A DNA stretch of 64,000 bases from Glycomyces harbinensis (GTDB taxonomy: Bacteria > Actinomycetota > Actinomycetes > Mycobacteriales > Micromonosporaceae): the NCBI RefSeq assembly GCF_900101745.1, contig NZ_FNAD01000015.1, positions 62,001 to 126,000 of the forward strand. Reading direction: 5' to 3'. This document shows positions 1 through 64,000 of the stretch, piece by piece. The position numbers and the translations under genes are program-made. Below the pieces are notes generated by a model. The model was not told the DNA's origin. It did not search any database and saw only the letters and a list, made by a program, of their open reading frames with translations. Positions within the stretch are counted from its first letter, which is position 1. Every line of letters starts with the position of its first letter.

Positions 1-1
1 T

Positions 2-709
2 CAGGTTCACTGGACCGGGAGGTTCTCGACGTTCAGGGGCACACCGCAGCGACTCCTCGGCGTAGTCCCTGTGTCCCCCTTGGAAATCGAAAGCGCAGAA
101 CGGATGGCGCGGTCGCTGCGGTGGATCCTGCACGCCACCCGGCTGCAGCAGTTGTTCCCTCCCCGGATCTCCGCGGAGCCCTGGCTCCAGCTCAAGCCAA
201 GGTCTTGGCTGCGCCCGCAGGGTCAGGGTTGGATCCTGGCGAAGCCCTTGACTCCCGGCGAATCGGGTGAACTTCGTGACGAGATCCGAGCATTGTCCTC
301 CGTGCATACCGCCCGATCCAGGTCCGCGCGTCCTGAGCCCGCCGAGGAGGTCATTGCTCGAGTCGACGCCGCCGAACAGTCGTTGCGGCTGATCAGCAAC
401 TGTCCACTGTGTCCTGGAACTGGGCCGGTGGCATTCGAGGCCCGCTCTAGCACCTACCACTGCCGATGCGAATGCGGCGCACAGTGGGGGACCCGAATCT
501 GCGGCAGCTGCAAGGAAAGATTCCCCGTGCTCTGGACGAGCACGGTCATTGAATCCGGCGTCACGAATCTGGTGGACGGCGACACGATCGATGCGGCGCT
601 CGGCAGCGAAGCGCTCGCCCTGCTCTGCCCGACCGTCGCGGACCGACCCCGCTTCAAATGCCCATGGTGCGGAATCTGCCAAGGCGCACCTGCATGCGAT
701 TGCAGCTGA
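2..709 (+). CDS. C-terminal part of a zinc-ribbon protein, truncated by the window edge
   Basis: The frame is open from the first bases of the window to the TGA at 707-709. A GTG at 71 could serve as a start, but the residues before it (VHWTGRFSTFRGTP...) read like ordinary protein, so the gene probably begins upstream of the window. The last third holds several paired cysteines (CPLCPG near the middle, CRCECG, CGSCKERF, then CPWCGIC and CDCS at the end), which suggests one or two zinc ribbons. I do not recognise the family. It converges on hsdR 51 bp away and sits at the edge of a restriction island, so a defence-related role is possible but is inference only. Confidence 0.6.
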   Translation, partial: QVHWTGRFSTFRGTPQRLLGVVPVSPLEIESAERMARSLRWILHATRLQQLFPPRISAEPWLQLKPRSWLRPQGQGWILAKPLTPGESGELRDEIRALSSVHTARSRSARPEPAEEVIARVDAAEQSLRLISNCPLCPGTGPVAFEARSSTYHCRCECGAQWGTRICGSCKERFPVLWTSTVIESGVTNLVDGDTIDAALGSEALALLCPTVADRPRFKCPWCGICQGAPACDCS

Positions 710-760
710 GACCGACTCGAAGTTCAGGTTCCGATAGGTTTCGATGCCCCTTCCAGCTGC

Positions 761-3700
761 TCACACATCGGCCTGCTGGTCGATCGCGGCTTCGTAGAAG
801 GCGTCAGCGAGTGCCACGATGACGGCGCTGATGCCGGGACCGTCGCTGAAGAAGTAGTCGGCCATGGTGTTGTGGGCCTCCTGGTTTTCGACCACTACCT
901 CGGTGACGGCCGCTTGGAAGTCCTGGGATTCCATGAACTGCTTCTTCGAGTTCACCTTCGCCTGGTTGATCAGGTCAGGATGGTCGAGAAGCCGCTGTAC
1001 GAGTCCTTGCACGAATTCCAGGACCTGCGACTGGGTGAACGACTCGGCGCCGAACAGGTCGTTCATCTTGTCGATGACGACCTGTAGTGCGACGTACTTC
1101 GGCTCCTTGCGGGCGCCCGTGCCGGCGGCGCCGATCCCCTTCAGCTCGCCGTTGCCCTTCCAGGAGATGTCGACCGCGGCTTGCTTGTTGTGCTTGACGC
1201 CGACGAGGACGACGTCGGAAAGGTCCACTTCCGCGGCCCACGACGTGTCTGCGATGACCTTCTCCAGCAGCCGCAGGAAGATCGACAGCATCTCCATGTA
1301 CGGGTCGCCGTAGTCGATGATCTGGCTCATGAAGTCGTAGAGCCGGACGTAGGTGGCGATGTCCTTGCGGAACAGGTCGAGGGTGTTGAGGGTGACCTTG
1401 TCCTCGGCTTCGATCGCCGCCGCGTAGCGGCGGGCGAAGTCGTTCTTGGCCGGGCCGATCGCGGCCGAGAGCGCGTTGTTCCCCTTGCGGCCGAGCCACA
1501 GTTCGGCGACCTCGCGCACCTGCTCCGGCGTGTAGATCCCGGCCTGGGCGAGCTTGTTGGAGAGGTGGACGACGATGTAGGGGTCGGTCTCGGTCTCGAG
1601 GGTGGCGTTGGTGAAGTACGGCTCGAAGGCCGTCTGGATGTCTTCGGGCTTGTTGCGGAAGTCGATGACGAACGTCTTGCGCTTCTGCTCCCCGCCAGCG
1701 GTCCGGTACGTGCGGTTGAGACGCGAGAGCGTCTGCACGGCAGTGACTCCAGAGAGCTTCTTGTCGACATACATCGCCGACAGCAGCGGCTGGTCGAACC
1801 CGGTCTGGAACTTGTTGGCGACCAGCATGATCGTGTAGGTCGCGCCCTTGAAGGCGGCGGCCAGGTCTGAGCCCGCGCCGGGGTTCAGGTTGGCTTCGGT
1901 GAACTCGTCGTCCCGGCTGGGCTGCGGCCCCCAGTCCGGGGTCCACTCTTCGTCCTCTGCCATCGCCACCGAGCCGGAGAAAGCGACCAGGGTGCGGTAG
2001 TTGTACGAGGCGTCCTTGGCAGCCTGCTTCGCGATGTAGGCGTCGATCGATTTCTTGTACTTCACCGCGGCCTTGCGCGAGTCGGTCACGATCATCGCCT
2101 TCGCCTTACCGTCAAGCAGGTGGGCGACGTTGGCGTGGAAGTGCTCGACGATGATCTGCACTTTCTGGCTGATATTGGTCGGGTGCAGCTGCACCCATTT
2201 CATCAGCCCCTTCTTCGTCGCAGACTCCTCCACCAGGCCGCTGTCGCCGCTTTGGGCCCGGCCGGCGATCTTCAGCGCGGTGTCGTAGGTCTGGTAGCCC
2301 CTGAGCACGTCGAGGATGTAGCCCTCCTCGATCGCCTGCCGCATCGAGTAGAGGTGGAACTCGACCGGCTTGCCGTCAGATCCCTTGCGGCCGAAGAGCT
2401 CCAGGGTCTTGTTCTTCGGTGTCGCGGTGAACGCGAAGTAGGAGATGTTCTTTGACTCGGCTCGCTCGGTCATCTCCGCGGCCAGGACCGTCTCGACATC
2501 GACAGTGCCGCCGTCCTCGATCTCCTTGACCTCCTCGGCGGTCAGCACGGCCTTGAGCTTGGACGAGATCTGCCCGGACTGCGACGAGTGGGCTTCGTCG
2601 GCGATCACTGCGAATCGCTTGCCCTTCAAGCCCTTGTCGGCTCGGATCTCCTCAAGAGCGAACGGGAAGGTCTGCACGGTCACCGCGATGATCAGCTCGC
2701 CGTTCTGCAAGGCGGTCGCAAGCAACTTGGATTTCGACTTCGCGCCCGCCTTGCGGACGTCTTCTGGGCTGATCGTGGCCACGATCTTCGCCGACCCGTC
2801 GATCTGCCGGATCGCGTCCTGGAGCTGCCCGTCGAGCACGGAGCGGTCGACGACCACGATCACCGAGTCGAAGACCTTCTCGTCGTTCACGTGCAGCCGG
2901 GCCATCCGGTGGGCGGTCCAAGCGATGGTGTTCGTCTTCCCCGAGCCTGCGGAGTGCTCGATCAAGTAGCGGTGCCCCACCCCTTCCTCGCGCACTGCGG
3001 CCACGAGGTTCGTCACGGCCTCCCACTGGTGGAATCTGGGGAAGAGCATGCTCGTACGCCGGACGGAGGTGCCGGTGGCGACGTCCCACTCCTCCTTGGT
3101 CTCCACGATCATCAGCCGGCCGACGATGTGGAGCCAGGCGTGCTTCTCCCACACCCGTTCCCACAGGTACGCCGTCGACGACCGCCCGTCGGTGCCGGGC
3201 GGGTTCCCCTCGCCATTGTCGTGACCGGTGTCGAACGGCAGGAAGTGCGTCTTCTCGCCCTCGAGCTTGGTCGTCATCGCGGCGAGGTCGTTGGAGACCG
3301 CGAAGTGCACCAGCGCCCGATGCCCGAACGACAGCAGCGGCTCCACCCGCCCGTTCGTCATCGGGTGCCGGTCCTTGCGGTACTGGTTGATCGCTTCTTT
3401 GAGGGACTGGGTGAAGTCGGTCTTCAACTCGACGGTGGCGACGGGAAGTCCGTTGACGAAGAAGACCAGGTCGATGCTGCGCTTGTCCGCGGTGGAGAAG
3501 TGCACCTGCCGCATCACCCTCACCCGCATGGTCCCGTATTGGGCGACGGTGGTCGCGTTCAGGCTGGTCTCGGGCTGGAACTGCGCCATCTTCAACCGGC
3601 CGCCGCCGATGTACTGCACTCCGTTGCGGAGGATGTTCAGGGTTCCGCCACCGTGTTCGAGGGGCTTGTCAAGCGCTGTGGTCAGCACGTCGAGGAACTT

Positions 3701-3895
3701 CGCCTGCGATCCTGCGGCCCTCAACGCCTTCGCGTACGCCGTCGGCTGGGTCTCCTCCAGCCATGCGAAGAGGTCCTCGGGGAAGAGCGCCCGTTCCTGG
3801 TCATACTCGGCGTCATTCGCCGAGTACAGCCACCCATGGGCGGCAAGGTACTCGCAGATTTCGGATTCGAAGACGATCTCGTTGTGATCAGCCAT
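761..3895 (-). CDS. hsdR: type I restriction enzyme, R (endonuclease/translocase) subunit
   Basis: This 1044-residue subunit hydrolyses ATP to pull DNA past the bound complex and cuts it when foreign DNA lacks the cognate methylation. The N-terminal nuclease domain has the PD-(D/E)xK pattern (Asp about 142, then E156-x-K158 in VELK). The helicase motor follows, with Walker A GSGKT at 317-321, DEAH at 433-436, a FTATP motif, and a late TGFDQP...SRLNRT block. I chose the ATG at 3895 (MADHNEIVF): it overlaps the stop of the upstream GIY-YIG gene by 8 bp (ATGGCTGA). The 48 codons upstream are Arg-rich and lie over that gene. It is the last gene of the hsdM-hsdS-GIY-YIG-hsdR operon. Confidence 0.95.
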   Translation of the reverse strand: MADHNEIVFESEICEYLAAHGWLYSANDAEYDQERALFPEDLFAWLEETQPTAYAKALRAAGSQAKFLDVLTTALDKPLEHGGGTLNILRNGVQYIGGGRLKMAQFQPETSLNATTVAQYGTMRVRVMRQVHFSTADKRSIDLVFFVNGLPVATVELKTDFTQSLKEAINQYRKDRHPMTNGRVEPLLSFGHRALVHFAVSNDLAAMTTKLEGEKTHFLPFDTGHDNGEGNPPGTDGRSSTAYLWERVWEKHAWLHIVGRLMIVETKEEWDVATGTSVRRTSMLFPRFHQWEAVTNLVAAVREEGVGHRYLIEHSAGSGKTNTIAWTAHRMARLHVNDEKVFDSVIVVVDRSVLDGQLQDAIRQIDGSAKIVATISPEDVRKAGAKSKSKLLATALQNGELIIAVTVQTFPFALEEIRADKGLKGKRFAVIADEAHSSQSGQISSKLKAVLTAEEVKEIEDGGTVDVETVLAAEMTERAESKNISYFAFTATPKNKTLELFGRKGSDGKPVEFHLYSMRQAIEEGYILDVLRGYQTYDTALKIAGRAQSGDSGLVEESATKKGLMKWVQLHPTNISQKVQIIVEHFHANVAHLLDGKAKAMIVTDSRKAAVKYKKSIDAYIAKQAAKDASYNYRTLVAFSGSVAMAEDEEWTPDWGPQPSRDDEFTEANLNPGAGSDLAAAFKGATYTIMLVANKFQTGFDQPLLSAMYVDKKLSGVTAVQTLSRLNRTYRTAGGEQKRKTFVIDFRNKPEDIQTAFEPYFTNATLETETDPYIVVHLSNKLAQAGIYTPEQVREVAELWLGRKGNNALSAAIGPAKNDFARRYAAAIEAEDKVTLNTLDLFRKDIATYVRLYDFMSQIIDYGDPYMEMLSIFLRLLEKVIADTSWAAEVDLSDVVLVGVKHNKQAAVDISWKGNGELKGIGAAGTGARKEPKYVALQVVIDKMNDLFGAESFTQSQVLEFVQGLVQRLLDHPDLINQAKVNSKKQFMESQDFQAAVTEVVVENQEAHNTMADYFFSDGPGISAVIVALADAFYEAAIDQQADV

Positions 3896-4826
3896 CTTCA
3901 GATGACTCCTCGATCGCCTCTGCGAGCATGCTCTCCTGCCACTCACCGTATGTCGTCGCCGTGCCGTCGACCTTCCATTCCGTTCGACCGTTCGAGGCCC
4001 GGCCCGACACCGTTGCCGAAGCGGCGCTTGGGCTCGCAAATACGTAGTCGTGGCTGAACGTCATCGACAGGCCGTCCGAGGCGAGCACAAGCGTTCCGTC
4101 ATCCTCCAACTGCAACCGCAGCTTCTTGTAGCTGTGGTCGCCCGCCATCCATTCGCGGCGAGCCTGCGAGCCTTCACGCACGATGAACTCGCCATCGATC
4201 TCCTGAGCCGTGGCATCAACGGCGGCCCGCTTGCTGATCATGCGAAATACCGGTGATGCCTCAGGGGTGATGTCGTCACTGGTCGACGACGCGACTGACG
4301 GAGCCTTGGTGGACCGAAGCAGATTAATGCCCAAGACCGGGAGTACGATCTTCGCCTGGTCGATGAAGTACTCCATGTCAGATCGATCCGCCTCGGGCAG
4401 CGCTACAGGCGGAGGGTTGTTGCCGTTCGCAAGCTTGGCTCGACCCGCCGCAGCGGCGAGCACGATCAGACGGGACTCCAGGTATCTCGCGTGAGCCTTG
4501 GTGAGGTTCATGTCCTTGCTGGTCAGGACGACCGCACGGTTCCAGAAGTCCTTCCCGCCGTTCGTCTCGGGCCGCGCATGCTGCACGAGTCGCTTGGCGA
4601 CATCATCGCTCTCACCGATGTAGGCGATCGTGCCGCCAGGACTGGCCGGGTCCTCGCCGAGGAGCAGGTAGATCCCTGTCTTCCGCGACTCCTCCCGCTT
4701 CACCAGGGCCGGCAGATCGGTCCGAGGACCGGCGATCAGTTGGCCTGTCCAGTTCATGATCTCGGCGGTCACCAGACCACCCGACGTGCCGTCCACCAGG
4801 AACAGCCGCACCGATTTGCCGCCCAT
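3888..4826 (-). CDS. GIY-YIG nuclease-domain protein with DUF4357 C-terminus
   Basis: This 312-residue protein has an N-terminal GIY-YIG fold: TGIYLLLG, then IAYIGES, followed by a conserved region with KRLVQHARP, FWNRAVVLTS and KAHARYLESRLI. The C-terminal part, with REGSQARREW and later TFSHDYVFASPSAAS, matches DUF4357, a domain often attached to such nucleases near type I restriction loci. It sits between hsdS (TGATG, one-base overlap) and hsdR (8-bp overlap), so it is translated with the complex. Its role is not established; it may be a second nuclease arm or an accessory effector. The catalytic Arg and Glu of GIY-YIG enzymes could plausibly be the Arg of KRLVQHARP and the Glu of YLESRLI. 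Confidence 0.85.
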   Translation of the reverse strand: MGGKSVRLFLVDGTSGGLVTAEIMNWTGQLIAGPRTDLPALVKREESRKTGIYLLLGEDPASPGGTIAYIGESDDVAKRLVQHARPETNGGKDFWNRAVVLTSKDMNLTKAHARYLESRLIVLAAAAGRAKLANGNNPPPVALPEADRSDMEYFIDQAKIVLPVLGINLLRSTKAPSVASSTSDDITPEASPVFRMISKRAAVDATAQEIDGEFIVREGSQARREWMAGDHSYKKLRLQLEDDGTLVLASDGLSMTFSHDYVFASPSAASATVSGRASNGRTEWKVDGTATTYGEWQESMLAEAIEESSEDG

Positions 4827-6040
4827 CAGACCATCTCCTGCACGTCGATCTGCCCCGTCACCGCCGCCGTGATCAACGCCGAACGACGCTCACGGGCGAG
4901 TCCGATGAACCGCTCGGTCTCCGCAATCAGCGCGCTGATCTTCGTGGTTTCCTCGTCAAGAGCCTCAACTGCTCGACGCTGCTCGACCACTGGTGGCACT
5001 GGAACAGGCAGGTTCCCGAGAGTCCACTTGTTGGTGCCTGCCAAATTAGTCGTCTGCTTTGCAGTCGTGCGAAAGTACGTGCGAGCAATTGGGCCGTCCA
5101 GCCAGTACACCAAGAATTCAGGGTCGAGCACTTCACTCGGCCTCACAGCAAAGATATGGTTCTGGTGCAACATGTTCGGCACCTCGCCGCGCCAGAGCGC
5201 TCCCCGGCCGAGTTTGTCGATGTCTCCCCCCTCGGTCATAAGGACATCTCCAGGCTGGAGCATCGACGCCGCGGCCCGTTCAAGCGGTACCCGGACACTC
5301 TTAATCTCTCGCAGGTCCATGTACCCGACTTGGACGTTTGCCACCCGCAAGTACGGCCACTCTGGGGCGGCGGGATCACCTTCACCGTTCAGCGTGACCC
5401 CAGTCTGAACAGTGGAAACGTGTTTCAGTCTTGTCATGCCCCCAAGCGACTCCATAAGGGCTGCAAGTACAGCTATTCGCCGTTCGCGGAGCAGCTCGAT
5501 CAGGCGCATCTGCTCCTCAATGAGCGTGTCGATGCGGGCGGTCTCGCGATCGAGGTAGGAAGCGATCGTGTGCTGCTCCTCCAGAGAAGGCACGGGGATA
5601 GGGGTCTCTGCAAGTGGTCCTAGATTGAGTGCGCGGAACGTTGCGCCGCCGATCGACGTCTCCCAGAAATCCACAGACGTCTGCGACTGGAGAGCCCAGA
5701 CAATGTAACGCGCGTGAACATCAGATTGCACTGCTACCCGCGCGGTTCCCTGGGTGAGATTGGCACCATTGAGTTCCTCGGGCACAACCATCGTCTTGCC
5801 AAAGGACGGGCCGATCGACATCACAACATCTCCCGGCTTGAGCGAGGATCGTGCGTAAGCGGCTCCGGTTTCCGGGCTAGTTGTGCGGAGCGCATCTGGA
5901 TCGACTCCTCGATGGCCGTCCATATCGACCGGTCGGATGTATCGGACGCCGCCGGCCACGTCTTCGCCAGCCTGGACTATTCCGTAGGTTATTGGTCGGG
6001 CCGGGTCAACCAGGCGCTTGAGCGGCACGGTCGCCATCAC
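4826..6040 (-). CDS. hsdS: type I restriction-modification, S (specificity) subunit
   Basis: This 404-residue subunit recognises the DNA target for both methylation and restriction. Two target-recognition halves are visible. Each ends in a conserved helical spacer: PIPVPSLEEQHTIASYLDRE...RIDTLIEEQ in the middle and PVPPVVEQRRAVEALDEE...KISALIAETE at the end. This repeat architecture is the hallmark of HsdS. Start: GTG at 6040 (4-bp overlap with the hsdM stop) or the adjacent ATG at 6037 (one-base TGATG overlap); both keep translational coupling. It is slightly lower in GC than hsdR and hsdM, as expected for rapidly exchanged specificity genes. Confidence 0.93.
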   Translation of the reverse strand: MMATVPLKRLVDPARPITYGIVQAGEDVAGGVRYIRPVDMDGHRGVDPDALRTTSPETGAAYARSSLKPGDVVMSIGPSFGKTMVVPEELNGANLTQGTARVAVQSDVHARYIVWALQSQTSVDFWETSIGGATFRALNLGPLAETPIPVPSLEEQHTIASYLDRETARIDTLIEEQMRLIELLRERRIAVLAALMESLGGMTRLKHVSTVQTGVTLNGEGDPAAPEWPYLRVANVQVGYMDLREIKSVRVPLERAAASMLQPGDVLMTEGGDIDKLGRGALWRGEVPNMLHQNHIFAVRPSEVLDPEFLVYWLDGPIARTYFRTTAKQTTNLAGTNKWTLGNLPVPVPPVVEQRRAVEALDEETTKISALIAETERFIGLARERRSALITAAVTGQIDVQEMV

Positions 6041-7782
6041 TGTCCGACCTCCCGCAATAGGTCGAGGATCTTAGCGACCTGCTTTTCCAGGTCAGCGTCG
6101 ATTTCCGTGAGCGGACGGGGCGGGACGTATTTGTAGAAGTGGCGGGTGAAGGGGATCTCGTAACCGGTCTTGACCTTGGCCCAGTCAATCCAGGCGTCGG
6201 GCACGTGGGGCTTCACCTCGGCATCGAAGTACCCCTGGATGACCTCGTCCTTGCCAGCCGCTCCGGCGGTCGAGCCATCGTAAGTGAACGAGACGTTCTC
6301 GGTGTCGCGCTTCTTCGTGTCCGGCTTGGGCTTGCCCTTCCGGTCAACGACTGGCTTGCCGGATTCGTCGAGCAGAGGGCGTTCCACAGTGATAGTCCAG
6401 TAGCCGAACTCGTCGTTGCGCAGCACCTTCGAGAAGTCCGGGTCGGCGTCGGTGAAATCGGCATACAACCTCACCACCTTGGCGCGGTCGTTCTCGCCCA
6501 GCTCACGGTTCTTGGATCCGAGACTCTTACGCATCTTGGTCCAGAACGAAGTGCCGTCGATGAGCTGGACCAAGCCCCTACGTTCGGGATGTTTGGCGTT
6601 GTCGAGGATCCAGATGTAGGTGGCAATGCCGGTGTTGAAGAACATGTTCGTCGGCAGCGCGACGATGGCATCCACGAGGTCGTTCTCCAGCAGCCACTTG
6701 CGGATGTTGGAGGGACCGGACTCGGCGGCACCGTTGAAAAGCGGCGAACCGTTCATCACGATGCCTGTCCGGCCGCCACCGTCCTCCGGTGCCCGCATCT
6801 TGTGGGCCAGGTGGAGGAGGAACAACATCTGCCCGTCCGAGGTTGACGGGAGGCCGGGAGCAAATCGGCCGTAAGGGCCGGCCTGATCCCGCTCTGCCGT
6901 GACAGCTTTGGCGTACTGCTTCCAGTCGACGCCATAAGGCGGATTGGACATGCAGTAGTCGAACTGGCGACCCTTGAACGCGTCATCGGTAAGCGTGTTA
7001 CCGAAAGCGATGTTGGTCGCATCGTGCCCCTTGGCCAGCAGGTCGGATTTACAGATTGCATACGACTGCGGGTTGTACTCCTGGCCGTATAGGCTCAGTC
7101 TCGCATCGGGGTTGCCCGCAAGCAGGTGCTCCTCTGCCAGAGTGAGCATGCCGCCGGTGCCGGCGGTGGGGTCGTACAGCGTGCGGACAATGCCTCGCTC
7201 GGTCAGCTCGACGTCCAGGTCGGCGAAGAGCAAGTCGACCAGCAGGCGGATCGCATCGCGTGGGGTGTAGTGGTCACCGGAGGTCTCGTTCGCGGCCTCG
7301 TTGAACTTGCGGATGATGTATTCGAATGCATCGCCCATGTCGGCGTTGGAGACGACGTCCGGATGCAGGTCGACGGCCTTGAATGACGTGACGACCTCGC
7401 GCAGGAGCTCGGCCTTCTCCAGGGCGAGGATCTGCTTCTTGAAGTCAAAGTACTCGAACACGTCGACATCGGGCGAGAACCGGTCGATGTAGTCGGCGAG
7501 GTTGTCCGCCAGCCCGTCGGCGTCGGCCAGCAGGTTCTCGAAGGAGTAGTTCGAGGTGTTGTAGAAGGGCCTGCCGGTCGCCTTCTTGACCTCGATCTTG
7601 AGCCGGTTGGGGTTGTCGTGCTTCGCGGCTAGTTCGCGTACCGTCTCGCGGTCGGGTTCGAGGATGCAGTCGAGACGTCGCAGGATCGTGAGCGGGAGGA
7701 TCACGTTGCCGTACTGGTTCGGGCGGTATGGGCCCCGAAGTTGATCGGCGATCGACCAGATGAAGCTACCGAGGGCGCTCAC
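6037..7782 (-). CDS. hsdM: type I restriction-modification, M (N6-adenine methyltransferase) subunit
   Basis: This subunit transfers methyl groups from S-adenosylmethionine to adenine in the sequence chosen by HsdS. The AdoMet motif DPTAGTGG lies at about 204-211 and the catalytic NPPY at about 280-283. The N-terminal helical domain starts SALGSFIWSIADQLRGPYRP, as in many HsdM proteins. I chose GTG at 7782 because an AAGGAG sits four bases upstream and homologous proteins begin here. An ATG at 7803 would add seven residues. It is the first gene of the operon, and its divergent promoter region faces an Scr1-type regulator. Confidence 0.94.
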   Translation of the reverse strand: MSALGSFIWSIADQLRGPYRPNQYGNVILPLTILRRLDCILEPDRETVRELAAKHDNPNRLKIEVKKATGRPFYNTSNYSFENLLADADGLADNLADYIDRFSPDVDVFEYFDFKKQILALEKAELLREVVTSFKAVDLHPDVVSNADMGDAFEYIIRKFNEAANETSGDHYTPRDAIRLLVDLLFADLDVELTERGIVRTLYDPTAGTGGMLTLAEEHLLAGNPDARLSLYGQEYNPQSYAICKSDLLAKGHDATNIAFGNTLTDDAFKGRQFDYCMSNPPYGVDWKQYAKAVTAERDQAGPYGRFAPGLPSTSDGQMLFLLHLAHKMRAPEDGGGRTGIVMNGSPLFNGAAESGPSNIRKWLLENDLVDAIVALPTNMFFNTGIATYIWILDNAKHPERRGLVQLIDGTSFWTKMRKSLGSKNRELGENDRAKVVRLYADFTDADPDFSKVLRNDEFGYWTITVERPLLDESGKPVVDRKGKPKPDTKKRDTENVSFTYDGSTAGAAGKDEVIQGYFDAEVKPHVPDAWIDWAKVKTGYEIPFTRHFYKYVPPRPLTEIDADLEKQVAKILDLLREVGQ

Positions 7783-8285
7783 ATTGCTCCTTACAAGGAT
7801 CATTCGACGACAGAGACTGGACTTCCAGCGTAAGCCCATGCCCGTCTTCCGAACCGGCACCGGTGCACGCGACTCGGCGGCAGGTGCGTGAAGAGACATC
7901 CTCGCGCATTGCGGCGCTTCGCGCGCGCCCGGCTGATGACCGCGCCCGGCTCAACCCGAGCCTTTCGGGCGGCCGTCGATCCATTGCCCGCCGCGGAGCG
8001 GACCTGGAGGATGCGAGCCTTACTGGCGACCGCCGCGGGTGCATTTCGTCCACGTCGTCGGCACTCCGTTCTTGGCAGGCTGCAAAACGCGCAGGTTCCG
8101 AGCGCCGCAGGTCAGTCAGGCTCGAGGCGACCGACGGACACTCATGTGATCTGAGACGCAGCGTTGGGAGCCGAAGCCGCGCAACTGAACTCAGCGCCAG
8201 TCGGATTTCCGACAGCATCCGACACGCGTACGATGCGCCAGATGATCTTGTAATGAACCGCTCACGATCTCTACAATTTCTGCCC
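7783..8285. other. 503-bp divergent intergenic region between hsdM and the Scr1-type regulator
   Basis: No convincing gene lies here; the open frames are Arg/Ser-rich shadows. The region must carry the hsdM promoter on the minus strand, for which I see only the Shine-Dalgarno AAGGAG at 7787-7792. It also carries the plus-strand promoter described at 8248-8277. No tRNA or clear operator palindrome was seen. Confidence 0.5.
8248..8277 (+). promoter_or_regulatory. promoter giving a probably leaderless mRNA
   Basis: TTGTAA (8248-8253) and TACAAT (8272-8277) are separated by 18 bp and resemble a housekeeping actinobacterial promoter. Transcription would begin about seven bases after the -10, at or next to the ATG at 8286. 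That fits the complete lack of a Shine-Dalgarno sequence there. Confidence 0.55.
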
Positions 8286-9134
8286 ATGACGGAAAGCGAC
8301 GACGCGATTCCAGGCCCACCCCCACTCATGGAGCTGGCTCGTCAGCTCATCTCAGAGCGGACCCGACCGAGGGATTACTACCCGCGAGGGTACGAGAAGA
8401 CCGAGATCCCGCGCGACATCTGCTCGCCGAAAACCCTGGGCCGCTTGGAATCAGGCCGGTATCGCGGGATCAAACTCGGCACCGTGCTCGCGCTGGCGAA
8501 CTTCTACCGGACCCCGCCCGCGCTCACCGACCACATGGCGAACCTCGTGAAGGCGGCGAGGGCAAACGACTGGTGCAGCGAGTATGCGAGCGCCTTGGAC
8601 GACAACGGCTGGTTCTACCAGCAGTGCGAGGACAATGCCACTTACATGGCGTTCCACTCGTTCTCCCTGTTCCCTTCGCTCATCCAGGGTCCCGCCTACG
8701 CCAGGAGGATCCGAGCTACCACGAAGGTCGACTTCGACGCGGAGCCCGACTGGGACAGCGGCATCAAGTTCCGGCAGCAACGGCGCGAACGTTGGATCGT
8801 GTCAAAGCGCCCCGCGCTCATCATCATGGGCGAGGCCGCGTTGACCATCAATCTCGGCCCGGAGAGGGACGAGATCCTGGCAGACCTACGAAAAACTGCC
8901 GCACTTCCATTCGCCGACATACGAGTGGTCCCCTTCTCCGCCGGCCCCTACGAACTGCAAACCTGGGAACTCAACTTGCTGGAGTACGACGGCGGTGAGG
9001 AGACCGTGATTCACGCCCAGTCGCCACGGGGTTCAGGGTTCGTCTCGGCAGACTCGACGCGAGGTAAGTTCTTCACCGGTGGCCTCAAGGTGGCATCAGG
9101 CCACTCGATTGAACTGGAGGACTTCCTGAAATGA
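8286..9134 (+). CDS. Scr1-type helix-turn-helix regulator (DUF5753 family)
   Basis: This 282-residue protein has an N-terminal helix-turn-helix (about 15-80, with SPKTLGRLESGRYRGIKLGTVLALANFY) and a DUF5753 body. Typical markers of the latter are FHSFSLFPSLIQGPAYAR, RQQRRERW, PALIIMGEAAL and VVPFSAGPYE. The family includes Streptomyces developmental and antibiotic regulators paired with small DUF397 proteins that modulate their DNA binding. Its stop overlaps the DUF397 start (ATGA, 9131-9134). The ATG at 8286 is supported by the promoter at 8248-8277. An in-frame ATG at 8253 would sit inside that promoter. Confidence 0.88.
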   Translation: MTESDDAIPGPPPLMELARQLISERTRPRDYYPRGYEKTEIPRDICSPKTLGRLESGRYRGIKLGTVLALANFYRTPPALTDHMANLVKAARANDWCSEYASALDDNGWFYQQCEDNATYMAFHSFSLFPSLIQGPAYARRIRATTKVDFDAEPDWDSGIKFRQQRRERWIVSKRPALIIMGEAALTINLGPERDEILADLRKTAALPFADIRVVPFSAGPYELQTWELNLLEYDGGEETVIHAQSPRGSGFVSADSTRGKFFTGGLKVASGHSIELEDFLK

Positions 9135-9331
9135 CCGAAATCGGGCCGTGGCGCAAGTCCAGCCGCAGCGCCAACAACCAGAACAACAACTGCGTCGAGG
9201 TGCGCCTCAACGGCGAGAACCCGCAGGTGTCCGACAGCAAGCTGGCCGACGACCGTCCCATCCTCACTGTCAGCGCGAGCAGCTACAACGGCTTGCTCGC
9301 CTGGGTGAAGGACTCCCCCGCACAGTCGTGA
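9131..9331 (+). CDS. DUF397 small partner protein
   Basis: A 66-residue DUF397 protein: it begins with WRKSSRSANNQNNNCVEV, the diagnostic opening of the family, and ends with FDGL-like YNGLLAWVKD. DUF397 proteins act as antagonists or co-factors of the adjacent Scr1-type HTH regulator and behave like antitoxin-style partners. The 4-bp overlap with the regulator gene indicates coupled translation. Confidence 0.9.
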   Translation: MTEIGPWRKSSRSANNQNNNCVEVRLNGENPQVSDSKLADDRPILTVSASSYNGLLAWVKDSPAQS

Positions 9332-9456
9332 GTCCATCGGCCCGGCGTGGAGGCCAGCGGTCCGAGGATTCACCCGACACAGCACCACTGATCGCGACGG
9401 CGGCGGAGCCCGAGAGCCCGCCGCCCGTCGCCTCTCCCAGCACCCCGAGGAGCGCC

Positions 9457-9735
9457 ATGAACCAGCCGGTCCGCGAGCACCCCCTCAAGGGGCAGTTCGA
9501 CACCGCCACCGCGCGCTGGGAGCGTCCCGATGCCGATGACGGCACCCTCGGTGAACTTGAGATCGGTTTCGCCGCAAACGGACTCGTCGCGATGCGCCGG
9601 GCCGACGACGCCGAGGGCACGATCCTGATCTACACCCCCGAAGAGTGGGAAGCGTTCGTCGGCGGCGTCCGCGACGGCGAGTTGGACCTGAGGGTCCTCG
9701 TCGAGGACGCCCGGAACGCCGCAGACTCGAAGTAG
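9457..9735 (+). CDS. second, divergent DUF397-like protein
   Basis: This 92-residue protein ends in VAMRRADDAEGTILIYTPEEWEAFVGGVRDGELDL. That resembles the C-terminal half of DUF397 (a beta strand, then tPaEWaAFlaGvrdGEFDl) and lacks the Ser-Asn-rich opening, so it looks like a specialised DUF397 relative. ATG 9457 has GAGGAG six bases upstream. A GTG at 9328 overlapping the preceding stop (GTGA) would add a proline-rich 43-residue extension and cannot be excluded. Together with the two preceding genes it forms a regulator plus two small partners. Confidence 0.75.
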   Translation: MNQPVREHPLKGQFDTATARWERPDADDGTLGELEIGFAANGLVAMRRADDAEGTILIYTPEEWEAFVGGVRDGELDLRVLVEDARNAADSK

Positions 9736-9955
9736 CGCGCGTTCTCTTCCGAACTGCTCTCGGGACAATTCGCATGGACATTCTGTCCCCCACCTCTTGG
9801 CCGTTCCAGCTGGCGATCCGGCACGGCTGACCGACTCGCCTGCCAGTTTTCATCGTTGTGTCATCGTTTTCGCTGCTCTTAGGCTTGTCGCAACATCCAG
9901 TCGACAACGACTGGAGTCCACAAGCGATTCACCTATGGCAGCTGGGAGCGACGCG

Positions 9956-10276
9956 ATGACACGAGGGCAGCGACCGCCGCTAGAACCCGGCCGAGTCCTG
10001 GGCCAGTTCGTCAACGCCTCCGGAACGACCTTCGTGCTGCGCGCCAGCGCGGGCGGGCACCGTATCGGGGTTCGCCTGCATCACGACGAGGGCCCGGAGA
10101 TCGCGATCGTGTGCCTGCCATTCGACCCGTCCACCCGGCTCATCCGCTGGCAGGGGCTGCTGTGGTCGTCGAATCCGGCCGAATGGAGGCAAGAGGTCAA
10201 GCACCTGGCCTTCGCGGCCATCGATGCGCTGCTCGGCGGATTCCAGGAGCGGCCCGGGGACGAGGTCCAGCGGTGA
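9956..10276 (+). CDS. conserved small hypothetical protein
   Basis: This 106-residue soluble protein contains the stretch LGQFVNASGTTFVLRASAG...IGVRLHHDEG and a C-terminal helix KHLAFAAIDALLGGF. I do not recognise the family. ATG 9956 is preceded by GGGAG at a good distance; an in-frame ATG at 9935 is weaker. Its stop overlaps the next start (GTGA at 10273), so the two genes are coupled. Confidence 0.6.
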   Translation: MTRGQRPPLEPGRVLGQFVNASGTTFVLRASAGGHRIGVRLHHDEGPEIAIVCLPFDPSTRLIRWQGLLWSSNPAEWRQEVKHLAFAAIDALLGGFQERPGDEVQR

Positions 10277-10710
10277 AGGACTTCTCCGACCTCCTTGCGC
10301 GCAGCGTCTTCGCGCTGCGGCTCGACCCTTCGGACACTGCCGTCGATGGTGGGGACGGCGATCCCGGGAGCGGCGGCGTGCTGGCCGCTTCCACCGGCGC
10401 GGCCGCGGCCGAGGCGGTTCCTCCCGATGCCGCGGCCGCGCCGGATCTACGAGAAGGCGGCTATCGCGCCGTCGTCTTCCATCAGCATCGATCCGACACC
10501 GTCGACGGCCCGGACTTGGTGGGGTCCGGGCGGCCCGTCACGGTGTCATGCTGCCTGTGCCCCGGCGCGTTCCGTTTCTCCGCCTCGGGTTACGGGGAGA
10601 TGGCGCGCCGGGTCGAGGCAGCCGGGTGGCATTACACGCCAGGGCTTCACCTCCACGAACGCGCCTGGTGTCCCGATTGCCGCCCGCACGCTGGGAAGGC
10701 CGTCGATTGA
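10273..10710 (+). CDS. hypothetical protein with C-terminal zinc-ribbon cysteines
   Basis: This 145-residue protein starts at GTG 10273, overlapping the upstream stop. The N-terminal third is Ala-rich and low in complexity. The C-terminal half carries SCCLCPGAF and later WCPDC, which could form a four-cysteine metal site bracketing GYGEMARRVEAAGWHY. The function is unknown. A strong terminator 36 bp downstream ends this short operon. Confidence 0.6.
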   Translation: MKDFSDLLARSVFALRLDPSDTAVDGGDGDPGSGGVLAASTGAAAAEAVPPDAAAAPDLREGGYRAVVFHQHRSDTVDGPDLVGSGRPVTVSCCLCPGAFRFSASGYGEMARRVEAAGWHYTPGLHLHERAWCPDCRPHAGKAVD

Positions 10711-10745
10711 ACGCTCGACACGATCGAACTGATCGCCTCCCGGCG

Positions 10746-10795
10746 GGGCCGGCCGCCACACGCATCACTGATCCAGTGCGGCGGCCGGTCCTTTC
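10746..10795 (+). terminator. intrinsic terminator after the DUF397 operon
   Basis: The arms at 10746-10761 and 10776-10791 pair over 16 bp with one mismatch and one G-U, with a 14-nt loop and then CTTTCC. The hairpin separates the 9456-10710 genes from the short gene that follows. Confidence 0.75.
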
Positions 10796-10811
10796 CTCCT
10801 GGAGGGTCGCA

Positions 10812-11075
10812 CTGGGGTGCATCGAGATCGACGGCCTGGTGGTAGAGCTGGCGTGGTCGCGTTTGTCGGATACCGTGCTGGCGGACTTTCGCGATGGCGT
10901 GGCGCGTCGGATCGGGACAGCCGTGATCGGGTGCAGGGACGAGCCGGTGTTCGTGGCGCAGCCCGACCACCTCGACTGGTTGGGTTACGAGAACCGAGCA
11001 GCTCGGATTCTCGAATTCGCGGTGGCGCTGTATCGGGAGGACCTCGGCCGTCAGGAGGCGTCCGATCCGTCGTGA
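10812..11075 (+). CDS. small hypothetical protein, start uncertain
   Basis: The frame reads CIEIDGLVVELAWSRLSD and continues as normal protein to the TGA at 11075, about 87 residues. The start is unclear. A good GGAGGG at 10801-10806 points to CTG 10812 in frame. GTG 10839 would give a shorter form. GTG 10776 and TTG 10707 lie in or before the terminator hairpin and are unlikely. The C-terminus overlaps the 3' end of the convergent AIPR gene by 25 bp. No family recognised. Confidence 0.5.
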   Translation: MGCIEIDGLVVELAWSRLSDTVLADFRDGVARRIGTAVIGCRDEPVFVAQPDHLDWLGYENRAARILEFAVALYREDLGRQEASDPS

Positions 11076-13159
11076 TCGCGGCGGGCCTCCTCGGCGATGT
11101 CCGCCAGGGAGCCGCGGCCGGGAACGTACCAGTAGAGGGTTCCTTGGATCGCTCGATCGCTCTTGCCGGTGGCCTCCCGCCAGATCTTGTTGGTCAAGCC
11201 GGTCGCCGTGTAGGCGAGTCCGTCGTGCTCCCATAGCAGGATCTTGGTCTTGCTCGGAATGTACTTGGCGAAGCGGCGGGTCTGGTCCGTGTTCAGCCAG
11301 TGGTTGACGAGCTTGCGTTCACGGGCGGTCAGCGCCCGGAACTCGAGTTTCGTGTCGGGCTCGATGGCCTCGTAGTTGTAGATCGTCTTCGCTGCAGTCT
11401 CGCTTCGGGGCTTCGTCACGTCACCGCGGTATTCAGGCGACAGGACCGGGGCCGGGCCGTCCGCGGCGAGGTGGTCGGCGGCGGCGAGCGCGAGTTCACG
11501 GCAGCGCTCGAAGCTGTTCGCGAGCGAGGCGGGGAAGTAGTTGACGTAGCGGCGGTCCGCTTCCGCGATGAGGAAGTCGAGGACGCGGTCAGTGGTCACC
11601 GAGACTTTGGAGAGCGTCTTGTCGACCCACTCGCGGCCGGGCCGCTCGATCGTCTCGTCCACGAGGTGACGCAGGACCACGTGTGCCACCAGATGGCCCA
11701 GGTTCTTCGCGAAGCCCTTGGCCCGCTTCTCGAGGCCGCTCTCTCGCTCGCTGATACGACGCTGAGTGCCCCTGTAGAGCCGAACGGTCCGCCAGACCCG
11801 GATCTCGCGGATCTTCGGGTGGAACAACTGGGAGTACCGGCCGCCCTGTTCGCGGAGCCAGAGCTTGTTGGGATCGCGGTGGACGTCGACGATGACATCC
11901 GTGGTCCTCGCCGCGGCGGCGAGCGCGTGCGCGGCCTCTTCGATGTCGCAGCCCTTGTCAGGGTCGATCTCGCGCTCGCCTCGCTTGACGATGTAGGTGA
12001 GGTTCATCGATCGGAAGTCGTCACGCAGGCGCTTCTGAGTGGGATCGAGGGCGGCGAAATCGCGCAGGTCGACCGCGTTCTGGGTGTTGTTGGTCTCGGT
12101 GACCCGCTCGGCGAAGCCGTTCTCCTCGAGTTGGACGGCGCGGATCCAGACGAGCGCGGAACCCGCGGTCTCGGGGTTCTCGCGGACGGCCCGGAAGATG
12201 GTGGACACGGTCTGGGCACCGTTGACGACCGAGGCCCCCTCCAGGAGGAGGTTCGCGGAGCCGGAGTATCGGAGCGCGCCGCGGCCGGACCGTTCGATGT
12301 TCTTGCAGAGCACGGTGATGCCGTTGTTGAAGTACCAGAAATTGTCGGGTTCGTTCACGAGGGTGTGGTGCAGGGATGCGTTGACATCACTGCCGTTGAG
12401 GGCGTCGCGGAGGTTCTTGTCGAACAGGCGATCCCGATGCTCGTCGTACCAGCTCGCAAGCTCCTCTGCCGAGACGCACCCGTAGTAGGCGAGGTAGGGC
12501 TCGGAGACGCAGGCGCTGTTCTCGAGGTGGACCTTGAGGTCGACCGGGCGGGTGTGCACACCGTCGGCGACGATGCGGTGGATCTCGGGGAGCCTCAGGT
12601 ACTCGACGCGGGCGCAGTCGTGGACGCTGTTGAGCTCCGCGACGACGTCGGTGATGGGCCCGGCGGCTCGCTCGTCGATGTTCGCGGTGCCCATGAGGAT
12701 CGGGACCAGCGTGACCTTGAAGCGGGGTTGGTCGACCACGAGGTCGATGTAGTCGACGAGTTCCTGGTACCTGGCGTTGAACTCCTCGTGGCGGCGGTCG
12801 GTAATCAGGCGCAGTCCGCGTTCGAGCTTGCCGGCCGCCTCGGCGTTCAGACTGGCCTTGCCGTCTTTGCTCCACTTGGCCTGGACGAGGTAGAGGTGCG
12901 CGGCGTCGAGGTCCCATGCGATCGCGTCGATGCCGTTGTCGTCCTTGCCGTCGATGACGCTCATCGCGGCGTCGGTCTCGGAGCACTTGGTGAGGTATTG
13001 GACGGCGAGCGCTGCGAGCGCCCTGCTGCGGCGAGCCTCAGCGAGGTTCTCCTCGGGCAGGTTCTTGATGTCCTCGATGTCGATATGCGGGACGAGGGCT
13101 TCATCGAGGTGTCGGCGTACGTGTTCGACATGGATGGGGTTGGCCGCCATAGGGATCAT
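11051..13159 (-). CDS. AIPR-family abortive infection phage-resistance protein
   Basis: This 702-residue protein matches the AIPR family. The markers are FWYFNNGITVLCKNI, then ASVVNGAQTVSTIFRAV and RVTETNNTQNAVDLRDF in the middle of the protein. The N-terminal region has DGKDDNGIDAIAWD followed by LYLVQAKWSKDGK, a D...QxK arrangement like PD-(D/E)xK restriction folds. Family members are found with restriction-modification genes and abort phage infection; the exact chemistry is uncertain. ATG 13159 is used; ATG 13150 is equally possible. It has its own promoter (13188-13215) and lies next to the type I system, extending the defence island. Confidence 0.85.
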   Translation of the reverse strand: MIPMAANPIHVEHVRRHLDEALVPHIDIEDIKNLPEENLAEARRSRALAALAVQYLTKCSETDAAMSVIDGKDDNGIDAIAWDLDAAHLYLVQAKWSKDGKASLNAEAAGKLERGLRLITDRRHEEFNARYQELVDYIDLVVDQPRFKVTLVPILMGTANIDERAAGPITDVVAELNSVHDCARVEYLRLPEIHRIVADGVHTRPVDLKVHLENSACVSEPYLAYYGCVSAEELASWYDEHRDRLFDKNLRDALNGSDVNASLHHTLVNEPDNFWYFNNGITVLCKNIERSGRGALRYSGSANLLLEGASVVNGAQTVSTIFRAVRENPETAGSALVWIRAVQLEENGFAERVTETNNTQNAVDLRDFAALDPTQKRLRDDFRSMNLTYIVKRGEREIDPDKGCDIEEAAHALAAAARTTDVIVDVHRDPNKLWLREQGGRYSQLFHPKIREIRVWRTVRLYRGTQRRISERESGLEKRAKGFAKNLGHLVAHVVLRHLVDETIERPGREWVDKTLSKVSVTTDRVLDFLIAEADRRYVNYFPASLANSFERCRELALAAADHLAADGPAPVLSPEYRGDVTKPRSETAAKTIYNYEAIEPDTKLEFRALTARERKLVNHWLNTDQTRRFAKYIPSKTKILLWEHDGLAYTATGLTNKIWREATGKSDRAIQGTLYWYVPGRGSLADIAEEARRDHDGSDAS

Positions 13160-13187
13160 CCAGGGGTGAGGAGTGAAGAGAATTCAT

Positions 13188-13215
13188 ATCGTAGCAATCT
13201 GATGACGATCTGCAA
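13188..13215 (-). promoter_or_regulatory. predicted promoter of the AIPR gene
   Basis: On the minus strand TTGCAG (plus 13210-13215) and TACGAT (plus 13188-13193) are spaced by 16 bp. This places a start site about 20 bases before the ATG at 13159. Confidence 0.5.
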
Positions 13216-13524
13216 TCCTCCGAGCGGCATGCTGTCAGTCGGCCGAACAGACTTGTCGCGAACGCATTTGGCCTAGAAGCCATGCCCTACTTAGATACGG
13301 CCGCGTCAACGCAGCCCTCCTAGCAATGTTGTCCCCGCTGAGCATAGGTCGAGCAGAGAACAGCAACCCACTCGCCACAACCGTCACATCGGAGCAGCAC
13401 GGTCTCCGCGCCCCAGAGTTGGGGAAGGACTGCAGCATGAGATAGGCCCGGACCAGATGGTCTGGGCCTATTCTCTTGTGCGGCCACGATTCCGGCGGTA
13501 GCCCTGCTGCACCGCGGGCGGGTG
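13216..13524. other. non-coding stretch between the AIPR promoter and the 13525 gene
   Basis: No supported gene. The only structure seen is the terminator hairpin at 13442-13476. The GC content is locally lower than in the surrounding genes, and short open frames here do not look like protein. Confidence 0.5.
13442..13476. terminator. hairpin terminator (GGCCCGGACC family)
   Basis: A 14-bp stem (13442-13455 with 13458-13471, one G-U) has a two-base loop and is followed by TCTCTT. It belongs to the same sequence family as the hairpins at 13876, 14379, 49518, 52053 and 57518. Confidence 0.7.
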
Positions 13525-13824
13525 TCACGCCGGGTCGGGGTAGTCCCATTCGAGGTCGATGCGGGCCCAGGGCGCGATGGTGCGGATCGCGCTTTCGATG
13601 TCGCGCTCGAACTGTTTGGTCCACTCGCGGGCTCCGCGGACGATGATGGGGTCGGGCTCGCTGCGTGCGGTGACGGAGGGGGGTTCGTGGTGGACGCTCA
13701 CCACCATCCACGACTCGATCCCGTGGTCCTTCATGAGGAGGTTCACCGCAGCCCCGATGCGGTCGGCTTCGTCCGGTGACTTGAGGCCGTCCACGTCGAG
13801 GTACAGGTGAATGTTCACTGACAT
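13525..13824 (-). CDS. small hypothetical protein
   Basis: This 99-residue protein starts MSVNIHLYLDVDGLKSPDEADRIG and has a central block (SWMVVSVHHEPP) and a C-terminal helix (REWTKQFERDIESAIRTI) before RIDLEWDYPD. No family recognised; no signal peptide or membrane segment. ATG 13824 is the first residue of convincing protein in the frame. It is flanked on both sides by terminator hairpins of one family, so it is probably monocistronic. Confidence 0.6.
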   Translation of the reverse strand: MSVNIHLYLDVDGLKSPDEADRIGAAVNLLMKDHGIESWMVVSVHHEPPSVTARSEPDPIIVRGAREWTKQFERDIESAIRTIAPWARIDLEWDYPDPA

Positions 13825-13875
13825 GGCCGTCAGCCTAGAGGTCACCTGCAAGTGAGGGCGCGAAGGCGGGCAGCG

Positions 13876-13904
13876 GGCCCGGGCCACCTGGTCCGGGCCT
13901 TTTC
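13876..13904. terminator. bidirectional terminator (GGCCCGGGCC/GGTCCGGGCC)
   Basis: A 10-bp stem (13876-13885 with 13890-13899) is followed by TTTTC. It lies just after the stop of the 13908-14273 gene on the minus strand and carries T-rich sequence on the plus side. Confidence 0.65.
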
Positions 13905-13907
13905 GTG

Positions 13908-14273
13908 TCAGGTTTTCGGGTCGGCTCGGTATTCGACTACTACTTCGATCAGGCCGATGATGCGGTTGTTGAATTCGTCGAGTTCTTCGGCGGGGACCCA
14001 GAGTTCGAGGATGGTTTTGCCGCCGGCCTGCTGGACCGGGTAGCGCTCGGCGAACTCGCGGTCGATTTCGAAGCGGGTCACGTAGCCGACGCCGTCGCGG
14101 GGTGCGTTCCAGTCGCGGGCGATCTTGATCGCGTAGTCCTCGTTGAGGACCGGGTAGAAGATCGGCTGCTCCGGGAGCCTCGGCGGCCAGGCGGTCCAAC
14201 CGGACTCGCGGACCAGCTCGAGCTCGGACGGGCCGCACGGGCGCCAGAGGGTCATGGTCTTGGAGTCGGTCAT
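13908..14273 (-). CDS. conserved hypothetical protein (sometimes named ADP-ribosylation/crystallin J1)
   Basis: This 121-residue protein follows the family pattern TLWRPCGPSELELVRESGWTAWPPRLPEQPIFYPVLNE, then IARDW, GYVTRFEID, ELWVPAEELDEFN and IEVVVEYRAD. I recognise the family as a widespread single-domain actinobacterial and proteobacterial protein. Its name in databases is misleading and no activity is established. Start ATG 14273; an internal ATG at 14255 is an alternative. Confidence 0.75.
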   Translation of the reverse strand: MTDSKTMTLWRPCGPSELELVRESGWTAWPPRLPEQPIFYPVLNEDYAIKIARDWNAPRDGVGYVTRFEIDREFAERYPVQQAGGKTILELWVPAEELDEFNNRIIGLIEVVVEYRADPKT

Positions 14274-14378
14274 CGCGCAGGTTCCGTTCGGTGAGGGAGC
14301 GTTACGACTCTGACATATGCGGGACTTGGCGTGCATCCGGTTTGCTGGTGAGCTGGTTCTGCCTTGAGGGATGCCGTT

Positions 14379-14404
14379 GGGCCCGGACTATTAGGTCCGG
14401 GCCC
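14379..14404. terminator. bidirectional terminator hairpin
   Basis: A 10-bp stem (14379-14388 with 14395-14404) has a short TATTA-type loop and is followed by TTCGG. It sits 12 bp beyond the stop of the monooxygenase gene and belongs to the same family as the hairpin at 13876. Confidence 0.65.
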
Positions 14405-14415
14405 TTCGGCGTTGT

Positions 14416-15615
14416 CTAGACCAGGCGTTCGGGCAGTTTGAGGGCCGAGTATGCCGGTCTTGGGGTTGAGGTGGGGATGGTGACGAGGTTGCGGATTCTG
14501 GTGTTGCGTTCTTTCAGGGCTTGTTCTGTTGTGGGGAAGAGTCCTGCCGCTCCCTCGTCGACCAGGGCCTGGTTCATCTCCACGAACTTCAGGGTGGTTT
14601 TTTCGTAGGCGGCGAGGGCTTCGGTGTGGTTTCGGTTGGTGGCGAGGGAATGGGCGAGCATGTAGGCGCCTACCAGGGCGAGGCTGGAGCCTTGGCCGGT
14701 CAGGAATGAGGGGGCGTACGCTGCGTCGCCGATGAGGGCGGCGCGGCCTTTGGTCCAGGTGGGCATGCGGATCTGGCCTACCGTGTCGCAGAACAGGTCG
14801 TCCGCCTCTCGCATGGCGTCGAGGATCTCCGGGACCTTCCAGCCGGCGCCTGAGAAGGCTTCTGCCACCAGGTTCGCTTGAGCTTCAGGGTCGCGGAGGG
14901 CGTCGAGGGGTGGTTCGGGCTGGTGGAAGTTCAGGAAGGCGTGCAGCTCGTCGTCCTTGCCGCCGGTGGCGTAGAGCGCCGCGGCCTTGCCGGGGACGTT
15001 CCACATCATGAGTTCGCGGGAGAGCCCGAACGTGTTGGGCATGCTGAACACGGCGAAGCAGTAGCCGAGGTGGCGGTGGAACCGCCCTTCGGGTCCGAAC
15101 AGGAGCCTTCGGGTGTGCGAGTGCATGCCGTCGGCGCCGATCACCAGGTCGAAGGTGCGTCGGTCGCCGCTGCGGAAGGCGATGTCGACGCCGTGTTCGG
15201 ACTGGTCGAGGGTGTCGATGGAGTCGTCGAACAGGAATTCCACGTCGTCGCGGACTGAGGTGTAGAGGATCGCGGTGAGGTCGCCGCGGCGCACTTCGAG
15301 GTCCCGTCCCTCGATGCTTCCGGCGATGGCGTGCGGGGCGACCGCTGCGATTTCGGCGCCGTCGGGGTCAAGGAAGGTGATCCGCTGCGAGTCGACGTGC
15401 GCGTCCCGCAGCCGCGGCAGTATCCCCATGCGCCTGGCGACCTCGATCGCGGTGCCGCGCACGTCGATCGGGTAGCCGCCGCCGCGCGGTGCGCCGGCCT
15501 TCTCCACCACCGTGACGGCGAATCCGTACCGGTGCAGCCAGTACGCCAGCGCGGGTCCGGCGATGCTGGCCCCCGAGATCAGGACCGTGCGTTCCGGCAG
15601 CTCGACAGGTGTCAT
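14416..15615 (-). CDS. FAD-dependent monooxygenase (TetX/p-hydroxybenzoate hydroxylase-like)
   Basis: This 399-residue flavoprotein probably hydroxylates an aromatic or polyketide-like compound using NAD(P)H and O2. The FAD-binding N-terminus reads VLISGASIAGPALAYWL. The GADG motif falls at 160-163 and the GD motif (ALIGDAAYAPS) at about 293-303. ATG 15615 has AAGGAG upstream and overlaps the stop of the MFS gene (ATGA), so the two are an operon divergent from a TetR gene. The layout of TetR, exporter and monooxygenase suggests resistance to a planar antibiotic or a detoxification unit. The substrate cannot be read from the sequence. Confidence 0.88.
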   Translation of the reverse strand: MTPVELPERTVLISGASIAGPALAYWLHRYGFAVTVVEKAGAPRGGGYPIDVRGTAIEVARRMGILPRLRDAHVDSQRITFLDPDGAEIAAVAPHAIAGSIEGRDLEVRRGDLTAILYTSVRDDVEFLFDDSIDTLDQSEHGVDIAFRSGDRRTFDLVIGADGMHSHTRRLLFGPEGRFHRHLGYCFAVFSMPNTFGLSRELMMWNVPGKAAALYATGGKDDELHAFLNFHQPEPPLDALRDPEAQANLVAEAFSGAGWKVPEILDAMREADDLFCDTVGQIRMPTWTKGRAALIGDAAYAPSFLTGQGSSLALVGAYMLAHSLATNRNHTEALAAYEKTTLKFVEMNQALVDEGAAGLFPTTEQALKERNTRIRNLVTIPTSTPRPAYSALKLPERLV

Positions 15616-17006
15616 GCCCGGACTCCTTTCTTCATGGCTCGGACGACGAGCAGTGACAGCGCGGCGATGACGCCGGCGGTGATGAAACCTGTGGTGAAGG
15701 CCGTCTCGGTCGGCAGGTCCGTCACGGGGTCGGTCCCCGCTCCGAGGATCACGCCGCCGAGCTGGGCGCCCAGGGCGACGCCGACCACGCGGGTCACGAC
15801 GAGCAGGCTCGTGGCGATGCCGGTGTCCTTGGCGGCGACGGCGGTGGCGGTGCTGGCGAGCAGGGCCACGGCGCTGACGCTGACGGCGAAGCCGATCAGG
15901 GCCCTGGCGACGACCATCTGCCAGATCGCGTCGTGCTGCGACGCCAGGAAGAGGAGGGTGGCCGCCGTGACGACGGTGCCCGCGATGATCACCGCGCGCG
16001 GGCCGAAGCGCCGCGACGCGATTCCGGCGATCGTCCCGGCCACCACCCCGGCGATGGTCGCCGGCACCAGGAACAGTCCGATGTCGGACGAGCTCGCTCC
16101 GAATCCGTACTCGTCGGCCGGCGCCGAGAGCAGTTGCGGGACGAGGTAGACCGTCATCCCCAGGCCGAGGCTCATGAACAGGGTGACCAGGCACGAGCTC
16201 CACATGGCGGGTGTCGCCAGCATGCGCAGGTCGACCATGGGCGAGGAGACGCGGCGTTCGACGGCGACCCATCCGGCCGCGAGGGCGGCCACGGCCAGCG
16301 TGACGGCGCCGATCGCGAGGGGCGGCAGTCCGCCGCCGGTGATCGCCATGAAGCCGAGCACGAGCGCGACCAGTGTGCAGCTCAGCAGGATCACGCCGAG
16401 CCAGTCGATCCTGGAGTCCGATTCGGTGGGCGGATCGTCCGGCATCAGGCGGGACACGATGAGTGTCGTCGCGATGATCGCGATCGTGGGTATCGCGAAC
16501 ATCCAGTGTCGCGACAGTCCTTCCGCGATCGGGCCGGCGATCAGCATGCCGACCAGGCCGCCGCCGGTGAACAGTCCGCTGACGACTCCGACGGCCACCT
16601 GCGTCTGGCCCGGCGGGAGGTGCTTGCGCACCAGGATGAACGAGAGCGGCAGCGCGCCCACCATCGCGCCCTGGAGTATCTGTCCGAGCAGGAGCACGGG
16701 CAGGTTGGGCGCGAGGCTGGAGAGCAGGCCGCCGGCCGAGACGACTGCCATGAGGATGACGAGGACTCGCTTGCCGCCGTAGCGGTCGCCGAGTTTGCCC
16801 GCGATGGGCGCGACGACCGCACCGGTGATGAGCAGGGTGATGAAGATCAGTGAGCCTTGGGCGGGACCGATGCCCAGATCGCTCTGCAGCAGGGGGAGCG
16901 ACGGTTCCACCACCGCTTGCAGCGTGCCGAGCGCGAGGGCGAGGGTGCCGAGGGCACCGATCGCGAGCTTCCCGATGCGGACCGGGGAATCCACGGTTAC
17001 AGGCAT
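15612..17006 (-). CDS. MFS drug exporter, DHA2-like
   Basis: This 464-residue proton-coupled exporter has about 14 hydrophobic segments. After the second segment comes the MFS motif A (GKLGDRYGGKRVLV), and the central region has the motif C-like GLVGMLIAGPIAEGL. It starts at ATG 17006 and overlaps the monooxygenase by 4 bp. Transcription faces the TetR gene, with the palindrome at 17043-17065 covering the promoter region. It most likely exports the ligand of that repressor. Confidence 0.88.
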   Translation of the reverse strand: MPVTVDSPVRIGKLAIGALGTLALALGTLQAVVEPSLPLLQSDLGIGPAQGSLIFITLLITGAVVAPIAGKLGDRYGGKRVLVILMAVVSAGGLLSSLAPNLPVLLLGQILQGAMVGALPLSFILVRKHLPPGQTQVAVGVVSGLFTGGGLVGMLIAGPIAEGLSRHWMFAIPTIAIIATTLIVSRLMPDDPPTESDSRIDWLGVILLSCTLVALVLGFMAITGGGLPPLAIGAVTLAVAALAAGWVAVERRVSSPMVDLRMLATPAMWSSCLVTLFMSLGLGMTVYLVPQLLSAPADEYGFGASSSDIGLFLVPATIAGVVAGTIAGIASRRFGPRAVIIAGTVVTAATLLFLASQHDAIWQMVVARALIGFAVSVSAVALLASTATAVAAKDTGIATSLLVVTRVVGVALGAQLGGVILGAGTDPVTDLPTETAFTTGFITAGVIAALSLLVVRAMKKGVRA

Positions 17007-17042
17007 GGACGTCCTTTTCGTCGGTGGTCGGTTTCCATGGAT

Positions 17043-17065
17043 TTACACTACACCGTGCAGTGTAA
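17043..17065. promoter_or_regulatory. TetR operator in the MFS/tetR divergent promoter
   Basis: Inverted repeat with outer arms TTACACT (17043-17049) and AGTGTAA (17059-17065) and inner arms CAC/GTG; 20 of 23 positions match the reverse complement. It lies 37 bp upstream of the MFS start and 66 bp upstream of the tetR start, where a TetR dimer could block both promoters. Confidence 0.8.
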
Positions 17066-17130
17066 TTTGGTCGGCGTCCGCCTTCCGCGACCGACAGGGC
17101 GGTGTGCGCGAGGTCCGTTAGGATCTGCCT

Positions 17131-17763
17131 ATGTCAACGGGGAAGACGCTGCGTGCGGGGTCCGCAGAGAAGCGGTCCGCCATCCTCTCGGCGGCTCGTG
17201 AGTTGTTCCTCACCGACGGCTTCGACCGGTCGAGCGTCGACGCGGTGGCCGCCCGCGCGGGGGTGTCCAAGCGGACGGTCTACGACTACTTCGGCGACAA
17301 GCGGACCCTGCTGCACGCGGTCTTCGACGCCGTGGGCCAGTCGCTGCTGGCCACGGTCCGGCGGACCCTCGACGACGCGCTCGACAGCGTCCCCGACGCC
17401 GCCGAGCTGGAGTCCTCCCTGGTCGCCTTCTCGATGCGGATCGCGACCGACATGCTCGACTCCGCGGAGTACACCACCCTGCAGCGGTTCGTCCGGACGG
17501 CGTCCGGCCACCTGCCGCAGCCGGACGACCGCGCCCTGACCAACGCGCCGGAAGAGGCCCTGGGCGAGCGGTTCGCCGCCCTCGCCGAGGCCGGACTGCT
17601 CGACGTCCCGGACGCGCGGCTCGCGGCCGACCACTTCATCGCGCTGACCTTCGGCGTCACGCTCAGCAGGCTCGGTTCCGCGAACGCCGCCAAGGACGAC
17701 CGCGTCCGGCCGCTCATCGTCGCGGGCGTGCAAGCGTTCCTCCGGGCGTATCGGGCCGAGTGA
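17131..17763 (+). CDS. TetR-family repressor
   Basis: This 210-residue regulator has an N-terminal HTH at about 12-60 (RSAILSAARELFLTDGFDRSSVDAVAARAGVSKRTVYDYFGDK). The C-terminal ligand domain ends with a TetR_C-like RVRPLIVAGVQAFLRAY. It is divergently transcribed from the exporter/monooxygenase operon, with the palindromic operator between them, so it most likely represses both itself and that operon until a drug-like ligand binds. Confidence 0.9.
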   Translation: MSTGKTLRAGSAEKRSAILSAARELFLTDGFDRSSVDAVAARAGVSKRTVYDYFGDKRTLLHAVFDAVGQSLLATVRRTLDDALDSVPDAAELESSLVAFSMRIATDMLDSAEYTTLQRFVRTASGHLPQPDDRALTNAPEEALGERFAALAEAGLLDVPDARLAADHFIALTFGVTLSRLGSANAAKDDRVRPLIVAGVQAFLRAYRAE

Positions 17764-17867
17764 CGGCGGCCCTGCCGCGGGGCCTCTCGGCCGACTTGAA
17801 TCCTTTCGGGGGCCAGGGCCTCTTATACGTGTGCCGGCGAGTGTCGGTGCCGGATATGGAGGTCGTC

Positions 17868-17960
17868 ATGGTCGTGGGTATCGCGGTCGCCGTCGGAGTC
17901 GTGCTGGTCGGCCTGTGCGGCTATCACGTGGTTCGGAAGTGGAGGCGTGCGCGTGGCTGA
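17868..17960 (+). CDS. 30-residue single-TM peptide upstream of an ECF sigma gene
   Basis: ATG 17868 has GGAGG five bases upstream. The peptide is one hydrophobic helix (VVGIAVAVGVVLVGLCGY) followed by a basic tail VRKWRRARG. The gene overlaps the start of the sigma-factor gene by 8 bp (GTG 17953 within it). It may be a membrane-anchored modulator of the sigma factor or a translational coupling peptide. No family recognised. Confidence 0.55.
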   Translation: MVVGIAVAVGVVLVGLCGYHVVRKWRRARG

Positions 17961-18513
17961 GTGGGCCTGGCCGAGCGAGCGGCTGGTCGCCTCGGCCCAG
18001 CGCGGCGACGTGGACTCGATCACCGCGCTGGTGTCGGGTTCGCACCCGAACGTGCAGCGGTTCGCCCGCACGCTCTGCGCCACTCCCGAGGACGCGGAGG
18101 ACGCGGCGCAGGAGGCGCTGATCATCCTCTACCGCAAGATCGGGATGCTGCGGGCGACCGGTGCGCTGGCGTCGTGGATGTTCCGCATCGTCCGCAACGA
18201 ATGCCTGCGGCGCGCACGGCTGGTGCGGGCGAGCGAGCCGGTGCCGGACACGGCGGTGAGGTCGGCCGAGGAGGAAGCGCTGCAACGTCTCGAGGCCGGT
18301 GCGGTGGCGGCGGCGATCGCCGCGCTGCCGGACGACCAGCGTCGCGCGCTGATCATGCGCGATGTGCAGGGCTACAGCGGGCGCATGACCGCCGAGGCGC
18401 TCGGCGTCAGCACCGCCGCCATGAAGTCGCGCCTGCACCGCGCCCGCAGGACGGTGCAGGAATCGCTTCACTCGGCGTCGGACAGTGGAGGCCCTCATGG
18501 CGTCGAGAACTGA
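17953..18513 (+). CDS. ECF RNA polymerase sigma factor
   Basis: This 186-residue sigma-70 ECF factor has region 2 with EDAEDAAQEALIILYRKI and SWMFRIVRNECLRRAR. Region 4 reads AALPDDQRRALIMRDVQGYS and AEALGVSTAAMKSRLHRAR. I preferred GTG 17953 because GGAGG (17941-17945) lies seven bases before it; GTG 17947 is too close. The gene sits between two small membrane-protein genes with which it overlaps, implying a stress- or redox-sensing cassette. The 89-residue product downstream is the best candidate regulator. Confidence 0.88.
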   Translation: MAEWAWPSERLVASAQRGDVDSITALVSGSHPNVQRFARTLCATPEDAEDAAQEALIILYRKIGMLRATGALASWMFRIVRNECLRRARLVRASEPVPDTAVRSAEEEALQRLEAGAVAAAIAALPDDQRRALIMRDVQGYSGRMTAEALGVSTAAMKSRLHRARRTVQESLHSASDSGGPHGVEN

Positions 18514-18766
18514 CTTCGCGAGCGCTTCCCTGTCCCGTCACCTGGCTCGGGGCGTGATCGGCTTCGGCAGTCTGGTCGGCTCGATCGCGCTGGTCCCGGT
18601 CGTCGGTTGGTTCGGCTTGCTGCTCCTGCCGGTCGGGCTGCTGGCGTTGCGCGGGTGTCCGATGTGCTGGGCCGTCGGCCTGGCCCAGACCCTCTCGCGG
18701 GGCCGACTGCAGCGCGACTGCGACGACGGCCGGTGCCGGCTGAGCGTCGCGGGCCCTCGTGGCTGA
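18497..18766 (+). CDS. small membrane protein with CPMCW motif (DUF2892-like), ECF sigma partner
   Basis: ATG 18497 has GGAGG five bases upstream and overlaps the end of the sigma gene. The 89 residues include LARGVIGFGSLVGSIALVPVVG and LLLLPVGLLALRGCPMCW, forming two helices, and a Cys-containing tail DCDDGRC. The layout resembles DUF2892/YgaP-type small membrane proteins. Four cysteines next to a sigma factor gene suggest a redox- or metal-sensing anti-sigma function; that is inference. Confidence 0.6.
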   Translation: MASRTDFASASLSRHLARGVIGFGSLVGSIALVPVVGWFGLLLLPVGLLALRGCPMCWAVGLAQTLSRGRLQRDCDDGRCRLSVAGPRG

Positions 18767-18809
18767 GCAGGTCGTCGAACGACCGCCCTTGCACGGGCCT
18801 CGGCCCGGC

Positions 18810-19370
18810 TCACGCCTGTTTGGCGGCTTCGAAGCGGGTGGCTTTCAGGATCCTGCTGAAGGGCGTTCGGCGCACTGAGGTCAGGCCGGGGTTGTCGGTC
18901 AGGGCTTTGAAAGGGGCCCTCGGGAAGTCGTAGTTCAGGAGGCGGCCCCCTTCGCGGAGGACCCTTGCGATCTCTGCGCCGCCGGCCTCCGGGTCGCCCC
19001 AGTGGTGGGAGCTGAAGGTGGAGACGACCAGGTCGAACTTGTCGTCCTCGAACGGGAGCGCCGCGACGTCGGCCGCGTGGAGTTCGATCCGGTCGTCCAG
19101 GTTCCTCCTGGCGTGGTCGACCATGTCGGGGGCCAGGTCGACGCCGGCCAGGTGGAGGTCGGGGCGGAGGCGGCTCAGTTCACGCAGGAGGATGCCGGGG
19201 CCGGTGCCCACGTCGAGGACGGTCGCGCCCTGGGGTGCGGACGCGGCGACGTCCTTGGCGATCTTGCGGTAGACGGGCTTCATCAGCAGGCGGGCCATCC
19301 GGTCGTACCGGTTGCTGTGGCGGCCCTCGATGGGGCGGTTGCCGTGGCTGTGGGAATGATCGTGCGGCAT
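18810..19370 (-). CDS. class I SAM-dependent methyltransferase
   Basis: This 186-residue protein has AdoMet motif I TVLDVGTGPGILLREL, motif II LHLAGVDLAPDMVDHA, and the later LPFEDDKFDLVVSTFSSHHW. The N-terminus is His-rich (HDHSHSHG), which might bind metal. ATG 19370 is preceded by GGAGG. It is divergent from a MarR gene, with operator-like palindromes between them, so it is probably repressed by that protein. The substrate is unknown; UbiE/arsenite-type small-molecule methylation is one option. Confidence 0.85.
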   Translation of the reverse strand: MPHDHSHSHGNRPIEGRHSNRYDRMARLLMKPVYRKIAKDVAASAPQGATVLDVGTGPGILLRELSRLRPDLHLAGVDLAPDMVDHARRNLDDRIELHAADVAALPFEDDKFDLVVSTFSSHHWGDPEAGGAEIARVLREGGRLLNYDFPRAPFKALTDNPGLTSVRRTPFSRILKATRFEAAKQA

Positions 19371-19383
19371 GGGTCCTCCAATG

Positions 19384-19438
19384 GTTGTATCGTACAACTT
19401 TTGATCCAGTCTACGATGATTGGTTGCAGGACACAACC
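19384..19438. promoter_or_regulatory. MarR operator region
   Basis: A perfect palindrome GTTGTA-TCG-TACAAC lies at 19384-19398, and a looser one (GGTTG/CAACC) at 19422-19438. Both fall in the divergent region between the methyltransferase and marR. MarR proteins commonly bind TTGTA/TACAA-type repeats. Confidence 0.7.
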
Positions 19439-19458
19439 GCGACTTTGGAGGAGCGGAC

Positions 19459-19902
19459 ATGAGCGCCGACGCCGAGCACTTGCACCATCTGCTCCTCGAC
19501 CTGGTGCGGACGGCCGAGTTCGCGTTGATGGACCGGCTGTTCCCCGGCCAAGCGCTGTCGATGTCGCAGTTGTTCGCGATCCATGAGCTGGACCACAGCT
19601 CGGGGCTCTCGCAGCGGGAGCTCGCCGAGCGGCTCGGGCTGGAGAAGAGCAGCGTCAGCCGGCTCGTCGCCGACCTCGAGGCGGACGGGCTGCTGACGCG
19701 GGAGCGCGATCCCGACAATCGGCGGGTGTACCGACTGGAGGTCACCGCCGAGGGGCGGCGGCTCCACCGCGACGCCGCGCAGGTGCTGCACGAGCGCTAC
19801 GAGCGCTGGGCCTCGGCCATGACGGCCGAGGAGCGCAAGGGCCTGGCCGTCGGCATTCCTGCGCTGCTGCGGGTCATGCGCGCCGACCGGGCCGAGGGCT
19901 GA
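19459..19902 (+). CDS. MarR-family transcriptional regulator
   Basis: This 147-residue winged-helix protein has the recognition region LSQRELAERLGLEKSSVSRLVADLEADGLLTRERD at about 54-88 followed by the wing RRVYRLEVT. GGAGGAG precedes ATG 19459. It is divergent from a methyltransferase gene and probably autoregulates through the palindromes at 19384-19438. Confidence 0.9.
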   Translation: MSADAEHLHHLLLDLVRTAEFALMDRLFPGQALSMSQLFAIHELDHSSGLSQRELAERLGLEKSSVSRLVADLEADGLLTRERDPDNRRVYRLEVTAEGRRLHRDAAQVLHERYERWASAMTAEERKGLAVGIPALLRVMRADRAEG

Positions 19903-19905
19903 GCG

Positions 19906-20490
19906 TCAGCCCACCAGGTCCTTCCAGAATTCGACGGTCGCCTGGGGGTCTCCGGTCAGGTGGTGCCGGGTCCGGCCGAACTCGTTCTCCACGTAGTCGA
20001 CCAGGTCGGCGCCGTAGACGATGATGTCGGTCTGGTACATCGAGAGGATCGGGTGGCCCCAGTTCTCGCGGCCCGCGGGCAGGTAGCGGTGCGAGTAGAT
20101 CGGGACCATGACCGGCACTCGGGCCAGGTGTTCTCGCGCTTCGGCCACGGCCGCTTCGGTTTCGGTGGGCCTGGGGCCCCAGGCGTCGTACCAGAACGTG
20201 CCCTGCTCGACGTCGAACAGGACGCCGTTCACGGGCCAGGCCAGCCGGGCGCGGAGGGCGTCGGGGTCCCCGTACCGCCAGTTGGGCCAATGGCCCTCTT
20301 CGCCGAGCGCACCGAGCGGGAGCCCGGCAGCGAGGAACGCGCGGTGGTCGTCGCCGAACTCGAATCCGAACTCGGACTCCACGTCCGCCAGCTCGTCGTC
20401 GGTCAATCCCGGGAGGACGGGGCACTCGCCGGTCTCGACGAGGAGCCGCGCGGCTCGGCGGCCCAGGCGGGCTCCCGCGTTCCTGGCCAT
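19906..20490 (-). CDS. SMI1/KNR4 (SUKH)-like protein, possible immunity protein
   Basis: This 194-residue protein begins with a loader-type motif GLTDDELADVESEFGFEFGDDHRAFLAAGLP, the signature of the SUKH superfamily, and continues with many Trp and Tyr residues. SUKH proteins often neutralise secreted polymorphic toxins. The gene is divergent from and 220 bp away from an ESX secretion locus with a candidate toxin, so an immunity role is plausible, though many SUKH proteins stand alone. ATG 20490 has AAGGAG upstream. Its stop is 4 bp beyond the convergent marR stop. Confidence 0.7.
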   Translation of the reverse strand: MARNAGARLGRRAARLLVETGECPVLPGLTDDELADVESEFGFEFGDDHRAFLAAGLPLGALGEEGHWPNWRYGDPDALRARLAWPVNGVLFDVEQGTFWYDAWGPRPTETEAAVAEAREHLARVPVMVPIYSHRYLPAGRENWGHPILSMYQTDIIVYGADLVDYVENEFGRTRHHLTGDPQATVEFWKDLVG

Positions 20491-20637
20491 GGCGAAGCTC
20501 CTTTTCAGTGGTCTGCCGACGGTCGTCGAGCGTAGTACGAGCCGGTGACGTGACGGGTTGCGACCGGCCCGTAATATTGCGGTTCGGTTCTCCTCTCCTT
20601 CAATGAGAACAGCGAGCTCCGTTGCCCTTAACCCCGT

Positions 20638-20693
20638 CGGCCGCCGGGCAGGCGTACTTGCCCGGCCTGATCCGCCATTTCGGCGGCACCCCA
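20638..20693 (+). promoter_or_regulatory. two hairpins in the 5' region of the ESX toxin locus
   Basis: GCCGGGCA...TGCCCGGC (about 20643-20667) and CCGCC-ATTTC-GGCGG (about 20672-20687) lie just before the Shine-Dalgarno of the EspC-like gene. They could be a leader structure; no terminator-type T run follows. Confidence 0.35.
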
Positions 20694-20710
20694 GGTGAAG
20701 GAGGCCAGTG

Positions 20711-21028
20711 ATGACCGGCTACATCGTCGACCCGGAGCAGTTGCGCGCCCATGCGAGCAATCTGGAGCAGTTCAAGACCCGGTTCGAGGCGCTCAAGTCC
20801 GCCAGCGCCAACATCGCGCAGGACGACGAGGCGTACGGCCAGCTCTGCGGGTGGATCTCCGGGCTCCTGGAGGAGCGCCACCAGCGCCAGGACGGCCTGG
20901 TCGCCTATGTCGAGGAGAACATCGGACTGGCGGCCGAGAGCATGCGGGCGGCGGCCGACGCCTACGAGCAGTCCGACCACGACTCCTCGCTGACGTTCGA
21001 CGAGATCACCGCCGAGATCGGGGGTTAG
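20711..21028 (+). CDS. EspC/DUF2580-like ESX secretion-associated protein
   Basis: This 105-residue helical protein carries VDPEQLRAHASNLEQF at the start, AYGQLCGWISGLLEER in the centre and AAESMRAAADAYEQSDHD near the end. That is the pattern of the EspC/DUF2580 family that accompanies type VII (ESX) substrates. AAGGAGG ends six bases before ATG 20711, so the adjacent GTG at 20708 is less likely. It heads a four-gene operon. EspC-like proteins typically pair with the next protein for export. Confidence 0.8.
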   Translation: MTGYIVDPEQLRAHASNLEQFKTRFEALKSASANIAQDDEAYGQLCGWISGLLEERHQRQDGLVAYVEENIGLAAESMRAAADAYEQSDHDSSLTFDEITAEIGG

Positions 21029-21032
21029 CGGC

Positions 21033-21734
21033 ATGGGAGACGGTTCGCTGATCGCCGACGTCGAGTCGACTCGGCAGCCGTGGACGGGCTCCAGCCTGGC
21101 CGACGGCATCGAAGGCCTGGTCACCTCGATTCAGAGCGGCAACTGGGTGTCGGGGACGCTGGCCGGGGTCGGCCTGGGGCTCGAAGCGGTCGGGACGGTC
21201 ATGGACCCGTTCAGCGCCCTGCTCGCCAACGGGCTCGGCTGGGCGATGGAGTACTTCGAGCCCCTGCGGGAGATGCTCGACTGGCTGACCGGCAAACCGG
21301 ACGTGGTCATGTCCCACGCCCAGACCTGGTACAACATGGCCGAGGAACTGCTCGCGATGTCCACCGACCTCGGGACGTCGGTCAACGGCGACGTCGACGA
21401 GTGGGTCGGCTCGGCCTCCGACGCCTACTACAACATGATGGGCCACAACGTCGAAGGGCTCGGCGGCCTGAGCGCGGTCGCCTCGGCGATCGGTTCGGCG
21501 ACCGAAGGCGCGGGGGCGCTGGTGCAGCTGACGCGCGACCTCGTCCGGGACCTCATCGCGGACCTGGTGGCGCATGTCGTGGTGTGGGCGGTCGAGGCGA
21601 TCTTCGTGGTGACCATCCCGGTGATCGCCTCGCAGATCGTGGCGGCCGTCGTCAAGTGGGTGGGCATCATCATGGAGCTCATCTCCTCGCTGATCACCAG
21701 TCTCGAAGCGCTCTCAGAACTCCTCAACGACTGA
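21033..21734 (+). CDS. WXG100-like ESX carrier protein with hydrophobic C-terminus
   Basis: This 233-residue protein has a helical WXG-like core (KPDVVMSHAQTWYNMAEELL then VDEWVGSASDAYYNMM) and a strongly hydrophobic C-terminal part (DLIADLVAHVVVWAVEAIFVVTIPVIAS). Related N-terminal halves occur at the front of actinobacterial polymorphic toxins. The product at 57600 has the same layout. Here the protein ends after the hydrophobic segment, and the presumed toxin domain is a separate downstream gene 10 bp away. Confidence 0.75.
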   Translation: MGDGSLIADVESTRQPWTGSSLADGIEGLVTSIQSGNWVSGTLAGVGLGLEAVGTVMDPFSALLANGLGWAMEYFEPLREMLDWLTGKPDVVMSHAQTWYNMAEELLAMSTDLGTSVNGDVDEWVGSASDAYYNMMGHNVEGLGGLSAVASAIGSATEGAGALVQLTRDLVRDLIADLVAHVVVWAVEAIFVVTIPVIASQIVAAVVKWVGIIMELISSLITSLEALSELLND

Positions 21735-21744
21735 AGGCCGGCCC

Positions 21745-22470
21745 ATGAGACGAACCCTCACACTCCTGCTGCTCATCGGCATCGGACTCGCCCTGCGCCG
21801 GGGCGGCGACGGCAAGCCCTCCCGGCCGGGCGACGGCGGCGACGGCGGTACGACCAGGCCGCCGAAGCGCCACGGCGACATCGACGCCGGTCAGGGGACC
21901 GGCAGCGCCCAGGACGCCGTCGACGCCGAGTTCCAGCAGGGCCGGGCCGGCACGAGCCGGACGGACTCCAGCCCCGCCAATCCGGACGACCGGTACACGG
22001 GCGGCGCGGTGCGTCCCCGGGCGAACGACTACGAGGGCCAGGACAAGTGGGCCGCGGAGGCCTACGAGCGCTTCCGGCAGAACGACGAGGACGTGGACGC
22101 CATCGCGGCGAACACCGGCCTCTCGCGCGAGGAGGTGCTGGCGGCCAAGAACAACGTCATGCGCGACGAGCACCCGATCCGCGACCCGTACGACGGCACC
22201 CTCAGGAACTCCCGCTTCGACGAGGACGCGGACATCGCCTCGGCGTGGAACCGCCTGCGGACCGGCAACCCCAACCCGCCGCACGAAAGCGACCTGGCCC
22301 TGCTCAACCATGAGGTCGCCGAGGCCCGATATTTCAGGGACAACCCCGGTGCCGAGTATGCTGAAGCGCATCAGGCCGCCAACGAGGCGTCGAACTGGGA
22401 GCAGTACGTGAGGGACGGGAACATCCCCTTCTCGCGCGAGGACTACACAGCGCCCAACAGCGGAAATTGA
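21745..22470 (+). CDS. candidate ESX/secreted toxin domain protein
   Basis: This 241-residue protein has an N-terminal hydrophobic segment (RRTLTLLLLIGIGLAL), a long Gly/Asp/Pro-rich linker (about 20-110), and a compact acidic C-terminal domain. The latter contains DAIAANTGLSREEVLAAKNNVM and then LLNHEVAEARYFRD...YAEAHQAANEASNW. The conserved-looking His-Glu and His-Asn residues resemble C-terminal domains seen in polymorphic toxins, but I cannot name the family. Position, linker composition and a following small gene make a toxin/immunity pair likely. Confidence 0.6.
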   Translation: MRRTLTLLLLIGIGLALRRGGDGKPSRPGDGGDGGTTRPPKRHGDIDAGQGTGSAQDAVDAEFQQGRAGTSRTDSSPANPDDRYTGGAVRPRANDYEGQDKWAAEAYERFRQNDEDVDAIAANTGLSREEVLAAKNNVMRDEHPIRDPYDGTLRNSRFDEDADIASAWNRLRTGNPNPPHESDLALLNHEVAEARYFRDNPGAEYAEAHQAANEASNWEQYVRDGNIPFSREDYTAPNSGN

Positions 22471-22483
22471 CGGGAGCCTGTCG

Positions 22484-22714
22484 ATGGCACTGAGCATGTT
22501 CGTCCTGAAGACCGCCGAGGACGAGGAGACCGTGACCTACGGGTACGGCGACGGCCCCGACGCGCTTTCCGGCACGGTCACGATCGAGAAGCGCTCGAGC
22601 ACTCCCGTGGAGGAGGCGGCCCTGCCCGGGGACGCCAAGATCGCGCTGCGGGCGATCTTCAGGGGCAGGCGCACGGCCGGCGAATGGCCCCATCACTACA
22701 CCTACGCGGCTTGA
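22484..22714 (+). CDS. small protein, candidate immunity protein for the 21745 product
   Basis: This 76-residue protein reads MALSMFVLKTAEDEETVTYGYGDGPDALSGTVTIEK at the start and ends in RTAGEWPHHYTYAA. It has no signal peptide. It follows the candidate toxin by 13 bp with GGGAG upstream of ATG 22484. Position and size are those of immunity genes; the assignment rests on context alone. Its 3' end is 16 bp from the convergent regulator gene. Confidence 0.5.
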   Translation: MALSMFVLKTAEDEETVTYGYGDGPDALSGTVTIEKRSSTPVEEAALPGDAKIALRAIFRGRRTAGEWPHHYTYAA

Positions 22715-22730
22715 CGGCGCGAGCGGGCGC

Positions 22731-24689
22731 CTAGGTCTCCGGTTCCGAACAGCGGAGCGCGGCTTCCAGTGCGTCGAGGGTGCCCGCCACCGGGCCGACG
22801 TACAGCATGCCGCTTCCGGCTCCCGCCAGTTCGGCATGTGCGGGCAGGAGTTCCGCCCAGGCCCTTCGCATCGCCGGTCGGTCGTCCAGTTCGATCGCCG
22901 CCAGGGCCACCAGGGCCCACATCGCCTCCTGCATGAGGTCCCTTGGCGGGTCCGGGATGCTCCTCAGTCGCTTCGCGGCCTGTTCGCGACGGCCTTCCGC
23001 GATCAGCAGCAGTGGACTCGTCCACGGCCGGTACGGTCCCCAGTCCTCGGATTCCCGGACGCGGATCGGACGGTCGCGGTTCACCTGGAGGCAGAGCACG
23101 GCCAGTGACGGCAGTCCCCGTTCCACACCCGGCATTCCCGAGCCTTCGAGATTCGCTGCGGCGGTTCGGTAAGCGGCTTCGACTGCGTCGAACGGCCCGC
23201 CGGTCGCCGCTGCGCGCATGGCCCGGTACCAGCCGGTGAAGACGCCGACCAGCGGGCGCCCGTGGCGTTCGGCCAGGCGGTCCGCCGCCTTCGCGTGTTC
23301 GTCGGCGCCTTCGAAATCGGCCAGGGCGCTTCGCGACTGGAGCCTGATGAGGTGGCCGAGGATCGCGAAAGCGGGCAGGCTGTGGCGGGTCGCGAGGTCG
23401 ATCAGCTCCGCGCCGATCGCGTCGCGTTCGGGGGCGAGACCGGTTCGGTGGAAGGTCTGCATGTAGACGCCGTTGAGCGCGAACGCCAGCAGCGCGGGGT
23501 CCCCCAGGCGGCGGGCGATCCGCTCGGCCTCGGCGGCGGCTTCGGCCGCGTGCGGGCCGCCGTTCCCCCTGGATTCGAGCGCGACCACCGACAGGAGGCG
23601 TGTCCTGTCGGTGTCGTTGCCGTCCGGTTCGAGCGCTTTCAGTGCGCGCTCCGCGGCGGCCGCGATCTTCGCGGCCTGGGCGGGGTCGTCGGACCTGGTC
23701 CAGATCGCCGGGACGTCGTAGGCGCCGATCACGCGCGCCGTCAGCTCGGGGTCCGACGAGTCCGCTACGGCGGCGACGGCTTGGTACCGCTGTTCGCGTG
23801 CCGCTCCCAGTCCGGTCGGACCGGTCAGGGCCAGGCCGCGGAGCAGTCCGATCGTGGACTCCAGCCGCGCCGGGGCGCCGGCGGGCACCGCCTGGTCGAA
23901 GGCCGCGGCCGTCGCGTTCCACACGCGGTCGGCCGCGCTCTGGCCGGTGTCGGCCTGGCGGAGCAGGTCGGTCTCCAGGCGTTGGAGCTGCGGGCTCGGA
24001 TCGAGGCCCAGTTCATCGAGCAGGTGCGCTCGGGCCCGGCGCAGGGCCGCGAGGGCCTCGCCTTGTCTGCCGTTGCGGTACAAGGCGAGTGCCAGCAGCC
24101 GCCAGGCCTCCTCGCGCCAGGGGTGTTCGGATGCCAGGCCTTCCAGGTCGGCTATCGCGGCTTCGGGGCGCCCGAGGTCCAGGAGGGCTCGTGCTCGCTG
24201 TTCGATCGCGTTCAAGCGCAGCTGGTCGAGCCGGTTTCGTTCCGTACGGGCCCAGGCCTCGTCGAAGTCGGCGTACGCCTCGCCTCGCCAGAGGGGCAGG
24301 ACGGCGTCGAGGAGTTCGAGTGCCCTGGGCGGGGGCGCCTTGGCCGCTTCGTCGACGGCGTTCGCGAAGCGCCAGGCGTCGACGTCGTCCGGAGCCGCGC
24401 GCAGGGCGTAGCCCTGGCCTTCGGTGACCAGGAGTTTCGCGGGCTGCCGGGGCTCGCGGTCGGGTTCGAGCGCTCGGCGCAGGGCCGCCACGAAGGTGCG
24501 GACGGCGCTCAGCGAACCCGTCGAGTCCCCCCAGAGGTCGTCGACCAGGCGGTCGACCGGGACGACCCTGCCCCGCGCGGCCACCAGCCGTGCCAGGACC
24601 GCCCGGTGCCGCGGCCCCTTCAGGTTCAGCTCCGCGCCCGCCCCGTCCCAGGCGAGGACCGGCCCGAGCACCCCGAACTCCACTCGCAC
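22731..24689 (-). CDS. AfsR/SARP-type regulator with BTAD domain
   Basis: This 652-residue protein has an OmpR-type winged helix at about 1-95 (VEFGVLGPVLAWDG...LWGDSTGSLSAVRTFVAALRRAL) and a BTAD domain at about 100-250 (ending LLDELGLDPSPQLQRLETDLL). A long alpha-helical repeat-like C-terminus follows, without a P-loop. GTG 24689 is preceded by GGAGGGG. It faces a hydrolase gene across a 99-bp divergent region and may regulate it. Confidence 0.85.
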   Translation of the reverse strand: MRVEFGVLGPVLAWDGAGAELNLKGPRHRAVLARLVAARGRVVPVDRLVDDLWGDSTGSLSAVRTFVAALRRALEPDREPRQPAKLLVTEGQGYALRAAPDDVDAWRFANAVDEAAKAPPPRALELLDAVLPLWRGEAYADFDEAWARTERNRLDQLRLNAIEQRARALLDLGRPEAAIADLEGLASEHPWREEAWRLLALALYRNGRQGEALAALRRARAHLLDELGLDPSPQLQRLETDLLRQADTGQSAADRVWNATAAAFDQAVPAGAPARLESTIGLLRGLALTGPTGLGAAREQRYQAVAAVADSSDPELTARVIGAYDVPAIWTRSDDPAQAAKIAAAAERALKALEPDGNDTDRTRLLSVVALESRGNGGPHAAEAAAEAERIARRLGDPALLAFALNGVYMQTFHRTGLAPERDAIGAELIDLATRHSLPAFAILGHLIRLQSRSALADFEGADEHAKAADRLAERHGRPLVGVFTGWYRAMRAAATGGPFDAVEAAYRTAAANLEGSGMPGVERGLPSLAVLCLQVNRDRPIRVRESEDWGPYRPWTSPLLLIAEGRREQAAKRLRSIPDPPRDLMQEAMWALVALAAIELDDRPAMRRAWAELLPAHAELAGAGSGMLYVGPVAGTLDALEAALRCSEPET

Positions 24690-24788
24690 AGACCCCTCCG
24701 ATCGCTCCCGGCCAACGTATCGCGCTCATCCGACGCTCATCGGCCCCTCGCAGACTCGGAGACCTCGACCGAATGAGAAGGAGCACCC

Positions 24789-25664
24789 GTGGACCTCGTG
24801 ATTCCCGAATTCGACTACCAGCGCGTTCCCGTCGCCGACGGCGTGTCGCTCAATGCGGCCGTCGGGGGTTCGGGCAGCCCCGTCGTGCTGCTGCACGGTT
24901 TCCCCCAGACGCATCTGATGTGGCGCCATGTGGCCGCGGAATTGGCGGTCGACCACACCGTCATCGTCCCCGACCTTCGCGGATACGGGGCGAGCGACAA
25001 GCCCGGCGAGGATGCGGAGGCCTATGCGAAGCGCACGATGGCCGCCGACGTCGTCGCGCTCGCCGCGCGGCTCGGCCATGCGCGGTTCGCCCTCGCCGGG
25101 CACGATCGCGGCGCCCTGGTCGCCGTTCGCGCCGGTCTCGACCACCCCGGGGCGGTCACGCATCTGGCCGTGCTGGACGTGCTGCCGACGCTGGACATGT
25201 GGGAGATCCTGCACGGCGCCGACGCCGCGGTCGCGTTCCATCTGTATCTGATGGCCCAGCCGCCCGGTCTGCCCGAGCAGATGATCGGCGCCAGCGCGGA
25301 CGCGTTCTTCGGGTTCTTCCTCGACGCCTGGACCCGCGACTGGGCGGCGATTCCCGCACCGGTGCGCGCGGAGTACCTGCGCGCTTCGCGCGAGGCGGTC
25401 GTCTCGATCGTGGCCGACTACCGCGCTTCGGCCGGTATCGACGTGGAGCACGACCGCGCCGACCGCGCGGCCGGGAATCGGCTGGCCATGCCCGTCACCG
25501 TCGTCCAGCAGGACTGGGGTTCGGTGCTCGGGTACGACGCCGAGAAGCTGTGGCGGGCCTGGGCGCCCGACCTCGACCACCGCACCACCGACGCCGGGCA
25601 CTTCATGGCCGAGGAGGCGCCGGACGCGGTCGTCGGGGCGATGCGGTCGCTGCTCGCGAGGTGA
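24789..25664 (+). CDS. alpha/beta hydrolase of the haloacetate dehalogenase/epoxide hydrolase group
   Basis: This 291-residue protein has the oxyanion-hole motif HGFPQTHLMW, the nucleophile elbow GHDRGA (Asp nucleophile), and a catalytic His in DAGHFMAEEAP. A cap region reads DYRASAGIDVEHD, typical of fluoroacetate dehalogenases. Where those enzymes have His-Trp followed by the FLAQP-like loop, this one has FHLYLMAQP. The Trp of the halide pocket is therefore missing, so defluorination is doubtful. GTG 24789 has AAGGAG six bases upstream. Confidence 0.82.
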   Translation: MDLVIPEFDYQRVPVADGVSLNAAVGGSGSPVVLLHGFPQTHLMWRHVAAELAVDHTVIVPDLRGYGASDKPGEDAEAYAKRTMAADVVALAARLGHARFALAGHDRGALVAVRAGLDHPGAVTHLAVLDVLPTLDMWEILHGADAAVAFHLYLMAQPPGLPEQMIGASADAFFGFFLDAWTRDWAAIPAPVRAEYLRASREAVVSIVADYRASAGIDVEHDRADRAAGNRLAMPVTVVQQDWGSVLGYDAEKLWRAWAPDLDHRTTDAGHFMAEEAPDAVVGAMRSLLAR

Positions 25665-25862
25665 GTCTGCGAAGGACTGAGTCGAACGGCGGGCTTCGAC
25701 CCGTGCATCAACTGAACCAGGCGCGATACGCAGACCGCTTAGTCGCCGTATACCACAGCGGTGCGAATCGAGAAAGCACCTACTCGCCTTCACTGTCGGG
25801 CATCGTCCAAGGTCGACGCTTCGGTGTCCGCTATCCGACAGTTCGGAGATCCGATCGGGACC

Positions 25863-25892
25863 TTGAGAATGCGCGGCGAGCTGTGAAAATAT
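25863..25892 (+). promoter_or_regulatory. possible promoter of the 25936-29190 operon
   Basis: TTGAGA at 25863-25868 is followed after about 18 bp by AAATAT. It lies 44 bp before the first gene of the operon, in a relatively AT-rich 271-bp stretch (25665-25935) that otherwise shows no gene. Confidence 0.35.
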
Positions 25893-25935
25893 CCTTAAGG
25901 GCATACACCTCTCTACTGCCCTGGGAAGTGGCACG

Positions 25936-26433
25936 ATGGCTGGTCGGAGCGGTGATTGGCAACCTCGGAACACGCTCTCCCCCGAGCGGTCCGACGGTTG
26001 GATCGAGGCGCTCATCGAACGGCACCGGCGCAAGGCCAAACGGACGTATCGCCTGGGATTGAGCCTGCGCACGATAATGGTACTGTTCGCGCTGATGGCC
26101 GTACTGCCCGATTCGAGCCTGATCAAGTTCACCGACTACGCCGCCTTCTACGGTGCGGCCGTCACCATCGCCGGACTGCTCGGCGCACTGATGATCGTCG
26201 TGATCAGATCGCTGAAGATCACCGAGACGCTCGATCATCTTCACCAAGCGATCGACTACCTCCAAGAACGCGAGACCGCCCTTCTGGGCAGTGACAAATT
26301 GACCATGCGTCTCGCGCAAATGGAGATTCGCAAGGAGCTCGAAGCCCGAGAGGCCTCGCATCGCCGCGGCGTACTCGACGGACTCGACAACGTCGTCGAC
26401 AGCTGGCGTGATCCCGGAGGTGTGAGCGAATGA
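25936..26433 (+). CDS. two-TM membrane protein with coiled-coil tail
   Basis: This 165-residue protein has a basic N-terminal segment (IEALIERHRRKAKRTYRLG), two hydrophobic helices (LSLRTIMVLFALMAVLP and YGAAVTIAGLLGALMIVVI) and a long charged helix (TETLDHLHQAIDYLQERE onward) likely to form a coiled coil. ATG 25936 was chosen as the first residue of the plausible frame; a GGAAG lies about eight bases upstream. It is the first gene of a four-gene operon and overlaps the next start by 4 bp. Unknown function. Confidence 0.65.
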   Translation: MAGRSGDWQPRNTLSPERSDGWIEALIERHRRKAKRTYRLGLSLRTIMVLFALMAVLPDSSLIKFTDYAAFYGAAVTIAGLLGALMIVVIRSLKITETLDHLHQAIDYLQERETALLGSDKLTMRLAQMEIRKELEAREASHRRGVLDGLDNVVDSWRDPGGVSE

Positions 26434-27479
26434 CCGCATTCGGCTGCATCGGCGTCATAGGCGGAGCGGGCTGGAATCCGCTGGTCGCCCAGGTTCAGGT
26501 CCTCACCGGGGGTGATGTCCTCCCCCTTCCCCGGGGCAGCCTCGTCTGCTGCGACTCCGACCGCTACTTCGATTCGCTTCCGCAGATCAGAGACCTCATA
26601 AGGACCAATCCCCAGTACCGGTACATCCTCACGACCGGCAGCTTCAACAAGATCCCCCGCCCCGTCTTCTACGACCTGTACTGCGACTTCGCCATGTCTG
26701 CGCACCGGAGTCCGAGCGAGATCCTGTTCTGCACGCAGACATTCGCCATGTCCGGCACCACCCTCAGAATCCTCCCGGTGTCCGACCACCTGCCGTTCTC
26801 AGTGGGAAACCTGAGCAGTCTGGAACTCGTGCCAACGCTTTTCGGCGCCGTCGAGAACTCGGGTCTCTGGTATTCCAAGAGCAACGTGAACTACGTCGAT
26901 CCCTACGATCGGTTCGATGCCATGACCCGCGGCTCGGAGATGGCGTTCTGGTACTCCCCCGAAGGATTCATGTACCTTGCCCACCAGGCACTCTGCAATC
27001 GCGTCTATAGGACCCAGTCCCGCCGGATCATCGGTTTCTCGATCCAGGACCTCAAATCGGACGAATTCATCAAGCTCATATTCGTGTTCGATATTCTCGG
27101 CATCACGGTCCGTCTGATCTACGACGAAGATTTCACGCAGTTCACCGAGGACCAGGGACTCGCGGGATTCAAGATCTTCTCGAGAGCAGGGGCCTATTCC
27201 TTCCTCAAGATCGGGGACGAGCTCTGCTACAGTGACAACTCTTCCGTCGCAGACTCGATAACCGCCGGACAGGAAGAACTCCTGGGGCTGCTCTGCGTCC
27301 ATGATTCGCTCGAGGCTTTCATGATGAAGTTCCAGCAGGTCATTCACAAACCCGACCGGGAACTGTGGCGACGGCGAGCGCGGAAGGCAAAGCGCCTCAT
27401 AGAACGCTTCAACCCGTATCCGCTGGCGATGAAGCATGCCGTTCTGGATGATTTCGTCACGCAATGGAGAGCGATATGA
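26430..27479 (+). CDS. protein of unknown function in a putative biosynthetic or defence operon
   Basis: This 349-residue soluble protein begins MTAFGCIGVIGGAGWNPLV and contains RYILTTGSFNKI, WYSPEGFMYLAHQALCNRVY and LIFVFDILGITVRLIYDED. It is unusually rich in Phe, Tyr, Ser and Ile, and its wobble positions are less GC-biased than those of neighbouring genes, suggesting recent transfer. I do not recognise the family. GGAGGT precedes ATG 26430, and both ends overlap neighbouring genes (ATGA), so it works with the 2-hydroxyacid dehydrogenase and the methyltransferase downstream. Confidence 0.6.
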   Translation: MTAFGCIGVIGGAGWNPLVAQVQVLTGGDVLPLPRGSLVCCDSDRYFDSLPQIRDLIRTNPQYRYILTTGSFNKIPRPVFYDLYCDFAMSAHRSPSEILFCTQTFAMSGTTLRILPVSDHLPFSVGNLSSLELVPTLFGAVENSGLWYSKSNVNYVDPYDRFDAMTRGSEMAFWYSPEGFMYLAHQALCNRVYRTQSRRIIGFSIQDLKSDEFIKLIFVFDILGITVRLIYDEDFTQFTEDQGLAGFKIFSRAGAYSFLKIGDELCYSDNSSVADSITAGQEELLGLLCVHDSLEAFMMKFQQVIHKPDRELWRRRARKAKRLIERFNPYPLAMKHAVLDDFVTQWRAI

Positions 27480-28408
27480 AAACAGTGAAGATACTCGGCA
27501 AGACGAATTTGCGCTCGGCGCAGATAGCGCAATTGGACCGCATCTGCGACCTGCAAGTATTCGACTCGAATGTATTGAATCGTTCCATTGACGAGGTGCT
27601 GTCACGCGCCGCCCACGCGGAGATCGCCTTGATCAACGCGTTCACCCCCATCGACAGACGCGCGGTCGAGGAACTCTCCTCCCTGCGTTCGATCGTCTCC
27701 TGCTCGGCCGGGATCGACCATGTCGACCTCGCGGCCTGCCGTGACGCGGGCATCCGCGTCGACTGGTTCCCGGGGTACTGCGCGCAGACGCTGGCCGAGA
27801 AGACATTGGCGTACATCCTCATGGGTCTCAACAGGATCGTGCCGGCCATCCACAGCGTCCGCGCCGGGCATTGGGACTACCTGGCGTTCCAGGGTCGCGA
27901 GTCCCAGCAGCGGGTCGTCGCGATCCTCGGCTACGGCGCCACGGGAAGGATCGTGCGGCGGCTCTGCGAGTCGTTCGGTTTTATCGTGGAGACCGTGAAC
28001 TCCAAGACGTCCTCGAACGACGTCCAGAGAATCCTGGCGCGCGCCGACATCGTCACGCTGCATCTGGCCCTCAACTCCAGGACGGAGCGCTATCTCCGGG
28101 AAGACACGCTGCGGCTGCTGAAGGACGACGTCGTGATCGTCAATACGGCCCGCGGCAACCTCATCAACGACCGGGACCTCGTGGAATTCCTGCTCGAGCA
28201 CCCGGAAGCGACGGCCTTCCTCGACGTGCTCGCGACCGAGCCGATGCCGCCGAACAGCTCGTACCGGCAGCTCCAGAACGCGGTGGTGACCCCGCACATC
28301 GGGTGGAATTCCCGTGAATCGGACGAGCTCCTGGCCGATGAGACGATGGAGACGCTGATCGGCCTCATCGGTCAGCCGGCCGCCCTTTCGCACGGCACTC
28401 CGAGCTGA
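27476..28408 (+). CDS. D-isomer specific 2-hydroxyacid dehydrogenase
   Basis: This 310-residue NAD(P)-dependent enzyme interconverts a 2-keto acid and a 2-hydroxy acid. The dinucleotide motif GYGATG falls at about 151-156. The catalytic set is visible as Arg in NTARGNL, Glu in LATEPMP and His in TPHIGWNS. The start ATG 27476 overlaps the upstream stop (ATGA) and has GGAGAG before it; ATG 27464 would add four residues. It probably acts on the product or substrate of the unknown operon; the substrate is not predictable. Confidence 0.85.
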   Translation: MKTVKILGKTNLRSAQIAQLDRICDLQVFDSNVLNRSIDEVLSRAAHAEIALINAFTPIDRRAVEELSSLRSIVSCSAGIDHVDLAACRDAGIRVDWFPGYCAQTLAEKTLAYILMGLNRIVPAIHSVRAGHWDYLAFQGRESQQRVVAILGYGATGRIVRRLCESFGFIVETVNSKTSSNDVQRILARADIVTLHLALNSRTERYLREDTLRLLKDDVVIVNTARGNLINDRDLVEFLLEHPEATAFLDVLATEPMPPNSSYRQLQNAVVTPHIGWNSRESDELLADETMETLIGLIGQPAALSHGTPS

Positions 28409-28419
28409 GCGGGGAGACG

Positions 28420-29190
28420 TTGACGGCACTCCCTTTCTACGACGCCGAAGAGTCCGAGTTCTACGGCATGTGCGTCGAAGACTTGATCCGGCGTCGACTG
28501 CGCTCGCACGGGAGCGCTCTCAAACTGGTGGAGCTCGGCGTGGGCACCGCCAAGACGATCTGCGGCGTCCTGCGGCGCGTGAGCTCCTCGATTCATGTGC
28601 ACGGCTTCGAGATCGATGAGGCGTCCTACCGGAACGCGTCCTCGAACATCCTCGACCACGCCCTGGAGGACCGCTACCGGCTCACCCACGCCGACTTCTT
28701 CGAGGCGATGGACGGGCTGGCTCCCAGCGGCTGCCTCATCAGCAACCCTCCGTACCTGCCCGCCCTGGACGCCGACATACGGCTGCCGCACCTGTGGGGC
28801 GGGGAGCAGGGCGACCACATCAGCCGCCGGGCGATATCCATGGGGTTTCCCCAAGTGCTGCTGATGCTCTCCTCGTTCGCGAACCCGCTCGGCATGCTGC
28901 GGTGGGCTCGGGCCCACGGCTACGCGCTCGTCCACTGGGTGGCGCGGCCGATCGAGTTCGGGGACTATTCGAACGAACCCAAGGTCCGCCAGCGCATCTC
29001 CGAACTCGCGGCGATGGGGTACTCGTTCATCACCGATGACTCCTACCTGCTGATCGGTGCGACCTGGAGCAGGGACGGCTTCTCCGGGGACCGGTCACTC
29101 GAACTGGCGCGGCTGATACGAAGCCATTCGCGACCGGCGCTTCCAGATGACGTCGACCCGTTTGCCTCGCTCGTGCACGAGGAGGTCTAG
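28420..29190 (+). CDS. PrmC/HemK-like SAM-dependent methyltransferase
   Basis: This 256-residue protein has motif I VELGVGTAKTICGVL and an acidic motif II ending FEID. The diagnostic ISNPPYLPA follows, then WGGEQGDHISRRA, as in N5-glutamine or N6-adenine-type methyltransferases of the HemK group. Start TTG 28420 with GGGGAG just upstream (short spacing); no better start is in frame. Following the dehydrogenase by 11 bp, it ends the operon. A dedicated function on a small molecule or protein is more likely than ribosome-release-factor methylation. Confidence 0.75.
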   Translation: MTALPFYDAEESEFYGMCVEDLIRRRLRSHGSALKLVELGVGTAKTICGVLRRVSSSIHVHGFEIDEASYRNASSNILDHALEDRYRLTHADFFEAMDGLAPSGCLISNPPYLPALDADIRLPHLWGGEQGDHISRRAISMGFPQVLLMLSSFANPLGMLRWARAHGYALVHWVARPIEFGDYSNEPKVRQRISELAAMGYSFITDDSYLLIGATWSRDGFSGDRSLELARLIRSHSRPALPDDVDPFASLVHEEV

Positions 29191-29216
29191 CGGTTGGCGG
29201 TGCGGTTGCGTACCCT

Positions 29217-29717
29217 TCACTCCTCGGGTTCGGGCAGGGGCATCGAGTGAGGCAGGTGCAGCTCGGCCCAGACGACTCGTCCGCCCGAACCGGGGAGGTA
29301 GTAGTCCCAGGCCTTGCTGACCGTACCGACCACCATCACCCTCGAGAGGTCGGAGCGATCCGGCGTCGGTTCACGCATGATCGGCGGTTCGGGATGGTCG
29401 TCCCACACCTCGACCAGGAGGCTCCGCTGCTCCAGGCGTACGCGCAGGACGATCAGTCCGACCTGGCGGCCGTGGAAGTCGAGGAAGGTCTGCAGGTGGC
29501 GAGGATCCTCCGGTTGGGAGTCGACGGCATGGGCGACGAGCTCGGCGGTCACCATCTGGGCCATTTCCAGCAGTTCCGGCGGTCGGCCGAGGTTCCAGGC
29601 TCCGAGGAGGCTCCGGACCATGTCGCGCGCGTGCCCGACCGACCCCGGCAGCGCGGCCAGTCTGAACTCGCCGGCTAGCTGGGAGACTCCGGGCCTGGGT
29701 TCAGCGGCTGTCGCCAT
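29217..29717 (-). CDS. anti-sigma factor-type ATPase (HATPase_c_2, RsbW-like)
   Basis: This 166-residue GHKL-fold protein has the N-box-like MVTAELVAHAVD and the G1-type LLVEVWDDHPEPP, both typical of the many short actinobacterial RsbW relatives. No sigma factor lies beside it, so its partner is elsewhere. The stop is at 29217, and ATG 29717 is used. A 10-bp perfect palindrome and a TTGACA lie 29-41 bp upstream. Confidence 0.8.
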   Translation of the reverse strand: MATAAEPRPGVSQLAGEFRLAALPGSVGHARDMVRSLLGAWNLGRPPELLEMAQMVTAELVAHAVDSQPEDPRHLQTFLDFHGRQVGLIVLRVRLEQRSLLVEVWDDHPEPPIMREPTPDRSDLSRVMVVGTVSKAWDYYLPGSGGRVVWAELHLPHSMPLPEPEE

Positions 29718-29746
29718 ACACGGATCCTCAATCGCTTAGTAGGTAA

Positions 29747-29756
29747 GACAATTGTC
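29747..29756. promoter_or_regulatory. GACAATTGTC palindrome upstream of the RsbW-like gene
   Basis: A perfect 10-bp palindrome overlaps a minus-strand TTGACA (-35-like) about 40 bp before ATG 29717. It could be an operator. No known regulator site is implied. Confidence 0.35.
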
Positions 29757-29882
29757 AACGCCGGGCACGCACGGGGCAAGCGAAACCTGACACTGTGTTG
29801 TGTAGTGTTCCATCGCCGCGGCGGTCCGCACATGCCGAAAGGCGGTGCCGAACGTCGCGGCCGTTGCGGCGCTTCCGGGCGG

Positions 29883-30503
29883 TCAGGCGTGGATCGGGAA
29901 GGACGCTTGGAAGGCGAGGCGGGCGTCCGCTCCTTCGCCCGTGCTCCCGAGGATCTCGTCGAGAGCGAGGTACTCCTCCCAGTGCTCCTTGCCCGTGGAC
30001 CGGGCCAATCGCGCCACGAGGAGGTCTTCGAGTTCGGTGACGCGCTTGTTCTTCCAGATCTTGTCGGCGGCGCTCACCAGGAGGTCTTCGAGCGCGGCTT
30101 CGGGGGCCGTCCACGACGCGTGGGTGGCGGCGAAGCGGGCCAGTCGGGGGGCGAATCCGTGCGCGGTCAGCAGTGCCCGTCCGGCTTCCTCGTGGAGGGA
30201 GCCGGGGCCGGACAGTTCGGCGAGGTGCACGGTCTTGCCGATGTCGTGGGTGGCCGCGCCGAAGAGCGCCGCCTCGCGGTCGAGGGCGAGGTCCGGGCAG
30301 CGGTCCTGGACCCAGTCGGCCAGTTGCGCGGCCACGTCGTGGACGAGGCGGAGGTGGGCGGCCAGTCTCGGCGGGGCGTCGAGGGATCGGAGCAGGTCGG
30401 CGGCGGCGTTCGGGAGCGGCCGCAGGTCGCCGGGTTCGCTCAGTGCTCTGGTCAGCGGGTCGGGTGCCACCGGTTCAGCGTAATGCCGGTCCGATCGAGT
30501 CAC
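29883..30503 (-). CDS. HD-domain phosphohydrolase
   Basis: This 206-residue protein has an HD metal-binding pattern: HLRLVHDVA (first His), FGAATHDIGKTVH (HD pair with Gly-Lys), then HEEAGRALL, then a late Asp in VSAADKIW. HD enzymes hydrolyse phosphoester or triphosphate bonds, often in nucleotides. GTG 30503 overlaps the upstream hydrolase stop (GTGA), so the two form an operon. Substrate unknown. Confidence 0.8.
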   Translation of the reverse strand: MTRSDRHYAEPVAPDPLTRALSEPGDLRPLPNAAADLLRSLDAPPRLAAHLRLVHDVAAQLADWVQDRCPDLALDREAALFGAATHDIGKTVHLAELSGPGSLHEEAGRALLTAHGFAPRLARFAATHASWTAPEAALEDLLVSAADKIWKNKRVTELEDLLVARLARSTGKEHWEEYLALDEILGSTGEGADARLAFQASFPIHA

Positions 30504-31924
30504 TTGTAGACGGTGAGCTCGCCGTACTGCGGCAGCAGGCCGGGCAGGTCCGCCGGTTCGCCGCGCAGCGCCGCGTCGAGGAACGCCGTGGTGGCCTCGG
30601 CCGTGAGGCGCAGGCCCTCCTCGCGGCCCACGGTGCCCAGGACCGAGGGCAGCGGCGGAAAGTACAGGGCGGCGTCGGTGAAGGAGAAGTGCCCGGCTCC
30701 CGCGAGTTCGATCCGGTAGCGCTCACCGGTGCCCAGGTCGAGGGCGCTCTCCAGGTTCGGAATGTAGTCGGGGTTCTCGGCCGCCGAGACGGGGCTGGTG
30801 ATCGAGAGCGCCGGCTGGCCGAAGGGCTGCGGCGGCAGGGACGGTTCGAGCCCGCCGTCGATGTGGACGACGGCGGCGAAGCGCGGGTCGGCGGCGGCCG
30901 TCATGAGTGCGGCCGCGGCGCCCCGGGAATGGCCCGCGACCGCGGCCCGCCCGGTGTCGAGCCGCCCGGAGAGCGGGCCCTCCTCCCGGTCGAGCCGTTC
31001 CAGCCCGGAGAGCACGAAGCTCAGGTCCGCCGTACGCGCGGCGAGGTTGTCGCGGGTCTGCCGCGCGATCTCGGCGTCGGTGAGGCCGGCGACGGCGTTG
31101 CGGGAGTGCACCGGTTCGCCGTCGATGACGGTGAGGGCCGCGTCGTAGGCGTGGTCGACAGTGGCGACGACGTACCCCTGTGCGGCCCACTCCTCGGCGA
31201 GGACGGTGTTGGCCGTGCGCGTCCCGGTCAGGCCCGGCGAGAACACGATGACCGGGAACCGCGCTCCCCCGTCGGCCGCCGGCGCGTCGAAGACCGCGTG
31301 CGAGCGGGCCTCGGCGGACTGGTCGACCAGGAATCCGGGGATGCCGAAGAAGTCGGCCGAGGCGGCGGTGACCTCGCGGGACTCCGCGATCGTCTCCCTG
31401 CCGCCGAAGGCCCGGTCCGCGCCGGTCTCCTCGGCGGGGTACCAGAGCTGCACGACGATCGAGCGGTGGTCGTCGGGATCCTCCGTGAACGGTTCGGGGC
31501 GCTCCTCGTCGGTCCACTGCACCACGGTCGCGCCGACCGCGTACGGGCCGGTCGGCTCCGGGTACTGGGGGAACGGCATCGCCCATGCCGCAACGGGAGT
31601 CGCGGCGACCAGGCCCAGGCACGCGATCGAGCCCGGCAACGCGAGCCACCAGCGCACGCGCCTCGGCGTCCGGCCCGGGCGCCGGGCGGTGGCGGCCGCC
31701 GAGGCGAGCACGAGCGCGGTGCCCGCGAGCACCGGCGCCAGCTGCCAGCGCAGGCCCGCCACCGCCAGTGCGACCCCGGCGGCCGCGACGACCGCGGCCC
31801 CGGAGCAGAGCACCGGGCGCCGGGCGCGTGGCGGGAGCCAGCGGGCGAGCACGACCGCCGTGGCGCCCAGGACGGTCAGGATCTCCAAGGGGGACAGGCC
31901 GAGTCCCGGGACGAATGCGGTCAT
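30500..31924 (-). CDS. membrane-anchored alpha/beta hydrolase, PAF-acetylhydrolase-like
   Basis: This 474-residue protein begins with several hydrophobic segments (about 1-125) and continues into an alpha/beta hydrolase. Its nucleophile elbow is AGHSRGAAAAL, the acid lies in AVVHIDGG, and the His in GAGHFSFTD. FPVIVFSPGLTGTR gives the oxyanion hole. This is the platelet-activating-factor acetylhydrolase/dienelactone hydrolase-like class acting on esters. ATG 31924 (MTAFVPGLG) is preferred over an extra 19 codons. Operon with the HD protein. Confidence 0.8.
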   Translation of the reverse strand: MTAFVPGLGLSPLEILTVLGATAVVLARWLPPRARRPVLCSGAAVVAAAGVALAVAGLRWQLAPVLAGTALVLASAAATARRPGRTPRRVRWWLALPGSIACLGLVAATPVAAWAMPFPQYPEPTGPYAVGATVVQWTDEERPEPFTEDPDDHRSIVVQLWYPAEETGADRAFGGRETIAESREVTAASADFFGIPGFLVDQSAEARSHAVFDAPAADGGARFPVIVFSPGLTGTRTANTVLAEEWAAQGYVVATVDHAYDAALTVIDGEPVHSRNAVAGLTDAEIARQTRDNLAARTADLSFVLSGLERLDREEGPLSGRLDTGRAAVAGHSRGAAAALMTAAADPRFAAVVHIDGGLEPSLPPQPFGQPALSITSPVSAAENPDYIPNLESALDLGTGERYRIELAGAGHFSFTDAALYFPPLPSVLGTVGREEGLRLTAEATTAFLDAALRGEPADLPGLLPQYGELTVYK

Positions 31925-32101
31925 CGGTCCGCCGCTGCTGTGATCATCGGTCCGATTGTCGCACCGGATTTCGCCGTCCACCTCGGCAATTCGGCCGGTT
32001 CACACCGTCGCCGCCTCGTGTGCGAGGCCGACGGTTCGAGGCGGCGAGACCCCCCATCGGGTCCCGCCGCCGATCGTCCCGCGCGAATGGCGGGTGTCGT
32101 G

Positions 32102-32377
32102 TCAGATCCGCAGCGGGGTGCGTTCGGCTGCGACTCTGAAGTGCTCTTCGATCAGAAAACCGGCACGGTAGGCGAGTGCGCCCAGCGCCTCTGGAGACGA
32201 GGCTCCGAGGGTGCGGGTCATGTCGCGTATGTCGCGGTTGACGGTGCTCCGCGACAGGTAGAGGTCCTTGGCGATCACTTCCCTGGTCTTGCCGCGCACC
32301 AGGTGTATGAGGATCTGGCGCTGGCGGGGGGTGATGTGGTCGATGGGGTCGAGATCGGGGTAGCGGCTGCCGGGCAT
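32102..32377 (-). CDS. LuxR-type HTH small regulator
   Basis: This 91-residue protein is almost entirely a GerE/LuxR helix-turn-helix: ITPRQRQILIHLVRGKTREVIAKDLYLSRSTVNRDIRDMTRTLGA. No receiver or ligand domain is present. AAGGAG lies upstream of ATG 32377, and an AGGAG/CTCCT inverted repeat overlaps it. Such orphan HTH proteins often control neighbouring secondary-metabolite genes; the bacteriocin cluster starts about 4 kb away. Confidence 0.85.
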   Translation of the reverse strand: MPGSRYPDLDPIDHITPRQRQILIHLVRGKTREVIAKDLYLSRSTVNRDIRDMTRTLGASSPEALGALAYRAGFLIEEHFRVAAERTPLRI

Positions 32378-32429
32378 AGGAGGTTCTCCTTACTACGCGA
32401 CCGGCTCGCGGGGGGCCTGACACCGCGTC

Positions 32430-32458
32430 GTCTCCGGCGCGGGTGCGCGCGGAGACGT
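32430..32458. terminator. possible terminator hairpin in the 32378-32591 gap
   Basis: GTCTCCG and CGGAGAC arms flank a GC-rich loop in the 214-bp region between the secreted-protein gene and the LuxR gene. It is not followed by a T run on either strand. The rest of the gap shows no gene. Confidence 0.35.
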
Positions 32459-32591
32459 CGCGGCGGTGGGAAGGCCGACTGGACGTCCGAATACCTGCAC
32501 GTCGCGTCGGCGAGCCGGGGGCTTCTCGTGCCCCTCATGATGCCCAGTCCCGCTTACAGTTCCCTTACACGAGGCCTACAGCCGCCGCGTG

Positions 32592-32933
32592 TCAGGCGCG
32601 AACCATGCTCTCGACGGCGATGGTGCGGCCCTGCACGCACGGGCCCGTGTACTGGGTGAACTCGCCGGCCACGGTGACCCGCTGGCCCACCAGGAACTCG
32701 TTGATCTGGCCGACCAGGTGGTACTGGGCGCTGGCGGTGCGGAGCGTGAAGCACCCGCCCTCGGTGGCGCGCTGGAGGATGCCGGTGACCCTGACGGCGG
32801 CCTGCGTCTCCACGACTTCCGATCCCGCGGCCGCGGGGGCCTCGTGCGCCTGGACGGGGGCCGCCCCGATCGCCAGGGCGGCGCCTACCGCCGCGAGCAC
32901 CGTGATGGTTCGTGCCATGGTCGTTCCGCGCAT
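32592..32933 (-). CDS. small secreted protein (DUF5818-like)
   Basis: This 113-residue protein has a Sec signal peptide (MRGTTMARTITVLAAVGAALAIG, then APVQA|HEAP). The mature domain of about 80 residues carries two cysteines (GGCFTLR and TGPCVQG). The pattern VRVTGILQRATEG...YHLVGQINEFLVGQRVTVAGEF suggests a small beta-barrel OB-like fold. The ATG at 32933 has AAAGGA seven bases upstream. The longer open frame to 33098 is Cys/Pro-rich shadow. Unknown role; it is divergent from the SARP gene. Confidence 0.7.
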   Translation of the reverse strand: MRGTTMARTITVLAAVGAALAIGAAPVQAHEAPAAAGSEVVETQAAVRVTGILQRATEGGCFTLRTASAQYHLVGQINEFLVGQRVTVAGEFTQYTGPCVQGRTIAVESMVRA

Positions 32934-33160
32934 GTTGATGTCCTTTCTCGCGCAATCCGGTGAGGGGTACGTCGAGCATCGGTGCGGGTGCGCCGCAAGG
33001 CAAGGATCGGCGGCGGATGTGGTTCGCGCGGTCAAGGGCTGCGCGCTCGGGGCGGCTCGTTGCTCACCGGCGCAACATGGTCGAGTCCATTCGTTCACGG
33101 CCCCGTACTATCCTGGCCGGGACACGTACCCTCATGCGAGGCCGGTGACTAGTGCGAGCA

Positions 33161-36100
33161 ATGTCAGACGCGCTTCAATTCAAAGTACTCGGTCCGGTTG
33201 CGGTCGCGCTCGACGCCGAACCGCTTCTGGTTCGCGCGCCGTTGCAGCGCCGACTGCTCGCGGCCCTGCTCACGGGGTCCGGCCAGGTCGTAACGGGCGA
33301 AGCGCTCGCCGAAGCGATATGGGATGAAGCGCCGCCCGATAATGCACGAAATGCCCTTATGGTCTATCTACATCGGTTGCGGCGGGCGCTCGGAGCGGCG
33401 CATCGGATCGTCCGCGAACCGGCCGGATATCGCATTCTCGTGACGGCGGAGGACTTCGACGCCAGGGCATTCGACGAATTGTCGGTTTCGGCGCGGAATG
33501 AACGGGGCAAGAACCGGCTCGAACGGTCGGCCGAACTGTATTCGCGCGCCATGGAGCTGTGGCGCGGCGAGCCGTACGCCGACGTGCCGCCGCTCGGTCC
33601 CATCGCCGCCGAGGCCCTGCGGCTGCGCGAGCGCCGCTCGGTGGTGCACCAGGAGTCGCTGGAGGTGCGGCTCGACCTGGGCCGGCACGCCGCCGTCGTC
33701 GGCGAGTTCGAGGCCCTGGCCCGCGACCACCCGTTCCGCGAGCGGCTGACCGCCCTGCGGGCCGTGGCGCTGTACCGGGCCGGACGCCAGGCCGAAGCGC
33801 TCCAGGTGTTCCGCGAGAGCCGCAAGGCCCTGCGCGAGGAGCTGGGCATCGACCCCGGGCCGCTGCTCCAGCGCGTCCACGACGCCATCCTGCACCGCGA
33901 CGAGCGGCTCGAGACGGTCTCGACCGGCAGCATCGAGGGCGACTGGACGCCGCCGGCCCAGCCGCGGATCGAGGTCCGGTCCCCCGCCGCGGTGACGCCG
34001 CGCGAACTGCCCGCCGACGTCACCGCGTTCACCGGGCGCGAGAACGAACTGCGGGACCTGGAGGCGGCCCGGCTCGGCGACGAGGCCGAGGGCATCCCGC
34101 CCGCGTCGATCGTCGTCCTCTCCGGCATGGCCGGCGTCGGCAAGACCGCCTCGGCGATCCACTGGTCGCGCAGGGTCGCCGGGGACTACCCCGACGGCCA
34201 GCTGTTCCTGGACCTGCGCGGCCACGCGGGGGTGCCGACGCTGCGGCCCATCGAAGCGCTCGCGGCGATGCTGCGCACCCTCGGCCTGGACGACGACCAG
34301 GTCCCCGCGGACGCCGACCAGGCCGCCGCGCGGCTGCGCACCGCGACCGCGGGCCGGCGGATGCTCCTGCTGCTCGACAACGCGCGCTCGGCCGAGCAGG
34401 TCACGCCCCTGCTGCCGAGCGGACCTGGCTCCCTGGTGATCGTGACGAGCCGCAACCACCTCGGCGACCTGCTCGCCCGCCACGGCGGCTTCCACCTCCC
34501 GCTCCGACCGCTGGACACGGAGGAAGCGGTCTCGCTCCTGAAGTCCCTGCTGCGGCTGCCGCGCTCGGCCCGGCGCCCGGAGATCGACGAGCTCGCACGG
34601 CGCTGCGGCTACCTGCCGCTCGCGCTGCGGATCGCCGCCGCGAACCTGGTCCACGGGCCGCAGGGCCTGGGCGAGTACACCGAGCGGCTCTCGTCCGGTG
34701 ATCCCCTGGCGGCCTTGCAGATCGGCGACAGTCCCGAGACCGCGGTCAAGGCGACGTTCGACCGCTCGTACGCCGCCCAGCCCGAGGACGCGCGCCACGT
34801 GTTCCGCATGTTCGGCATCGCACCGGTCGGCTCGCTGTCGATCGACGCGCTCGCCGCGGTCGCGGGCACCGGCCGGAAGGAGGCCGAGCGGGCCGCCGCG
34901 CAACTGGTGAACGCCAACATGGTCGACCGCGACGAACACGGCCGGCTCTCACTGCACGACCTGGTGCGCGACTACGCGAACGGCCTCGTCGACGCCGAGG
35001 ACCCGCTGCGGGCCGAGGCGCTGGAGCGGCTGTTCACCTGGTACCGCGAGACGGCCGACGCGGCCGGCGGCACCCGGTACCCCGGCAGCGCCCGGCTGCA
35101 GCACCCCGACCACGCCGGAGGCGCCCCGCGCTTCGACGCCCCCGAGACCGCCGCGAGGTGGCTCGAAGAGGAGCGGGAGCAGCTCATCGCGATCGCCCGG
35201 TACGCCGCCGAGCACGGACACGGCTCGGTGGCCTGGCGCCTCGCGGACTCCCTCCGGGCCCACACCTGGGCGGCGATGGACAGCGTGGACTTCCTGGCGC
35301 TCGCGGACGCGGCGCTGCGCGGCGCCCGCGAGGTCGGCAGCGTCCCCGGCGAGGCGGTGGCCGAACTCGGCGCCTCGACCGCGTACCTCAAGGCCCGCGA
35401 CTTCACCAACGCGGTCGAGCACGCCGCGCGCGCGGTCGAGCTGTCGCACCGCATCGACTGGGTCCCCGGCCAGGCCTCCGCGCACCACAACATGATGGTC
35501 GCCTGCTGGCTGACCGGGCGCCTGCGCCTCGCGCTCGAGCACGGGGAGGCGGCGCTCGCGATCAACCGCGAGCACGGCAGGCTGCGGGGCCAGAGCGTCA
35601 ACCTCGGCGCGCTCGGCGTGGTCTACGGCGAGCTCGGCGAACTGCGCCGGGAACTGGAGCTGCACACGGAGGCGCTCACCATCGCCGAGAAGATCGGCGA
35701 CTCGCGGCTGCAGCGCTCGCACCTGCGCAACCTCATGTCGGAGTCGATCGAACTGGGCAGCATGGACAAGGCCGAGCACCACATGGACCAGGTCATGCGG
35801 ATCGAGGCCGACACCGGCGGCGGCGAGCTCACACCGCTCGCCGCGGGCGGCCTCGCTGAGCTGTACTCGGCGCTCGGCAGGTACGACGACGCGCTGCCGT
35901 ACGCGGAGCTGGTCGTGCGCGAGGCGGAGACGAACGGCGACCGGCGGCGGGAGGCCGAAGGCCTGGTCTCGGTCGCCGCAGTGCTCAACCGGCTGGGACG
36001 CCACTCGGAGGCGGTGGACGTCGCGGGCCGGGCCCTGGAACCGGTCGGGAGCGACCTCATGGGCATCAGGATCAACGTCCTCATCGAACGCGCCGTCGGC

Positions 36101-36454
36101 CTCATCGAACTCGAGCAGATCGAGGCCGCCCAGGCGGACGCGGCGTCCGCGCTCGACCTGGCGCGCCGAGGCGGCTTCCTCATCCGTGAAGGACTGGCGC
36201 TCAACCTCCAGGCCGAGGCGGCACTGCACCTCGGGGAGACCGCGACCGCGCGCGGACTCGCCGAGGCCGCGGCGGACCTCCTGAGCCCCACCGGCTACCT
36301 CGCCGGCGAGGCCTGGTCGCTGTCGCTCCTGGGCGAAGCCACCGGCGCCGACGGCGACGAGGAGGCGGCCGCCCGGTACCGGAGCCGGGTCGAGCAGACC
36401 TACGCGCAGACGGGCGCGCCCGTACCGACCCGGTTCGGCACCGAACCGCAGTGA
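33161..36454 (+). CDS. large AfsR/SARP regulator: HTH-BTAD-NB-ARC-TPR
   Basis: This protein of about 1097 residues is a pathway-type activator. It has a winged HTH at about 5-95 (LQFKVLGPVAVALDAEPLL...NALMVYLHRLRRAL) and BTAD at about 100-245. The NB-ARC ATPase has Walker A GMAGVGKTA at about 322-330 and Walker B RMLLLLDNA, followed by a winged helix and TPR repeats from about 650 onward. ATG 33161 or GTG 33152 are both possible. It lies 166 bp upstream of the first bacteriocin-type precursor in the same direction. The repeated 15-bp element before each precursor is a candidate binding site, so it is the most likely activator of the cluster. Confidence 0.85.
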   Translation: MSDALQFKVLGPVAVALDAEPLLVRAPLQRRLLAALLTGSGQVVTGEALAEAIWDEAPPDNARNALMVYLHRLRRALGAAHRIVREPAGYRILVTAEDFDARAFDELSVSARNERGKNRLERSAELYSRAMELWRGEPYADVPPLGPIAAEALRLRERRSVVHQESLEVRLDLGRHAAVVGEFEALARDHPFRERLTALRAVALYRAGRQAEALQVFRESRKALREELGIDPGPLLQRVHDAILHRDERLETVSTGSIEGDWTPPAQPRIEVRSPAAVTPRELPADVTAFTGRENELRDLEAARLGDEAEGIPPASIVVLSGMAGVGKTASAIHWSRRVAGDYPDGQLFLDLRGHAGVPTLRPIEALAAMLRTLGLDDDQVPADADQAAARLRTATAGRRMLLLLDNARSAEQVTPLLPSGPGSLVIVTSRNHLGDLLARHGGFHLPLRPLDTEEAVSLLKSLLRLPRSARRPEIDELARRCGYLPLALRIAAANLVHGPQGLGEYTERLSSGDPLAALQIGDSPETAVKATFDRSYAAQPEDARHVFRMFGIAPVGSLSIDALAAVAGTGRKEAERAAAQLVNANMVDRDEHGRLSLHDLVRDYANGLVDAEDPLRAEALERLFTWYRETADAAGGTRYPGSARLQHPDHAGGAPRFDAPETAARWLEEEREQLIAIARYAAEHGHGSVAWRLADSLRAHTWAAMDSVDFLALADAALRGAREVGSVPGEAVAELGASTAYLKARDFTNAVEHAARAVELSHRIDWVPGQASAHHNMMVACWLTGRLRLALEHGEAALAINREHGRLRGQSVNLGALGVVYGELGELRRELELHTEALTIAEKIGDSRLQRSHLRNLMSESIELGSMDKAEHHMDQVMRIEADTGGGELTPLAAGGLAELYSALGRYDDALPYAELVVREAETNGDRRREAEGLVSVAAVLNRLGRHSEAVDVAGRALEPVGSDLMGIRINVLIERAVGLIELEQIEAAQADAASALDLARRGGFLIREGLALNLQAEAALHLGETATARGLAEAAADLLSPTGYLAGEAWSLSLLGEATGADGDEEAAARYRSRVEQTYAQTGAPVPTRFGTEPQ

Positions 36455-36486
36455 ACCGGCCCGCCGCGAAGCGGGGCGGGAGCCGG

Positions 36487-36534
36487 TGATCCGATCGGCT
36501 CGAATCGGCCGCCATCGCTTGTGCGGCGGCCGAT
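36487..36534 (+). promoter_or_regulatory. repeat 1: element TGATCCGATCGGCTC, +30 block and hairpin
   Basis: The 15-bp element (36487-36501) recurs before each of the three precursor genes. A second block GCTTGTGCGGC begins exactly 30 bp after its start (36517), as in repeat 2. CGGCTC and GCTTGT spaced by 15 bp may be a -35/-10-like pair. A 10-bp perfect hairpin (36504-36513 with 36525-36534) overlaps and could also end the regulator transcript. Confidence 0.65.
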
Positions 36535-36620
36535 CCGGCTGCGATCGTCTCGGTACGGACGGGCATCCGCCCGATCCGGCCGCGGGCGAGACCGCCCGCA
36601 CCGAGAGAGGATGAACTCCC

Positions 36621-36890
36621 ATGCAGCACATGTCGAAGAAGACCCGGGTGGTGGCCTCGGCGGCCGGCGCGATCGGCGCCCTCGGACTGCTCACCGCCAC
36701 GATCGGCCTGATGTGGGTCGCGGCCACGTACGGCGTCTCCCACGCCACCGCGACCCGCATCGTCGACGCGGTCATCGCGGGCGGCGTCACGCTCGCCATC
36801 CTGTTCGGCGCGTTCCCGTGGGTCGTGCCGCTGTACGCCACCATCCTTCACGTGACCAACTCCCGCACCAGGGCCGCCGCGATCCGCTAG
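36621..36890 (+). CDS. circular-bacteriocin-type precursor, peptide 1 (divergent)
   Basis: This 89-residue precursor has a basic leader (MQHMSKKTRV), a hydrophobic stretch and a predicted core beginning WVAATYGVSHATATRIVD at residue 32, giving about 58 residues. The core aligns with peptides 2 and 3 over WVA--(Y/L)G(V/I/L)S-A-A--IV-A, but diverges in its second half (FGAFPWVVPLYATILHVTN) and ends in AAAIR. It contains a second Trp and a Pro. GAGAGGATGA precedes the ATG at the distance used for the other two. It may be a partner peptide or a specialised immunity peptide rather than an active bacteriocin. Confidence 0.7.
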   Translation: MQHMSKKTRVVASAAGAIGALGLLTATIGLMWVAATYGVSHATATRIVDAVIAGGVTLAILFGAFPWVVPLYATILHVTNSRTRAAAIR

Positions 36891-36891
36891 G

Positions 36892-36911
36892 GCGGCGGCG
36901 TGCGCCGCCGG
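36892..36911 (+). terminator. GC hairpin after precursor 1
   Basis: GGCGGC and GCCGCC arms directly follow the stop codon at 36890, forming a tight stem. There is no T run; the hairpin could protect the short transcript 3' end or attenuate read-through. Confidence 0.45.
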
Positions 36912-36920
36912 ACCGAACGA

Positions 36921-37015
36921 TGATCCGGTCGGCTCATTTCGAACCGAAAGGCTTGTGCCGCATCACCGAACGCTGGGATGGTGAAGTTGCGGCCGGGCAA
37001 CGGTCCGGCCGCAAC
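36921..37015 (+). promoter_or_regulatory. repeat 2: element TGATCCGGTCGGCTC, +30 block and leader hairpin
   Basis: The element lies at 36921-36935 and the GCTTGTGCCGC block at 36951 (30 bp from the element start). A perfect 10-bp hairpin GTTGCGGCCG/CGGCCGCAAC (36986-36995 with 37006-37015) lies in the presumed 5' leader of precursor 2. Confidence 0.7.
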
Positions 37016-37084
37016 ACAATGGATGGTTCGTCGCCGCATCGCGGACACCGATCGCGACGGACCGCCCCACGAGAGGATGAAACC

Positions 37085-37351
37085 ATGCAGCTCAAGAAGA
37101 TCCTCGGCGGCGCGGCCGCCGGAGCCCTCGGCGTCGCCGGCCTGCTCACCGCCGGCCTCGCGCTGGCCTGGGTCGCCGGTTCGCTCGGCATCTCCGCGGC
37201 CGCCGCCAGCCAGATCGTCAACGCGATCATGGTCGGCGGCACCGCCCTGGCCATCGTCATCGCGATCTTCGGCGGCGGCATCATCAGCGCCATCGCCTTC
37301 ACCGTGCGTGCGATCGTCGCCCGCGTGGGCACCGCCCACGCGATCGCGTAA
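37085..37351 (+). CDS. circular-bacteriocin-type precursor, peptide 2
   Basis: This 88-residue precursor has a 28-residue leader with basic start (MQLKKILGG), a hydrophobic core and an AxA-like end (LALA). The predicted 60-residue core is WVAGSLGISAAAASQIVNAI... and ends in ARVGTAHAIA. The core closely matches the head-to-tail cyclised circularin A and amylocyclicin peptides (VAGALGV-AAA--IVN--, LASTLGISTAAA): hydrophobic, Gly/Ala/Ile-rich, cysteine-free, with late basic residues. ATG 37085 follows GAGAGGATGA. This peptide and peptide 3 share about three quarters of their core residues. Confidence 0.85.
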   Translation: MQLKKILGGAAAGALGVAGLLTAGLALAWVAGSLGISAAAASQIVNAIMVGGTALAIVIAIFGGGIISAIAFTVRAIVARVGTAHAIA

Positions 37352-37365
37352 CCCGCCACCAGCCT

Positions 37366-37401
37366 CGCCCCTCCGATCATCGCTTCCCGGTCGGAGGGGC
37401 G
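37366..37401 (+). terminator. strong hairpin after precursor 2 (attenuator)
   Basis: Perfect 11-bp arms CGCCCCTCCGA (37366-37376) and TCGGAGGGGCG (37391-37401) have a 14-nt loop and no T run. Placed 14 bp after the precursor stop, it probably lowers expression of downstream genes relative to the peptide or stabilises the precursor mRNA. Confidence 0.6.
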
Positions 37402-37458
37402 ATCGCGCGTTCGGGCCGCGCCTCGAAACCCGGAGCCGGACAACCGGAGGAGAACACC

Positions 37459-37845
37459 ATGCAGAAGCTGTACGCCGCCGCCGTCCGCCCCGCGTTCGCC
37501 GCGATCGCCGTCTGCGCGTCCGTCGCCATCGCGCTCCTGCTCGCACGGGCGGTCCCCGACACGCCCCTCGTATGGGGCGCGGCGGCGGCACTGGCCGTCT
37601 TCGGCGCACTGATCCCGGCCCTCGTCGCACTGCTGCACCGGTCCCGCCGGCCCCGCCTGCGGATCGGCGCGGCGGCCGTCGCGGCGATGACCGCGCACGC
37701 CGCGGCCACGAACGATCTCGTCGCCCCCTACCCCCAAGCGGCCCTGACGGCCGTCGGCGCGGTCCTCGCGCTCGCGACCGCGACCGTCGTCCTGCTCGCC
37801 GCCGCCGAAGCCCGGGCCGCAAGGCCCGGACGCGACAGGATCTGA
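37459..37845 (+). CDS. four-TM membrane protein between precursors, candidate immunity protein
   Basis: This 128-residue protein is almost wholly hydrophobic, with about four helices (PAFAAIAVCASVAIALLLA, VWGAAAALAVFGALIPALVALL, IGAAAVAAMTAHAA, ALTAVGAVLALATATVVLLAA) and a basic C-terminus. GGAGGAG precedes ATG 37459. Small hydrophobic immunity proteins are a standard part of circular-bacteriocin clusters, and this one lies between two precursor genes. The role is inferred from position and size. Confidence 0.6.
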   Translation: MQKLYAAAVRPAFAAIAVCASVAIALLLARAVPDTPLVWGAAAALAVFGALIPALVALLHRSRRPRLRIGAAAVAAMTAHAAATNDLVAPYPQAALTAVGAVLALATATVVLLAAAEARAARPGRDRI

Positions 37846-37862
37846 ATCTCCGACGCACGCGG

Positions 37863-37969
37863 TGACCCGTTCGGCTCGAAGAGTCGCGGAACGATTGCGC
37901 ACCGCAGCAACGGAACTGAACACTGAGTACAGCCCCGGTCAACCAGGGCTCACCCCGGGGCGGCCCCGG
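37863..37969 (+). promoter_or_regulatory. repeat 3: element TGACCCGTTCGGCTC with leader hairpins
   Basis: The element lies at 37863-37877, with a weaker +30 block (GATTGCGC at 37893). Two hairpins follow: AGCCC..GG/CC..GGGCT (37931-37950) and CCGGGG/CCCCGG (37955-37969). Order and spacing parallel repeats 1 and 2. Confidence 0.6.
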
Positions 37970-38010
37970 AGCGGACACCTCCGAAGCCGCCTCCCACGAG
38001 AGGATGACCA

Positions 38011-38277
38011 ATGAAACACAGCAACAAGGCGCTCGGCGCCGTCGCCGCGATGCTCGGCACCGCCGGACTGCTCACCGCGGGCATCGCGCTCGCCTGGGTC
38101 GCCGGCTCGCTCGGCCTGTCGGTCGCGGCCGCCACCCAGATCGTCAACGCGATCATGGTCGGCGGGGCCGCGCTCGCCATCGTCATGGCACTGTTCGGCG
38201 CCGGCATCATCAGTGCGATCGCCTTCACCGTGCGTTCGATCGTGCTGCGCGTCGGCTCCCGCGCCGCGGTCGCCTAA
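38011..38277 (+). CDS. circular-bacteriocin-type precursor, peptide 3
   Basis: This 88-residue precursor has the same layout as peptide 2: a 28-residue leader (MKHSNKALGA..., ending GIALA) and a 60-residue core WVAGSLGLSVAAATQIVNAI... that ends LRVGSRAAVA. Differences from peptide 2 are conservative and concentrated near the C-terminus (RAIVARVGTAHAIA against RSIVLRVGSRAAVA). ATG 38011 follows GAGAGGATGACC. It is the last precursor before the processing and transport genes. Confidence 0.85.
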   Translation: MKHSNKALGAVAAMLGTAGLLTAGIALAWVAGSLGLSVAAATQIVNAIMVGGAALAIVMALFGAGIISAIAFTVRSIVLRVGSRAAVA

Positions 38278-38291
38278 CCGGACCACATACG

Positions 38292-38846
38292 GTGCTGCTC
38301 GCATCACAGGTCAGGCTCACCGGTCGCACGCAGTACGTCGCGCTGCTGGTGAGCCTGACCGTCTTCATCACCGGCGCCCTGGTCGGGTACCACTCGCTCA
38401 GCGGCCTCGAACTCTTCACCGAAGGCGGGGACGGCGGCCACGACCAGTCGCTGGCGGGCATCGTCGGCCAGAACCTCGGCGCGGCGATGCTCCTCTACTC
38501 GGGCGTCGTGACCCTCGGCATCAGCTCCCTGCTCGGACTGGGAATGACCTCCGCCTTCGTCGGCGCGACGATGGCCGTCGCCGTCGACAACGCCGGCTGG
38601 GGCGAGGTCATCGGCACCGCATGGGCCTACGCCCCCATCGAGTTCGGCGGATGCGTGGTCGCCGCGGCGGCCGGCCTCTACCCCGTCCTCTCCGTGATCG
38701 GCAAGGTCTTCGCCGCCGAGGAGCGCCTGGCGCTGCTCAGCACCTACGCGCGCGGCCTCGTCGACTCCCTGAAACTGCTCGCCCTGGCCGTCGCGATGAT
38801 CCTGTTCGCCGGGCTCGTCGAGCTGGTCGTCATCGTATTGGAGTGA
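38292..38846 (+). CDS. SpoIIM/DUF95-like membrane protein of the bacteriocin cluster
   Basis: This 184-residue protein with about five helices carries GQNLGAAMLLYSGVVTLGISSLLGLGM and then AYAPIEFGGCVVAAAAGLYPV. These match the SpoIIM/DUF95 pattern (N--VA-L---G--LG, then P-----E----I-AGAAGL). DUF95 proteins occur in most known circular-bacteriocin clusters and are thought to act in maturation or secretion. GTG 38292, 14 bp after precursor 3, is the best start; no strong Shine-Dalgarno is seen. Confidence 0.75.
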   Translation: MLLASQVRLTGRTQYVALLVSLTVFITGALVGYHSLSGLELFTEGGDGGHDQSLAGIVGQNLGAAMLLYSGVVTLGISSLLGLGMTSAFVGATMAVAVDNAGWGEVIGTAWAYAPIEFGGCVVAAAAGLYPVLSVIGKVFAAEERLALLSTYARGLVDSLKLLALAVAMILFAGLVELVVIVLE

Positions 38847-38850
38847 ACCG

Positions 38851-39450
38851 TTGAGCACCCAGGCACCGAACCCGGCCGCAGAGGTGGGCGACGCACCGCC
38901 GCCCGAGGAGGCGGCCGCCGCCGAGCCGCCCCGGCCGCCCGCCACCAGCCGACCGCTGTGGCTGATCGCGTACTTCGCGATCATCGCGCTCCTCGTGGCG
39001 CGGATCCCGCAGCTAGAGACCTATGTGGACGGCCGGATGCCGCAGGAGGCGCTCGACGCCATCGGCGACCCCGAACTCGAGCAATTGGCCGTCCGCAGCG
39101 CCATCATGATCGGCATCGTCCTCCTCGCGCTGGTCGCGGCCCTGTACCTCTCGCTCGCGGCGGTACTGGAGCGCGCGGTCTTCACCGCCAGGATCGCGAT
39201 CGGGAAGGGCATGAGCTTCGGGCTGTACTTCCTCGTCATCACGCTCTGCCTCATCCCGGCCAACCTGTTCAGCCTCCTCACCGGCGTGGTCGCGGTCCGC
39301 GAGCACATCTGGTACTTCCTGTACCTCGGCCTCATCGGGGTGGTGGCGCCGTTCGCCTACCGCAGCACCTGGAAAGGCCTGCCGCGCCGCAAGATCGCGC
39401 TCCTGTTCGCCACCACGATCGGCCTGACCGCCCTGACGGCGGCGGGCTGA
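38851..39450 (+). CDS. four-TM membrane protein of the bacteriocin cluster
   Basis: This 199-residue protein has a Pro/Ala/Glu-rich cytoplasmic N-terminus (about 1-33) followed by hydrophobic helices (LWLIAYFAIIALLVARI, IMIGIVLLALVAALYLSLAAVL, GLYFLVITLCLIPANLFSLLTGVV, WYFLYLGLIGVVAPFAY). TTG 38851 has GGAG about seven bases upstream and follows the DUF95 stop by 4 bp. I do not recognise a family; its place between the DUF95 gene and the large membrane protein suggests part of the export or processing complex. Confidence 0.65.
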   Translation: MSTQAPNPAAEVGDAPPPEEAAAAEPPRPPATSRPLWLIAYFAIIALLVARIPQLETYVDGRMPQEALDAIGDPELEQLAVRSAIMIGIVLLALVAALYLSLAAVLERAVFTARIAIGKGMSFGLYFLVITLCLIPANLFSLLTGVVAVREHIWYFLYLGLIGVVAPFAYRSTWKGLPRRKIALLFATTIGLTALTAAG

Positions 39451-39466
39451 CCCGGATGGACCCCCG

Positions 39467-41035
39467 ATGAGCGCGCACGCGGCGGTGAGGGCCGAGCCGG
39501 ACGCCGCCGCGCGACCGGACCGGCCCGGCCGGGCCGCATTCCGCCGCTTCGGCGCCGTGCTGGACTTCAGGCACCTCGAACTGGTCACCGCGCTGCGGCT
39601 GCCGATGGGTCTGCGGCCCTTCCAGATCGGGTACGGCGGCGCGGTGCTCTTCGGGTTCGCGATCCTGGCGGCGGCTTCGGCAGCGGGGTTCGCGCTGTCG
39701 AACGCGCTGCTGAGCGAGCGCGCGGCCTCGGCGCAGGGGCTCCTGGTCGTGCTCGGCGTCGGCAACCTCTACATCGGGGGCGGCTATCTGCTGCGGGAGG
39801 CGTTCTCGGGCAGGCGGTTCCAGGTGTCGAACTCGTCGAACACCGCACTCTTCCGGGCCCTGGACCTGTCGGCCCGCGACGTACTCATCGTCTACTGCGG
39901 ACTCAGGATCACCGGGTACTTCGCGGCCGTGGCCCTGGTGGACGCGATGTTCCTGAACGCCTTCGCCTCTCGCCTGGATCTGGCGGGCGCCACGGTCGCG
40001 GCCGTCTTCGCGGTGCCGGCCGCGGCCTGGGCGGCGACGTTCGCCGTAGCCGCCCGGTCGGCCAGGCGCAGCGTGCGACCAACGGTCCACCGGCCCTGGG
40101 CGGTGCCGGCCCTCGTCGCCCTCGCGTTCTCGGCGACCTGGGCGACCTCGGCGCTGCTCATCGAGCCGATGCTCGACGCCGGGCCGGTCGCGTGGATCGC
40201 CCGAAGCGGCCCCGGCGCGTTCACGACCGCACTGGCACTGGCCTGTACCGCGATCGGCGCGGCGGCACTGGTCGTCGCGGCACTCGACGTGCGGCGGCTG
40301 TCGGCCGAGTCGTTCCCGATCCAGCAGACCGCTCCCCCGCGTACGATCCGCGGCGCCGCGCCGCGGTCCCTCACCGGCGTCCTCGCCCTGGAACTGCGGC
40401 GCAGCCCCTACTACGTGCCGGTGCGGCGGTCGGTCGCCGTCCTCGTCGCCGTCCTGGCCGCCGGCGTCGGCGTCCTCGCCTCCGGAGCGACGTGGCTGCC
40501 GCTCCCCTCGGTGCCGGAGCGGACCGCGTTCGTGCTCACCGCGGTCGCGCTCGCCACCGCGCTCGGACTCGCCGAACTCGTGCTTCGGGCCATCGGCCCG
40601 GTGACCTACACCGCGCAGTACCGGTTCGCATACGAATCAGGGCGTTCGAGCCGGTCGGTCGCGCTCGGCGCGATCATCTGCTGCGCACTCCCGGTGGCGC
40701 TCATGGGCATGGCAGTGGATGCCGTCGCGGTCGTCGCGGCGGGCGCCCAGGCCGCCCCGGGAGCGGCGACGAGTGCGGCGGTCACGGCCGTGGCCGCCGC
40801 GCTCGTCGCGGAGACGGTGATCGCGCCGCCGCGCAACGCCGACGGGACGCTCGCGCCCAACCTCGTCGGAGCCGTCCTCGCCATGGTCGTGGCGGCCCCG
40901 GTGCTGCTGCCGTTCTCGTTCGCACTGCCCGCCGGCCAGGCTCTGGCCGGCGCCTACTCGATCTGCCTGCTAGGAGGTGCCTTCGCATGCGTGGAACGCC
41001 GCATTCGCTCACTGCCGTCGACATCGTCGACCTGA
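39467..41035 (+). CDS. large polytopic membrane protein of the bacteriocin cluster
   Basis: This 522-residue protein has ten or more hydrophobic segments and no soluble domain. It may play the part of the large integral membrane protein that in circularin-type clusters precedes the ATPase gene and DUF95 gene and is needed for production. Features include GVGNLYIGGGYLLREAFSGRR in the first third and LELRRSPYYVPVRRS in the second half. Its end overlaps the ATPase gene by 49 bp, implying tight coupling. It may be the permease partner of that ATPase. Confidence 0.7.
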   Translation: MSAHAAVRAEPDAAARPDRPGRAAFRRFGAVLDFRHLELVTALRLPMGLRPFQIGYGGAVLFGFAILAAASAAGFALSNALLSERAASAQGLLVVLGVGNLYIGGGYLLREAFSGRRFQVSNSSNTALFRALDLSARDVLIVYCGLRITGYFAAVALVDAMFLNAFASRLDLAGATVAAVFAVPAAAWAATFAVAARSARRSVRPTVHRPWAVPALVALAFSATWATSALLIEPMLDAGPVAWIARSGPGAFTTALALACTAIGAAALVVAALDVRRLSAESFPIQQTAPPRTIRGAAPRSLTGVLALELRRSPYYVPVRRSVAVLVAVLAAGVGVLASGATWLPLPSVPERTAFVLTAVALATALGLAELVLRAIGPVTYTAQYRFAYESGRSSRSVALGAIICCALPVALMGMAVDAVAVVAAGAQAAPGAATSAAVTAVAAALVAETVIAPPRNADGTLAPNLVGAVLAMVVAAPVLLPFSFALPAGQALAGAYSICLLGGAFACVERRIRSLPSTSST

Positions 41036-41643
41036 CCGCCGGCTACGAGCGCGGGAAGCCGGTCTTCCTGGGCTTCTCGGTCTCCTTCCCCGGCCGCGGG
41101 ACGACCCAGGTCCGGGGCCGCAACGGCTCGGGCAAGTCCACCCTCGCGGAACTGTGCAGCGGGTACCTCAAACCCTGGAGCGGCACGGTGACCGTCGCGG
41201 GCCGCGACGCGGGCCACCCGTCCGCCCGGGCACACCGCCGCGTCTGCCGCACCGAACCGGCCCTGTACCCCAACCTGACCGCCCGCGACCACCTCTCCTT
41301 CGCGTCCCGCAGCGCCGGAGCCGATCCCGCCGCCGCGCACGAGCGCGCCCGCGAATACGGCCTCGGCGACTGGATGTCCGCGGAGGCCAAGGCCCTCTCC
41401 ACCGGGAACCGCCGCAAGCTCTGGCTGGTGATGTGCACGCTCGGCGCCTTCGACGTCGCGATCCTCGACGAGCCGTTCAACGGCCTCGACGACCAGGGGC
41501 GCGACCGGCTGGCCGACGAGATGCGCGAGTGGTCCGAGCGGGCCGCGGTCCTCCTCATCGCGCACGCCGCCCCCGCCGAGGCGACGGTCGACGCGGCCTT
41601 CGACCTCGGCGCACCCGACCAACCGAAACCAGAGGAGTCCTGA
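40987..41643 (+). CDS. ABC-type ATPase paired with the large membrane protein
   Basis: This 218-residue nucleotide-binding protein has Walker A GRNGSGKST, Walker B VAILDEPFNGLDD and a signature LSTGNRRK instead of the usual LSGGQ. The translated frame continues upstream through shadow sequence; a perfect AGGAGGT (40975-40981 region) sets the start at ATG 40987. The gene sits where circularin-type clusters have their ATPase (cirD-like position). It probably powers secretion or maturation of the peptides together with the 39467 product. Confidence 0.8.
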   Translation: MRGTPHSLTAVDIVDLTAGYERGKPVFLGFSVSFPGRGTTQVRGRNGSGKSTLAELCSGYLKPWSGTVTVAGRDAGHPSARAHRRVCRTEPALYPNLTARDHLSFASRSAGADPAAAHERAREYGLGDWMSAEAKALSTGNRRKLWLVMCTLGAFDVAILDEPFNGLDDQGRDRLADEMREWSERAAVLLIAHAAPAEATVDAAFDLGAPDQPKPEES

Positions 41644-42572
41644 TGGCGCGCATCGAAGCCCGCGGGCTGAGCAAGCGGTTCGGCGGCAAGCACGCCGTCC
41701 GCGACGTCTCCTTCGACGTCGAACCCGGCCGGATCACGGGCTTCCTGGGCCCCAACGGCTCCGGGAAGTCCACGACCATGCGCCTCATGCTCGGCCTCGA
41801 CCTCGGGCAGGGCGAGACCCGCTTCGACGGCGAGACCTACCGCGAACTCGCCGACCCGGTGCGCCGCGTCGGCGCGCTCCTGGACTCCGGCGCCTTCCAC
41901 CCCAGGCGCAGCGCCCGCGACCATCTCCGCATGATCGCGCGGGGCGCGGGCCTGCCGCCCTCACGCGCCGACGAAGTGCTCAACCAGGTTGGCCTCGGGG
42001 CCGTCGCCGACCGGCCCCCGAAGGGGTTCTCGCTCGGCATGAACCAGCGGCTCGGGCTCGCCGCCGCGCTCATCGGCCGCCCCGACACGCTCCTGCTCGA
42101 CGAGCCCGCGAACGGCATGGACCCGCAGGGGATGCGCTGGCTGCGTGACTTCCTCGAACATTATGCGGCCGAAGGGAACACCGTCTTCGTGTCCTCGCAT
42201 CTGCTCGCGGACCTGGAGGCCTTCGCCGAGCACGTCGTCGTCATCGGCCAGGGCCGGCTCCTCGCGGACTCGCCGCTGAAGGCGTTCATGGCCGCGCACG
42301 GCGTCGAGCGCGTCCGCGTCCGCACCACCGAGCCCGAGCAGCTCGCGGCGGCGGTCGAGGACGCCGGCGGCGCCGTGCCCGAACGCGACGGCGAACGGCT
42401 CACGGTCACCGGCCTCGACGTCAAGGCCGTCGCCGAACTCGCCGCCTCCCGGCGGCTCCTCGTCACCGAGCTCGTGGCCGTCAGCGGCAGCCTCGAGGAG
42501 GCCTTCCTCAACGCCTCGGCCGCGTCGGTCGAATACGGGACCGATCAGGCCCGGATCGAGGTAACCCGATGA
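41643..42572 (+). CDS. ABC transporter ATPase, BcrA-like
   Basis: This 309-residue ATPase has GPNGSGKSTTMR, the signature FSLGMNQRLG, Walker B TLLLDEPANGMDP and the switch VFVSSHLL. A C-terminal extension follows (KAFMAAHGVERVRVRT onward), as in BcrA/DrrA-type exporters. The stop of the previous gene overlaps by one base (TGATG), and the permease follows with ATGA. In bacteriocin clusters a BcrAB-like pair usually confers self-protection. The pair at 55786-57500 is a paralogue. Confidence 0.88.
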   Translation: MARIEARGLSKRFGGKHAVRDVSFDVEPGRITGFLGPNGSGKSTTMRLMLGLDLGQGETRFDGETYRELADPVRRVGALLDSGAFHPRRSARDHLRMIARGAGLPPSRADEVLNQVGLGAVADRPPKGFSLGMNQRLGLAAALIGRPDTLLLDEPANGMDPQGMRWLRDFLEHYAAEGNTVFVSSHLLADLEAFAEHVVVIGQGRLLADSPLKAFMAAHGVERVRVRTTEPEQLAAAVEDAGGAVPERDGERLTVTGLDVKAVAELAASRRLLVTELVAVSGSLEEAFLNASAASVEYGTDQARIEVTR

Positions 42573-43369
42573 GCCGCAACGCACTCGCCTACGAATGGGC
42601 CCGCCTGCGGACCCTCCGCTCCACCTGGTGGATCGCCGCGGTCTCGGTCGCCGTCACCGCCGTCGTCACCTGGGGGTACGCGTCCGTGGCGGTCGGCGTC
42701 GGCGACATCGGGATCACCGTGGGACCCGCCGAGGCCGTGGTCATGGTCATCGGGAAGTCCTCGTTCGCGCCGCTGGCGGCGGGCCTGATCGGCGTGCTCG
42801 CCGTGGGCACCGAGTACCGGCACCGCACGCTGCGCACCACCGTGCTCGTCACCCCGGACCGGACCGCCGCGATCACCGCGAAAGCGGTCACGGTGGCCGC
42901 CTTCGCGATCGCGATCGGCATCGCGAACCTCGCGGTCTCGTGGGCCGTCGGCGCGGCGGTGCTCGCCGGACGGATCGACCTCGGCGCGTCGGCCGGGCTC
43001 CTCGCAGGCTTCCACGCCGCGTACCTCCTCCAGGCCGCCGGCTGGGCGCTCATCGGCCTCGCCCTGACCGTCGCCACCCGCTCGCAGATCATCGGCCTCC
43101 TCGCGATCGTGCTCGTGCCCAATGTGATCGAGCCGCTGTTCGGTTCGATCGGGATGCTCGCCGGGCAGGACTGGCTCGCCCGCATCGGCGCGTACCTGCC
43201 GTTCTCCGCCGGGCAGGCGATGACCGACATCGCCGGCTCCACCTCAGCGGCGCTGCTCGCCGACGGCGAGACCAGGGCCGACCCGCTCATCGCCGGCCTC
43301 GTGTTCGCCGCCACGGTCGCGGGACTCGCGGTCTACGCCGTCAACGACTTCCGCCGCCAAGACCTCTGA
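42569..43369 (+). CDS. ABC-2-type permease, partner of the 41643 ATPase
   Basis: This 266-residue protein has six hydrophobic segments and the ABC-2 pattern LAYEWARLRTLRSTWWIAAVSV, GVLAVGTEYRHRTLRTTVLVTPDR and ALIGLALTVATRSQIIGLLAIVLVP. Translation is coupled to the ATPase (ATGA, 42569-42572). Together they form an exporter likely used for resistance to the peptides made by this cluster. Confidence 0.85.
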   Translation: MSRNALAYEWARLRTLRSTWWIAAVSVAVTAVVTWGYASVAVGVGDIGITVGPAEAVVMVIGKSSFAPLAAGLIGVLAVGTEYRHRTLRTTVLVTPDRTAAITAKAVTVAAFAIAIGIANLAVSWAVGAAVLAGRIDLGASAGLLAGFHAAYLLQAAGWALIGLALTVATRSQIIGLLAIVLVPNVIEPLFGSIGMLAGQDWLARIGAYLPFSAGQAMTDIAGSTSAALLADGETRADPLIAGLVFAATVAGLAVYAVNDFRRQDL

Positions 43370-43388
43370 CACGAATGGGGACCACGTG

Positions 43389-43895
43389 ATGCGACAACAC
43401 CTGACACCGATCCTCGCGGTGCTCGCCGCGGCCGCACTCCTGGGCGCCTGCTCCGACGACGGGGCGGACGACCAGGTCGCGACCGCCGGCGGGGACGCCA
43501 CCGAGAGCGCCGCCGAGTCCACCGCGGCGAGCGACGACGCCCAGGCGCTCGCGTTCGCCGAGTGCATGCGCGAGAACGGCATCGACATGCCCGACCCGAC
43601 CGCGGGCCTCGAGGGCCTGCTGGAGGCGGCCACCGCGTCCTCCTCCGGCCACACCGACGCCGAACTCACCGCCGCGATCAGCGCGTGCGAGTCCGAGCTG
43701 CCCGCCTTCGACGAGGTGGAGGGCGTCGACGTCGACGAGGAGGCCCTGCTCGCGCACACCGAATGCCTGCGGGAGCAGGGACTCGACATCTCCGACGACC
43801 TCGAGGACACCGCGCAGTACGAGGAGATGGACCCCGAACTCCTCGACGCGGCCTTCGCCGCCTGCGAGCACCTCCTCAACGGGACCGGCGGATGA
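43389..43895 (+). CDS. secreted lipoprotein with CMRENG motif
   Basis: This 168-residue protein has a lipobox (AAALLGAC) in its signal sequence, an acidic linker and two similar Cys-containing segments: FAECMRENGIDMPDP and HTECLREQGLDI, each followed by another Cys. Such 'FAxCMRENG' lipoproteins often lie beside HlyD/MacB-type exporters in actinobacteria. The start of the adaptor overlaps its stop (ATGA). It probably sits outside the membrane and assists the adaptor or binds metal or ligand. Confidence 0.7.
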   Translation: MRQHLTPILAVLAAAALLGACSDDGADDQVATAGGDATESAAESTAASDDAQALAFAECMRENGIDMPDPTAGLEGLLEAATASSSGHTDAELTAAISACESELPAFDEVEGVDVDEEALLAHTECLREQGLDISDDLEDTAQYEEMDPELLDAAFAACEHLLNGTGG

Positions 43896-44938
43896 GAAGG
43901 CTGCTCTGGCCGGCGATCGCGGTCGCCGCGATCCTCTCGGCGGGTGCGACGACCCTCGTCGTCCTCGACGCGCGCGGCGACACGGCCGAGGAGGAGCCCG
44001 AGGCCGACTTCCCCACGGCCGTCGTCGAACTCGGCGACATCACCGCCGTCGAGACCTGGAAGGGCACCCTCGACCACGGCACGCCCGCCACGATCGGCAC
44101 GGCCGCCTCGGGCACCGTCACGCGCCTCCCCGCGGTCGGCGACGACCTCGCCGTCGGCGACACCGAGATCTATGTGGACGAACAGCCGGTCGTCCTCCTC
44201 GAGGGCGTCATCCCCATGTACCGCGACCTCGGCCCCGGCGACAAGGGCCGCGACGTCGAGCAGCTGGAGCGGGGCCTCGCCGACCTCGGGTACGACGGCT
44301 TCACCGTCGACCGCGAGTTCACCTGGTACACCGCCGAAGCCGTCCGCCGCTGGCAGCGCGACCTCAAGGTCGAGAAGACCGGCACCGTCGGGGCGGACGC
44401 CGTGGTCTTCGTCGCCGAGGGCGGCCGGGTCGACCGCCTCCACGTCGCCGTCGGCGACACCGTGGCCGCGGGCGACGCCGTCCTCGACCTCAGCGGCCCA
44501 GAGGTCTTCGCCAGCCTGGAGGTCGAGGTGAGCGACCTCGACCTGGTCGAGACCGGCACCGAGGTGCTGGTCCTCCCGGCCGACGGGACCACCGTCGCCG
44601 GGACGGTGGCGCGGCGGGAAGTGGTCGAAGCGGACGCCGAGGCCGAGGGCGAGGAGGCCGAACCGGTCGCGCGCATCGAGGTCGCGCTCGCAGAACCGGT
44701 GCCGGAGGAGCAGATCGGCTCTCCGGTGAGCGTGGAGGTGGTGGTCGAGCGGCGCGAGGACGTGCTGCTGGTGCCGGTCTCGGCGCTGCTGGCCCTCTCG
44801 GAGGGCGGCTTCGGACTACAGCTCGCAGGGCAGGACGCCATCGTCGTCGTGGAGACGGGGCTGTTCGCCGACGGGAAGGTCGAGATCACCGGAGAGGGCT
44901 TGACCGAGGGCACCGAGGTCGGGACGGCCGGCCGCTGA
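43892..44938 (+). CDS. periplasmic-adaptor-type protein with peptidoglycan-binding domain
   Basis: This 348-residue protein has one N-terminal membrane anchor. A peptidoglycan-binding domain follows (GPGDKGRDVEQLERGLADLGYDGFTVDREFT...VRRWQRDLKVEKTG), then an HlyD-like barrel and lipoyl parts (VDRLHVAVGDTVAAGDAVLDLSG; VLVLPADGTTVAGTV) and a terminal MacA-like domain. It probably bridges the ABC transporter encoded downstream to the cell wall. Enterocin AS-48 clusters contain an equivalent adaptor (As-48F-like) for immunity and export. Confidence 0.82.
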   Translation: MRRLLWPAIAVAAILSAGATTLVVLDARGDTAEEEPEADFPTAVVELGDITAVETWKGTLDHGTPATIGTAASGTVTRLPAVGDDLAVGDTEIYVDEQPVVLLEGVIPMYRDLGPGDKGRDVEQLERGLADLGYDGFTVDREFTWYTAEAVRRWQRDLKVEKTGTVGADAVVFVAEGGRVDRLHVAVGDTVAAGDAVLDLSGPEVFASLEVEVSDLDLVETGTEVLVLPADGTTVAGTVARREVVEADAEAEGEEAEPVARIEVALAEPVPEEQIGSPVSVEVVVERREDVLLVPVSALLALSEGGFGLQLAGQDAIVVVETGLFADGKVEITGEGLTEGTEVGTAGR

Positions 44939-44967
44939 GCCGGCAGGTCGACCCGCGGACTGCCATG

Positions 44968-45008
44968 GGCCTGGCGCGGCGAAAGTTGGACACAGGCCGC
45001 GCCAGGCC
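44968..45008 (+). terminator. strong hairpin between adaptor and MacB-type genes
   Basis: Perfect 13-bp arms GGCCTGGCGCGGC (44968-44980) and GCCGCGCCAGGCC (44996-45008) have a 15-nt loop. It lies 30 bp after the adaptor stop and just before the GAGAGGATGA that leads the ATPase. Without a T run, it likely attenuates rather than fully stops transcription. Confidence 0.55.
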
Positions 45009-45031
45009 ACACCCAGAGAGGATGATTTCTC

Positions 45032-45847
45032 GTGGACGATCAGATTAACACCGCCGTGCAGGTGCGCACCGGCGACGAGAGGGCCGGTCCCGGGGCCGCG
45101 CGCCCGTCCGACCCGTCGGACGCATCGCCTTCACCGGAACCCGAACTCCCGCAGGACGATCCGGTGTCCGTGGTCGAGCTGGCCGGCGTCGACCGGACGT
45201 ATCCGGGCAAACCCCCCGTGGCGGCCCTTCGGGGCGTCGACCTCGCCGTCCGGCCGGGCGAACTGCTCGCCGTGGTGGGCCCGTCCGGCTCCGGAAAGTC
45301 CACATTGCTCAACATCGCGGGCACCCTCGACCGCGCCGACGCGGGAACCGTCCGCATCGACGGCCGCGACCTCTCGGACTGCTCGGACCGCCAGCTCGCG
45401 TCGATCCGCGCCCACCGCATCGGCTTCGTCTTCCAACAGTTCTTCCTCGCACCCGGCGCCAGCGCGCTCGACAACGTGGCCGACGGACTTCTCTACACCG
45501 GCCGCCCCAAGCGCGAGCGCCGCGAGGCCGCCTCCCGGACGCTCGAACGCGTCGGGCTGGGCGACCGGGCACACCACAAGCCGGGCGAACTGTCCGGCGG
45601 CCAGCGCCAGCGGGTCGCGATCGCGCGGGCGCTCGTGGGCGATCCGGGACTGCTGCTGACGGACGAGCCGACGGGCGCGCTCGACAGCGCCACGGGCGAG
45701 GCGATCGTGGAGCTGCTGGTGGACCTGCACCGCGGCGGGACCGCGGTCATCGTCATCACGCACGACGCCCAGGTGGCGGCGGCGATGCCGCGGCGGGTCC
45801 TGATGCGGGACGGTCGGATCGAGTCGGACGAGGCGGTGCGGGGATGA
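45032..45847 (+). CDS. MacB/LolD-type ABC transporter ATPase
   Basis: This 271-residue ATPase has Walker A GPSGSGKSTLLN, signature LSGGQRQRVAIARAL, Walker B LLLTDEPTGALD and switch VIVITHD, all typical of the LolD/MacB subfamily. The first 45 residues are a low-complexity acidic/Ser-Pro extension. GTG 45032 follows the same GAGAGGATGA used for the three peptide precursors. Coupled to the permease by ATGA. Matches the As-48G-type ATPase position. Confidence 0.87.
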   Translation: MDDQINTAVQVRTGDERAGPGAARPSDPSDASPSPEPELPQDDPVSVVELAGVDRTYPGKPPVAALRGVDLAVRPGELLAVVGPSGSGKSTLLNIAGTLDRADAGTVRIDGRDLSDCSDRQLASIRAHRIGFVFQQFFLAPGASALDNVADGLLYTGRPKRERREAASRTLERVGLGDRAHHKPGELSGGQRQRVAIARALVGDPGLLLTDEPTGALDSATGEAIVELLVDLHRGGTAVIVITHDAQVAAAMPRRVLMRDGRIESDEAVRG

Positions 45848-47037
45848 CGTTGGAGCCGTCGCGCCTGCGGGGCGCGGACCTGGTGGGTCTGGCGGTGGCC
45901 GGGATGCGGGCCCGGCCGCTGCGGGCCGTGCTGTCGGCGCTGGGCATCGCGGTGGGGATCGCCGCGATGGTGGTCGTGGTCGGGATCTCGGCGTCGAGCC
46001 GGGCGGAGGTCGAGGCGCAGCTGGAACTGCTGGGCACCAACCTGCTGACGGTGAGTCCGGGCCAGACGATCACCGGCGAGGAGGCGAGCCTGCCGCCCGA
46101 GAGCGTCGACATGGTGGCGCGGATCGGCCCGGTGGAGTCGGTGGGCGCGATCGGGGAGGTCGACGCGAACGTGTACCGGAGCGAGGCGATCGATCCGAAC
46201 CTGAGCAACGGCATCACGGTGTACGCGACCACAGTGGACCTGTTGGGTACGGTCGGCGGCGAGGTGGCGGAGGGCCGGTTCCTGGACGAGGCGCTCGCGG
46301 CGTTCCCGACGACGGTGCTGGGGTCGACCACGGCCGAGCGGCTGGGGATCACGGTCGCGGACGGTTCGGTCGCGGTGCGGATCGGCGACGAGGACTTCAC
46401 GGTGGTGGGCGTGCTCGAACCGGTGCCGCTGGTGCCGGAGCTGGACGCGGGCGCGCTGGTCGGCTGGCCGGTGGCCGAGGCGGAACTGGGCTTCGACGGT
46501 GCCCCGACGACGATCTTCGAGCGCTCGCCGGACGCGACGGTGGCGGCGGTGCGGGAGGTGCTGCCCGCGACGGCGAATCCGGAGGCGCCGCAGGAGACCG
46601 TCGTGTCGCGGCCGTCGGACGCGTTGGCCGCCAAGGCGGCGACGGACCGGACGCTGACGACGCTGCTGCTGAGCCTCGGCGGGGTGGCGCTCCTGGTCGG
46701 GGGGATCGGTGTGGCGAACACGATGGTGATCGCGGTGCTGGAGCGGCGCAGCGAGATCGGGTTGCGCCGTTCGCTGGGGGCGACGCGGGGGCACATCCGC
46801 GGTCAGTTCCTGGCGGAGTCGATGCTGCTGGCCGGTCTGGGCGGGGTCGGCGGGGCGGCGATCGGCGGCGCCGCGACGGCGGGGTTCGCGTTGTGGCAGG
46901 GCTGGCCGGTGTCGATCCCGTTGTGGGCCTTGGCGTTGTCGGCGGCGGCCACGATCGCGGTGGGGGCCGTGGCGGGCGTGTACCCGGCGTCGAAGGCGGC
47001 CCGGTACTCGCCGACGGTCGCGTTGAGCGCCTATTGA
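45844..47037 (+). CDS. MacB/FtsX-type ABC permease
   Basis: This 397-residue protein has an N-terminal TM helix (RAVLSALGIAVGIAAMVVVVGI), a large extracytoplasmic MacB_PCD domain (about 45-270) and three C-terminal helices. These come with GGVALLVGGIGVANTMVIAVLERRSEIGLRRSLGATR and the FtsX-like VAGVYPASKAARYSPTVAL. With the ATPase and the adaptor it forms a mechanotransmission-type exporter, as in the As-48FGH set. It ends the cluster. Confidence 0.87.
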   Translation: MTLEPSRLRGADLVGLAVAGMRARPLRAVLSALGIAVGIAAMVVVVGISASSRAEVEAQLELLGTNLLTVSPGQTITGEEASLPPESVDMVARIGPVESVGAIGEVDANVYRSEAIDPNLSNGITVYATTVDLLGTVGGEVAEGRFLDEALAAFPTTVLGSTTAERLGITVADGSVAVRIGDEDFTVVGVLEPVPLVPELDAGALVGWPVAEAELGFDGAPTTIFERSPDATVAAVREVLPATANPEAPQETVVSRPSDALAAKAATDRTLTTLLLSLGGVALLVGGIGVANTMVIAVLERRSEIGLRRSLGATRGHIRGQFLAESMLLAGLGGVGGAAIGGAATAGFALWQGWPVSIPLWALALSAAATIAVGAVAGVYPASKAARYSPTVALSAY

Positions 47038-47050
47038 GGTCCGGCGGGGC

Positions 47051-47977
47051 TCAGCCGGCGACCGGCGCTAGAGCCGGAACCGCCGGTGCCTTGACGCGGG
47101 TCGCGGCGGCGACGCGGTCGGCGAAGGCGTCCACTGCCATGGTGGCTTCGCCCGCGCGCCATACGAGTCCGTAGCGGACCGGCGGGGCGTCGAGGATCTG
47201 GACGTAGGCCACGCCGGGCCGGGGCTGGTAGGCGGCGGTGTGCGCGGCGGTCAGCAGGGCGCCCTTGCCGCCGGCGACGAGCATCAGCGCCTCCTGGAGG
47301 CTCGTGATGCCCGGGCCGGCCGCGATCGGGAGGCCGCTCGGGGTCGCGCGGGGCGACTGGGTCTCGCGGCGGTAGTCCGGGACGTCGCCTTCGATGTGGA
47401 GGAGTCCGGTCTCGGCGAGGTCGTCCATGGTGAGCCAGGGCTTCGCGGCGAGCGGGTGGCCGGCGGCGACGGCGAGCATGCGGCCCTCGGTGAGGAGCGT
47501 CGCGCTCTTGGCGAGGTCGTCCTCGCGCACGGGCAGCTCCATGAGCTGGACGTCGTAATAGCGGTCGCGCAGCTGGGTGAACGGGTCGGTGAAGGACATC
47601 TCGCAGATCTCGACCGACAGCTCGGGGTGGGCGGCGCGGAGGTCGTCGACCGCCTTCATGGCGATCTCGCCGGTCAGGGACGCGGAGAAGCCGACGCGGA
47701 GGGTGCCGCCCATGCCCTGGGCCGCGGCGGCGGTCCTCGCCAGCGCCTGCTCGATCGCCCGGTGGTGGGGTTCGACGTCCTCGCGGAACCGCGCGCCGAG
47801 TTCGGTGAGCGCGACGGTGCGGCTGGTGCGCTCGAACAGGGGCGCGCCGAGGCGGCGTTCGAGGCGCTGGATCAGCTGGCTGACGCGGGCGCGGGAGAGC
47901 CGCATCCGCACCGCCGTGCGGCCGAAGTGCAGCTCCTCGGCCAGGATCAGGAAGCACTCGAGTTCGTCGCGTTCCAC
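47051..47977 (-). CDS. LysR-family transcriptional regulator
   Basis: This 308-residue protein has a winged HTH at about 1-65 (DELECFLILAEELHFGRTAVRMRLSRARVSQLIQRLERRLGAPLFERTSRTVALTELG, read in blocks) and a periplasmic-binding-like effector domain. GTG 47977 was chosen because GGAGG lies five bases upstream; the frame stays open to 48088 but reads as shadow. Divergent from an MFS exporter, which it probably activates or represses. Confidence 0.88.
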   Translation of the reverse strand: MERDELECFLILAEELHFGRTAVRMRLSRARVSQLIQRLERRLGAPLFERTSRTVALTELGARFREDVEPHHRAIEQALARTAAAAQGMGGTLRVGFSASLTGEIAMKAVDDLRAAHPELSVEICEMSFTDPFTQLRDRYYDVQLMELPVREDDLAKSATLLTEGRMLAVAAGHPLAAKPWLTMDDLAETGLLHIEGDVPDYRRETQSPRATPSGLPIAAGPGITSLQEALMLVAGGKGALLTAAHTAAYQPRPGVAYVQILDAPPVRYGLVWRAGEATMAVDAFADRVAAATRVKAPAVPALAPVAG

Positions 47978-48097
47978 GGGGTCCTCCGTATCGGTAAGCC
48001 TGACTGAATGAACGTTGCGTTCTTCGCCGTTGTTCCCGCGCTCTCGCGGATCGATGATTTCAGGGCCAGAGAAACCGTCATCGGCCAAGGAGTACCC

Positions 48098-49507
48098 GTG
48101 AAAGCCCGTGAATGGGGTGTGCTGCTCGTCCTTTCAGGAGCGATCTTCCTGGAGGGCATCGACGTCGCCATGCTCAACATCGCCCTGCCCTCGATCCGCA
48201 CCGACCTCGGCCTGTCCACCGGGTCGCTCCAGTGGGTCGTGAGCGCCTACGTCCTCGGCTACGGCGGCTTCATGCTGCTGGGCGGCCGGGCCGCCGACAT
48301 CCTGGGGCGGCGCCGGGTGTTCCTGGCCGCGCTCCTGGTGTTCCTGCTGTTCTCCGGACTCGGCGGGTTCGCCGAGGACGGCGCGACGCTCATCGCGGCG
48401 CGGTTCGTCACCGGCCTCGCCGCCGCGTTCATGACCCCGGCCGGGCTGTCGATCATCACCACCGGGTTCGACGAGGGACCCAAGCGCGACCGGGCCCTGA
48501 TGGTCTACGGCGCCATCGGCGCCGGCGGATTCACGCTCGGCATGGTCATCGGCGGGCTGCTCACCTCGCTCGACTGGCGGTGGGTGTTCTTCATGCCGGT
48601 GGGGCTGTCGCTGGTCATCCTGGTCGCCGCGGCCCTGCTCATCCCGAAGTCGCCGCGCCCGGTACGGGACGGGCGCCGGTTCGACCTGTTCGGCGGCCTC
48701 ACGATCACCGCCGCGGTGGTGCTGCTCGTGCTCGGCGTCGAACGCGCCGCGCACGTCGCCGTCGGCTGGACCGTGGGCATCGTGGCCGTGAGCGTCGCGC
48801 TCATCGCGGTGTTCGTCGCGGTGGAGCGGCGCCATCCCGCGCCGCTGGTGCGTCTGGGGATCTTCCGGTCCGGTTCACTGGTGCGCGCCAACCTCATCGG
48901 GATGCTGTTCATGGCCGGGTTCTTCGGCTTCCAGTTCCTGGTGGTCCTGTACCTCCAGGAGCTGCGGGGCTGGTCGACCATCGAGGCGAGCCTGGCGATG
49001 CTGGTGATCGGCATCGACGTCGCGCTCGCCCCGACCGTGACGCCGAAGCTGGTGCGCCGCTTCGGCAACGCGCCGGTGCTCCTGGCCGGTCTCGTGTCCG
49101 CGGCACTGGGCTTCGCGCTGTTCCTTTCCGCCGGAATGGACTCCAGTTACGGGGAGCTGCTGCCGAGCCTGGTGCTCATGGGCCTGGCGTTCACGCTGGC
49201 GTACGGCCCGCTCACCATCATCGCCACCAACGGGATCGACGAAGCCGAGCAGGGACTGGCGGGCGGGCTGCTGTACACGTCGTTCCAGTTCGGCGCGGCG
49301 ATCGGACTCGCGGGCGTCGCGGCCGTCAACGTCGCCGCCACCGGCTCCGACGCCCCGCAGGCGCTGCTCGACGGCTACCGGGCCGCGATGCTGGTGCCGA
49401 TCGGCGCGGCGGTCGTCGCCGTGGTCGTCGGGGCGTTCAACCTGGGCCGCAAGAAGCACGACGCGGTCGAGAAGGAGGGGGAGCCGGTGCTCGCCGGCGT
49501 CGCCTGA
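48098..49507 (+). CDS. MFS exporter, DHA2 family
   Basis: This 469-residue transporter has about 14 helices. The first helix contains the motif LEGIDVAMLNIALPSIRTDL, motif A is GGRAADILGRRRVFLA, and motif C is GAIGAGGFTLGMVIGGLL. GTG 48098 with AAGGAG five bases upstream starts VKAREWGVLLV; a longer frame to 48008 lies over the divergent promoter. LysR-linked exporters of this type usually remove antibiotics or metabolites. Confidence 0.87.
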   Translation: MKAREWGVLLVLSGAIFLEGIDVAMLNIALPSIRTDLGLSTGSLQWVVSAYVLGYGGFMLLGGRAADILGRRRVFLAALLVFLLFSGLGGFAEDGATLIAARFVTGLAAAFMTPAGLSIITTGFDEGPKRDRALMVYGAIGAGGFTLGMVIGGLLTSLDWRWVFFMPVGLSLVILVAAALLIPKSPRPVRDGRRFDLFGGLTITAAVVLLVLGVERAAHVAVGWTVGIVAVSVALIAVFVAVERRHPAPLVRLGIFRSGSLVRANLIGMLFMAGFFGFQFLVVLYLQELRGWSTIEASLAMLVIGIDVALAPTVTPKLVRRFGNAPVLLAGLVSAALGFALFLSAGMDSSYGELLPSLVLMGLAFTLAYGPLTIIATNGIDEAEQGLAGGLLYTSFQFGAAIGLAGVAAVNVAATGSDAPQALLDGYRAAMLVPIGAAVVAVVVGAFNLGRKKHDAVEKEGEPVLAGVA

Positions 49508-49517
49508 CCGACGCGGA

Positions 49518-49544
49518 GGCCCCGGACCGGTGCGGTCCGGGGCC
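49518..49544. terminator. bidirectional terminator between MFS and GH15 genes
   Basis: An 11-bp perfect stem (49518-49528 with 49534-49544, GGCCCCGGACC/GGTCCGGGGCC) separates convergent genes that end at 49507 and 49552. Confidence 0.7.
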
Positions 49545-49551
49545 CCGGTGC

Positions 49552-51363
49552 TCAGTCCTCGGACCGCGGCTTCACCGCGCGCGGCTCGGTCGCCGGGTGC
49601 GTGCCGCTCAGGTGGCGCGCCGAGTTCACCAGGCCCACATGGCTGTAGGCCTGCGGCGTGTTGCCGAGGTGCCGTCCGGTCGCCGGGTCGTACTCCTCGC
49701 TGAGGAGCCCGAGGTCGTTGCGGGTCTTGAGGAGCCGTTCGAACAGGTCCCGGGCCTCGGTCTCGCGGCCGATCCCGTGGAGGGCGTCCACGAGCCAGAA
49801 CGTGCAGGCCAGGAACGTGCCCTCCTTGCCGGGCAGGCCGTCCACGCCGCTGTCGGCCTCGGGGTCGTAGCGCAGCACGTACCCGTCGCGGGTCAGTTCG
49901 CGCTGCACCGCCTCGACGGTGCCGACCACGCGCGGGTCCGACCACGGCAGGAAGCCCACCAGCGGCAGGAGCAGCAGGGCCGCGTCCAGGCCCTCCGAGC
50001 CGTAGAACTGGGTGAAGGTCCCGCGGGTCTTGTCGAAGCCCTTCTCGCACACGTCGTCGCGGATGCGGTCGCGCAGGTCCCGCCACTGGTCCACCGGCCC
50101 GTCGAGGCCGAAGCGCTCGACGGCCCGGACGGCGCGGTCGAACGCGGCCCAGGCCATGACCTTGGAGTGCACGAAGTGCCGCTGCTCGCCGCGGACCTCC
50201 CACAGGCTGTCGTCGGGGCGCTCCCAGTTGCGGGCGACGAAGTCCAGCAGGCCCCGCTGGAGCTCCCACGCGTCCTCGTCGGCCCTGCCGTCGGCCTCGC
50301 GCGCGAGGTGCAGCGCGTCGAGGGTCTCGCCCCAGACGTCGAGCTGGAACTGGCCGGTCGCGGCGTTCCCGATGCGCACCGGCGTCGAGCCCTCGTAGCC
50401 GGGGAGCCAGTCGAGGACGTTCTCGGGCAGCCAGTGCTGGCCGTCGACGCCGTACATGATCTGGAGGTCGCCCGGGTCGCCGGCGGCGGCGCGCAGCAGC
50501 CAGTGCCGCCAGGCCCGCGCCTCGTCGATGAAGCCGGTGCCGAGCATCGCCTGGAGCACGAACGAGGCGTCGCGGAGCCAGCAGAACCGGTAGTCCCAGT
50601 TGCGGACGCCGCCGAGCTCTTCGGGCAGGGACGTGGTCGCGGCCGCGAGGATGCCGCCGGTCGGCGCGTACGTCAGGGCCTTGAGGGTGATGACGGAGCG
50701 GCGCACGGCCTCGCTCCATTCGCCCTCGTAGCGCAGGCCGCCGATCCAGTCGGTCCAGAACGCCTCGGTGTCGTCGAGCGCCTCGCTGGCGTCGATCAGG
50801 GCCGGGCGGTCGTGGTGGGACGGCTGGTGGGTGAGCACGAACGCGACGCGTTCGCCTGCGGCGACGGTGAACTCGGCGCGCGCCGTGGCGTCCTCGACCT
50901 CGAGTGCGACGTCGGCCTCCAGCCAGGCCGCGTCGGGTCCGGCGATCGCGGAGAGGTGCCGGTCGTGGCAGCGGACCCACGGCGAGACGTTGCCGTAGCC
51001 GAACCGCAGGCGCATCTCGGTGCGCATGGCGACGCTGCCGCCGAGCCCTTCGACGACGCGCACGACGTCGGCGGCCTCGCCGCGCGGCGGCATAGCGTCG
51101 GTGACGCGGACGGCGCCTTCGGGCGTGTCCCATTCGGTTTCGAGGATGAGGGTGTCGCCGCGGTAGCGGCGGCGGGTGCACCGGCCGCCGGAGGCGGGCC
51201 CGAGGCGCCAGCTGCCGTGCCCGTCGTCGCCCAGCAGGGCGGCGAAGCAGGCCGGAGAGTCGAAGCGGGGCAGGCACAGCCAGTCGATGGAGCCGTCCGT
51301 GCCGACCAGCGCGGCGGTGTGCAGGTCGCCGATCATGCCGTAATCCTCGATGCGCAGGGCCAC
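49552..51363 (-). CDS. glycoside hydrolase family 15 protein (trehalase/glucoamylase-type)
   Basis: This 603-residue enzyme has the N-terminal beta-sandwich (IEDYGMIGDLHTAALVGTDGSIDWLCLPRFDSPACFAALL, in blocks) and an alpha/alpha barrel with GVRNWDYRFCWLRDASF at about 250. The catalytic acid lies in DSLWEVRG at about 386 and the catalytic base in LLSEEYDPATGRHLG at about 553. Actinobacterial GH15 members of this length include alpha,alpha-trehalases. GTG 51363 is preceded by a G-rich Shine-Dalgarno. Cytoplasmic; probably releases glucose from trehalose or a maltooligosaccharide. Confidence 0.88.
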   Translation of the reverse strand: MALRIEDYGMIGDLHTAALVGTDGSIDWLCLPRFDSPACFAALLGDDGHGSWRLGPASGGRCTRRRYRGDTLILETEWDTPEGAVRVTDAMPPRGEAADVVRVVEGLGGSVAMRTEMRLRFGYGNVSPWVRCHDRHLSAIAGPDAAWLEADVALEVEDATARAEFTVAAGERVAFVLTHQPSHHDRPALIDASEALDDTEAFWTDWIGGLRYEGEWSEAVRRSVITLKALTYAPTGGILAAATTSLPEELGGVRNWDYRFCWLRDASFVLQAMLGTGFIDEARAWRHWLLRAAAGDPGDLQIMYGVDGQHWLPENVLDWLPGYEGSTPVRIGNAATGQFQLDVWGETLDALHLAREADGRADEDAWELQRGLLDFVARNWERPDDSLWEVRGEQRHFVHSKVMAWAAFDRAVRAVERFGLDGPVDQWRDLRDRIRDDVCEKGFDKTRGTFTQFYGSEGLDAALLLLPLVGFLPWSDPRVVGTVEAVQRELTRDGYVLRYDPEADSGVDGLPGKEGTFLACTFWLVDALHGIGRETEARDLFERLLKTRNDLGLLSEEYDPATGRHLGNTPQAYSHVGLVNSARHLSGTHPATEPRAVKPRSED

Positions 51364-51579
51364 AGCCGCGCCCCCCTTCTTCGGCCCGCGGCGGTTCCGC
51401 GGGCTGCCGAGTCGTTCGTGCGCTTGGCGTACTGGCGCCATTGTCGCACCTGATCGGGCCTCGCCGCGGTCTTCGGCGGTCTCGATGGACGGGTGACCCG
51501 GACTCGTCGAGGTGTCGTTCCCGATCGAGCGGGTAGCCGAGGGGGGACAGACGATCAACGAGAGAAGGAGTTGAGTGCC

Positions 51580-52047
51580 TTGGGCACCATCACCGAATCA
51601 GTCGACGTCCAGGTTCCCGTCTCCACGGCGTACAACCAGTGGACGCAGTTCGAGACGTTCCCCTCGTTCATGGAGGGGGTCGAGGCCGTCACGCAGGTCG
51701 ACGACACGCACATGCACTGGGTGACGAACATCGGCGGGGTCAGGCGCGAGTTCGACGCCTCGATCACCGAGCAGCACCCCGACGAGCGGGTGGCGTGGAA
51801 GTCCCTCAACGGGCCCACGCACGCCGGTGTGATCACCTTCCACCGGCTCGGCGACGAGGACACCCGGGTGACCGCTCAGATGGAGCTGGACCCGGACGGT
51901 TTCGCCGAGCAGGCCGCCGACAGGCTCGGGGTCCTCGACCGCCGGGTCAAGGGCGACATGAAGCGCTTCAAGGACTTCATCGAACGCCACGGCTACGAGA
52001 CCGGCGGCTGGCGCGGCGACGTGCCGCCGCCGAGTCAGCTGGTCTAG
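51580..52047 (+). CDS. SRPBCC (polyketide cyclase/START-like) protein
   Basis: This 155-residue protein shows the helix-grip pattern ITESVDVQVPVSTAYNQWTQFETFPSFMEGVEAVTQVDD and later TRVTAQMELDPDGF, followed by the long helix VKGDMKRFKDFIERHG. TTG 51580 is nine bases after AAGGAG; TTG 51571 is immediately adjacent to it and less likely. Such proteins bind hydrophobic ligands; no specific role can be given. Confidence 0.8.
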   Translation: MGTITESVDVQVPVSTAYNQWTQFETFPSFMEGVEAVTQVDDTHMHWVTNIGGVRREFDASITEQHPDERVAWKSLNGPTHAGVITFHRLGDEDTRVTAQMELDPDGFAEQAADRLGVLDRRVKGDMKRFKDFIERHGYETGGWRGDVPPPSQLV

Positions 52048-52052
52048 GGGAT

Positions 52053-52078
52053 CGGCCCGACCCGCAGGGGTCGGGCCG
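52053..52078. terminator. bidirectional terminator hairpin
   Basis: Stem CGGCCCGACCC/GGGTCGGGCCG (52053-52063 with 52068-52078), followed by TCTCATT, lies between convergent genes that end at 52047 and 52081. Confidence 0.7.
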
Positions 52079-52080
52079 TC

Positions 52081-53301
52081 TCATTGCCCGAGGGCTTCGG
52101 CCCTGCGCGACAGGTACCGCTGCTCGGGCCTGCTCGTCGTCAGCCGCGATGCCTCCATATAGGACTTTCTCGCCGCGTCGCGGTCGCCCGCCTGCTCCTG
52201 CAGGTGGGCCCTGACGGCGTGCAGGCGGTGGTTCCCGGCGAGCCCGGGGTCCCGCAGCAGGGGGTCCAGGAGGCGCAGGGCCTCGTGCGGGCCTTCGGTC
52301 ATCGCGACCGCGACGGCCCGGTTCATGGTCACCACCGGGCCCGGGGCGATCCGCTCCAGCATCAGGTAGAGCTCGGCGATCTGCGGCCAGTCGGTGTCGC
52401 CGTAGGCGGCCGCCTCGTCGTGCACCGCGGCGATCGCGGCCTGGAGCTGGAAGGACTCGACGGGTCCGGTCGGCAGCGCCCGCTCCAGCAGGGCGACGCC
52501 TTCGGCGATCATCGGACCGTTCCAGCGGGTGCGGTCCTGGTCGGCGAGGGGCACCAGTTCGCCCCGGGCGTCGACGCGGGCGGGCGCGCGGGCCTCGGTG
52601 AGCAGCATCAGCGCCAGCAGTCCGGTCGTCTCGGTGTCGCTGGGCAGGCGCCCGTGGAGTTCGCGCGTCAGCCGGACGGCCTCGCGGGTGAGCGAGACGT
52701 CGACCAGATCCGTTCCGCCGCTTCGGGTGTAGCCCTCGTTGAAGATCAGGTACAGCACCTGGCGCACGGAGCGGACGCGTTCGGGCAGGTCGCGCGCGCC
52801 CACGTCCCGCAGGCGCGCACCGGAACGCGCCAGCGTGGCCTTCGCCCGGCTGATGCGCTGGGCCATCGTCGCGACCGGCACCAGGAACGCGGCGGCGATC
52901 TGCTCGGTCGTCAGGCCGCCGACCGCCCGCAGCGTCAGCGCGACCTGCGAGCCCTCCGACAGCGCCGGGTGGCAGCAGAGCAGGAGCACGTGCAGCGAGT
53001 CGTCGTGGTCGACGGGGTGGTCGATCGGGGCGGCGGCCCGGTCCCCGGCTTCGGCGGCCTCGCGGGCGGTCCGGGCCCGCTCGCCGCGCCAGTTGTCGAT
53101 GAGCCGGTTCGACGCGGCGCGGATCAGCCAGGCGCGCGGGTTCGCCGGGAGGCCGTCGCGCGGCCAGTGGACGGCCGCGGCGGTCACCGCCTCCTGGGCG
53201 GCGTCCTCGCAGGCGTCGAAGTCGCCGTAGCGGCGGACCAGCGCCCCGAGGACGTGCGCGGCCTCGCGCCGCCACACGCCCTCGAGGTCGCCGCCGCCCA
53301 C
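52081..53301 (-). CDS. ECF-type RNA polymerase sigma factor (DUF6596 group)
   Basis: This 406-residue sigma factor has region 2 with FDACEDAAQEAVTAAAVHWP and RAWLIRAASNRLIDNWRGE. Region 4 reads ALTLRAVGGLTTEQIAAAFLVPVATMAQRISRAK. The long C-terminal domain has helical repeats, typical of the ECF group linked to YCII proteins. GTG 53301 overlaps the stop of the upstream YCII gene by one base (TAGTG). Such pairs control unknown stress or metabolic responses. Further in-frame sequence towards 53769 overlaps the YCII gene and is rejected. Confidence 0.86.
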   Translation of the reverse strand: MGGGDLEGVWRREAAHVLGALVRRYGDFDACEDAAQEAVTAAAVHWPRDGLPANPRAWLIRAASNRLIDNWRGERARTAREAAEAGDRAAAPIDHPVDHDDSLHVLLLCCHPALSEGSQVALTLRAVGGLTTEQIAAAFLVPVATMAQRISRAKATLARSGARLRDVGARDLPERVRSVRQVLYLIFNEGYTRSGGTDLVDVSLTREAVRLTRELHGRLPSDTETTGLLALMLLTEARAPARVDARGELVPLADQDRTRWNGPMIAEGVALLERALPTGPVESFQLQAAIAAVHDEAAAYGDTDWPQIAELYLMLERIAPGPVVTMNRAVAVAMTEGPHEALRLLDPLLRDPGLAGNHRLHAVRAHLQEQAGDRDAARKSYMEASRLTTSRPEQRYLSRRAEALGQ

Positions 53302-53693
53302 TAGCCCTCCTCGCCGCCGGGCCACATCGCCGGCCGCAGCTCGATCGTCTCGCCCGGTCCGGAGAAGACCCGCGCGATCTCGCGGGCGCGCTCGGGCCCG
53401 GCGACGTCGATGAGGAAGAACCCGGCCAGGTGCTCCTTGAACTCCGAGTACGGGCCGTCGGTCGCCAGCGGTTCGCCGTCCTTCCAGCGGTAGAGCGTGG
53501 AGGTGGTCGGGTCGGCCAGCGCCTCGCCGTGGACGAGTTCGCCGTTCTCGCTCAGCTCGGTGAGCAGCGCCTCGAACTCGCGGTTCAGCCGCTCGCGCTC
53601 GGCGGCCGGGAGGGCCTGGTTCTCGGGGATGAAGTCCCCGGTCGGGTGGCCCCACGGCTGCGGGTTGGAGTGGATGAGGATGACGTACTTCAT
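53301..53693 (-). CDS. YCII-related (DGPF-type) small protein
   Basis: This 130-residue protein begins MKYVILIHSNPQPWGHPTGDFIPENQ and contains DGPYSEFKEHLAGFFLIDV, the YCII/DGPF signature (DGPfaE-KE-l-Gfyl). It is translationally coupled to the adjacent sigma factor. This pair is common in actinobacteria. The YCII fold is a ferredoxin-like dimer; its substrate is unknown. Confidence 0.9.
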   Translation of the reverse strand: MKYVILIHSNPQPWGHPTGDFIPENQALPAAERERLNREFEALLTELSENGELVHGEALADPTTSTLYRWKDGEPLATDGPYSEFKEHLAGFFLIDVAGPERAREIARVFSGPGETIELRPAMWPGGEEG

Positions 53694-53787
53694 GTCGGTC
53701 TCCTGTGTTCTGCGCCGGCGTCTCCGGCGTTCGGATGGGACGACGGAGCCGCCTCGCGGTTCTCGACATCCTCCCGCGAAGTTTTTT

Positions 53788-54465
53788 CTACGGAAGCTGG
53801 TCGCCGGGTTTGACCAGGCCGGCCTGGTAGGCGATCACCACGAGTTGGGCCCGGTCGCGGGCGCCGAGCTTGGTCATCGCCCGGTTGACGTGGGTCTTCG
53901 CGGTCAGCGGCGAGAGGTAGAGCTTGGCGGCGATGTCGTCGTTCGACAATCCGTGCGCGGCGAGGGCGAGCACTTCGCGTTCGCGCTCGGTGAGGGCCTG
54001 GAGCGGTTCGGGGGTCGGCAGCGGGCCGGGTTCGGCCTGGGAGAGGAAGCGGGCGATCATGCCCCGGGTCGCGGCGGGCGACAAGAGCGCCTCGCCCGAG
54101 GCGACGACCTTGATGGCGCGCACGAGGTCGTCGGGTTCGACGCCCTTGCCGAGGAAGCCGCTGGCGCCGGCCCTCAACGCGAGGACCACGTTGTCGTCGT
54201 TCTCGAAGGTGGTGAGCACCAGGATGCGCACCCCGGCGAGGTCCTCGTCAGCGGCGATCCGCTTGGTGGCCTCGATGCCGTCGACCTCGGGCATGCGGAT
54301 GTCCATCAGCACGACGTCGGCGCGTTCGGAGCGGGCGAGCGCGACCGCCTCGCGGCCGTTGACGGCCTCGCCGACGATCAAGAGGTCGGGGTCGGAGCCG
54401 ATGATCAGCGAGAATCCGGCGCGGATGAGCGCCTGGTCGTCGGCGAGCAGGACGCGAATGGTCAC
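53788..54465 (-). CDS. NarL-type response regulator
   Basis: This 225-residue regulator has a receiver with phospho-acceptor Asp at about 55 (VVLMDIRMPEVDG), conserved DD at positions 9-10 and Lys in FLGKG, and a LuxR HTH (LTEREREVLALAAHGLSNDDIAAKLYLSPLTAKTHVNRAMTKLGA). GTG 54465 is preceded by GGAGGAG and overlaps the kinase stop (GTGA). It most likely activates the divergent BcrAB-like transporter at 55786. Confidence 0.9.
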   Translation of the reverse strand: MTIRVLLADDQALIRAGFSLIIGSDPDLLIVGEAVNGREAVALARSERADVVLMDIRMPEVDGIEATKRIAADEDLAGVRILVLTTFENDDNVVLALRAGASGFLGKGVEPDDLVRAIKVVASGEALLSPAATRGMIARFLSQAEPGPLPTPEPLQALTEREREVLALAAHGLSNDDIAAKLYLSPLTAKTHVNRAMTKLGARDRAQLVVIAYQAGLVKPGDQLP

Positions 54466-55640
54466 GGGGTCTCCTCCATGGTGGCCGGCAGCGCCGCGTG
54501 CACGGCGAACCTGCCGTCGGGTTCGACGCCCGCGGTGACGGTGCCTCCGGCCGCGGCGGCGCGCTCCCGCATGCCTACCAGGCCGTAGCCGGTGCCCCTG
54601 CCCGGGGCGGCGACGGCGTTGCGCACGTCGATGCGGACGGCGCCGGTGTCGTAGGCGACCGTGAGCTGGGCTTTCCCGGTGCCGTGCTTGTGGGCGTTGG
54701 TGAGCGACTCCTGGATGATGCGGTACGCGGCGAGGTCGACCACCGCGGGCAGGTCGCGGGCGTCGCCCTCCTGCCGGTGCTCGACCTGGAGTCCGGCGGC
54801 GGCGAAGGTGTCGAGGAGTTCGGCGAGCTTGGCGAGGCCGCGGGTCGGCTCGGTCGAGGGGCCGAGTTCGTCGGGGCCGCGCAGGACCCCGACGACGGCG
54901 CCCATCTCCTTGAGCACGGTGTCGGCGGCGCGGCGGATGTGGGCGAGCGCGGGTTCGACGGCCTCGGGCTTGGTCTTGAGGACGTGCGCGGCGGCGCCGG
55001 CCTGCACGTTGATGACCGCGATGTGGTGGGCGACGACGTCGTGCAGTTCGCGGGCAATGCGCAGCCGCTCCTCGGCGACCTGGCGGCGGGCCTCCTCCTC
55101 GCGGGTCTCCTCCGCGTGGCGGGCGCGGTCCTCGACCTCGGAGATGTAGGCGCGGCGGCTGCGGGTGGCGTCGGCGACCGCCACGAAGGCGGTCGACCAG
55201 GCGGCGGCGCCGAGGTTGGACGGGGCGGCCCAGCCGCCGGCGGTGAGCAGGCCGGTCGCGACGTACACGGCCGCGATGCAGCCGCCGGCCACGAGCCACG
55301 CGCGGCGCCGGTTGGTGCGCCGCGCGAACGTGTAGGCCACCGCCATCCAGGCGATGATGAGGAGCGGGTGGCGGTCCCCGGTGGCGGCGATGATGCCGAT
55401 CGAGACCGCGGTGGCGAGGAGGAGGAGCCGTTCGGGCGAGCGCCTGCGGAACGCGATGACGAACCAGGCGGTGGCGCCCGCGAGGACGTGCGACGCGGTC
55501 GAGTCGGCGACGGGGACCGGCGGTCCGTGCCGGCCGTTGAAGTAGGCGAGGAAGAACAGCCCGACGAACGCGGTCGCGAAGACCGCGTCGACGATCGTCG
55601 GGTGCGATCGCACCCATCCGCGGACGGTCCCCAAAGCCAT
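54462..55640 (-). CDS. histidine kinase (HisKA_3) of a two-component system
   Basis: This 392-residue membrane sensor has about five hydrophobic helices (20-155). A short linker leads to the phospho-acceptor His200 in ARELHDVVAHHIAVI and a GHKL ATPase domain (IIQESLTNAHKHG; GRGTGYGLVGMRERA). It shares an operon with the response regulator, divergent from a transporter, the usual layout of drug- or cell-wall-sensing modules. Confidence 0.9.
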   Translation of the reverse strand: MALGTVRGWVRSHPTIVDAVFATAFVGLFFLAYFNGRHGPPVPVADSTASHVLAGATAWFVIAFRRRSPERLLLLATAVSIGIIAATGDRHPLLIIAWMAVAYTFARRTNRRRAWLVAGGCIAAVYVATGLLTAGGWAAPSNLGAAAWSTAFVAVADATRSRRAYISEVEDRARHAEETREEEARRQVAEERLRIARELHDVVAHHIAVINVQAGAAAHVLKTKPEAVEPALAHIRRAADTVLKEMGAVVGVLRGPDELGPSTEPTRGLAKLAELLDTFAAAGLQVEHRQEGDARDLPAVVDLAAYRIIQESLTNAHKHGTGKAQLTVAYDTGAVRIDVRNAVAAPGRGTGYGLVGMRERAAAAGGTVTAGVEPDGRFAVHAALPATMEETP

Positions 55641-55785
55641 GCGAACGATCGTACGCGCGAACGGGTTCCCAGGTCATCGTCTATGCGCGGTACTGGGGGA
55701 CCGACGGTGTACCGCGGATGCGGTAGACGCGCGGCCCGCGATCGGACGACGACGACGACGGGTCGCGGTCGCGAGGATTGACCGC

Positions 55786-56706
55786 ATGATCGAAGTACAC
55801 GAACTCACCAAGCGCTACGGCGACAAGACCGCCGTCGACGGGCTCACGTTCACCGTGAAGCCGGGCGTCGTGACCGGGTTCCTCGGCCCGAACGGCTCCG
55901 GGAAGTCCACGACCATGCGGATGCTCCTGGGCCTGGACGCGCCGACCTCCGGCACGGCGACCGTGAACGGCCGCCCGTACGCCGAGCACCCCGACCCGAT
56001 GTTCCAGGCCGGCGCCCTGCTCGACGCGAAGGCCGTCCACACCGGACGGACCGCCTACCACCACCTGCTGGCCCTGGCCGCGACCACGGGCGTGCCGAAG
56101 TCGCGCGTCGGCGAGGTCATCGACCTCGTCGGCCTGCACGAGGTGGCCCGCAAGCGGGTCGGCGGCTTCTCCCTCGGCATGGGCCAGCGGCTCGGCATCG
56201 CCTCGGCGCTGCTGGCCGACCCCGAGGTGGTCGTCCTGGACGAGCCCACCAACGGACTCGACCCCGAAGGCGTGCTGTGGATCCGCAACCTCATGCGGGA
56301 CCTGGCGTCCCGCGGCCGGACCGTGTTCGTCTCCTCGCACCTGATGAGCGAGATGGCGCTGACCGCCGAGCACCTGATCGTGATCGGCAAGGGCCGCTTG
56401 ATCGCCGACGTCTCGGTGAGCGGGTTCATCGAGAGCGCCTCGAACGAGTCCATCCGGGTGCGCTCGCCGCACGCCAACGAGCTGCACGACCTCGTCGCCG
56501 GGCCCGGGACGACCGTGCTCAGCGTCGACCGGGGCCTGTTCGAGGTCACGGGCCTGTCCGCCGAGGAGATCGGCGACCGGGCCGCGGCCGCCGGCATCGC
56601 GCTGCACGAACTCACCGTCATCCGTCCGTCCCTTGAGGAGGCCTTCATGGAGCTCACCAGGGACGCCGTCGAATACCAGTCCGCCACGATCGGAGAAGCC
56701 CGATGA
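55786..56706 (+). CDS. ABC transporter ATPase, BcrA-like
   Basis: This 306-residue ATPase has GPNGSGKSTTMRMLLGLDAPTSG, the signature GGFSLGMGQRLGIASALL, Walker B VVVLDEPTNGLDP and a C-terminal extension as in BcrA/DrrA. ATG 55786 lies 145 bp from the divergent kinase start; GAGGA precedes it. It overlaps the permease by 4 bp. Same subfamily as the 41643 ATPase in the bacteriocin cluster. Confidence 0.88.
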   Translation: MIEVHELTKRYGDKTAVDGLTFTVKPGVVTGFLGPNGSGKSTTMRMLLGLDAPTSGTATVNGRPYAEHPDPMFQAGALLDAKAVHTGRTAYHHLLALAATTGVPKSRVGEVIDLVGLHEVARKRVGGFSLGMGQRLGIASALLADPEVVVLDEPTNGLDPEGVLWIRNLMRDLASRGRTVFVSSHLMSEMALTAEHLIVIGKGRLIADVSVSGFIESASNESIRVRSPHANELHDLVAGPGTTVLSVDRGLFEVTGLSAEEIGDRAAAAGIALHELTVIRPSLEEAFMELTRDAVEYQSATIGEAR

Positions 56707-57500
56707 CCGCCGCCGCCCTCTCACTCCCCCGCAAGCGGGTCAGCCTGCCGCGGGTCGTCAAGAGCGAATGGATCAAGTTCTGGACCGTCCGCTCGACCGT
56801 CATCACCCTGGGCGTCGCCGTGCTGCTGCTCGTCGGCTTCGGGCTGCTCGCCTCGTCGCTGTACGGCACGCCCTCCCAGGGCGGCCCTCCCGGCAATGAG
56901 CCGACCGATCCGGTGGGCGCCAGCCTGACCGGGACGAACTTCGCGCAGCTGGCGTTCGGCACGCTCGGCGTGCTGCTCATGGCCGGCGAGTACAGCACCG
57001 GGATGATCCGGTCCTCGATGACGGCCGTCCCGAAGCGCCTTCCCGTGCTGTGGGCCAAGGTCGCCGTGTTCACCACCGTGGTCTTCGCGGTCGCGCTGGC
57101 CGCCTCGGCCGCCGCGTTCACGTTCGGCCAGATGCTCATCGAGGACGGCGCGTCCTGGTCCGACCCCGGCGCGGCCCGCGCGGTGATCGGCACCGCGGTC
57201 GTCATGGCCGGCGTCGGCCTGCTCGGCATGGGGCTCGGTGCGCTCATGCGCTCCACGCCCGGCGCGATCACCACCCTGTTCGGCGTCATGTTCCTGCTCG
57301 CCATGGTCGCCGCGCTGCTCATCCCCGACAGCTGGGGCGACGTCGTGCAGTACCTGCCCTCCAACGCGGCCGACGCGTTCACGGCCGTGGAGCAGGGCGA
57401 GGGGATGCTCTCGCCGGGGGCCGGACTGGCGGTCTTCACCGGTTACATCGTCGCCGTCCTCGGCGCCGCCGCCTGGCGCGTCAAGCGCTCCGACGTGTGA
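56703..57500 (+). CDS. ABC-2-type permease, partner of the 55786 ATPase
   Basis: This 265-residue protein has six hydrophobic helices, with RVVKSEWIKFWTVRSTVITLGV near the start and MAGEYSTGMIRSSMTAVPKRL after the second helix, as in BcrB-like exporters. Translation is coupled (ATGA). The operon with its facing two-component system suggests inducible resistance to a cell-envelope antibiotic. Confidence 0.86.
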   Translation: MTAAALSLPRKRVSLPRVVKSEWIKFWTVRSTVITLGVAVLLLVGFGLLASSLYGTPSQGGPPGNEPTDPVGASLTGTNFAQLAFGTLGVLLMAGEYSTGMIRSSMTAVPKRLPVLWAKVAVFTTVVFAVALAASAAAFTFGQMLIEDGASWSDPGAARAVIGTAVVMAGVGLLGMGLGALMRSTPGAITTLFGVMFLLAMVAALLIPDSWGDVVQYLPSNAADAFTAVEQGEGMLSPGAGLAVFTGYIVAVLGAAAWRVKRSDV

Positions 57501-57517
57501 CCCGCGGAAGACGCGAG

Positions 57518-57541
57518 GGCCCGGACCGATCGGTCCGGGCC
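57518..57541. terminator. terminator after the permease gene
   Basis: Stem GGCCCGGACC/GGTCCGGGCC (57518-57527 with 57532-57541), followed by TTCGCC, 17 bp beyond the permease stop. Confidence 0.7.
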
Positions 57542-57599
57542 TTCGCCGCACCGCAGTATGCTGCGTCCAGGCGTACGACACCTTTCGAAAGCGGGAATC

Positions 57600-58820
57600 A
57601 TGGGTGACATTCCAGTAGTCAGCACGGGTTCGAGTCTGGCCCAGAACATCTGGGGCACGATCGCCGGCGACGACCGGATCTCCTCGGCCTCCGCCATCCC
57701 CGGCGAGATCATGGGCCTGGGGATGGAGGTCCTGGGCGCGATGAAGGACCCGGTCTACGCGCTGGCGTCGGCCGGACTGAGCATCGTGCTGGAACTGGTG
57801 GACCCCTTCAACGAGGCGATCGAGTACGTCTCCGGCTCCCCCGGCGACATGGAGCGCGTCGAGAAGGCCTGGGGTGAGGTCTCCGGCTCGCTCCAGTCCC
57901 TGTCCTCGGACACGGGCTCCGCGGTCGGCGCGAACCTCAAGTCCTGGCAGGGGCAGGACGCCGACGCCGCGGCCGGGCAGCTCGAAGCGCTCGCCGCGGC
58001 CATCGCCGCGGCGGCCAACGAGGCGTCGAACGTGCAGCAGATCGTCAGCTGGTGCCGGATGCTCGCCGAGGCGATCAAGGCGCTCATCGAGTCGATCCTC
58101 GCCGAACTCGTCTCTTGGCTCATCACCCGCGGCCTGGTGGCCCTCGCGACCGGCCCCTGGTCGTTCGGCGCCAGCATCGCCACGTTCATCCTCGGCGCGT
58201 TCTACAAGGCGACCTCGATGTTCCTGCGGGTCATGAACAAGATCAAGACCACCACGGGCATCTTCGGCAAGATCCTCCGCGTGCTGGTCGACCAGGGCCT
58301 CAACCGCAAGGGCGCGTTCCACGTGACCCCGGGCCAGATCTTCGGCCTGCGCGACGGCATGAGCTACGCGCTGTGGAAGGGCGTCCTCGTCAAGGCGGCC
58401 GTCGGCGCCGGAGGAAGCCTGGCGGGCAACGCGACGCAGGCGGCGACCGACCAGTTCAACTCGATGACCGCCGGACCCGCCTCCGGCGGCGGGGGCGCGG
58501 GCGGCGCGATCAACGTCGACCTCGACGAGCTGTCCGGGCTCCAGTCGGCGCTCCAGGGCCTCGCGGGCCAGGCCGGCCCGATCCGGTCGCAGGCCTCGGA
58601 GACGATGGCCGAGGAGATGTCCTGGGGCATTCCGGGCTGGGTGGGCCTCGAAGGCCACTACACCTCCACGGCCGAGGGCCTCGACGAGGCGATCGGCGAG
58701 ATCGTGTCGGCGTTCGAGGGCCAGGCGATGGTCATCGGCGAGTGCCGCGACGACCACGCCGCGGCCGACCAGGAGGCGGCCGACGCGCTCAACAAGCTCC
58801 TCAGCGAGTTCAGCTCCTGA
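57600..58820 (+). CDS. WXG100-like ESX secreted protein
   Basis: This 406-residue protein has an N-terminal WXG-like segment (VEKAWGEVSGSLQSL...GANLKSWQGQDADAAAGQLEALAAAIAAAAN), a hydrophobic middle (ALIESILAELVSWLITRGLVALATGPW onward), a Gly-rich linker, and a second helical ESX-like domain at the C-terminus (DLDELSGLQSALQGLAGQAG to FEGQAMVIGECRDD). Layout and N-terminus (MGD...) parallel the 21033 product. ATG 57600 is the best start; it sits after GGGAATC. The downstream gene begins by overlapping its stop (TGATG). Confidence 0.75.
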   Translation: MGDIPVVSTGSSLAQNIWGTIAGDDRISSASAIPGEIMGLGMEVLGAMKDPVYALASAGLSIVLELVDPFNEAIEYVSGSPGDMERVEKAWGEVSGSLQSLSSDTGSAVGANLKSWQGQDADAAAGQLEALAAAIAAAANEASNVQQIVSWCRMLAEAIKALIESILAELVSWLITRGLVALATGPWSFGASIATFILGAFYKATSMFLRVMNKIKTTTGIFGKILRVLVDQGLNRKGAFHVTPGQIFGLRDGMSYALWKGVLVKAAVGAGGSLAGNATQAATDQFNSMTAGPASGGGGAGGAINVDLDELSGLQSALQGLAGQAGPIRSQASETMAEEMSWGIPGWVGLEGHYTSTAEGLDEAIGEIVSAFEGQAMVIGECRDDHAAADQEAADALNKLLSEFSS

Positions 58821-59392
58821 TGAGTGGCCGCGAATACGACCTGCGCGAGGACGCCCGGGCCCTGGTGGTCGGGCAGTGGCTCAGAGAGGGCGAGCAACTG
58901 CGGACCTTCGCGCCGACCGGACGCGGCAACTACAAGTCCGAGATCCGCGGGTTTCCTTCGGCCGCTTGGAAGGCGGCCACGGTCCTGGGCTGGTCGGCCG
59001 CGAAGATCGCGAGCCCGGCAGGCATCGTGACCGGCGGCGTGCCGTACTGGAACGAGATCCGCCGGTTCGAGGGCCGCCCGCCGGGCCTGGTCGCGTTCGG
59101 CGACGGAAGGTCGTGCGAGGCCGCGAAGGTCCTCGGCACCGGGCCGCACCGCAGCGGCATATGGGTCCTCTCGCGCGACCGGTTCGGCTTCGCCGCCGAC
59201 CGGCGCGTCTCCCCCGGGCCGGGACTGGCGCCGGGCGCGCTCAAGCGGGAGGACGCGGTCATACTGCTGGACAAGGTCATCGACATTCCCTCGGCGCGGT
59301 TCGCGTTCGAGGGCGACGTGACCCGAGGCGACGCGGTGTACCTGCGCATCCGGTTCCACGACGGGTCCGGAGTGGACGTGCACAACCGCTGA
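58820..59392 (+). CDS. hypothetical protein coupled to the ESX protein
   Basis: This 190-residue soluble protein reads MSGREYDLREDARALVVGQWLREGEQLRTFAPTG and later AKVLGTGPHRSGIWVLSRDRFGF. Its beta-rich pattern with central WKAATVLGWSAAKIASPAG has no known match. It overlaps the upstream stop by one base and converges on the Hsp70 gene, 8 bp away. As the second gene of the pair it may be a chaperone-like or regulatory partner of the ESX protein. Confidence 0.6.
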   Translation: MSGREYDLREDARALVVGQWLREGEQLRTFAPTGRGNYKSEIRGFPSAAWKAATVLGWSAAKIASPAGIVTGGVPYWNEIRRFEGRPPGLVAFGDGRSCEAAKVLGTGPHRSGIWVLSRDRFGFAADRRVSPGPGLAPGALKREDAVILLDKVIDIPSARFAFEGDVTRGDAVYLRIRFHDGSGVDVHNR

Positions 59393-59399
59393 CTCCCGG

Positions 59400-62156
59400 T
59401 CAGATGACGTCGGGGACGATGTAGACCCGCGCCTTCCAGTCGCCGCCCAGGACCACCACGAGGTCGCCGAACAGGGAGACGTGCTCGGGCACGTCGGCCC
59501 CGGCCGACGCCGGCGCCGTCTGCGTGCGCGTATCCATGTCCATGATGGACACGCTCCAGCCGTCGGCGTCGCTGGTCTCCAGCGCCACCCGGTCGCCCCG
59601 GACGGCGAGCGCCGAGGTGAACAGCTCGCCCTCCACGATCACCTGGCCCGCGAAGTCCCTGACCTGGACTTCGCTGACGGTGTCGAAGACCTGGTCGCCG
59701 AAGACCAGGCCGTTCGCGCCGGTGTACCAGTGGTCCTCGACGGCCCAGTCGACCGGGATCTCCCACACCTGGTCGCCGGTCGCGGTGTCGAAGGCGATGG
59801 TCTTGTACCCGTCGTCGGCGCTGGTGTGGTCGACCGCGGCGCAGACCAGGTGCTCGCCGCAGGCCTTGACGTGCTGGATGCCCACCCCCGCGTCGAACGG
59901 GACGCTCCAGGCCTCGCCGAGGTCGGACAGCGAGTACGCGACCAGCGTGTCGCGGCCCGGGGAGGCCTCGTCGGAGGCCCTGGCGACGACCAGGTCGTCG
60001 TAGACGGTCCACGCCTCGCCGTCGATCGGGAGGGCCCCGCTGGTGAGGGCCTCGCCGGTCGCGGCGTCGCGGATCACGGCGGTGCCCTCGTACGAGTCGA
60101 GCTCCACGAGCCGGTCGCCCGCGGTCAGGTTGTCGTAGAGCGCGTGCGAGTCCGGCGGCAACGTGCCGGCGGCGCCTTCGCCCCAGACGGCGTCGGCGCG
60201 GACCCGGCGCTCCTCGCTGCCGAGCAGGTCCTCGGGGCCGGGCTTCGACCAGACCTCCTCGCCGGTGGCGAGGTCAAGGCGGATCACGGCGTTGTCCTCG
60301 AAGCCGTCGCGCTGCTCGAAGACGAGTTCGGTGCCGTAGTAGGCGACGTCGTTGCGCTCGTAGCTGGTCCACTGCCGCTTCCACAGCAGTGCGCCGTCCT
60401 CGAGCGACACGACGGCGCGCATGTCCTCGCCCTCGTCGACGGCCGAGGCCATCGCGTCGATGATCATCAGGTCTCCGACGACGGTCAGGAACATCTCGGT
60501 GGGTTCGAGCTCGTAGGTCTGCGTCCACAGTGTCTCGCCCTCGGGCGTGACGGCGCTGGCGACGGTGGCGCCGTCCACGACCTCGGTGAGGATGGCCTTG
60601 CCGTCGGCGGCGGCCACGGCCGAGGCGCCGCTGGCGCTGAGCTGCTGCTCGTAAAGGAGGGGCAGGGCCTCGCCGGTGTCGGTCTCGGTTCCCAGCCCGT
60701 CGAGCGCGTCGCCGAGGATGCCGTCCCCGCCGGTGGCGCCGTTCCAGTCGAACTGGTTGAGCGCCACCGCCACCGTGATCACGATGGCCGTCAGGAGCGA
60801 GGTCGCGACCGAGAGGGCGATCCAGCGTCGCGGCGGGCCGGCGGCCGGCGCCGGTCCCTTCTGGACGTTCAGTTTGAACGGCAGCTGCTGGGGCGTCCCG
60901 GGCATGAAGGACGGGGCCACCGGATGGCGGGCGGGCGGCACGGGCGGGGACTGCGGCGTGTGCTGCGGCAGCACGGGCGCCGGTGTGCCGGCGGGCGGCG
61001 TCCCCGGCGGGACGGGTGTGTAGGCCGCCGGGGTTTGGGGTGGTGACGGGGTCGGGGTGGTCACGGCAGGAAGATCGGGCTCGGCCAAAGCATGGCGCAA
61101 CGCGCCGAAAGCCACCGGCAGCTCGGGCTGCTCGGGCACCGACGGCGCGATCCCGAAACGAGCATGAAGCCTCGTAGCGACCAATGGCATCCGACTGGAA
61201 CCACCGACCAGCAACAACGCGGTCAACTCCGCGGGCTCGACCCCGGAACGCTCAAGCGTCCGGCGGGTCTCATCCACCGCACGCGCCACCAAAGGATCAG
61301 CAAGACTCGTAAGCTCGTCACGAGTCAAATGCAAACCCATCGGATTATGACCGGGCAACGCGACCGGCGCAGTCGAGGTCCGCGAAAGCATCTCCTTGGC
61401 CGCACGAACCTCACCCCAGAACGCCAGCCGATCACGCAGATCCGCGGTCGTCTCCGGCTCGGACAAGCGCCGCCACAGCTCCGGGTCGCGCCCGGCCACA
61501 ATCCGCCCCAGATGCGCGGCCAGCGTCATATCGACATCGAGACCACCCAGATCGTCCAAGCCCCCGACCGCAAGCGTCCGCAACCGCCCGTCCTCAGCCC
61601 GACGCACCACCGCCGCATCGAACGTCCCCCCACCGAAGTCGAAAATCGCGACGGCGGCGCCCACCGGGATCTCCTGGCCGAGGACTTCGGCGCAGTAGGT
61701 GGCGGCGGCGATCGGCTCAGGCAGGAGACGCACCCGGGGCAGGGCCGCGACCTGCGCGGCGCGCTCGAGGACCGCGCGGCGCACCGGACCCCAGTCCGCC
61801 GGATAAGTCAGCACCGTCTCAGCAGGGCGCAGCCCCGAAGCGGCGGCCTCGTCGGCGATCCGCCGCAGACCCGTGGCAAGCAGCTCCTCCACCGGAACCT
61901 CCCGGTCACCCAGCAGGACCGTGCCCTCATCAATGCGCCGCTTGGGATGCGACTCGAACCGCCCAGGCTCGGCAGCAGCCAGACGCTGCGCGTCACGACC
62001 GGTATGAAGGTCCCCGCCGGCATCGAGGAACACCCCGGAAGGCAACAGCGGCGAACCGTCGAAGAGCAGCGAACGCGGCTCCTGACCGTCACGACCGACA
62101 ACAGCAACGGTATGGGTGGTGCCGAGATCGACGGCAAGCCAAACAGGGGTCTGCAC
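59400..62156 (-). CDS. membrane-anchored Hsp70-like protein fused to a PQQ-type beta-propeller
   Basis: This 918-residue protein has an Hsp70 nucleotide-binding domain at about 1-350 (phosphate loop DLGTTHTVAVV at 10-20; IFDFGGGTFDAAVV; LLLVGGSSRMPLVA), a Pro-rich linker (about 355-430), a TM helix at about 440-462 (WIALSVATSLLTAIVITVAVAL) and an extracellular PQQ-like propeller (repeats ending GEVLWTQ/GDQVWEI-like). Such fusions accompany ESX loci in actinobacteria and may sense or fold secreted proteins. It faces the ESX pair at 57600-59392 across 8 bp. Confidence 0.82.
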   Translation of the reverse strand: MQTPVWLAVDLGTTHTVAVVGRDGQEPRSLLFDGSPLLPSGVFLDAGGDLHTGRDAQRLAAAEPGRFESHPKRRIDEGTVLLGDREVPVEELLATGLRRIADEAAASGLRPAETVLTYPADWGPVRRAVLERAAQVAALPRVRLLPEPIAAATYCAEVLGQEIPVGAAVAIFDFGGGTFDAAVVRRAEDGRLRTLAVGGLDDLGGLDVDMTLAAHLGRIVAGRDPELWRRLSEPETTADLRDRLAFWGEVRAAKEMLSRTSTAPVALPGHNPMGLHLTRDELTSLADPLVARAVDETRRTLERSGVEPAELTALLLVGGSSRMPLVATRLHARFGIAPSVPEQPELPVAFGALRHALAEPDLPAVTTPTPSPPQTPAAYTPVPPGTPPAGTPAPVLPQHTPQSPPVPPARHPVAPSFMPGTPQQLPFKLNVQKGPAPAAGPPRRWIALSVATSLLTAIVITVAVALNQFDWNGATGGDGILGDALDGLGTETDTGEALPLLYEQQLSASGASAVAAADGKAILTEVVDGATVASAVTPEGETLWTQTYELEPTEMFLTVVGDLMIIDAMASAVDEGEDMRAVVSLEDGALLWKRQWTSYERNDVAYYGTELVFEQRDGFEDNAVIRLDLATGEEVWSKPGPEDLLGSEERRVRADAVWGEGAAGTLPPDSHALYDNLTAGDRLVELDSYEGTAVIRDAATGEALTSGALPIDGEAWTVYDDLVVARASDEASPGRDTLVAYSLSDLGEAWSVPFDAGVGIQHVKACGEHLVCAAVDHTSADDGYKTIAFDTATGDQVWEIPVDWAVEDHWYTGANGLVFGDQVFDTVSEVQVRDFAGQVIVEGELFTSALAVRGDRVALETSDADGWSVSIMDMDTRTQTAPASAGADVPEHVSLFGDLVVVLGGDWKARVYIVPDVI

Positions 62157-62286
62157 GATGTCCTACTCACTCAATACCGAACCAAGGAAAACCCTTGGGG
62201 CGGAAAAGGTCGGGTCTGGGCGTTTGGTCACTGCGGATGGGGTGGGCGGTGACCCACGGCGAGGATACAGCGGACCGGTGACGACT

Positions 62287-62865
62287 TCAGCCTGTCGCCT
62301 CGGGCCGGACCGGCGGTTCGGGGACGAGCGGGGCCGCGGCGGCGGCGGGGAAGCCCTTGATCAGGAGCCAGAGGCCGAACGCGAGCTCGAAGAGGCCGCC
62401 GGGGACCGCCAGCGCGATGCCCGCGCCGGAGACGGCGAAGTCGAGGGCCGTGCCGGCGGCGAGGAGGGCGTATCCGGCCGCGCCCCACCAGGCGAACCAG
62501 GTGGGCGTCCAGCCGAGTCGGCTGAGGCCCAGGAGCATCGGGATGCTCCCGGCCGCGAGGACGACCATGGCGACGGCGTACAGGACGGCGTTGGTCTCCG
62601 GCTGGTCCTGGAGCAGGAACCAGGCTCCCGCGGCGAGGAGGAACGCTTCGGACATGCGCGCGGTCTGGTAGGTCCGGGCGGTGCGCGGGGCGGTCCGGCG
62701 CAGCGCGAGGAAGAACAGGACGCCGATCACGGCGACGGCGGCGGAGTTGAGGAAGATCAGCGCGATGCCGACCGGTTGGTCGGCCAGGGCGGTGCCGATG
62801 CCGTAGAAGAGGAAGGCGGCGAGGAAGAGGGCGCCGGCGAGGCGGCCGCTGGTGCGAGGGGACAT
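62287..62865 (-). CDS. DUF4386-like membrane protein
   Basis: This 192-residue protein has about six hydrophobic helices (AGALFLAAFLFYGIGTALA, VGIALIFLNSAAVAVIGVLFFLAL, EAFLLAAGAWFLL, LYAVAMVVLAAGSIPMLLGL, FAWWGAAGYALLAAGTAL, ALAVPGGLFELAFGLWLLIKG), the DUF4386 pattern. ATG 62865 is preceded by GGAG. Cellular role unknown. Confidence 0.78.
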   Translation of the reverse strand: MSPRTSGRLAGALFLAAFLFYGIGTALADQPVGIALIFLNSAAVAVIGVLFFLALRRTAPRTARTYQTARMSEAFLLAAGAWFLLQDQPETNAVLYAVAMVVLAAGSIPMLLGLSRLGWTPTWFAWWGAAGYALLAAGTALDFAVSGAGIALAVPGGLFELAFGLWLLIKGFPAAAAAPLVPEPPVRPEATG

Positions 62866-62994
62866 GTTCACTCCGAAGTGCTCGGTGGGCCTGCTAGTAC
62901 GGTATCGGCTCCCGGTCCGGCCCGGGCCCCGGTCGCGGCCTCCCTGCGAAGGCCGCGACCTCCTGTGCTCGCCCGCAGCGATCCCCAACGGACG

Positions 62995-63786
62995 CTACGG
63001 GTTGAGGCTGGTCAGGACGACCACTTCGGACTCGTCGTAGGGCAGGTAGCGGACGCGGACGACCATGCCGGGCTGGAGCTGGGGCAGGGCGCTCGCGTCG
63101 ATGGGCTTCTGCTGCTCCAGGTCGAAGGTCGACTGGTCGGCGCGGGTGACGCGGAACTTGATGTCCATGACGGCGCGGTCGCCCTTGATGTCGCCGGTGG
63201 GGCTGAGCGACAGGACGACCGCCTTGGTCTCGGTGCCCTGCTCGGAGATCTGGAGCTGGCGGGGCGTGACCAGGCCCTTGGCGAGGCGCACGCGGTCGAG
63301 GGCGGCCTGGAGTTCGGCCTGCGGGGCGTCGGCGGCGATGACGACCTTGCCGTCGGTGCTGCCGGGGCGGTAGCGGACGGGGAGGATCGCGCCGGGGACG
63401 ACGGCCGAGAGTTCGGTGATGTCGACGATGGTGCGGGCGACGCCGCGGAAGGACTGGCCGTCCATGGTGTCGATGTCGAACAGGATCTCCAGCTGGGGCT
63501 GGTCGTTGATGCTCAGGCCGGTGCGGTCGGCGGAGACGATGGTGCCCATGGCGAGCGGGGCGCCCTCGAAGCCCTTGGGGGCGTGGCCGCGCATCTGGCT
63601 CATGGCCCCGTCGACCATGCGACCGGTCGCGAGCGTGATCGGGAGGACGCCGATGAGGATGATGGGGCCGGCCATCCAGCCGTTGGCCCAGGCGACGGGG
63701 CCGTCGCCGTTGAGGCCGGTGAGGACGAACATGACGGTGCAGATGACGCCGGCGAGGGCGAGGATCCAGTTGATGACCTTGAACAT
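62995..63786 (-). CDS. two-TM protein with repeated beta-rich cytoplasmic domain
   Basis: This 263-residue protein has two N-terminal hydrophobic helices (VINWILALAGVICTVMFVLTG and AGPIILIGVLPITLATG). Two similar beta-rich segments follow: LEILFDIDTMDGQSFRGVART...GAILPVRYRPG and VMDIKFRVTRADQSTFDLEQQ...GMVVRVRYLPYD. These resemble repeated small barrels of unknown function. ATG 63786 follows GAAGGGAACC. It is preceded on the minus strand, 87 bp upstream, by the end of another gene. Confidence 0.65.
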   Translation of the reverse strand: MFKVINWILALAGVICTVMFVLTGLNGDGPVAWANGWMAGPIILIGVLPITLATGRMVDGAMSQMRGHAPKGFEGAPLAMGTIVSADRTGLSINDQPQLEILFDIDTMDGQSFRGVARTIVDITELSAVVPGAILPVRYRPGSTDGKVVIAADAPQAELQAALDRVRLAKGLVTPRQLQISEQGTETKAVVLSLSPTGDIKGDRAVMDIKFRVTRADQSTFDLEQQKPIDASALPQLQPGMVVRVRYLPYDESEVVVLTSLNP

Positions 63787-63873
63787 GGCGGGTTCCCTTC
63801 GTTGCGGTGCTTCGGTGTGTTCGGGTTCAGTCTCGGACCGGTGCGGTCGCTACCGGTCACAGGTTTCGCGGGG

Positions 63874-64000
63874 TCAGTAGTCGGGGTCGCCGAAGAAGTC
63901 GGTGGCGGCGAACTCGAGGCGGTCGATCGAGCCGTCGGGTGCGACGACCACGAGGTCGGAGTGCCAGGGGTCGTCGGCGGGCGCGGTGATCACGGTCGTG
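63874..64000 (-). CDS. C-terminal end of a further gene, cut by the window
   Basis: On the minus strand the frame ends TDFFGDPDY at a TGA (63876-63874) and is open to the window edge, reading TVITAPADDPWHSDLVVVAPDG and GSIDRLEFAATDFF. At least 41 residues of ordinary protein are seen. The sequence resembles the end of a beta-rich domain; no family assignment is possible. Confidence 0.55.
   Translation of the reverse strand, partial: TTVITAPADDPWHSDLVVVAPDGSIDRLEFAATDFFGDPDY

Follow-up and report, generated by a model that had tools for sequence, protein, structure and literature searches.

The closest described systems are circular bacteriocins of subgroup i (enterocin NKR-5-3B, AS-48 and circularin A) and of subgroup ii (gassericin A, plantacyclin B21AG and a peptide of L. 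paracasei). According to the available sections of the respective papers, SpoIIM is class-defining (PMC13289728), a precursor, a DUF95 protein and an ATPase are present in all reported clusters (PMC8534725), and the way in which these peptides are cut and closed is not known (PMC10028692, PMC8659200). A C-terminal aromatic residue, seen in the majority of published subgroup-i logos, is described in those same sections as required in circularin A, but not in AS-48 as judged from its W70A variant (PMC10028692, PMC8659200). Two actinobacterial precursors, as well as clusters with two or three precursors, have been reported (PMC8534725), together with five propionibacterial clusters (PMC5695211) and a predicted cluster of Arthrobacter sp. 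APC 3897, a strain that inhibits Listeria (PMC10456417). Actinobacterial and multi-precursor clusters, the latter also in PMC7132975, are already predicted in the accessible text of these reports, and we therefore gave up the proposal of an earlier, sequence-only reading of the DNA studied here that an actinobacterial locus, or one with three precursors, would as such be new.

The cluster analyzed here lies in a stretch of 64,000 nucleotides from Glycomyces harbinensis (the window), whose numbering is used below; all its genes and boxes are on the + strand. The cluster itself is real and, judging from its sequence, it probably produces head-to-tail circular bacteriocins, as a set of several peptides from a rare actinobacterial branch. 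The open reading frames and their order were confirmed as previously described: three small precursor genes, followed by genes for SpoIIM, membrane proteins, ATPases, a lipoprotein and an adaptor/ATPase/FtsX set. The likeness of the three cores to circular-bacteriocin HMMs was borne out in part. Precursors B (37085..37351) and C (38011..38277), both of 88 aa and 72% identical to each other, exceeded the 23.6-bit cut-off of Pfam PF09221 (class IId circular bacteriocins) with 29.7 bits (over profile positions 1-66 of 67) and 24.8 bits, respectively. The divergent precursor A (36621..36890; 89 aa; 38% identical to B) stayed below it with 16.3 bits, its residues 34-61 matching only positions 1-28, in the first half of the profile, and all three were below the 30.7-bit cut-off of NCBIfam TIGR03651 (A, 21.9; B, 28.2; C, 24.8). 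Precursor A, which ends in AAIR, is no ordinary third copy. It has an 87.6% identical orthologue in a sister species (genome G151), against which dN/dS values of 0.46, 0.54 and 0.71 were obtained for A, B and C, respectively. When the PDB was searched with a profile of 12 actinobacterial precursors, the best match was NKR-5-3B (E 8e-4), followed by AS-48 (E 0.013).

In a profile search of the 6.17-Mb genome, the PF09221 cut-off was passed only at the loci of precursors B and C, and the sister species keeps the order SARP-A-B-o128-C-SpoIIM-...-FtsX at 67-90% identity; the cluster is therefore more than a product of chance. Its relatives are rare. Our comparison comprised 25 loci, namely a first set of 21 (window included) and four held-out loci, and in all of them SpoIIM and an ABC ATPase were located within about 5 kb of a precursor. 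A TIGR03651 profile run over 300 genomes of the family matched eight of them. The matches in G069, G035, G046 and G202 (E 0.003-0.009; loci L030-L033) were discarded as false, no related cluster being found around them; weak SARP-like matches were all that L030 showed. Neither PADLOC, applied to seven cluster proteins, nor a plasmid search with precursor B as query returned a match, a promoter scan found none, and a terminator scan gave a single weak site, on the opposite strand.

The gene next to precursor C encodes a SpoIIM/DUF95 membrane protein (38292..38846; PF01944, 34.6 bits vs. a cut-off of 26.9). It is followed by mp199 (38851..39450; 199 aa) and by the large membrane protein mp522 (39467..41035; 522 aa), both without a Pfam family above cut-off and with homologues in 19/21 first-set and 3/4 held-out loci, and in 18/21 and 1/4, respectively. 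ATP1 (40960..41643; ABC_tran) is an ABC ATPase and likely the partner of SpoIIM; its profile also matched As-48D. The counts across the 25 loci (SpoIIM, 25; mp199, 22; mp522, 19; ATP1-type ATPase, 24) make these four proteins a candidate minimal set; in L119, the one locus without an ATP1-type ATPase, the ATPases fitted the ATP2 profile better than that of ATP1. We regard mp522 as a possible functional counterpart of As-48B, without detectable similarity to that protein, against which its profile scored at noise level only. Likewise, comparison of mp199, mp522 and perm266 with the proteins of the AS-48, gassericin A and L073 clusters yielded no similarity above noise. A large membrane protein of the As-48B kind is not universal, none being annotated beside gassericin A.

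Several genes are candidates for immunity and export. Between precursors B and C lies o128 (37459..37845), a hydrophobic protein of 128 aa that the sequence-only reading had not described separately. A profile homologue of o128 was found in 9/21 loci, window included, and in Streptomyces, Kocuria and Arthrobacter clusters the homologue sits between mp199 and mp522. Its similarity to As-48E is weak at most, and we regard it as a putative immunity protein. The suggested BcrAB-like pair comprises a BcrA-like ATPase, ATP2 (41643..42572; ABC_tran), which likely serves immunity or export, and the ABC-2-type permease perm266 (42569..43369), which scored 23.3 bits with PF12730, below the cut-off of 27, and has profile homologues in 7/21 loci. 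Downstream, a lipoprotein-like ORF (43386..43895), belonging to no Pfam family and conserved beside the adaptor in G151 and G145, precedes an adaptor with a peptidoglycan-binding domain (43892..44938; PF01471, PG_binding_1, 37.1 bits, its sole Pfam match), the MacB-type ATPase ATP3 (45032..45847; ABC_tran, 117 bits) and a MacB/FtsX permease (45844..47037; PF12704, PF02687).

Upstream of the precursors, a SARP/AfsR-type regulator of 1100 aa with BTAD, NB-ARC and TPR regions (33152..36454; Pfam BTAD, 125 bits) is likely the activator of the locus. At the corresponding position, G151 has an orthologue (75% identity), and in G145 a relative (32% identity) stands beside the precursor. The 15-nt box TGAYCCGNTCGGCTC (36487..36501) is located 134 bp before precursor A, and further copies lie 164 bp before precursor B (36921..36935) and 148 bp before precursor C (37863..37877). 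Since the box was found first and the pattern was built from these three copies, statistics within the window are circular, and the genome count is the better control: four matches were obtained, compared to 0 with the reversed pattern. Inspection by eye of the box-search output for SARP heptamer repeats at fixed spacing found none. The regulator and the boxes may offer a handle for switching the locus on.

New here is the position of the aromatic residue. None of 29 actinobacterial precursors has a C-terminal aromatic, and 27 carry W or Y directly before the core motif; the distance from this junction position to the C-terminus is 60 residues in 27 and 58 in two. The N-side aromatic was present in 4/4 held-out loci, which were found with a profile that contains the W column. 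Four fetched subgroup-i precursors end in an aromatic residue. In the three subgroup-ii precursors (gassericin A, plantacyclin B21AG and the L. paracasei peptide), I-A is preceded by W/F and the last residue is Ala, with the aromatic just before the core motif as in the actinobacterial set. In AS-48, a Listeria homologue and L073, H is found at the place aligned with the actinobacterial W, and in the relatives L070 and L071 neither end bears an aromatic. With the aromatic on the other side of the closing point, these data suggest that ring closure may involve another bond. The chances are roughly even that W/Y is part of the ring, the leader being cut off one to three residues upstream of it, and does not form the end of the leader. 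Equally even are the chances that Actinobacteria possess a third form of these bacteriocins, for which the gene for the usual A-[IV]-A-[W/Y]-[VI]-A-G-x-L-G ring stretch would be opened elsewhere and the ligation register naturally shifted within one fold family. In that form, the aromatic that closes subgroup-i cores C-terminally would be encoded at the core start, and the cyclase would join Ala to Trp or to one of the two residues preceding it. Three residues ahead of the junction (Asn in gassericin A), all 29 precursors carry A, G, S, T or D and none carries N. A cut after a small residue at this position (28/29) was considered and set aside, since small residues are likewise fixed at -5, -6, -10 and -13 (25/25 each), and that at -3 may simply mark a helix face.

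Placement of W/Y in the ring was put above the somewhat less probable alternative that the peptides are circular with W/Y as the last leader residue, by which B and C would form rings of 59 residues through Ala-to-Val closure, without a junction aromatic. This alternative draws on the alignment of [VIL]A with the opening two residues of subgroup-i cores, on H or M preceding [VIL]A in four Firmicutes subgroup-i precursors and on the PDB alignment of the actinobacterial profile, which begins at the second residue of the core. The available text of PMC10028692 adds that circularin A tolerates W at leader position -1 (L-1W) and not at core position 1, and cites AS-48 W70A, devoid of the aromatic, as still giving rise to an active cyclized product together with linear peptide. 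However, the aromatic is kept in 27/29 precursors, whereas the short leaders in that text end in L, N, E, K, F or D, circularin A needs its C-terminal aromatic (PMC10028692), and the corresponding W/F sits within the core of the three subgroup-ii precursors. Far less probable is that the products are exported linear membrane-active peptides, related in sequence to circular bacteriocins and never cyclized. The AlphaFold2 model of the full precursor consisted of two helices (pLDDT 70.5, pTM 0.37) and that of the core, built from a shallow alignment and the linear form, of one helix of 7 and one of 50 residues (pLDDT 83.8, pTM 0.46), in place of the four-to-five-helix saposin-like bundle that had been anticipated; Foldseek with the core model gave no match at E <= 0.001. 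A two-helix core is an outcome that the sequence-only reading had itself named as contradicting it, and these models of low pTM were not used as support. They would suit a linear product, as would the C-terminal Arg of 4/29 precursors (precursor A and three others) and the dissimilarity of mp522 and mp199 to the Firmicutes proteins compared. The same observations count against the circular reading, as do the TIGR03651 scores of all three precursors; Arg at the C-terminal place is reported to have blocked circularin A maturation (available part of PMC10028692). Against a linear product stand the presence of SpoIIM and an ATPase at every locus, the place of both in the class as far as the reports cited above describe it (PMC13289728, PMC8534725), the fixed 60-residue spacing and an Ala third from the C-terminus in 25/25 precursors of the first set.

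Two further alternatives concern parts of the locus. It is conceivable, if rather doubtful, that the bacteriocins are B and C only and that A is a companion (an inducer, an immunity peptide or a partner peptide). The confined PF09221 match of A, its length (58 vs. 60 residues from the junction), its AAIR end and a second, adjacent AAIR-ending precursor in locus L065 would fit such a role. Nevertheless, the single precursor found in L114/L118 ends in R too, so Arg is not a mark of companions alone, and A, like B and C, is preceded by a box and carries a leader of its own. That the lipoprotein-adaptor-ATPase-FtsX set is an unrelated neighbor appears unlikely. Within the stretches fetched, the set occurs in 3/21 loci only, all of this genus, and FtsX matches of some kind exist in 21/22 genomes of the genus; yet a match of at least 73% to the permease was found in 3/3 precursor-positive and 0/19 precursor-negative genomes, and the AS-48 and L073 clusters also carry an adaptor-ATPase-permease set downstream. 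Of the initial view, the assignment to the circular-bacteriocin type was upheld, with precursor, DUF95 and ATPase genes joined by an adaptor/ATPase/permease set like that of AS-48.

From the gene content, conservation, co-segregation and aromatic positions given above, we infer the following biochemical steps. SARP would activate the locus, possibly via the box before each precursor, and the precursor would insert into the membrane via its hydrophobic leader, in which a Gly ten positions ahead of W/Y is invariant. A SpoIIM-mp199-mp522-ATP1 complex may then cleave off the leader, couple the N-terminus thus exposed to the last residue, which is Ala in B and C, and export the ring, while o128, ATP2-perm266 and the lipoprotein-adaptor-ATPase-FtsX set would protect the producer. 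The rings are expected to permeabilize Gram-positive membranes. If W/Y does belong to the ring, a branch with the same closure-point residues but shifted gene ends would reveal which of the two the enzyme recognizes, the sequence of the ring or the boundary of the leader.

The locus shares with the predicted actinobacterial clusters (PMC10456417, PMC5695211, PMC8534725) the type of host and a circular-bacteriocin cluster predicted from sequence; the comparison is by description, and the available sections contain no mention of repeated boxes together with a SARP, or of where the aromatic lies. For the Arthrobacter precursor, likewise compared by description, an identity of 71.3% to AS-48 is given there (PMC10456417). 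Three structural genes in one cluster are also described for B. weihenstephanensis in the accessible part of PMC7132975, where, however, the copies are 92-100% identical, far from the values for B/C and A/B given above. With subgroup ii, the precursors share W/F before I-A..[FL]G and the C-terminal Ala, but they lack Asn before the core, their profile is nearer to subgroup i, and the accessory genes differ from those of gassericin A. With subgroup i, they have in common the core start [VIL]A..[LF]G, the C-terminal A-[IV]-A block, a cationic character, SpoIIM and the ATPase, and with AS-48 also the adaptor/ATPase/FtsX set. Unlike subgroup i, the locus has an mp522 that does not resemble As-48B, an additional mp199 and a SARP regulator, and its precursors carry the aromatic directly before [VIL]A instead of at the C-terminus.

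The three short precursor genes proposed by the sequence-only reading were borne out at 36621-36890 (A), 37085-37351 (B) and 38011-38277 (C). That reading had also called for circular-bacteriocin profiles, and here B (29.7 bits) and C (24.8 bits) exceeded the cut-off of the Pfam class IId profile PF09221 (23.6 bits), while A (16.3 bits, over the first 28 profile positions only) stayed below it, and none of the three reached the NCBIfam TIGR03651 cut-off of 30.7 bits (A 21.9, B 28.2, C 24.8). Genome-wide (6.17 Mb, 35 contigs searched), the PF09221 cut-off was passed solely by the B and C loci. The SpoIIM/DUF95-like gene placed after the precursors was confirmed by an above-cut-off Pfam match in the gene directly 3' of C. 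The remaining cluster genes followed as that reading had proposed: Pfam backed the ATPases, the peptidoglycan-binding domain of the adaptor and the MacB/FtsX permease, while the ABC-2 permease match was sub-threshold. A hydrophobic protein of 128 residues (o128) is encoded between B and C, and a SARP-type regulator of 1100 residues directly upstream of the precursors. Window G+C is 69%, which together with the SARP and the named relatives points to an actinomycete host. Immediately past the cluster lie genes for a divergent LysR regulator and an MFS transporter (47051-49507).

G151, a sister genome from the same genus, had the identical gene order, namely SARP-A-B-o128-C-SpoIIM-mp199-mp522-ATP1-ATP2-permease-lipoprotein-like ORF-adaptor-ATP3-FtsX, where mp199 and mp522 are membrane proteins and ATP1-ATP3 ABC ATPases; identities ranged from 67% (C) to 90% (FtsX). 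The dN/dS values against G151 (Nei-Gojobori, without significance test) were 0.46 for A, 0.54 for B and 0.71 for C, the highest among the 14 genes with a value (SARP left out). Window C was 81% identical to the G151 B gene over 80 residues and just 67% to the G151 C gene, which may reflect gene conversion or a rapidly diverging C (window B and C; locus L027, 9555-9818). In another genome, G145, a single contig carries one good precursor, another match that is weak and interrupted by a stop, a SARP-like gene at just 32% identity and, on the opposite strand, the SpoIIM-to-FtsX genes.

Upstream of A, B and C, the 15-nt box TGAYCCGNTCGGCTC was located at 134, 164 and 148 bp, respectively. It had four matches genome-wide, three of them at the precursors, and the reversed pattern had none; TCGGCTC was conserved at all three box places in G151. 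Binding of this box by the SARP would be our guess. The fourth match (L111 2775-2789; own genome, C27:35774-35788) is flanked by two genes, whose products are a small secreted protein and an oligopeptide-binding protein. Ahead of each precursor start stands GAGAGGATGA, probably a shared ribosome-binding region.

Relatives were sought with a profile built from 12 precursors, which matched 3 of 22 genomes of the source genus and only the own genome in the order (397 genomes) and class (394 genomes) samples. In the families of an Arthrobacter, a Streptomyces and an Agrococcus genome, it matched 13 of 295, 1 of 277 and 5 of 279 genomes, respectively (starting genome counted); named relatives were Agrococcus, Kocuria, Arthrobacter and Streptomyces. 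All searches beyond the genus used drawn samples with only about 13-19 candidates scored per genome, so that weakly similar precursors may have escaped them. A TIGR03651 search of the family matched 8 of 300 genomes, four of which, with marginal matches, were discarded because no cluster surrounds the match.

The anatomy map covered 21 loci, counting the window itself and the two identical copies in Agrococcus, and four later ones. Since SpoIIM and an ABC ATPase lay no more than about 5 kb from the precursor in 25/25 loci, the finding that the sequence-only reading had named as telling against a circular bacteriocin, homologues lacking DUF95/ATPase neighbours, does not refute it, the four discarded marginal matches aside. 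The ATPase was of ATP1 type in 24 loci, those of L119 being better matched by the ATP2 profile. Homologues of mp199 (19/21 mapped, 3/4 later loci), mp522 (18/21, 1/4) and o128 (9/21, 1/4) were detected, as well as of the permease perm266 (7/21, plus a weak ATPase-permease pair in L008). Outside the genus the usual order was precursor, SpoIIM, mp199, (o128), mp522, ATP1, with L060, L061 and L069 ordered otherwise; in the window, o128 lies between precursors. One Agrococcus contig (G971) carries precursors of the same score and sequence at C3:173545-173808 and C3:220183-220446 (L045, L046; clusters L072, L008), separated by about 47 kb and read from different strands, each beside SpoIIM, mp199 and ATPase genes.

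Within the stretches fetched, the adaptor set (lipoprotein-like ORF, adaptor, ATP3, MacB/FtsX permease) was seen only in the window, in G151 and in G145. An uninterrupted run of permease, lipoprotein, adaptor, ATP3 and FtsX genes adjoins the remaining cluster genes in G145. FtsX relatives of about 60% identity occur in most genus genomes (some match at E <= 1e-30 in 21/22), those of at least 73% only in the three precursor-positive ones; precursor-negative genomes reached at most 65%, with top values over fragments. On pPD1, the AS-48 cluster encodes at the equivalent relative place a protein of 169 residues, an adaptor, an ATPase and a permease. Among its proteins, the window's ATPase and FtsX profiles detected their counterparts, and the lipoprotein and adaptor profiles did not.

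The four-to-five-helix saposin-like bundle expected by the sequence-only reading was not given by AlphaFold2 (linear form; alignments of 12 and 22 rows), and Foldseek returned no match for the core model. These predictions would argue mildly against a circular bacteriocin, without refuting it.

As far as the accessible parts of these sources go, two precursors from actinobacteria and clusters with two or three precursors (PMC8534725, where Mycobacterium abscessus is also named), five propionibacterial clusters (PMC5695211), multi-precursor Bacillus clusters (PMC7132975) and an Arthrobacter cluster (PMC10456417) have been described; PMC11580447 and PMC13289728 also bear on novelty. In the open-licence literature, as partly accessible, we found neither a characterised product of an actinobacterial cluster nor a statement on the position of the aromatic in actinobacterial precursors.

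The C-terminal residue was aromatic in none of 29 actinobacterial precursors (Ala 25, Arg 4), in agreement with the profile matches, as the B alignment (TIGR03651 3-72 of 73; PF09221 1-66 of 67) stops before the last profile position. The Arg-ending precursors are window A, L065 8423-8731, L118 7346-7633 and L027 10940-11206; that of L065 adjoins an Ala-ending one and that of L118 is the sole precursor found there. Directly before the [VIL]-A motif, W or Y was present in 27/29 (18/20 after thinning the first 25 to <85% identity); the four later precursors all fit, the profile that found them itself containing a W column. From this junction position to the C-terminus there were 60 residues in 27/29 and 58 in two A-type precursors. 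The leader Gly ten residues before it was invariant (29/29), and small residues at -13, -6 and -5, fixed in the first 25, may form a conserved helix face; leaders of the class are said to share no motif.

In subgroup i, the cores of AS-48 and of the Listeria innocua, E. faecium and L073 precursors (the latter three set by homology) begin [ML][AST] and end in W; the residue in front of the core is H, H, M and H, respectively. An E. faecium plasmid precursor (L074 7932-8195) has no SpoIIM annotated within 8 kb, and the NKR-5-3B core matched 110 Enterococcus plasmid records. In subgroup ii, gassericin A, plantacyclin B21AG and an L. paracasei peptide have W/F before I-A and a C-terminal Ala, their cores beginning two residues before W/F, after Asn, where cleavage is described in the available parts of PMC7452424 and PMC8659200; logos in the latter end mostly in an aromatic, with groups 4 and 8 ending in Ala.

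Whether the junction W would lie inside the mature ring is close to an even call. Conservation of the aromatic and the subgroup-ii parallel favour this placement, although 3/4 subgroup-i precursors have H at the aligned place and the divergent L070 (7693-8082) and L071 (8729-9118), with V at the junction, lack the aromatic on both sides while keeping the 60-residue length and nearby SpoIIM and ATPase. According to the part of PMC10028692 available, circularin A requires a C-terminal aromatic (A, V, I, D, K or R stopped production), yet AS-48 W70A still yields an active circular form, plus oxidised and linear forms. The W70A result speaks against W in the ring, as does circularin A, which accepts W at leader -1 and refuses it at core position 1. 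Since the N-side aromatic and Ala end are as in subgroup ii, the actinobacterial precursors join a core like that of subgroup i to a junction like that of subgroup ii.
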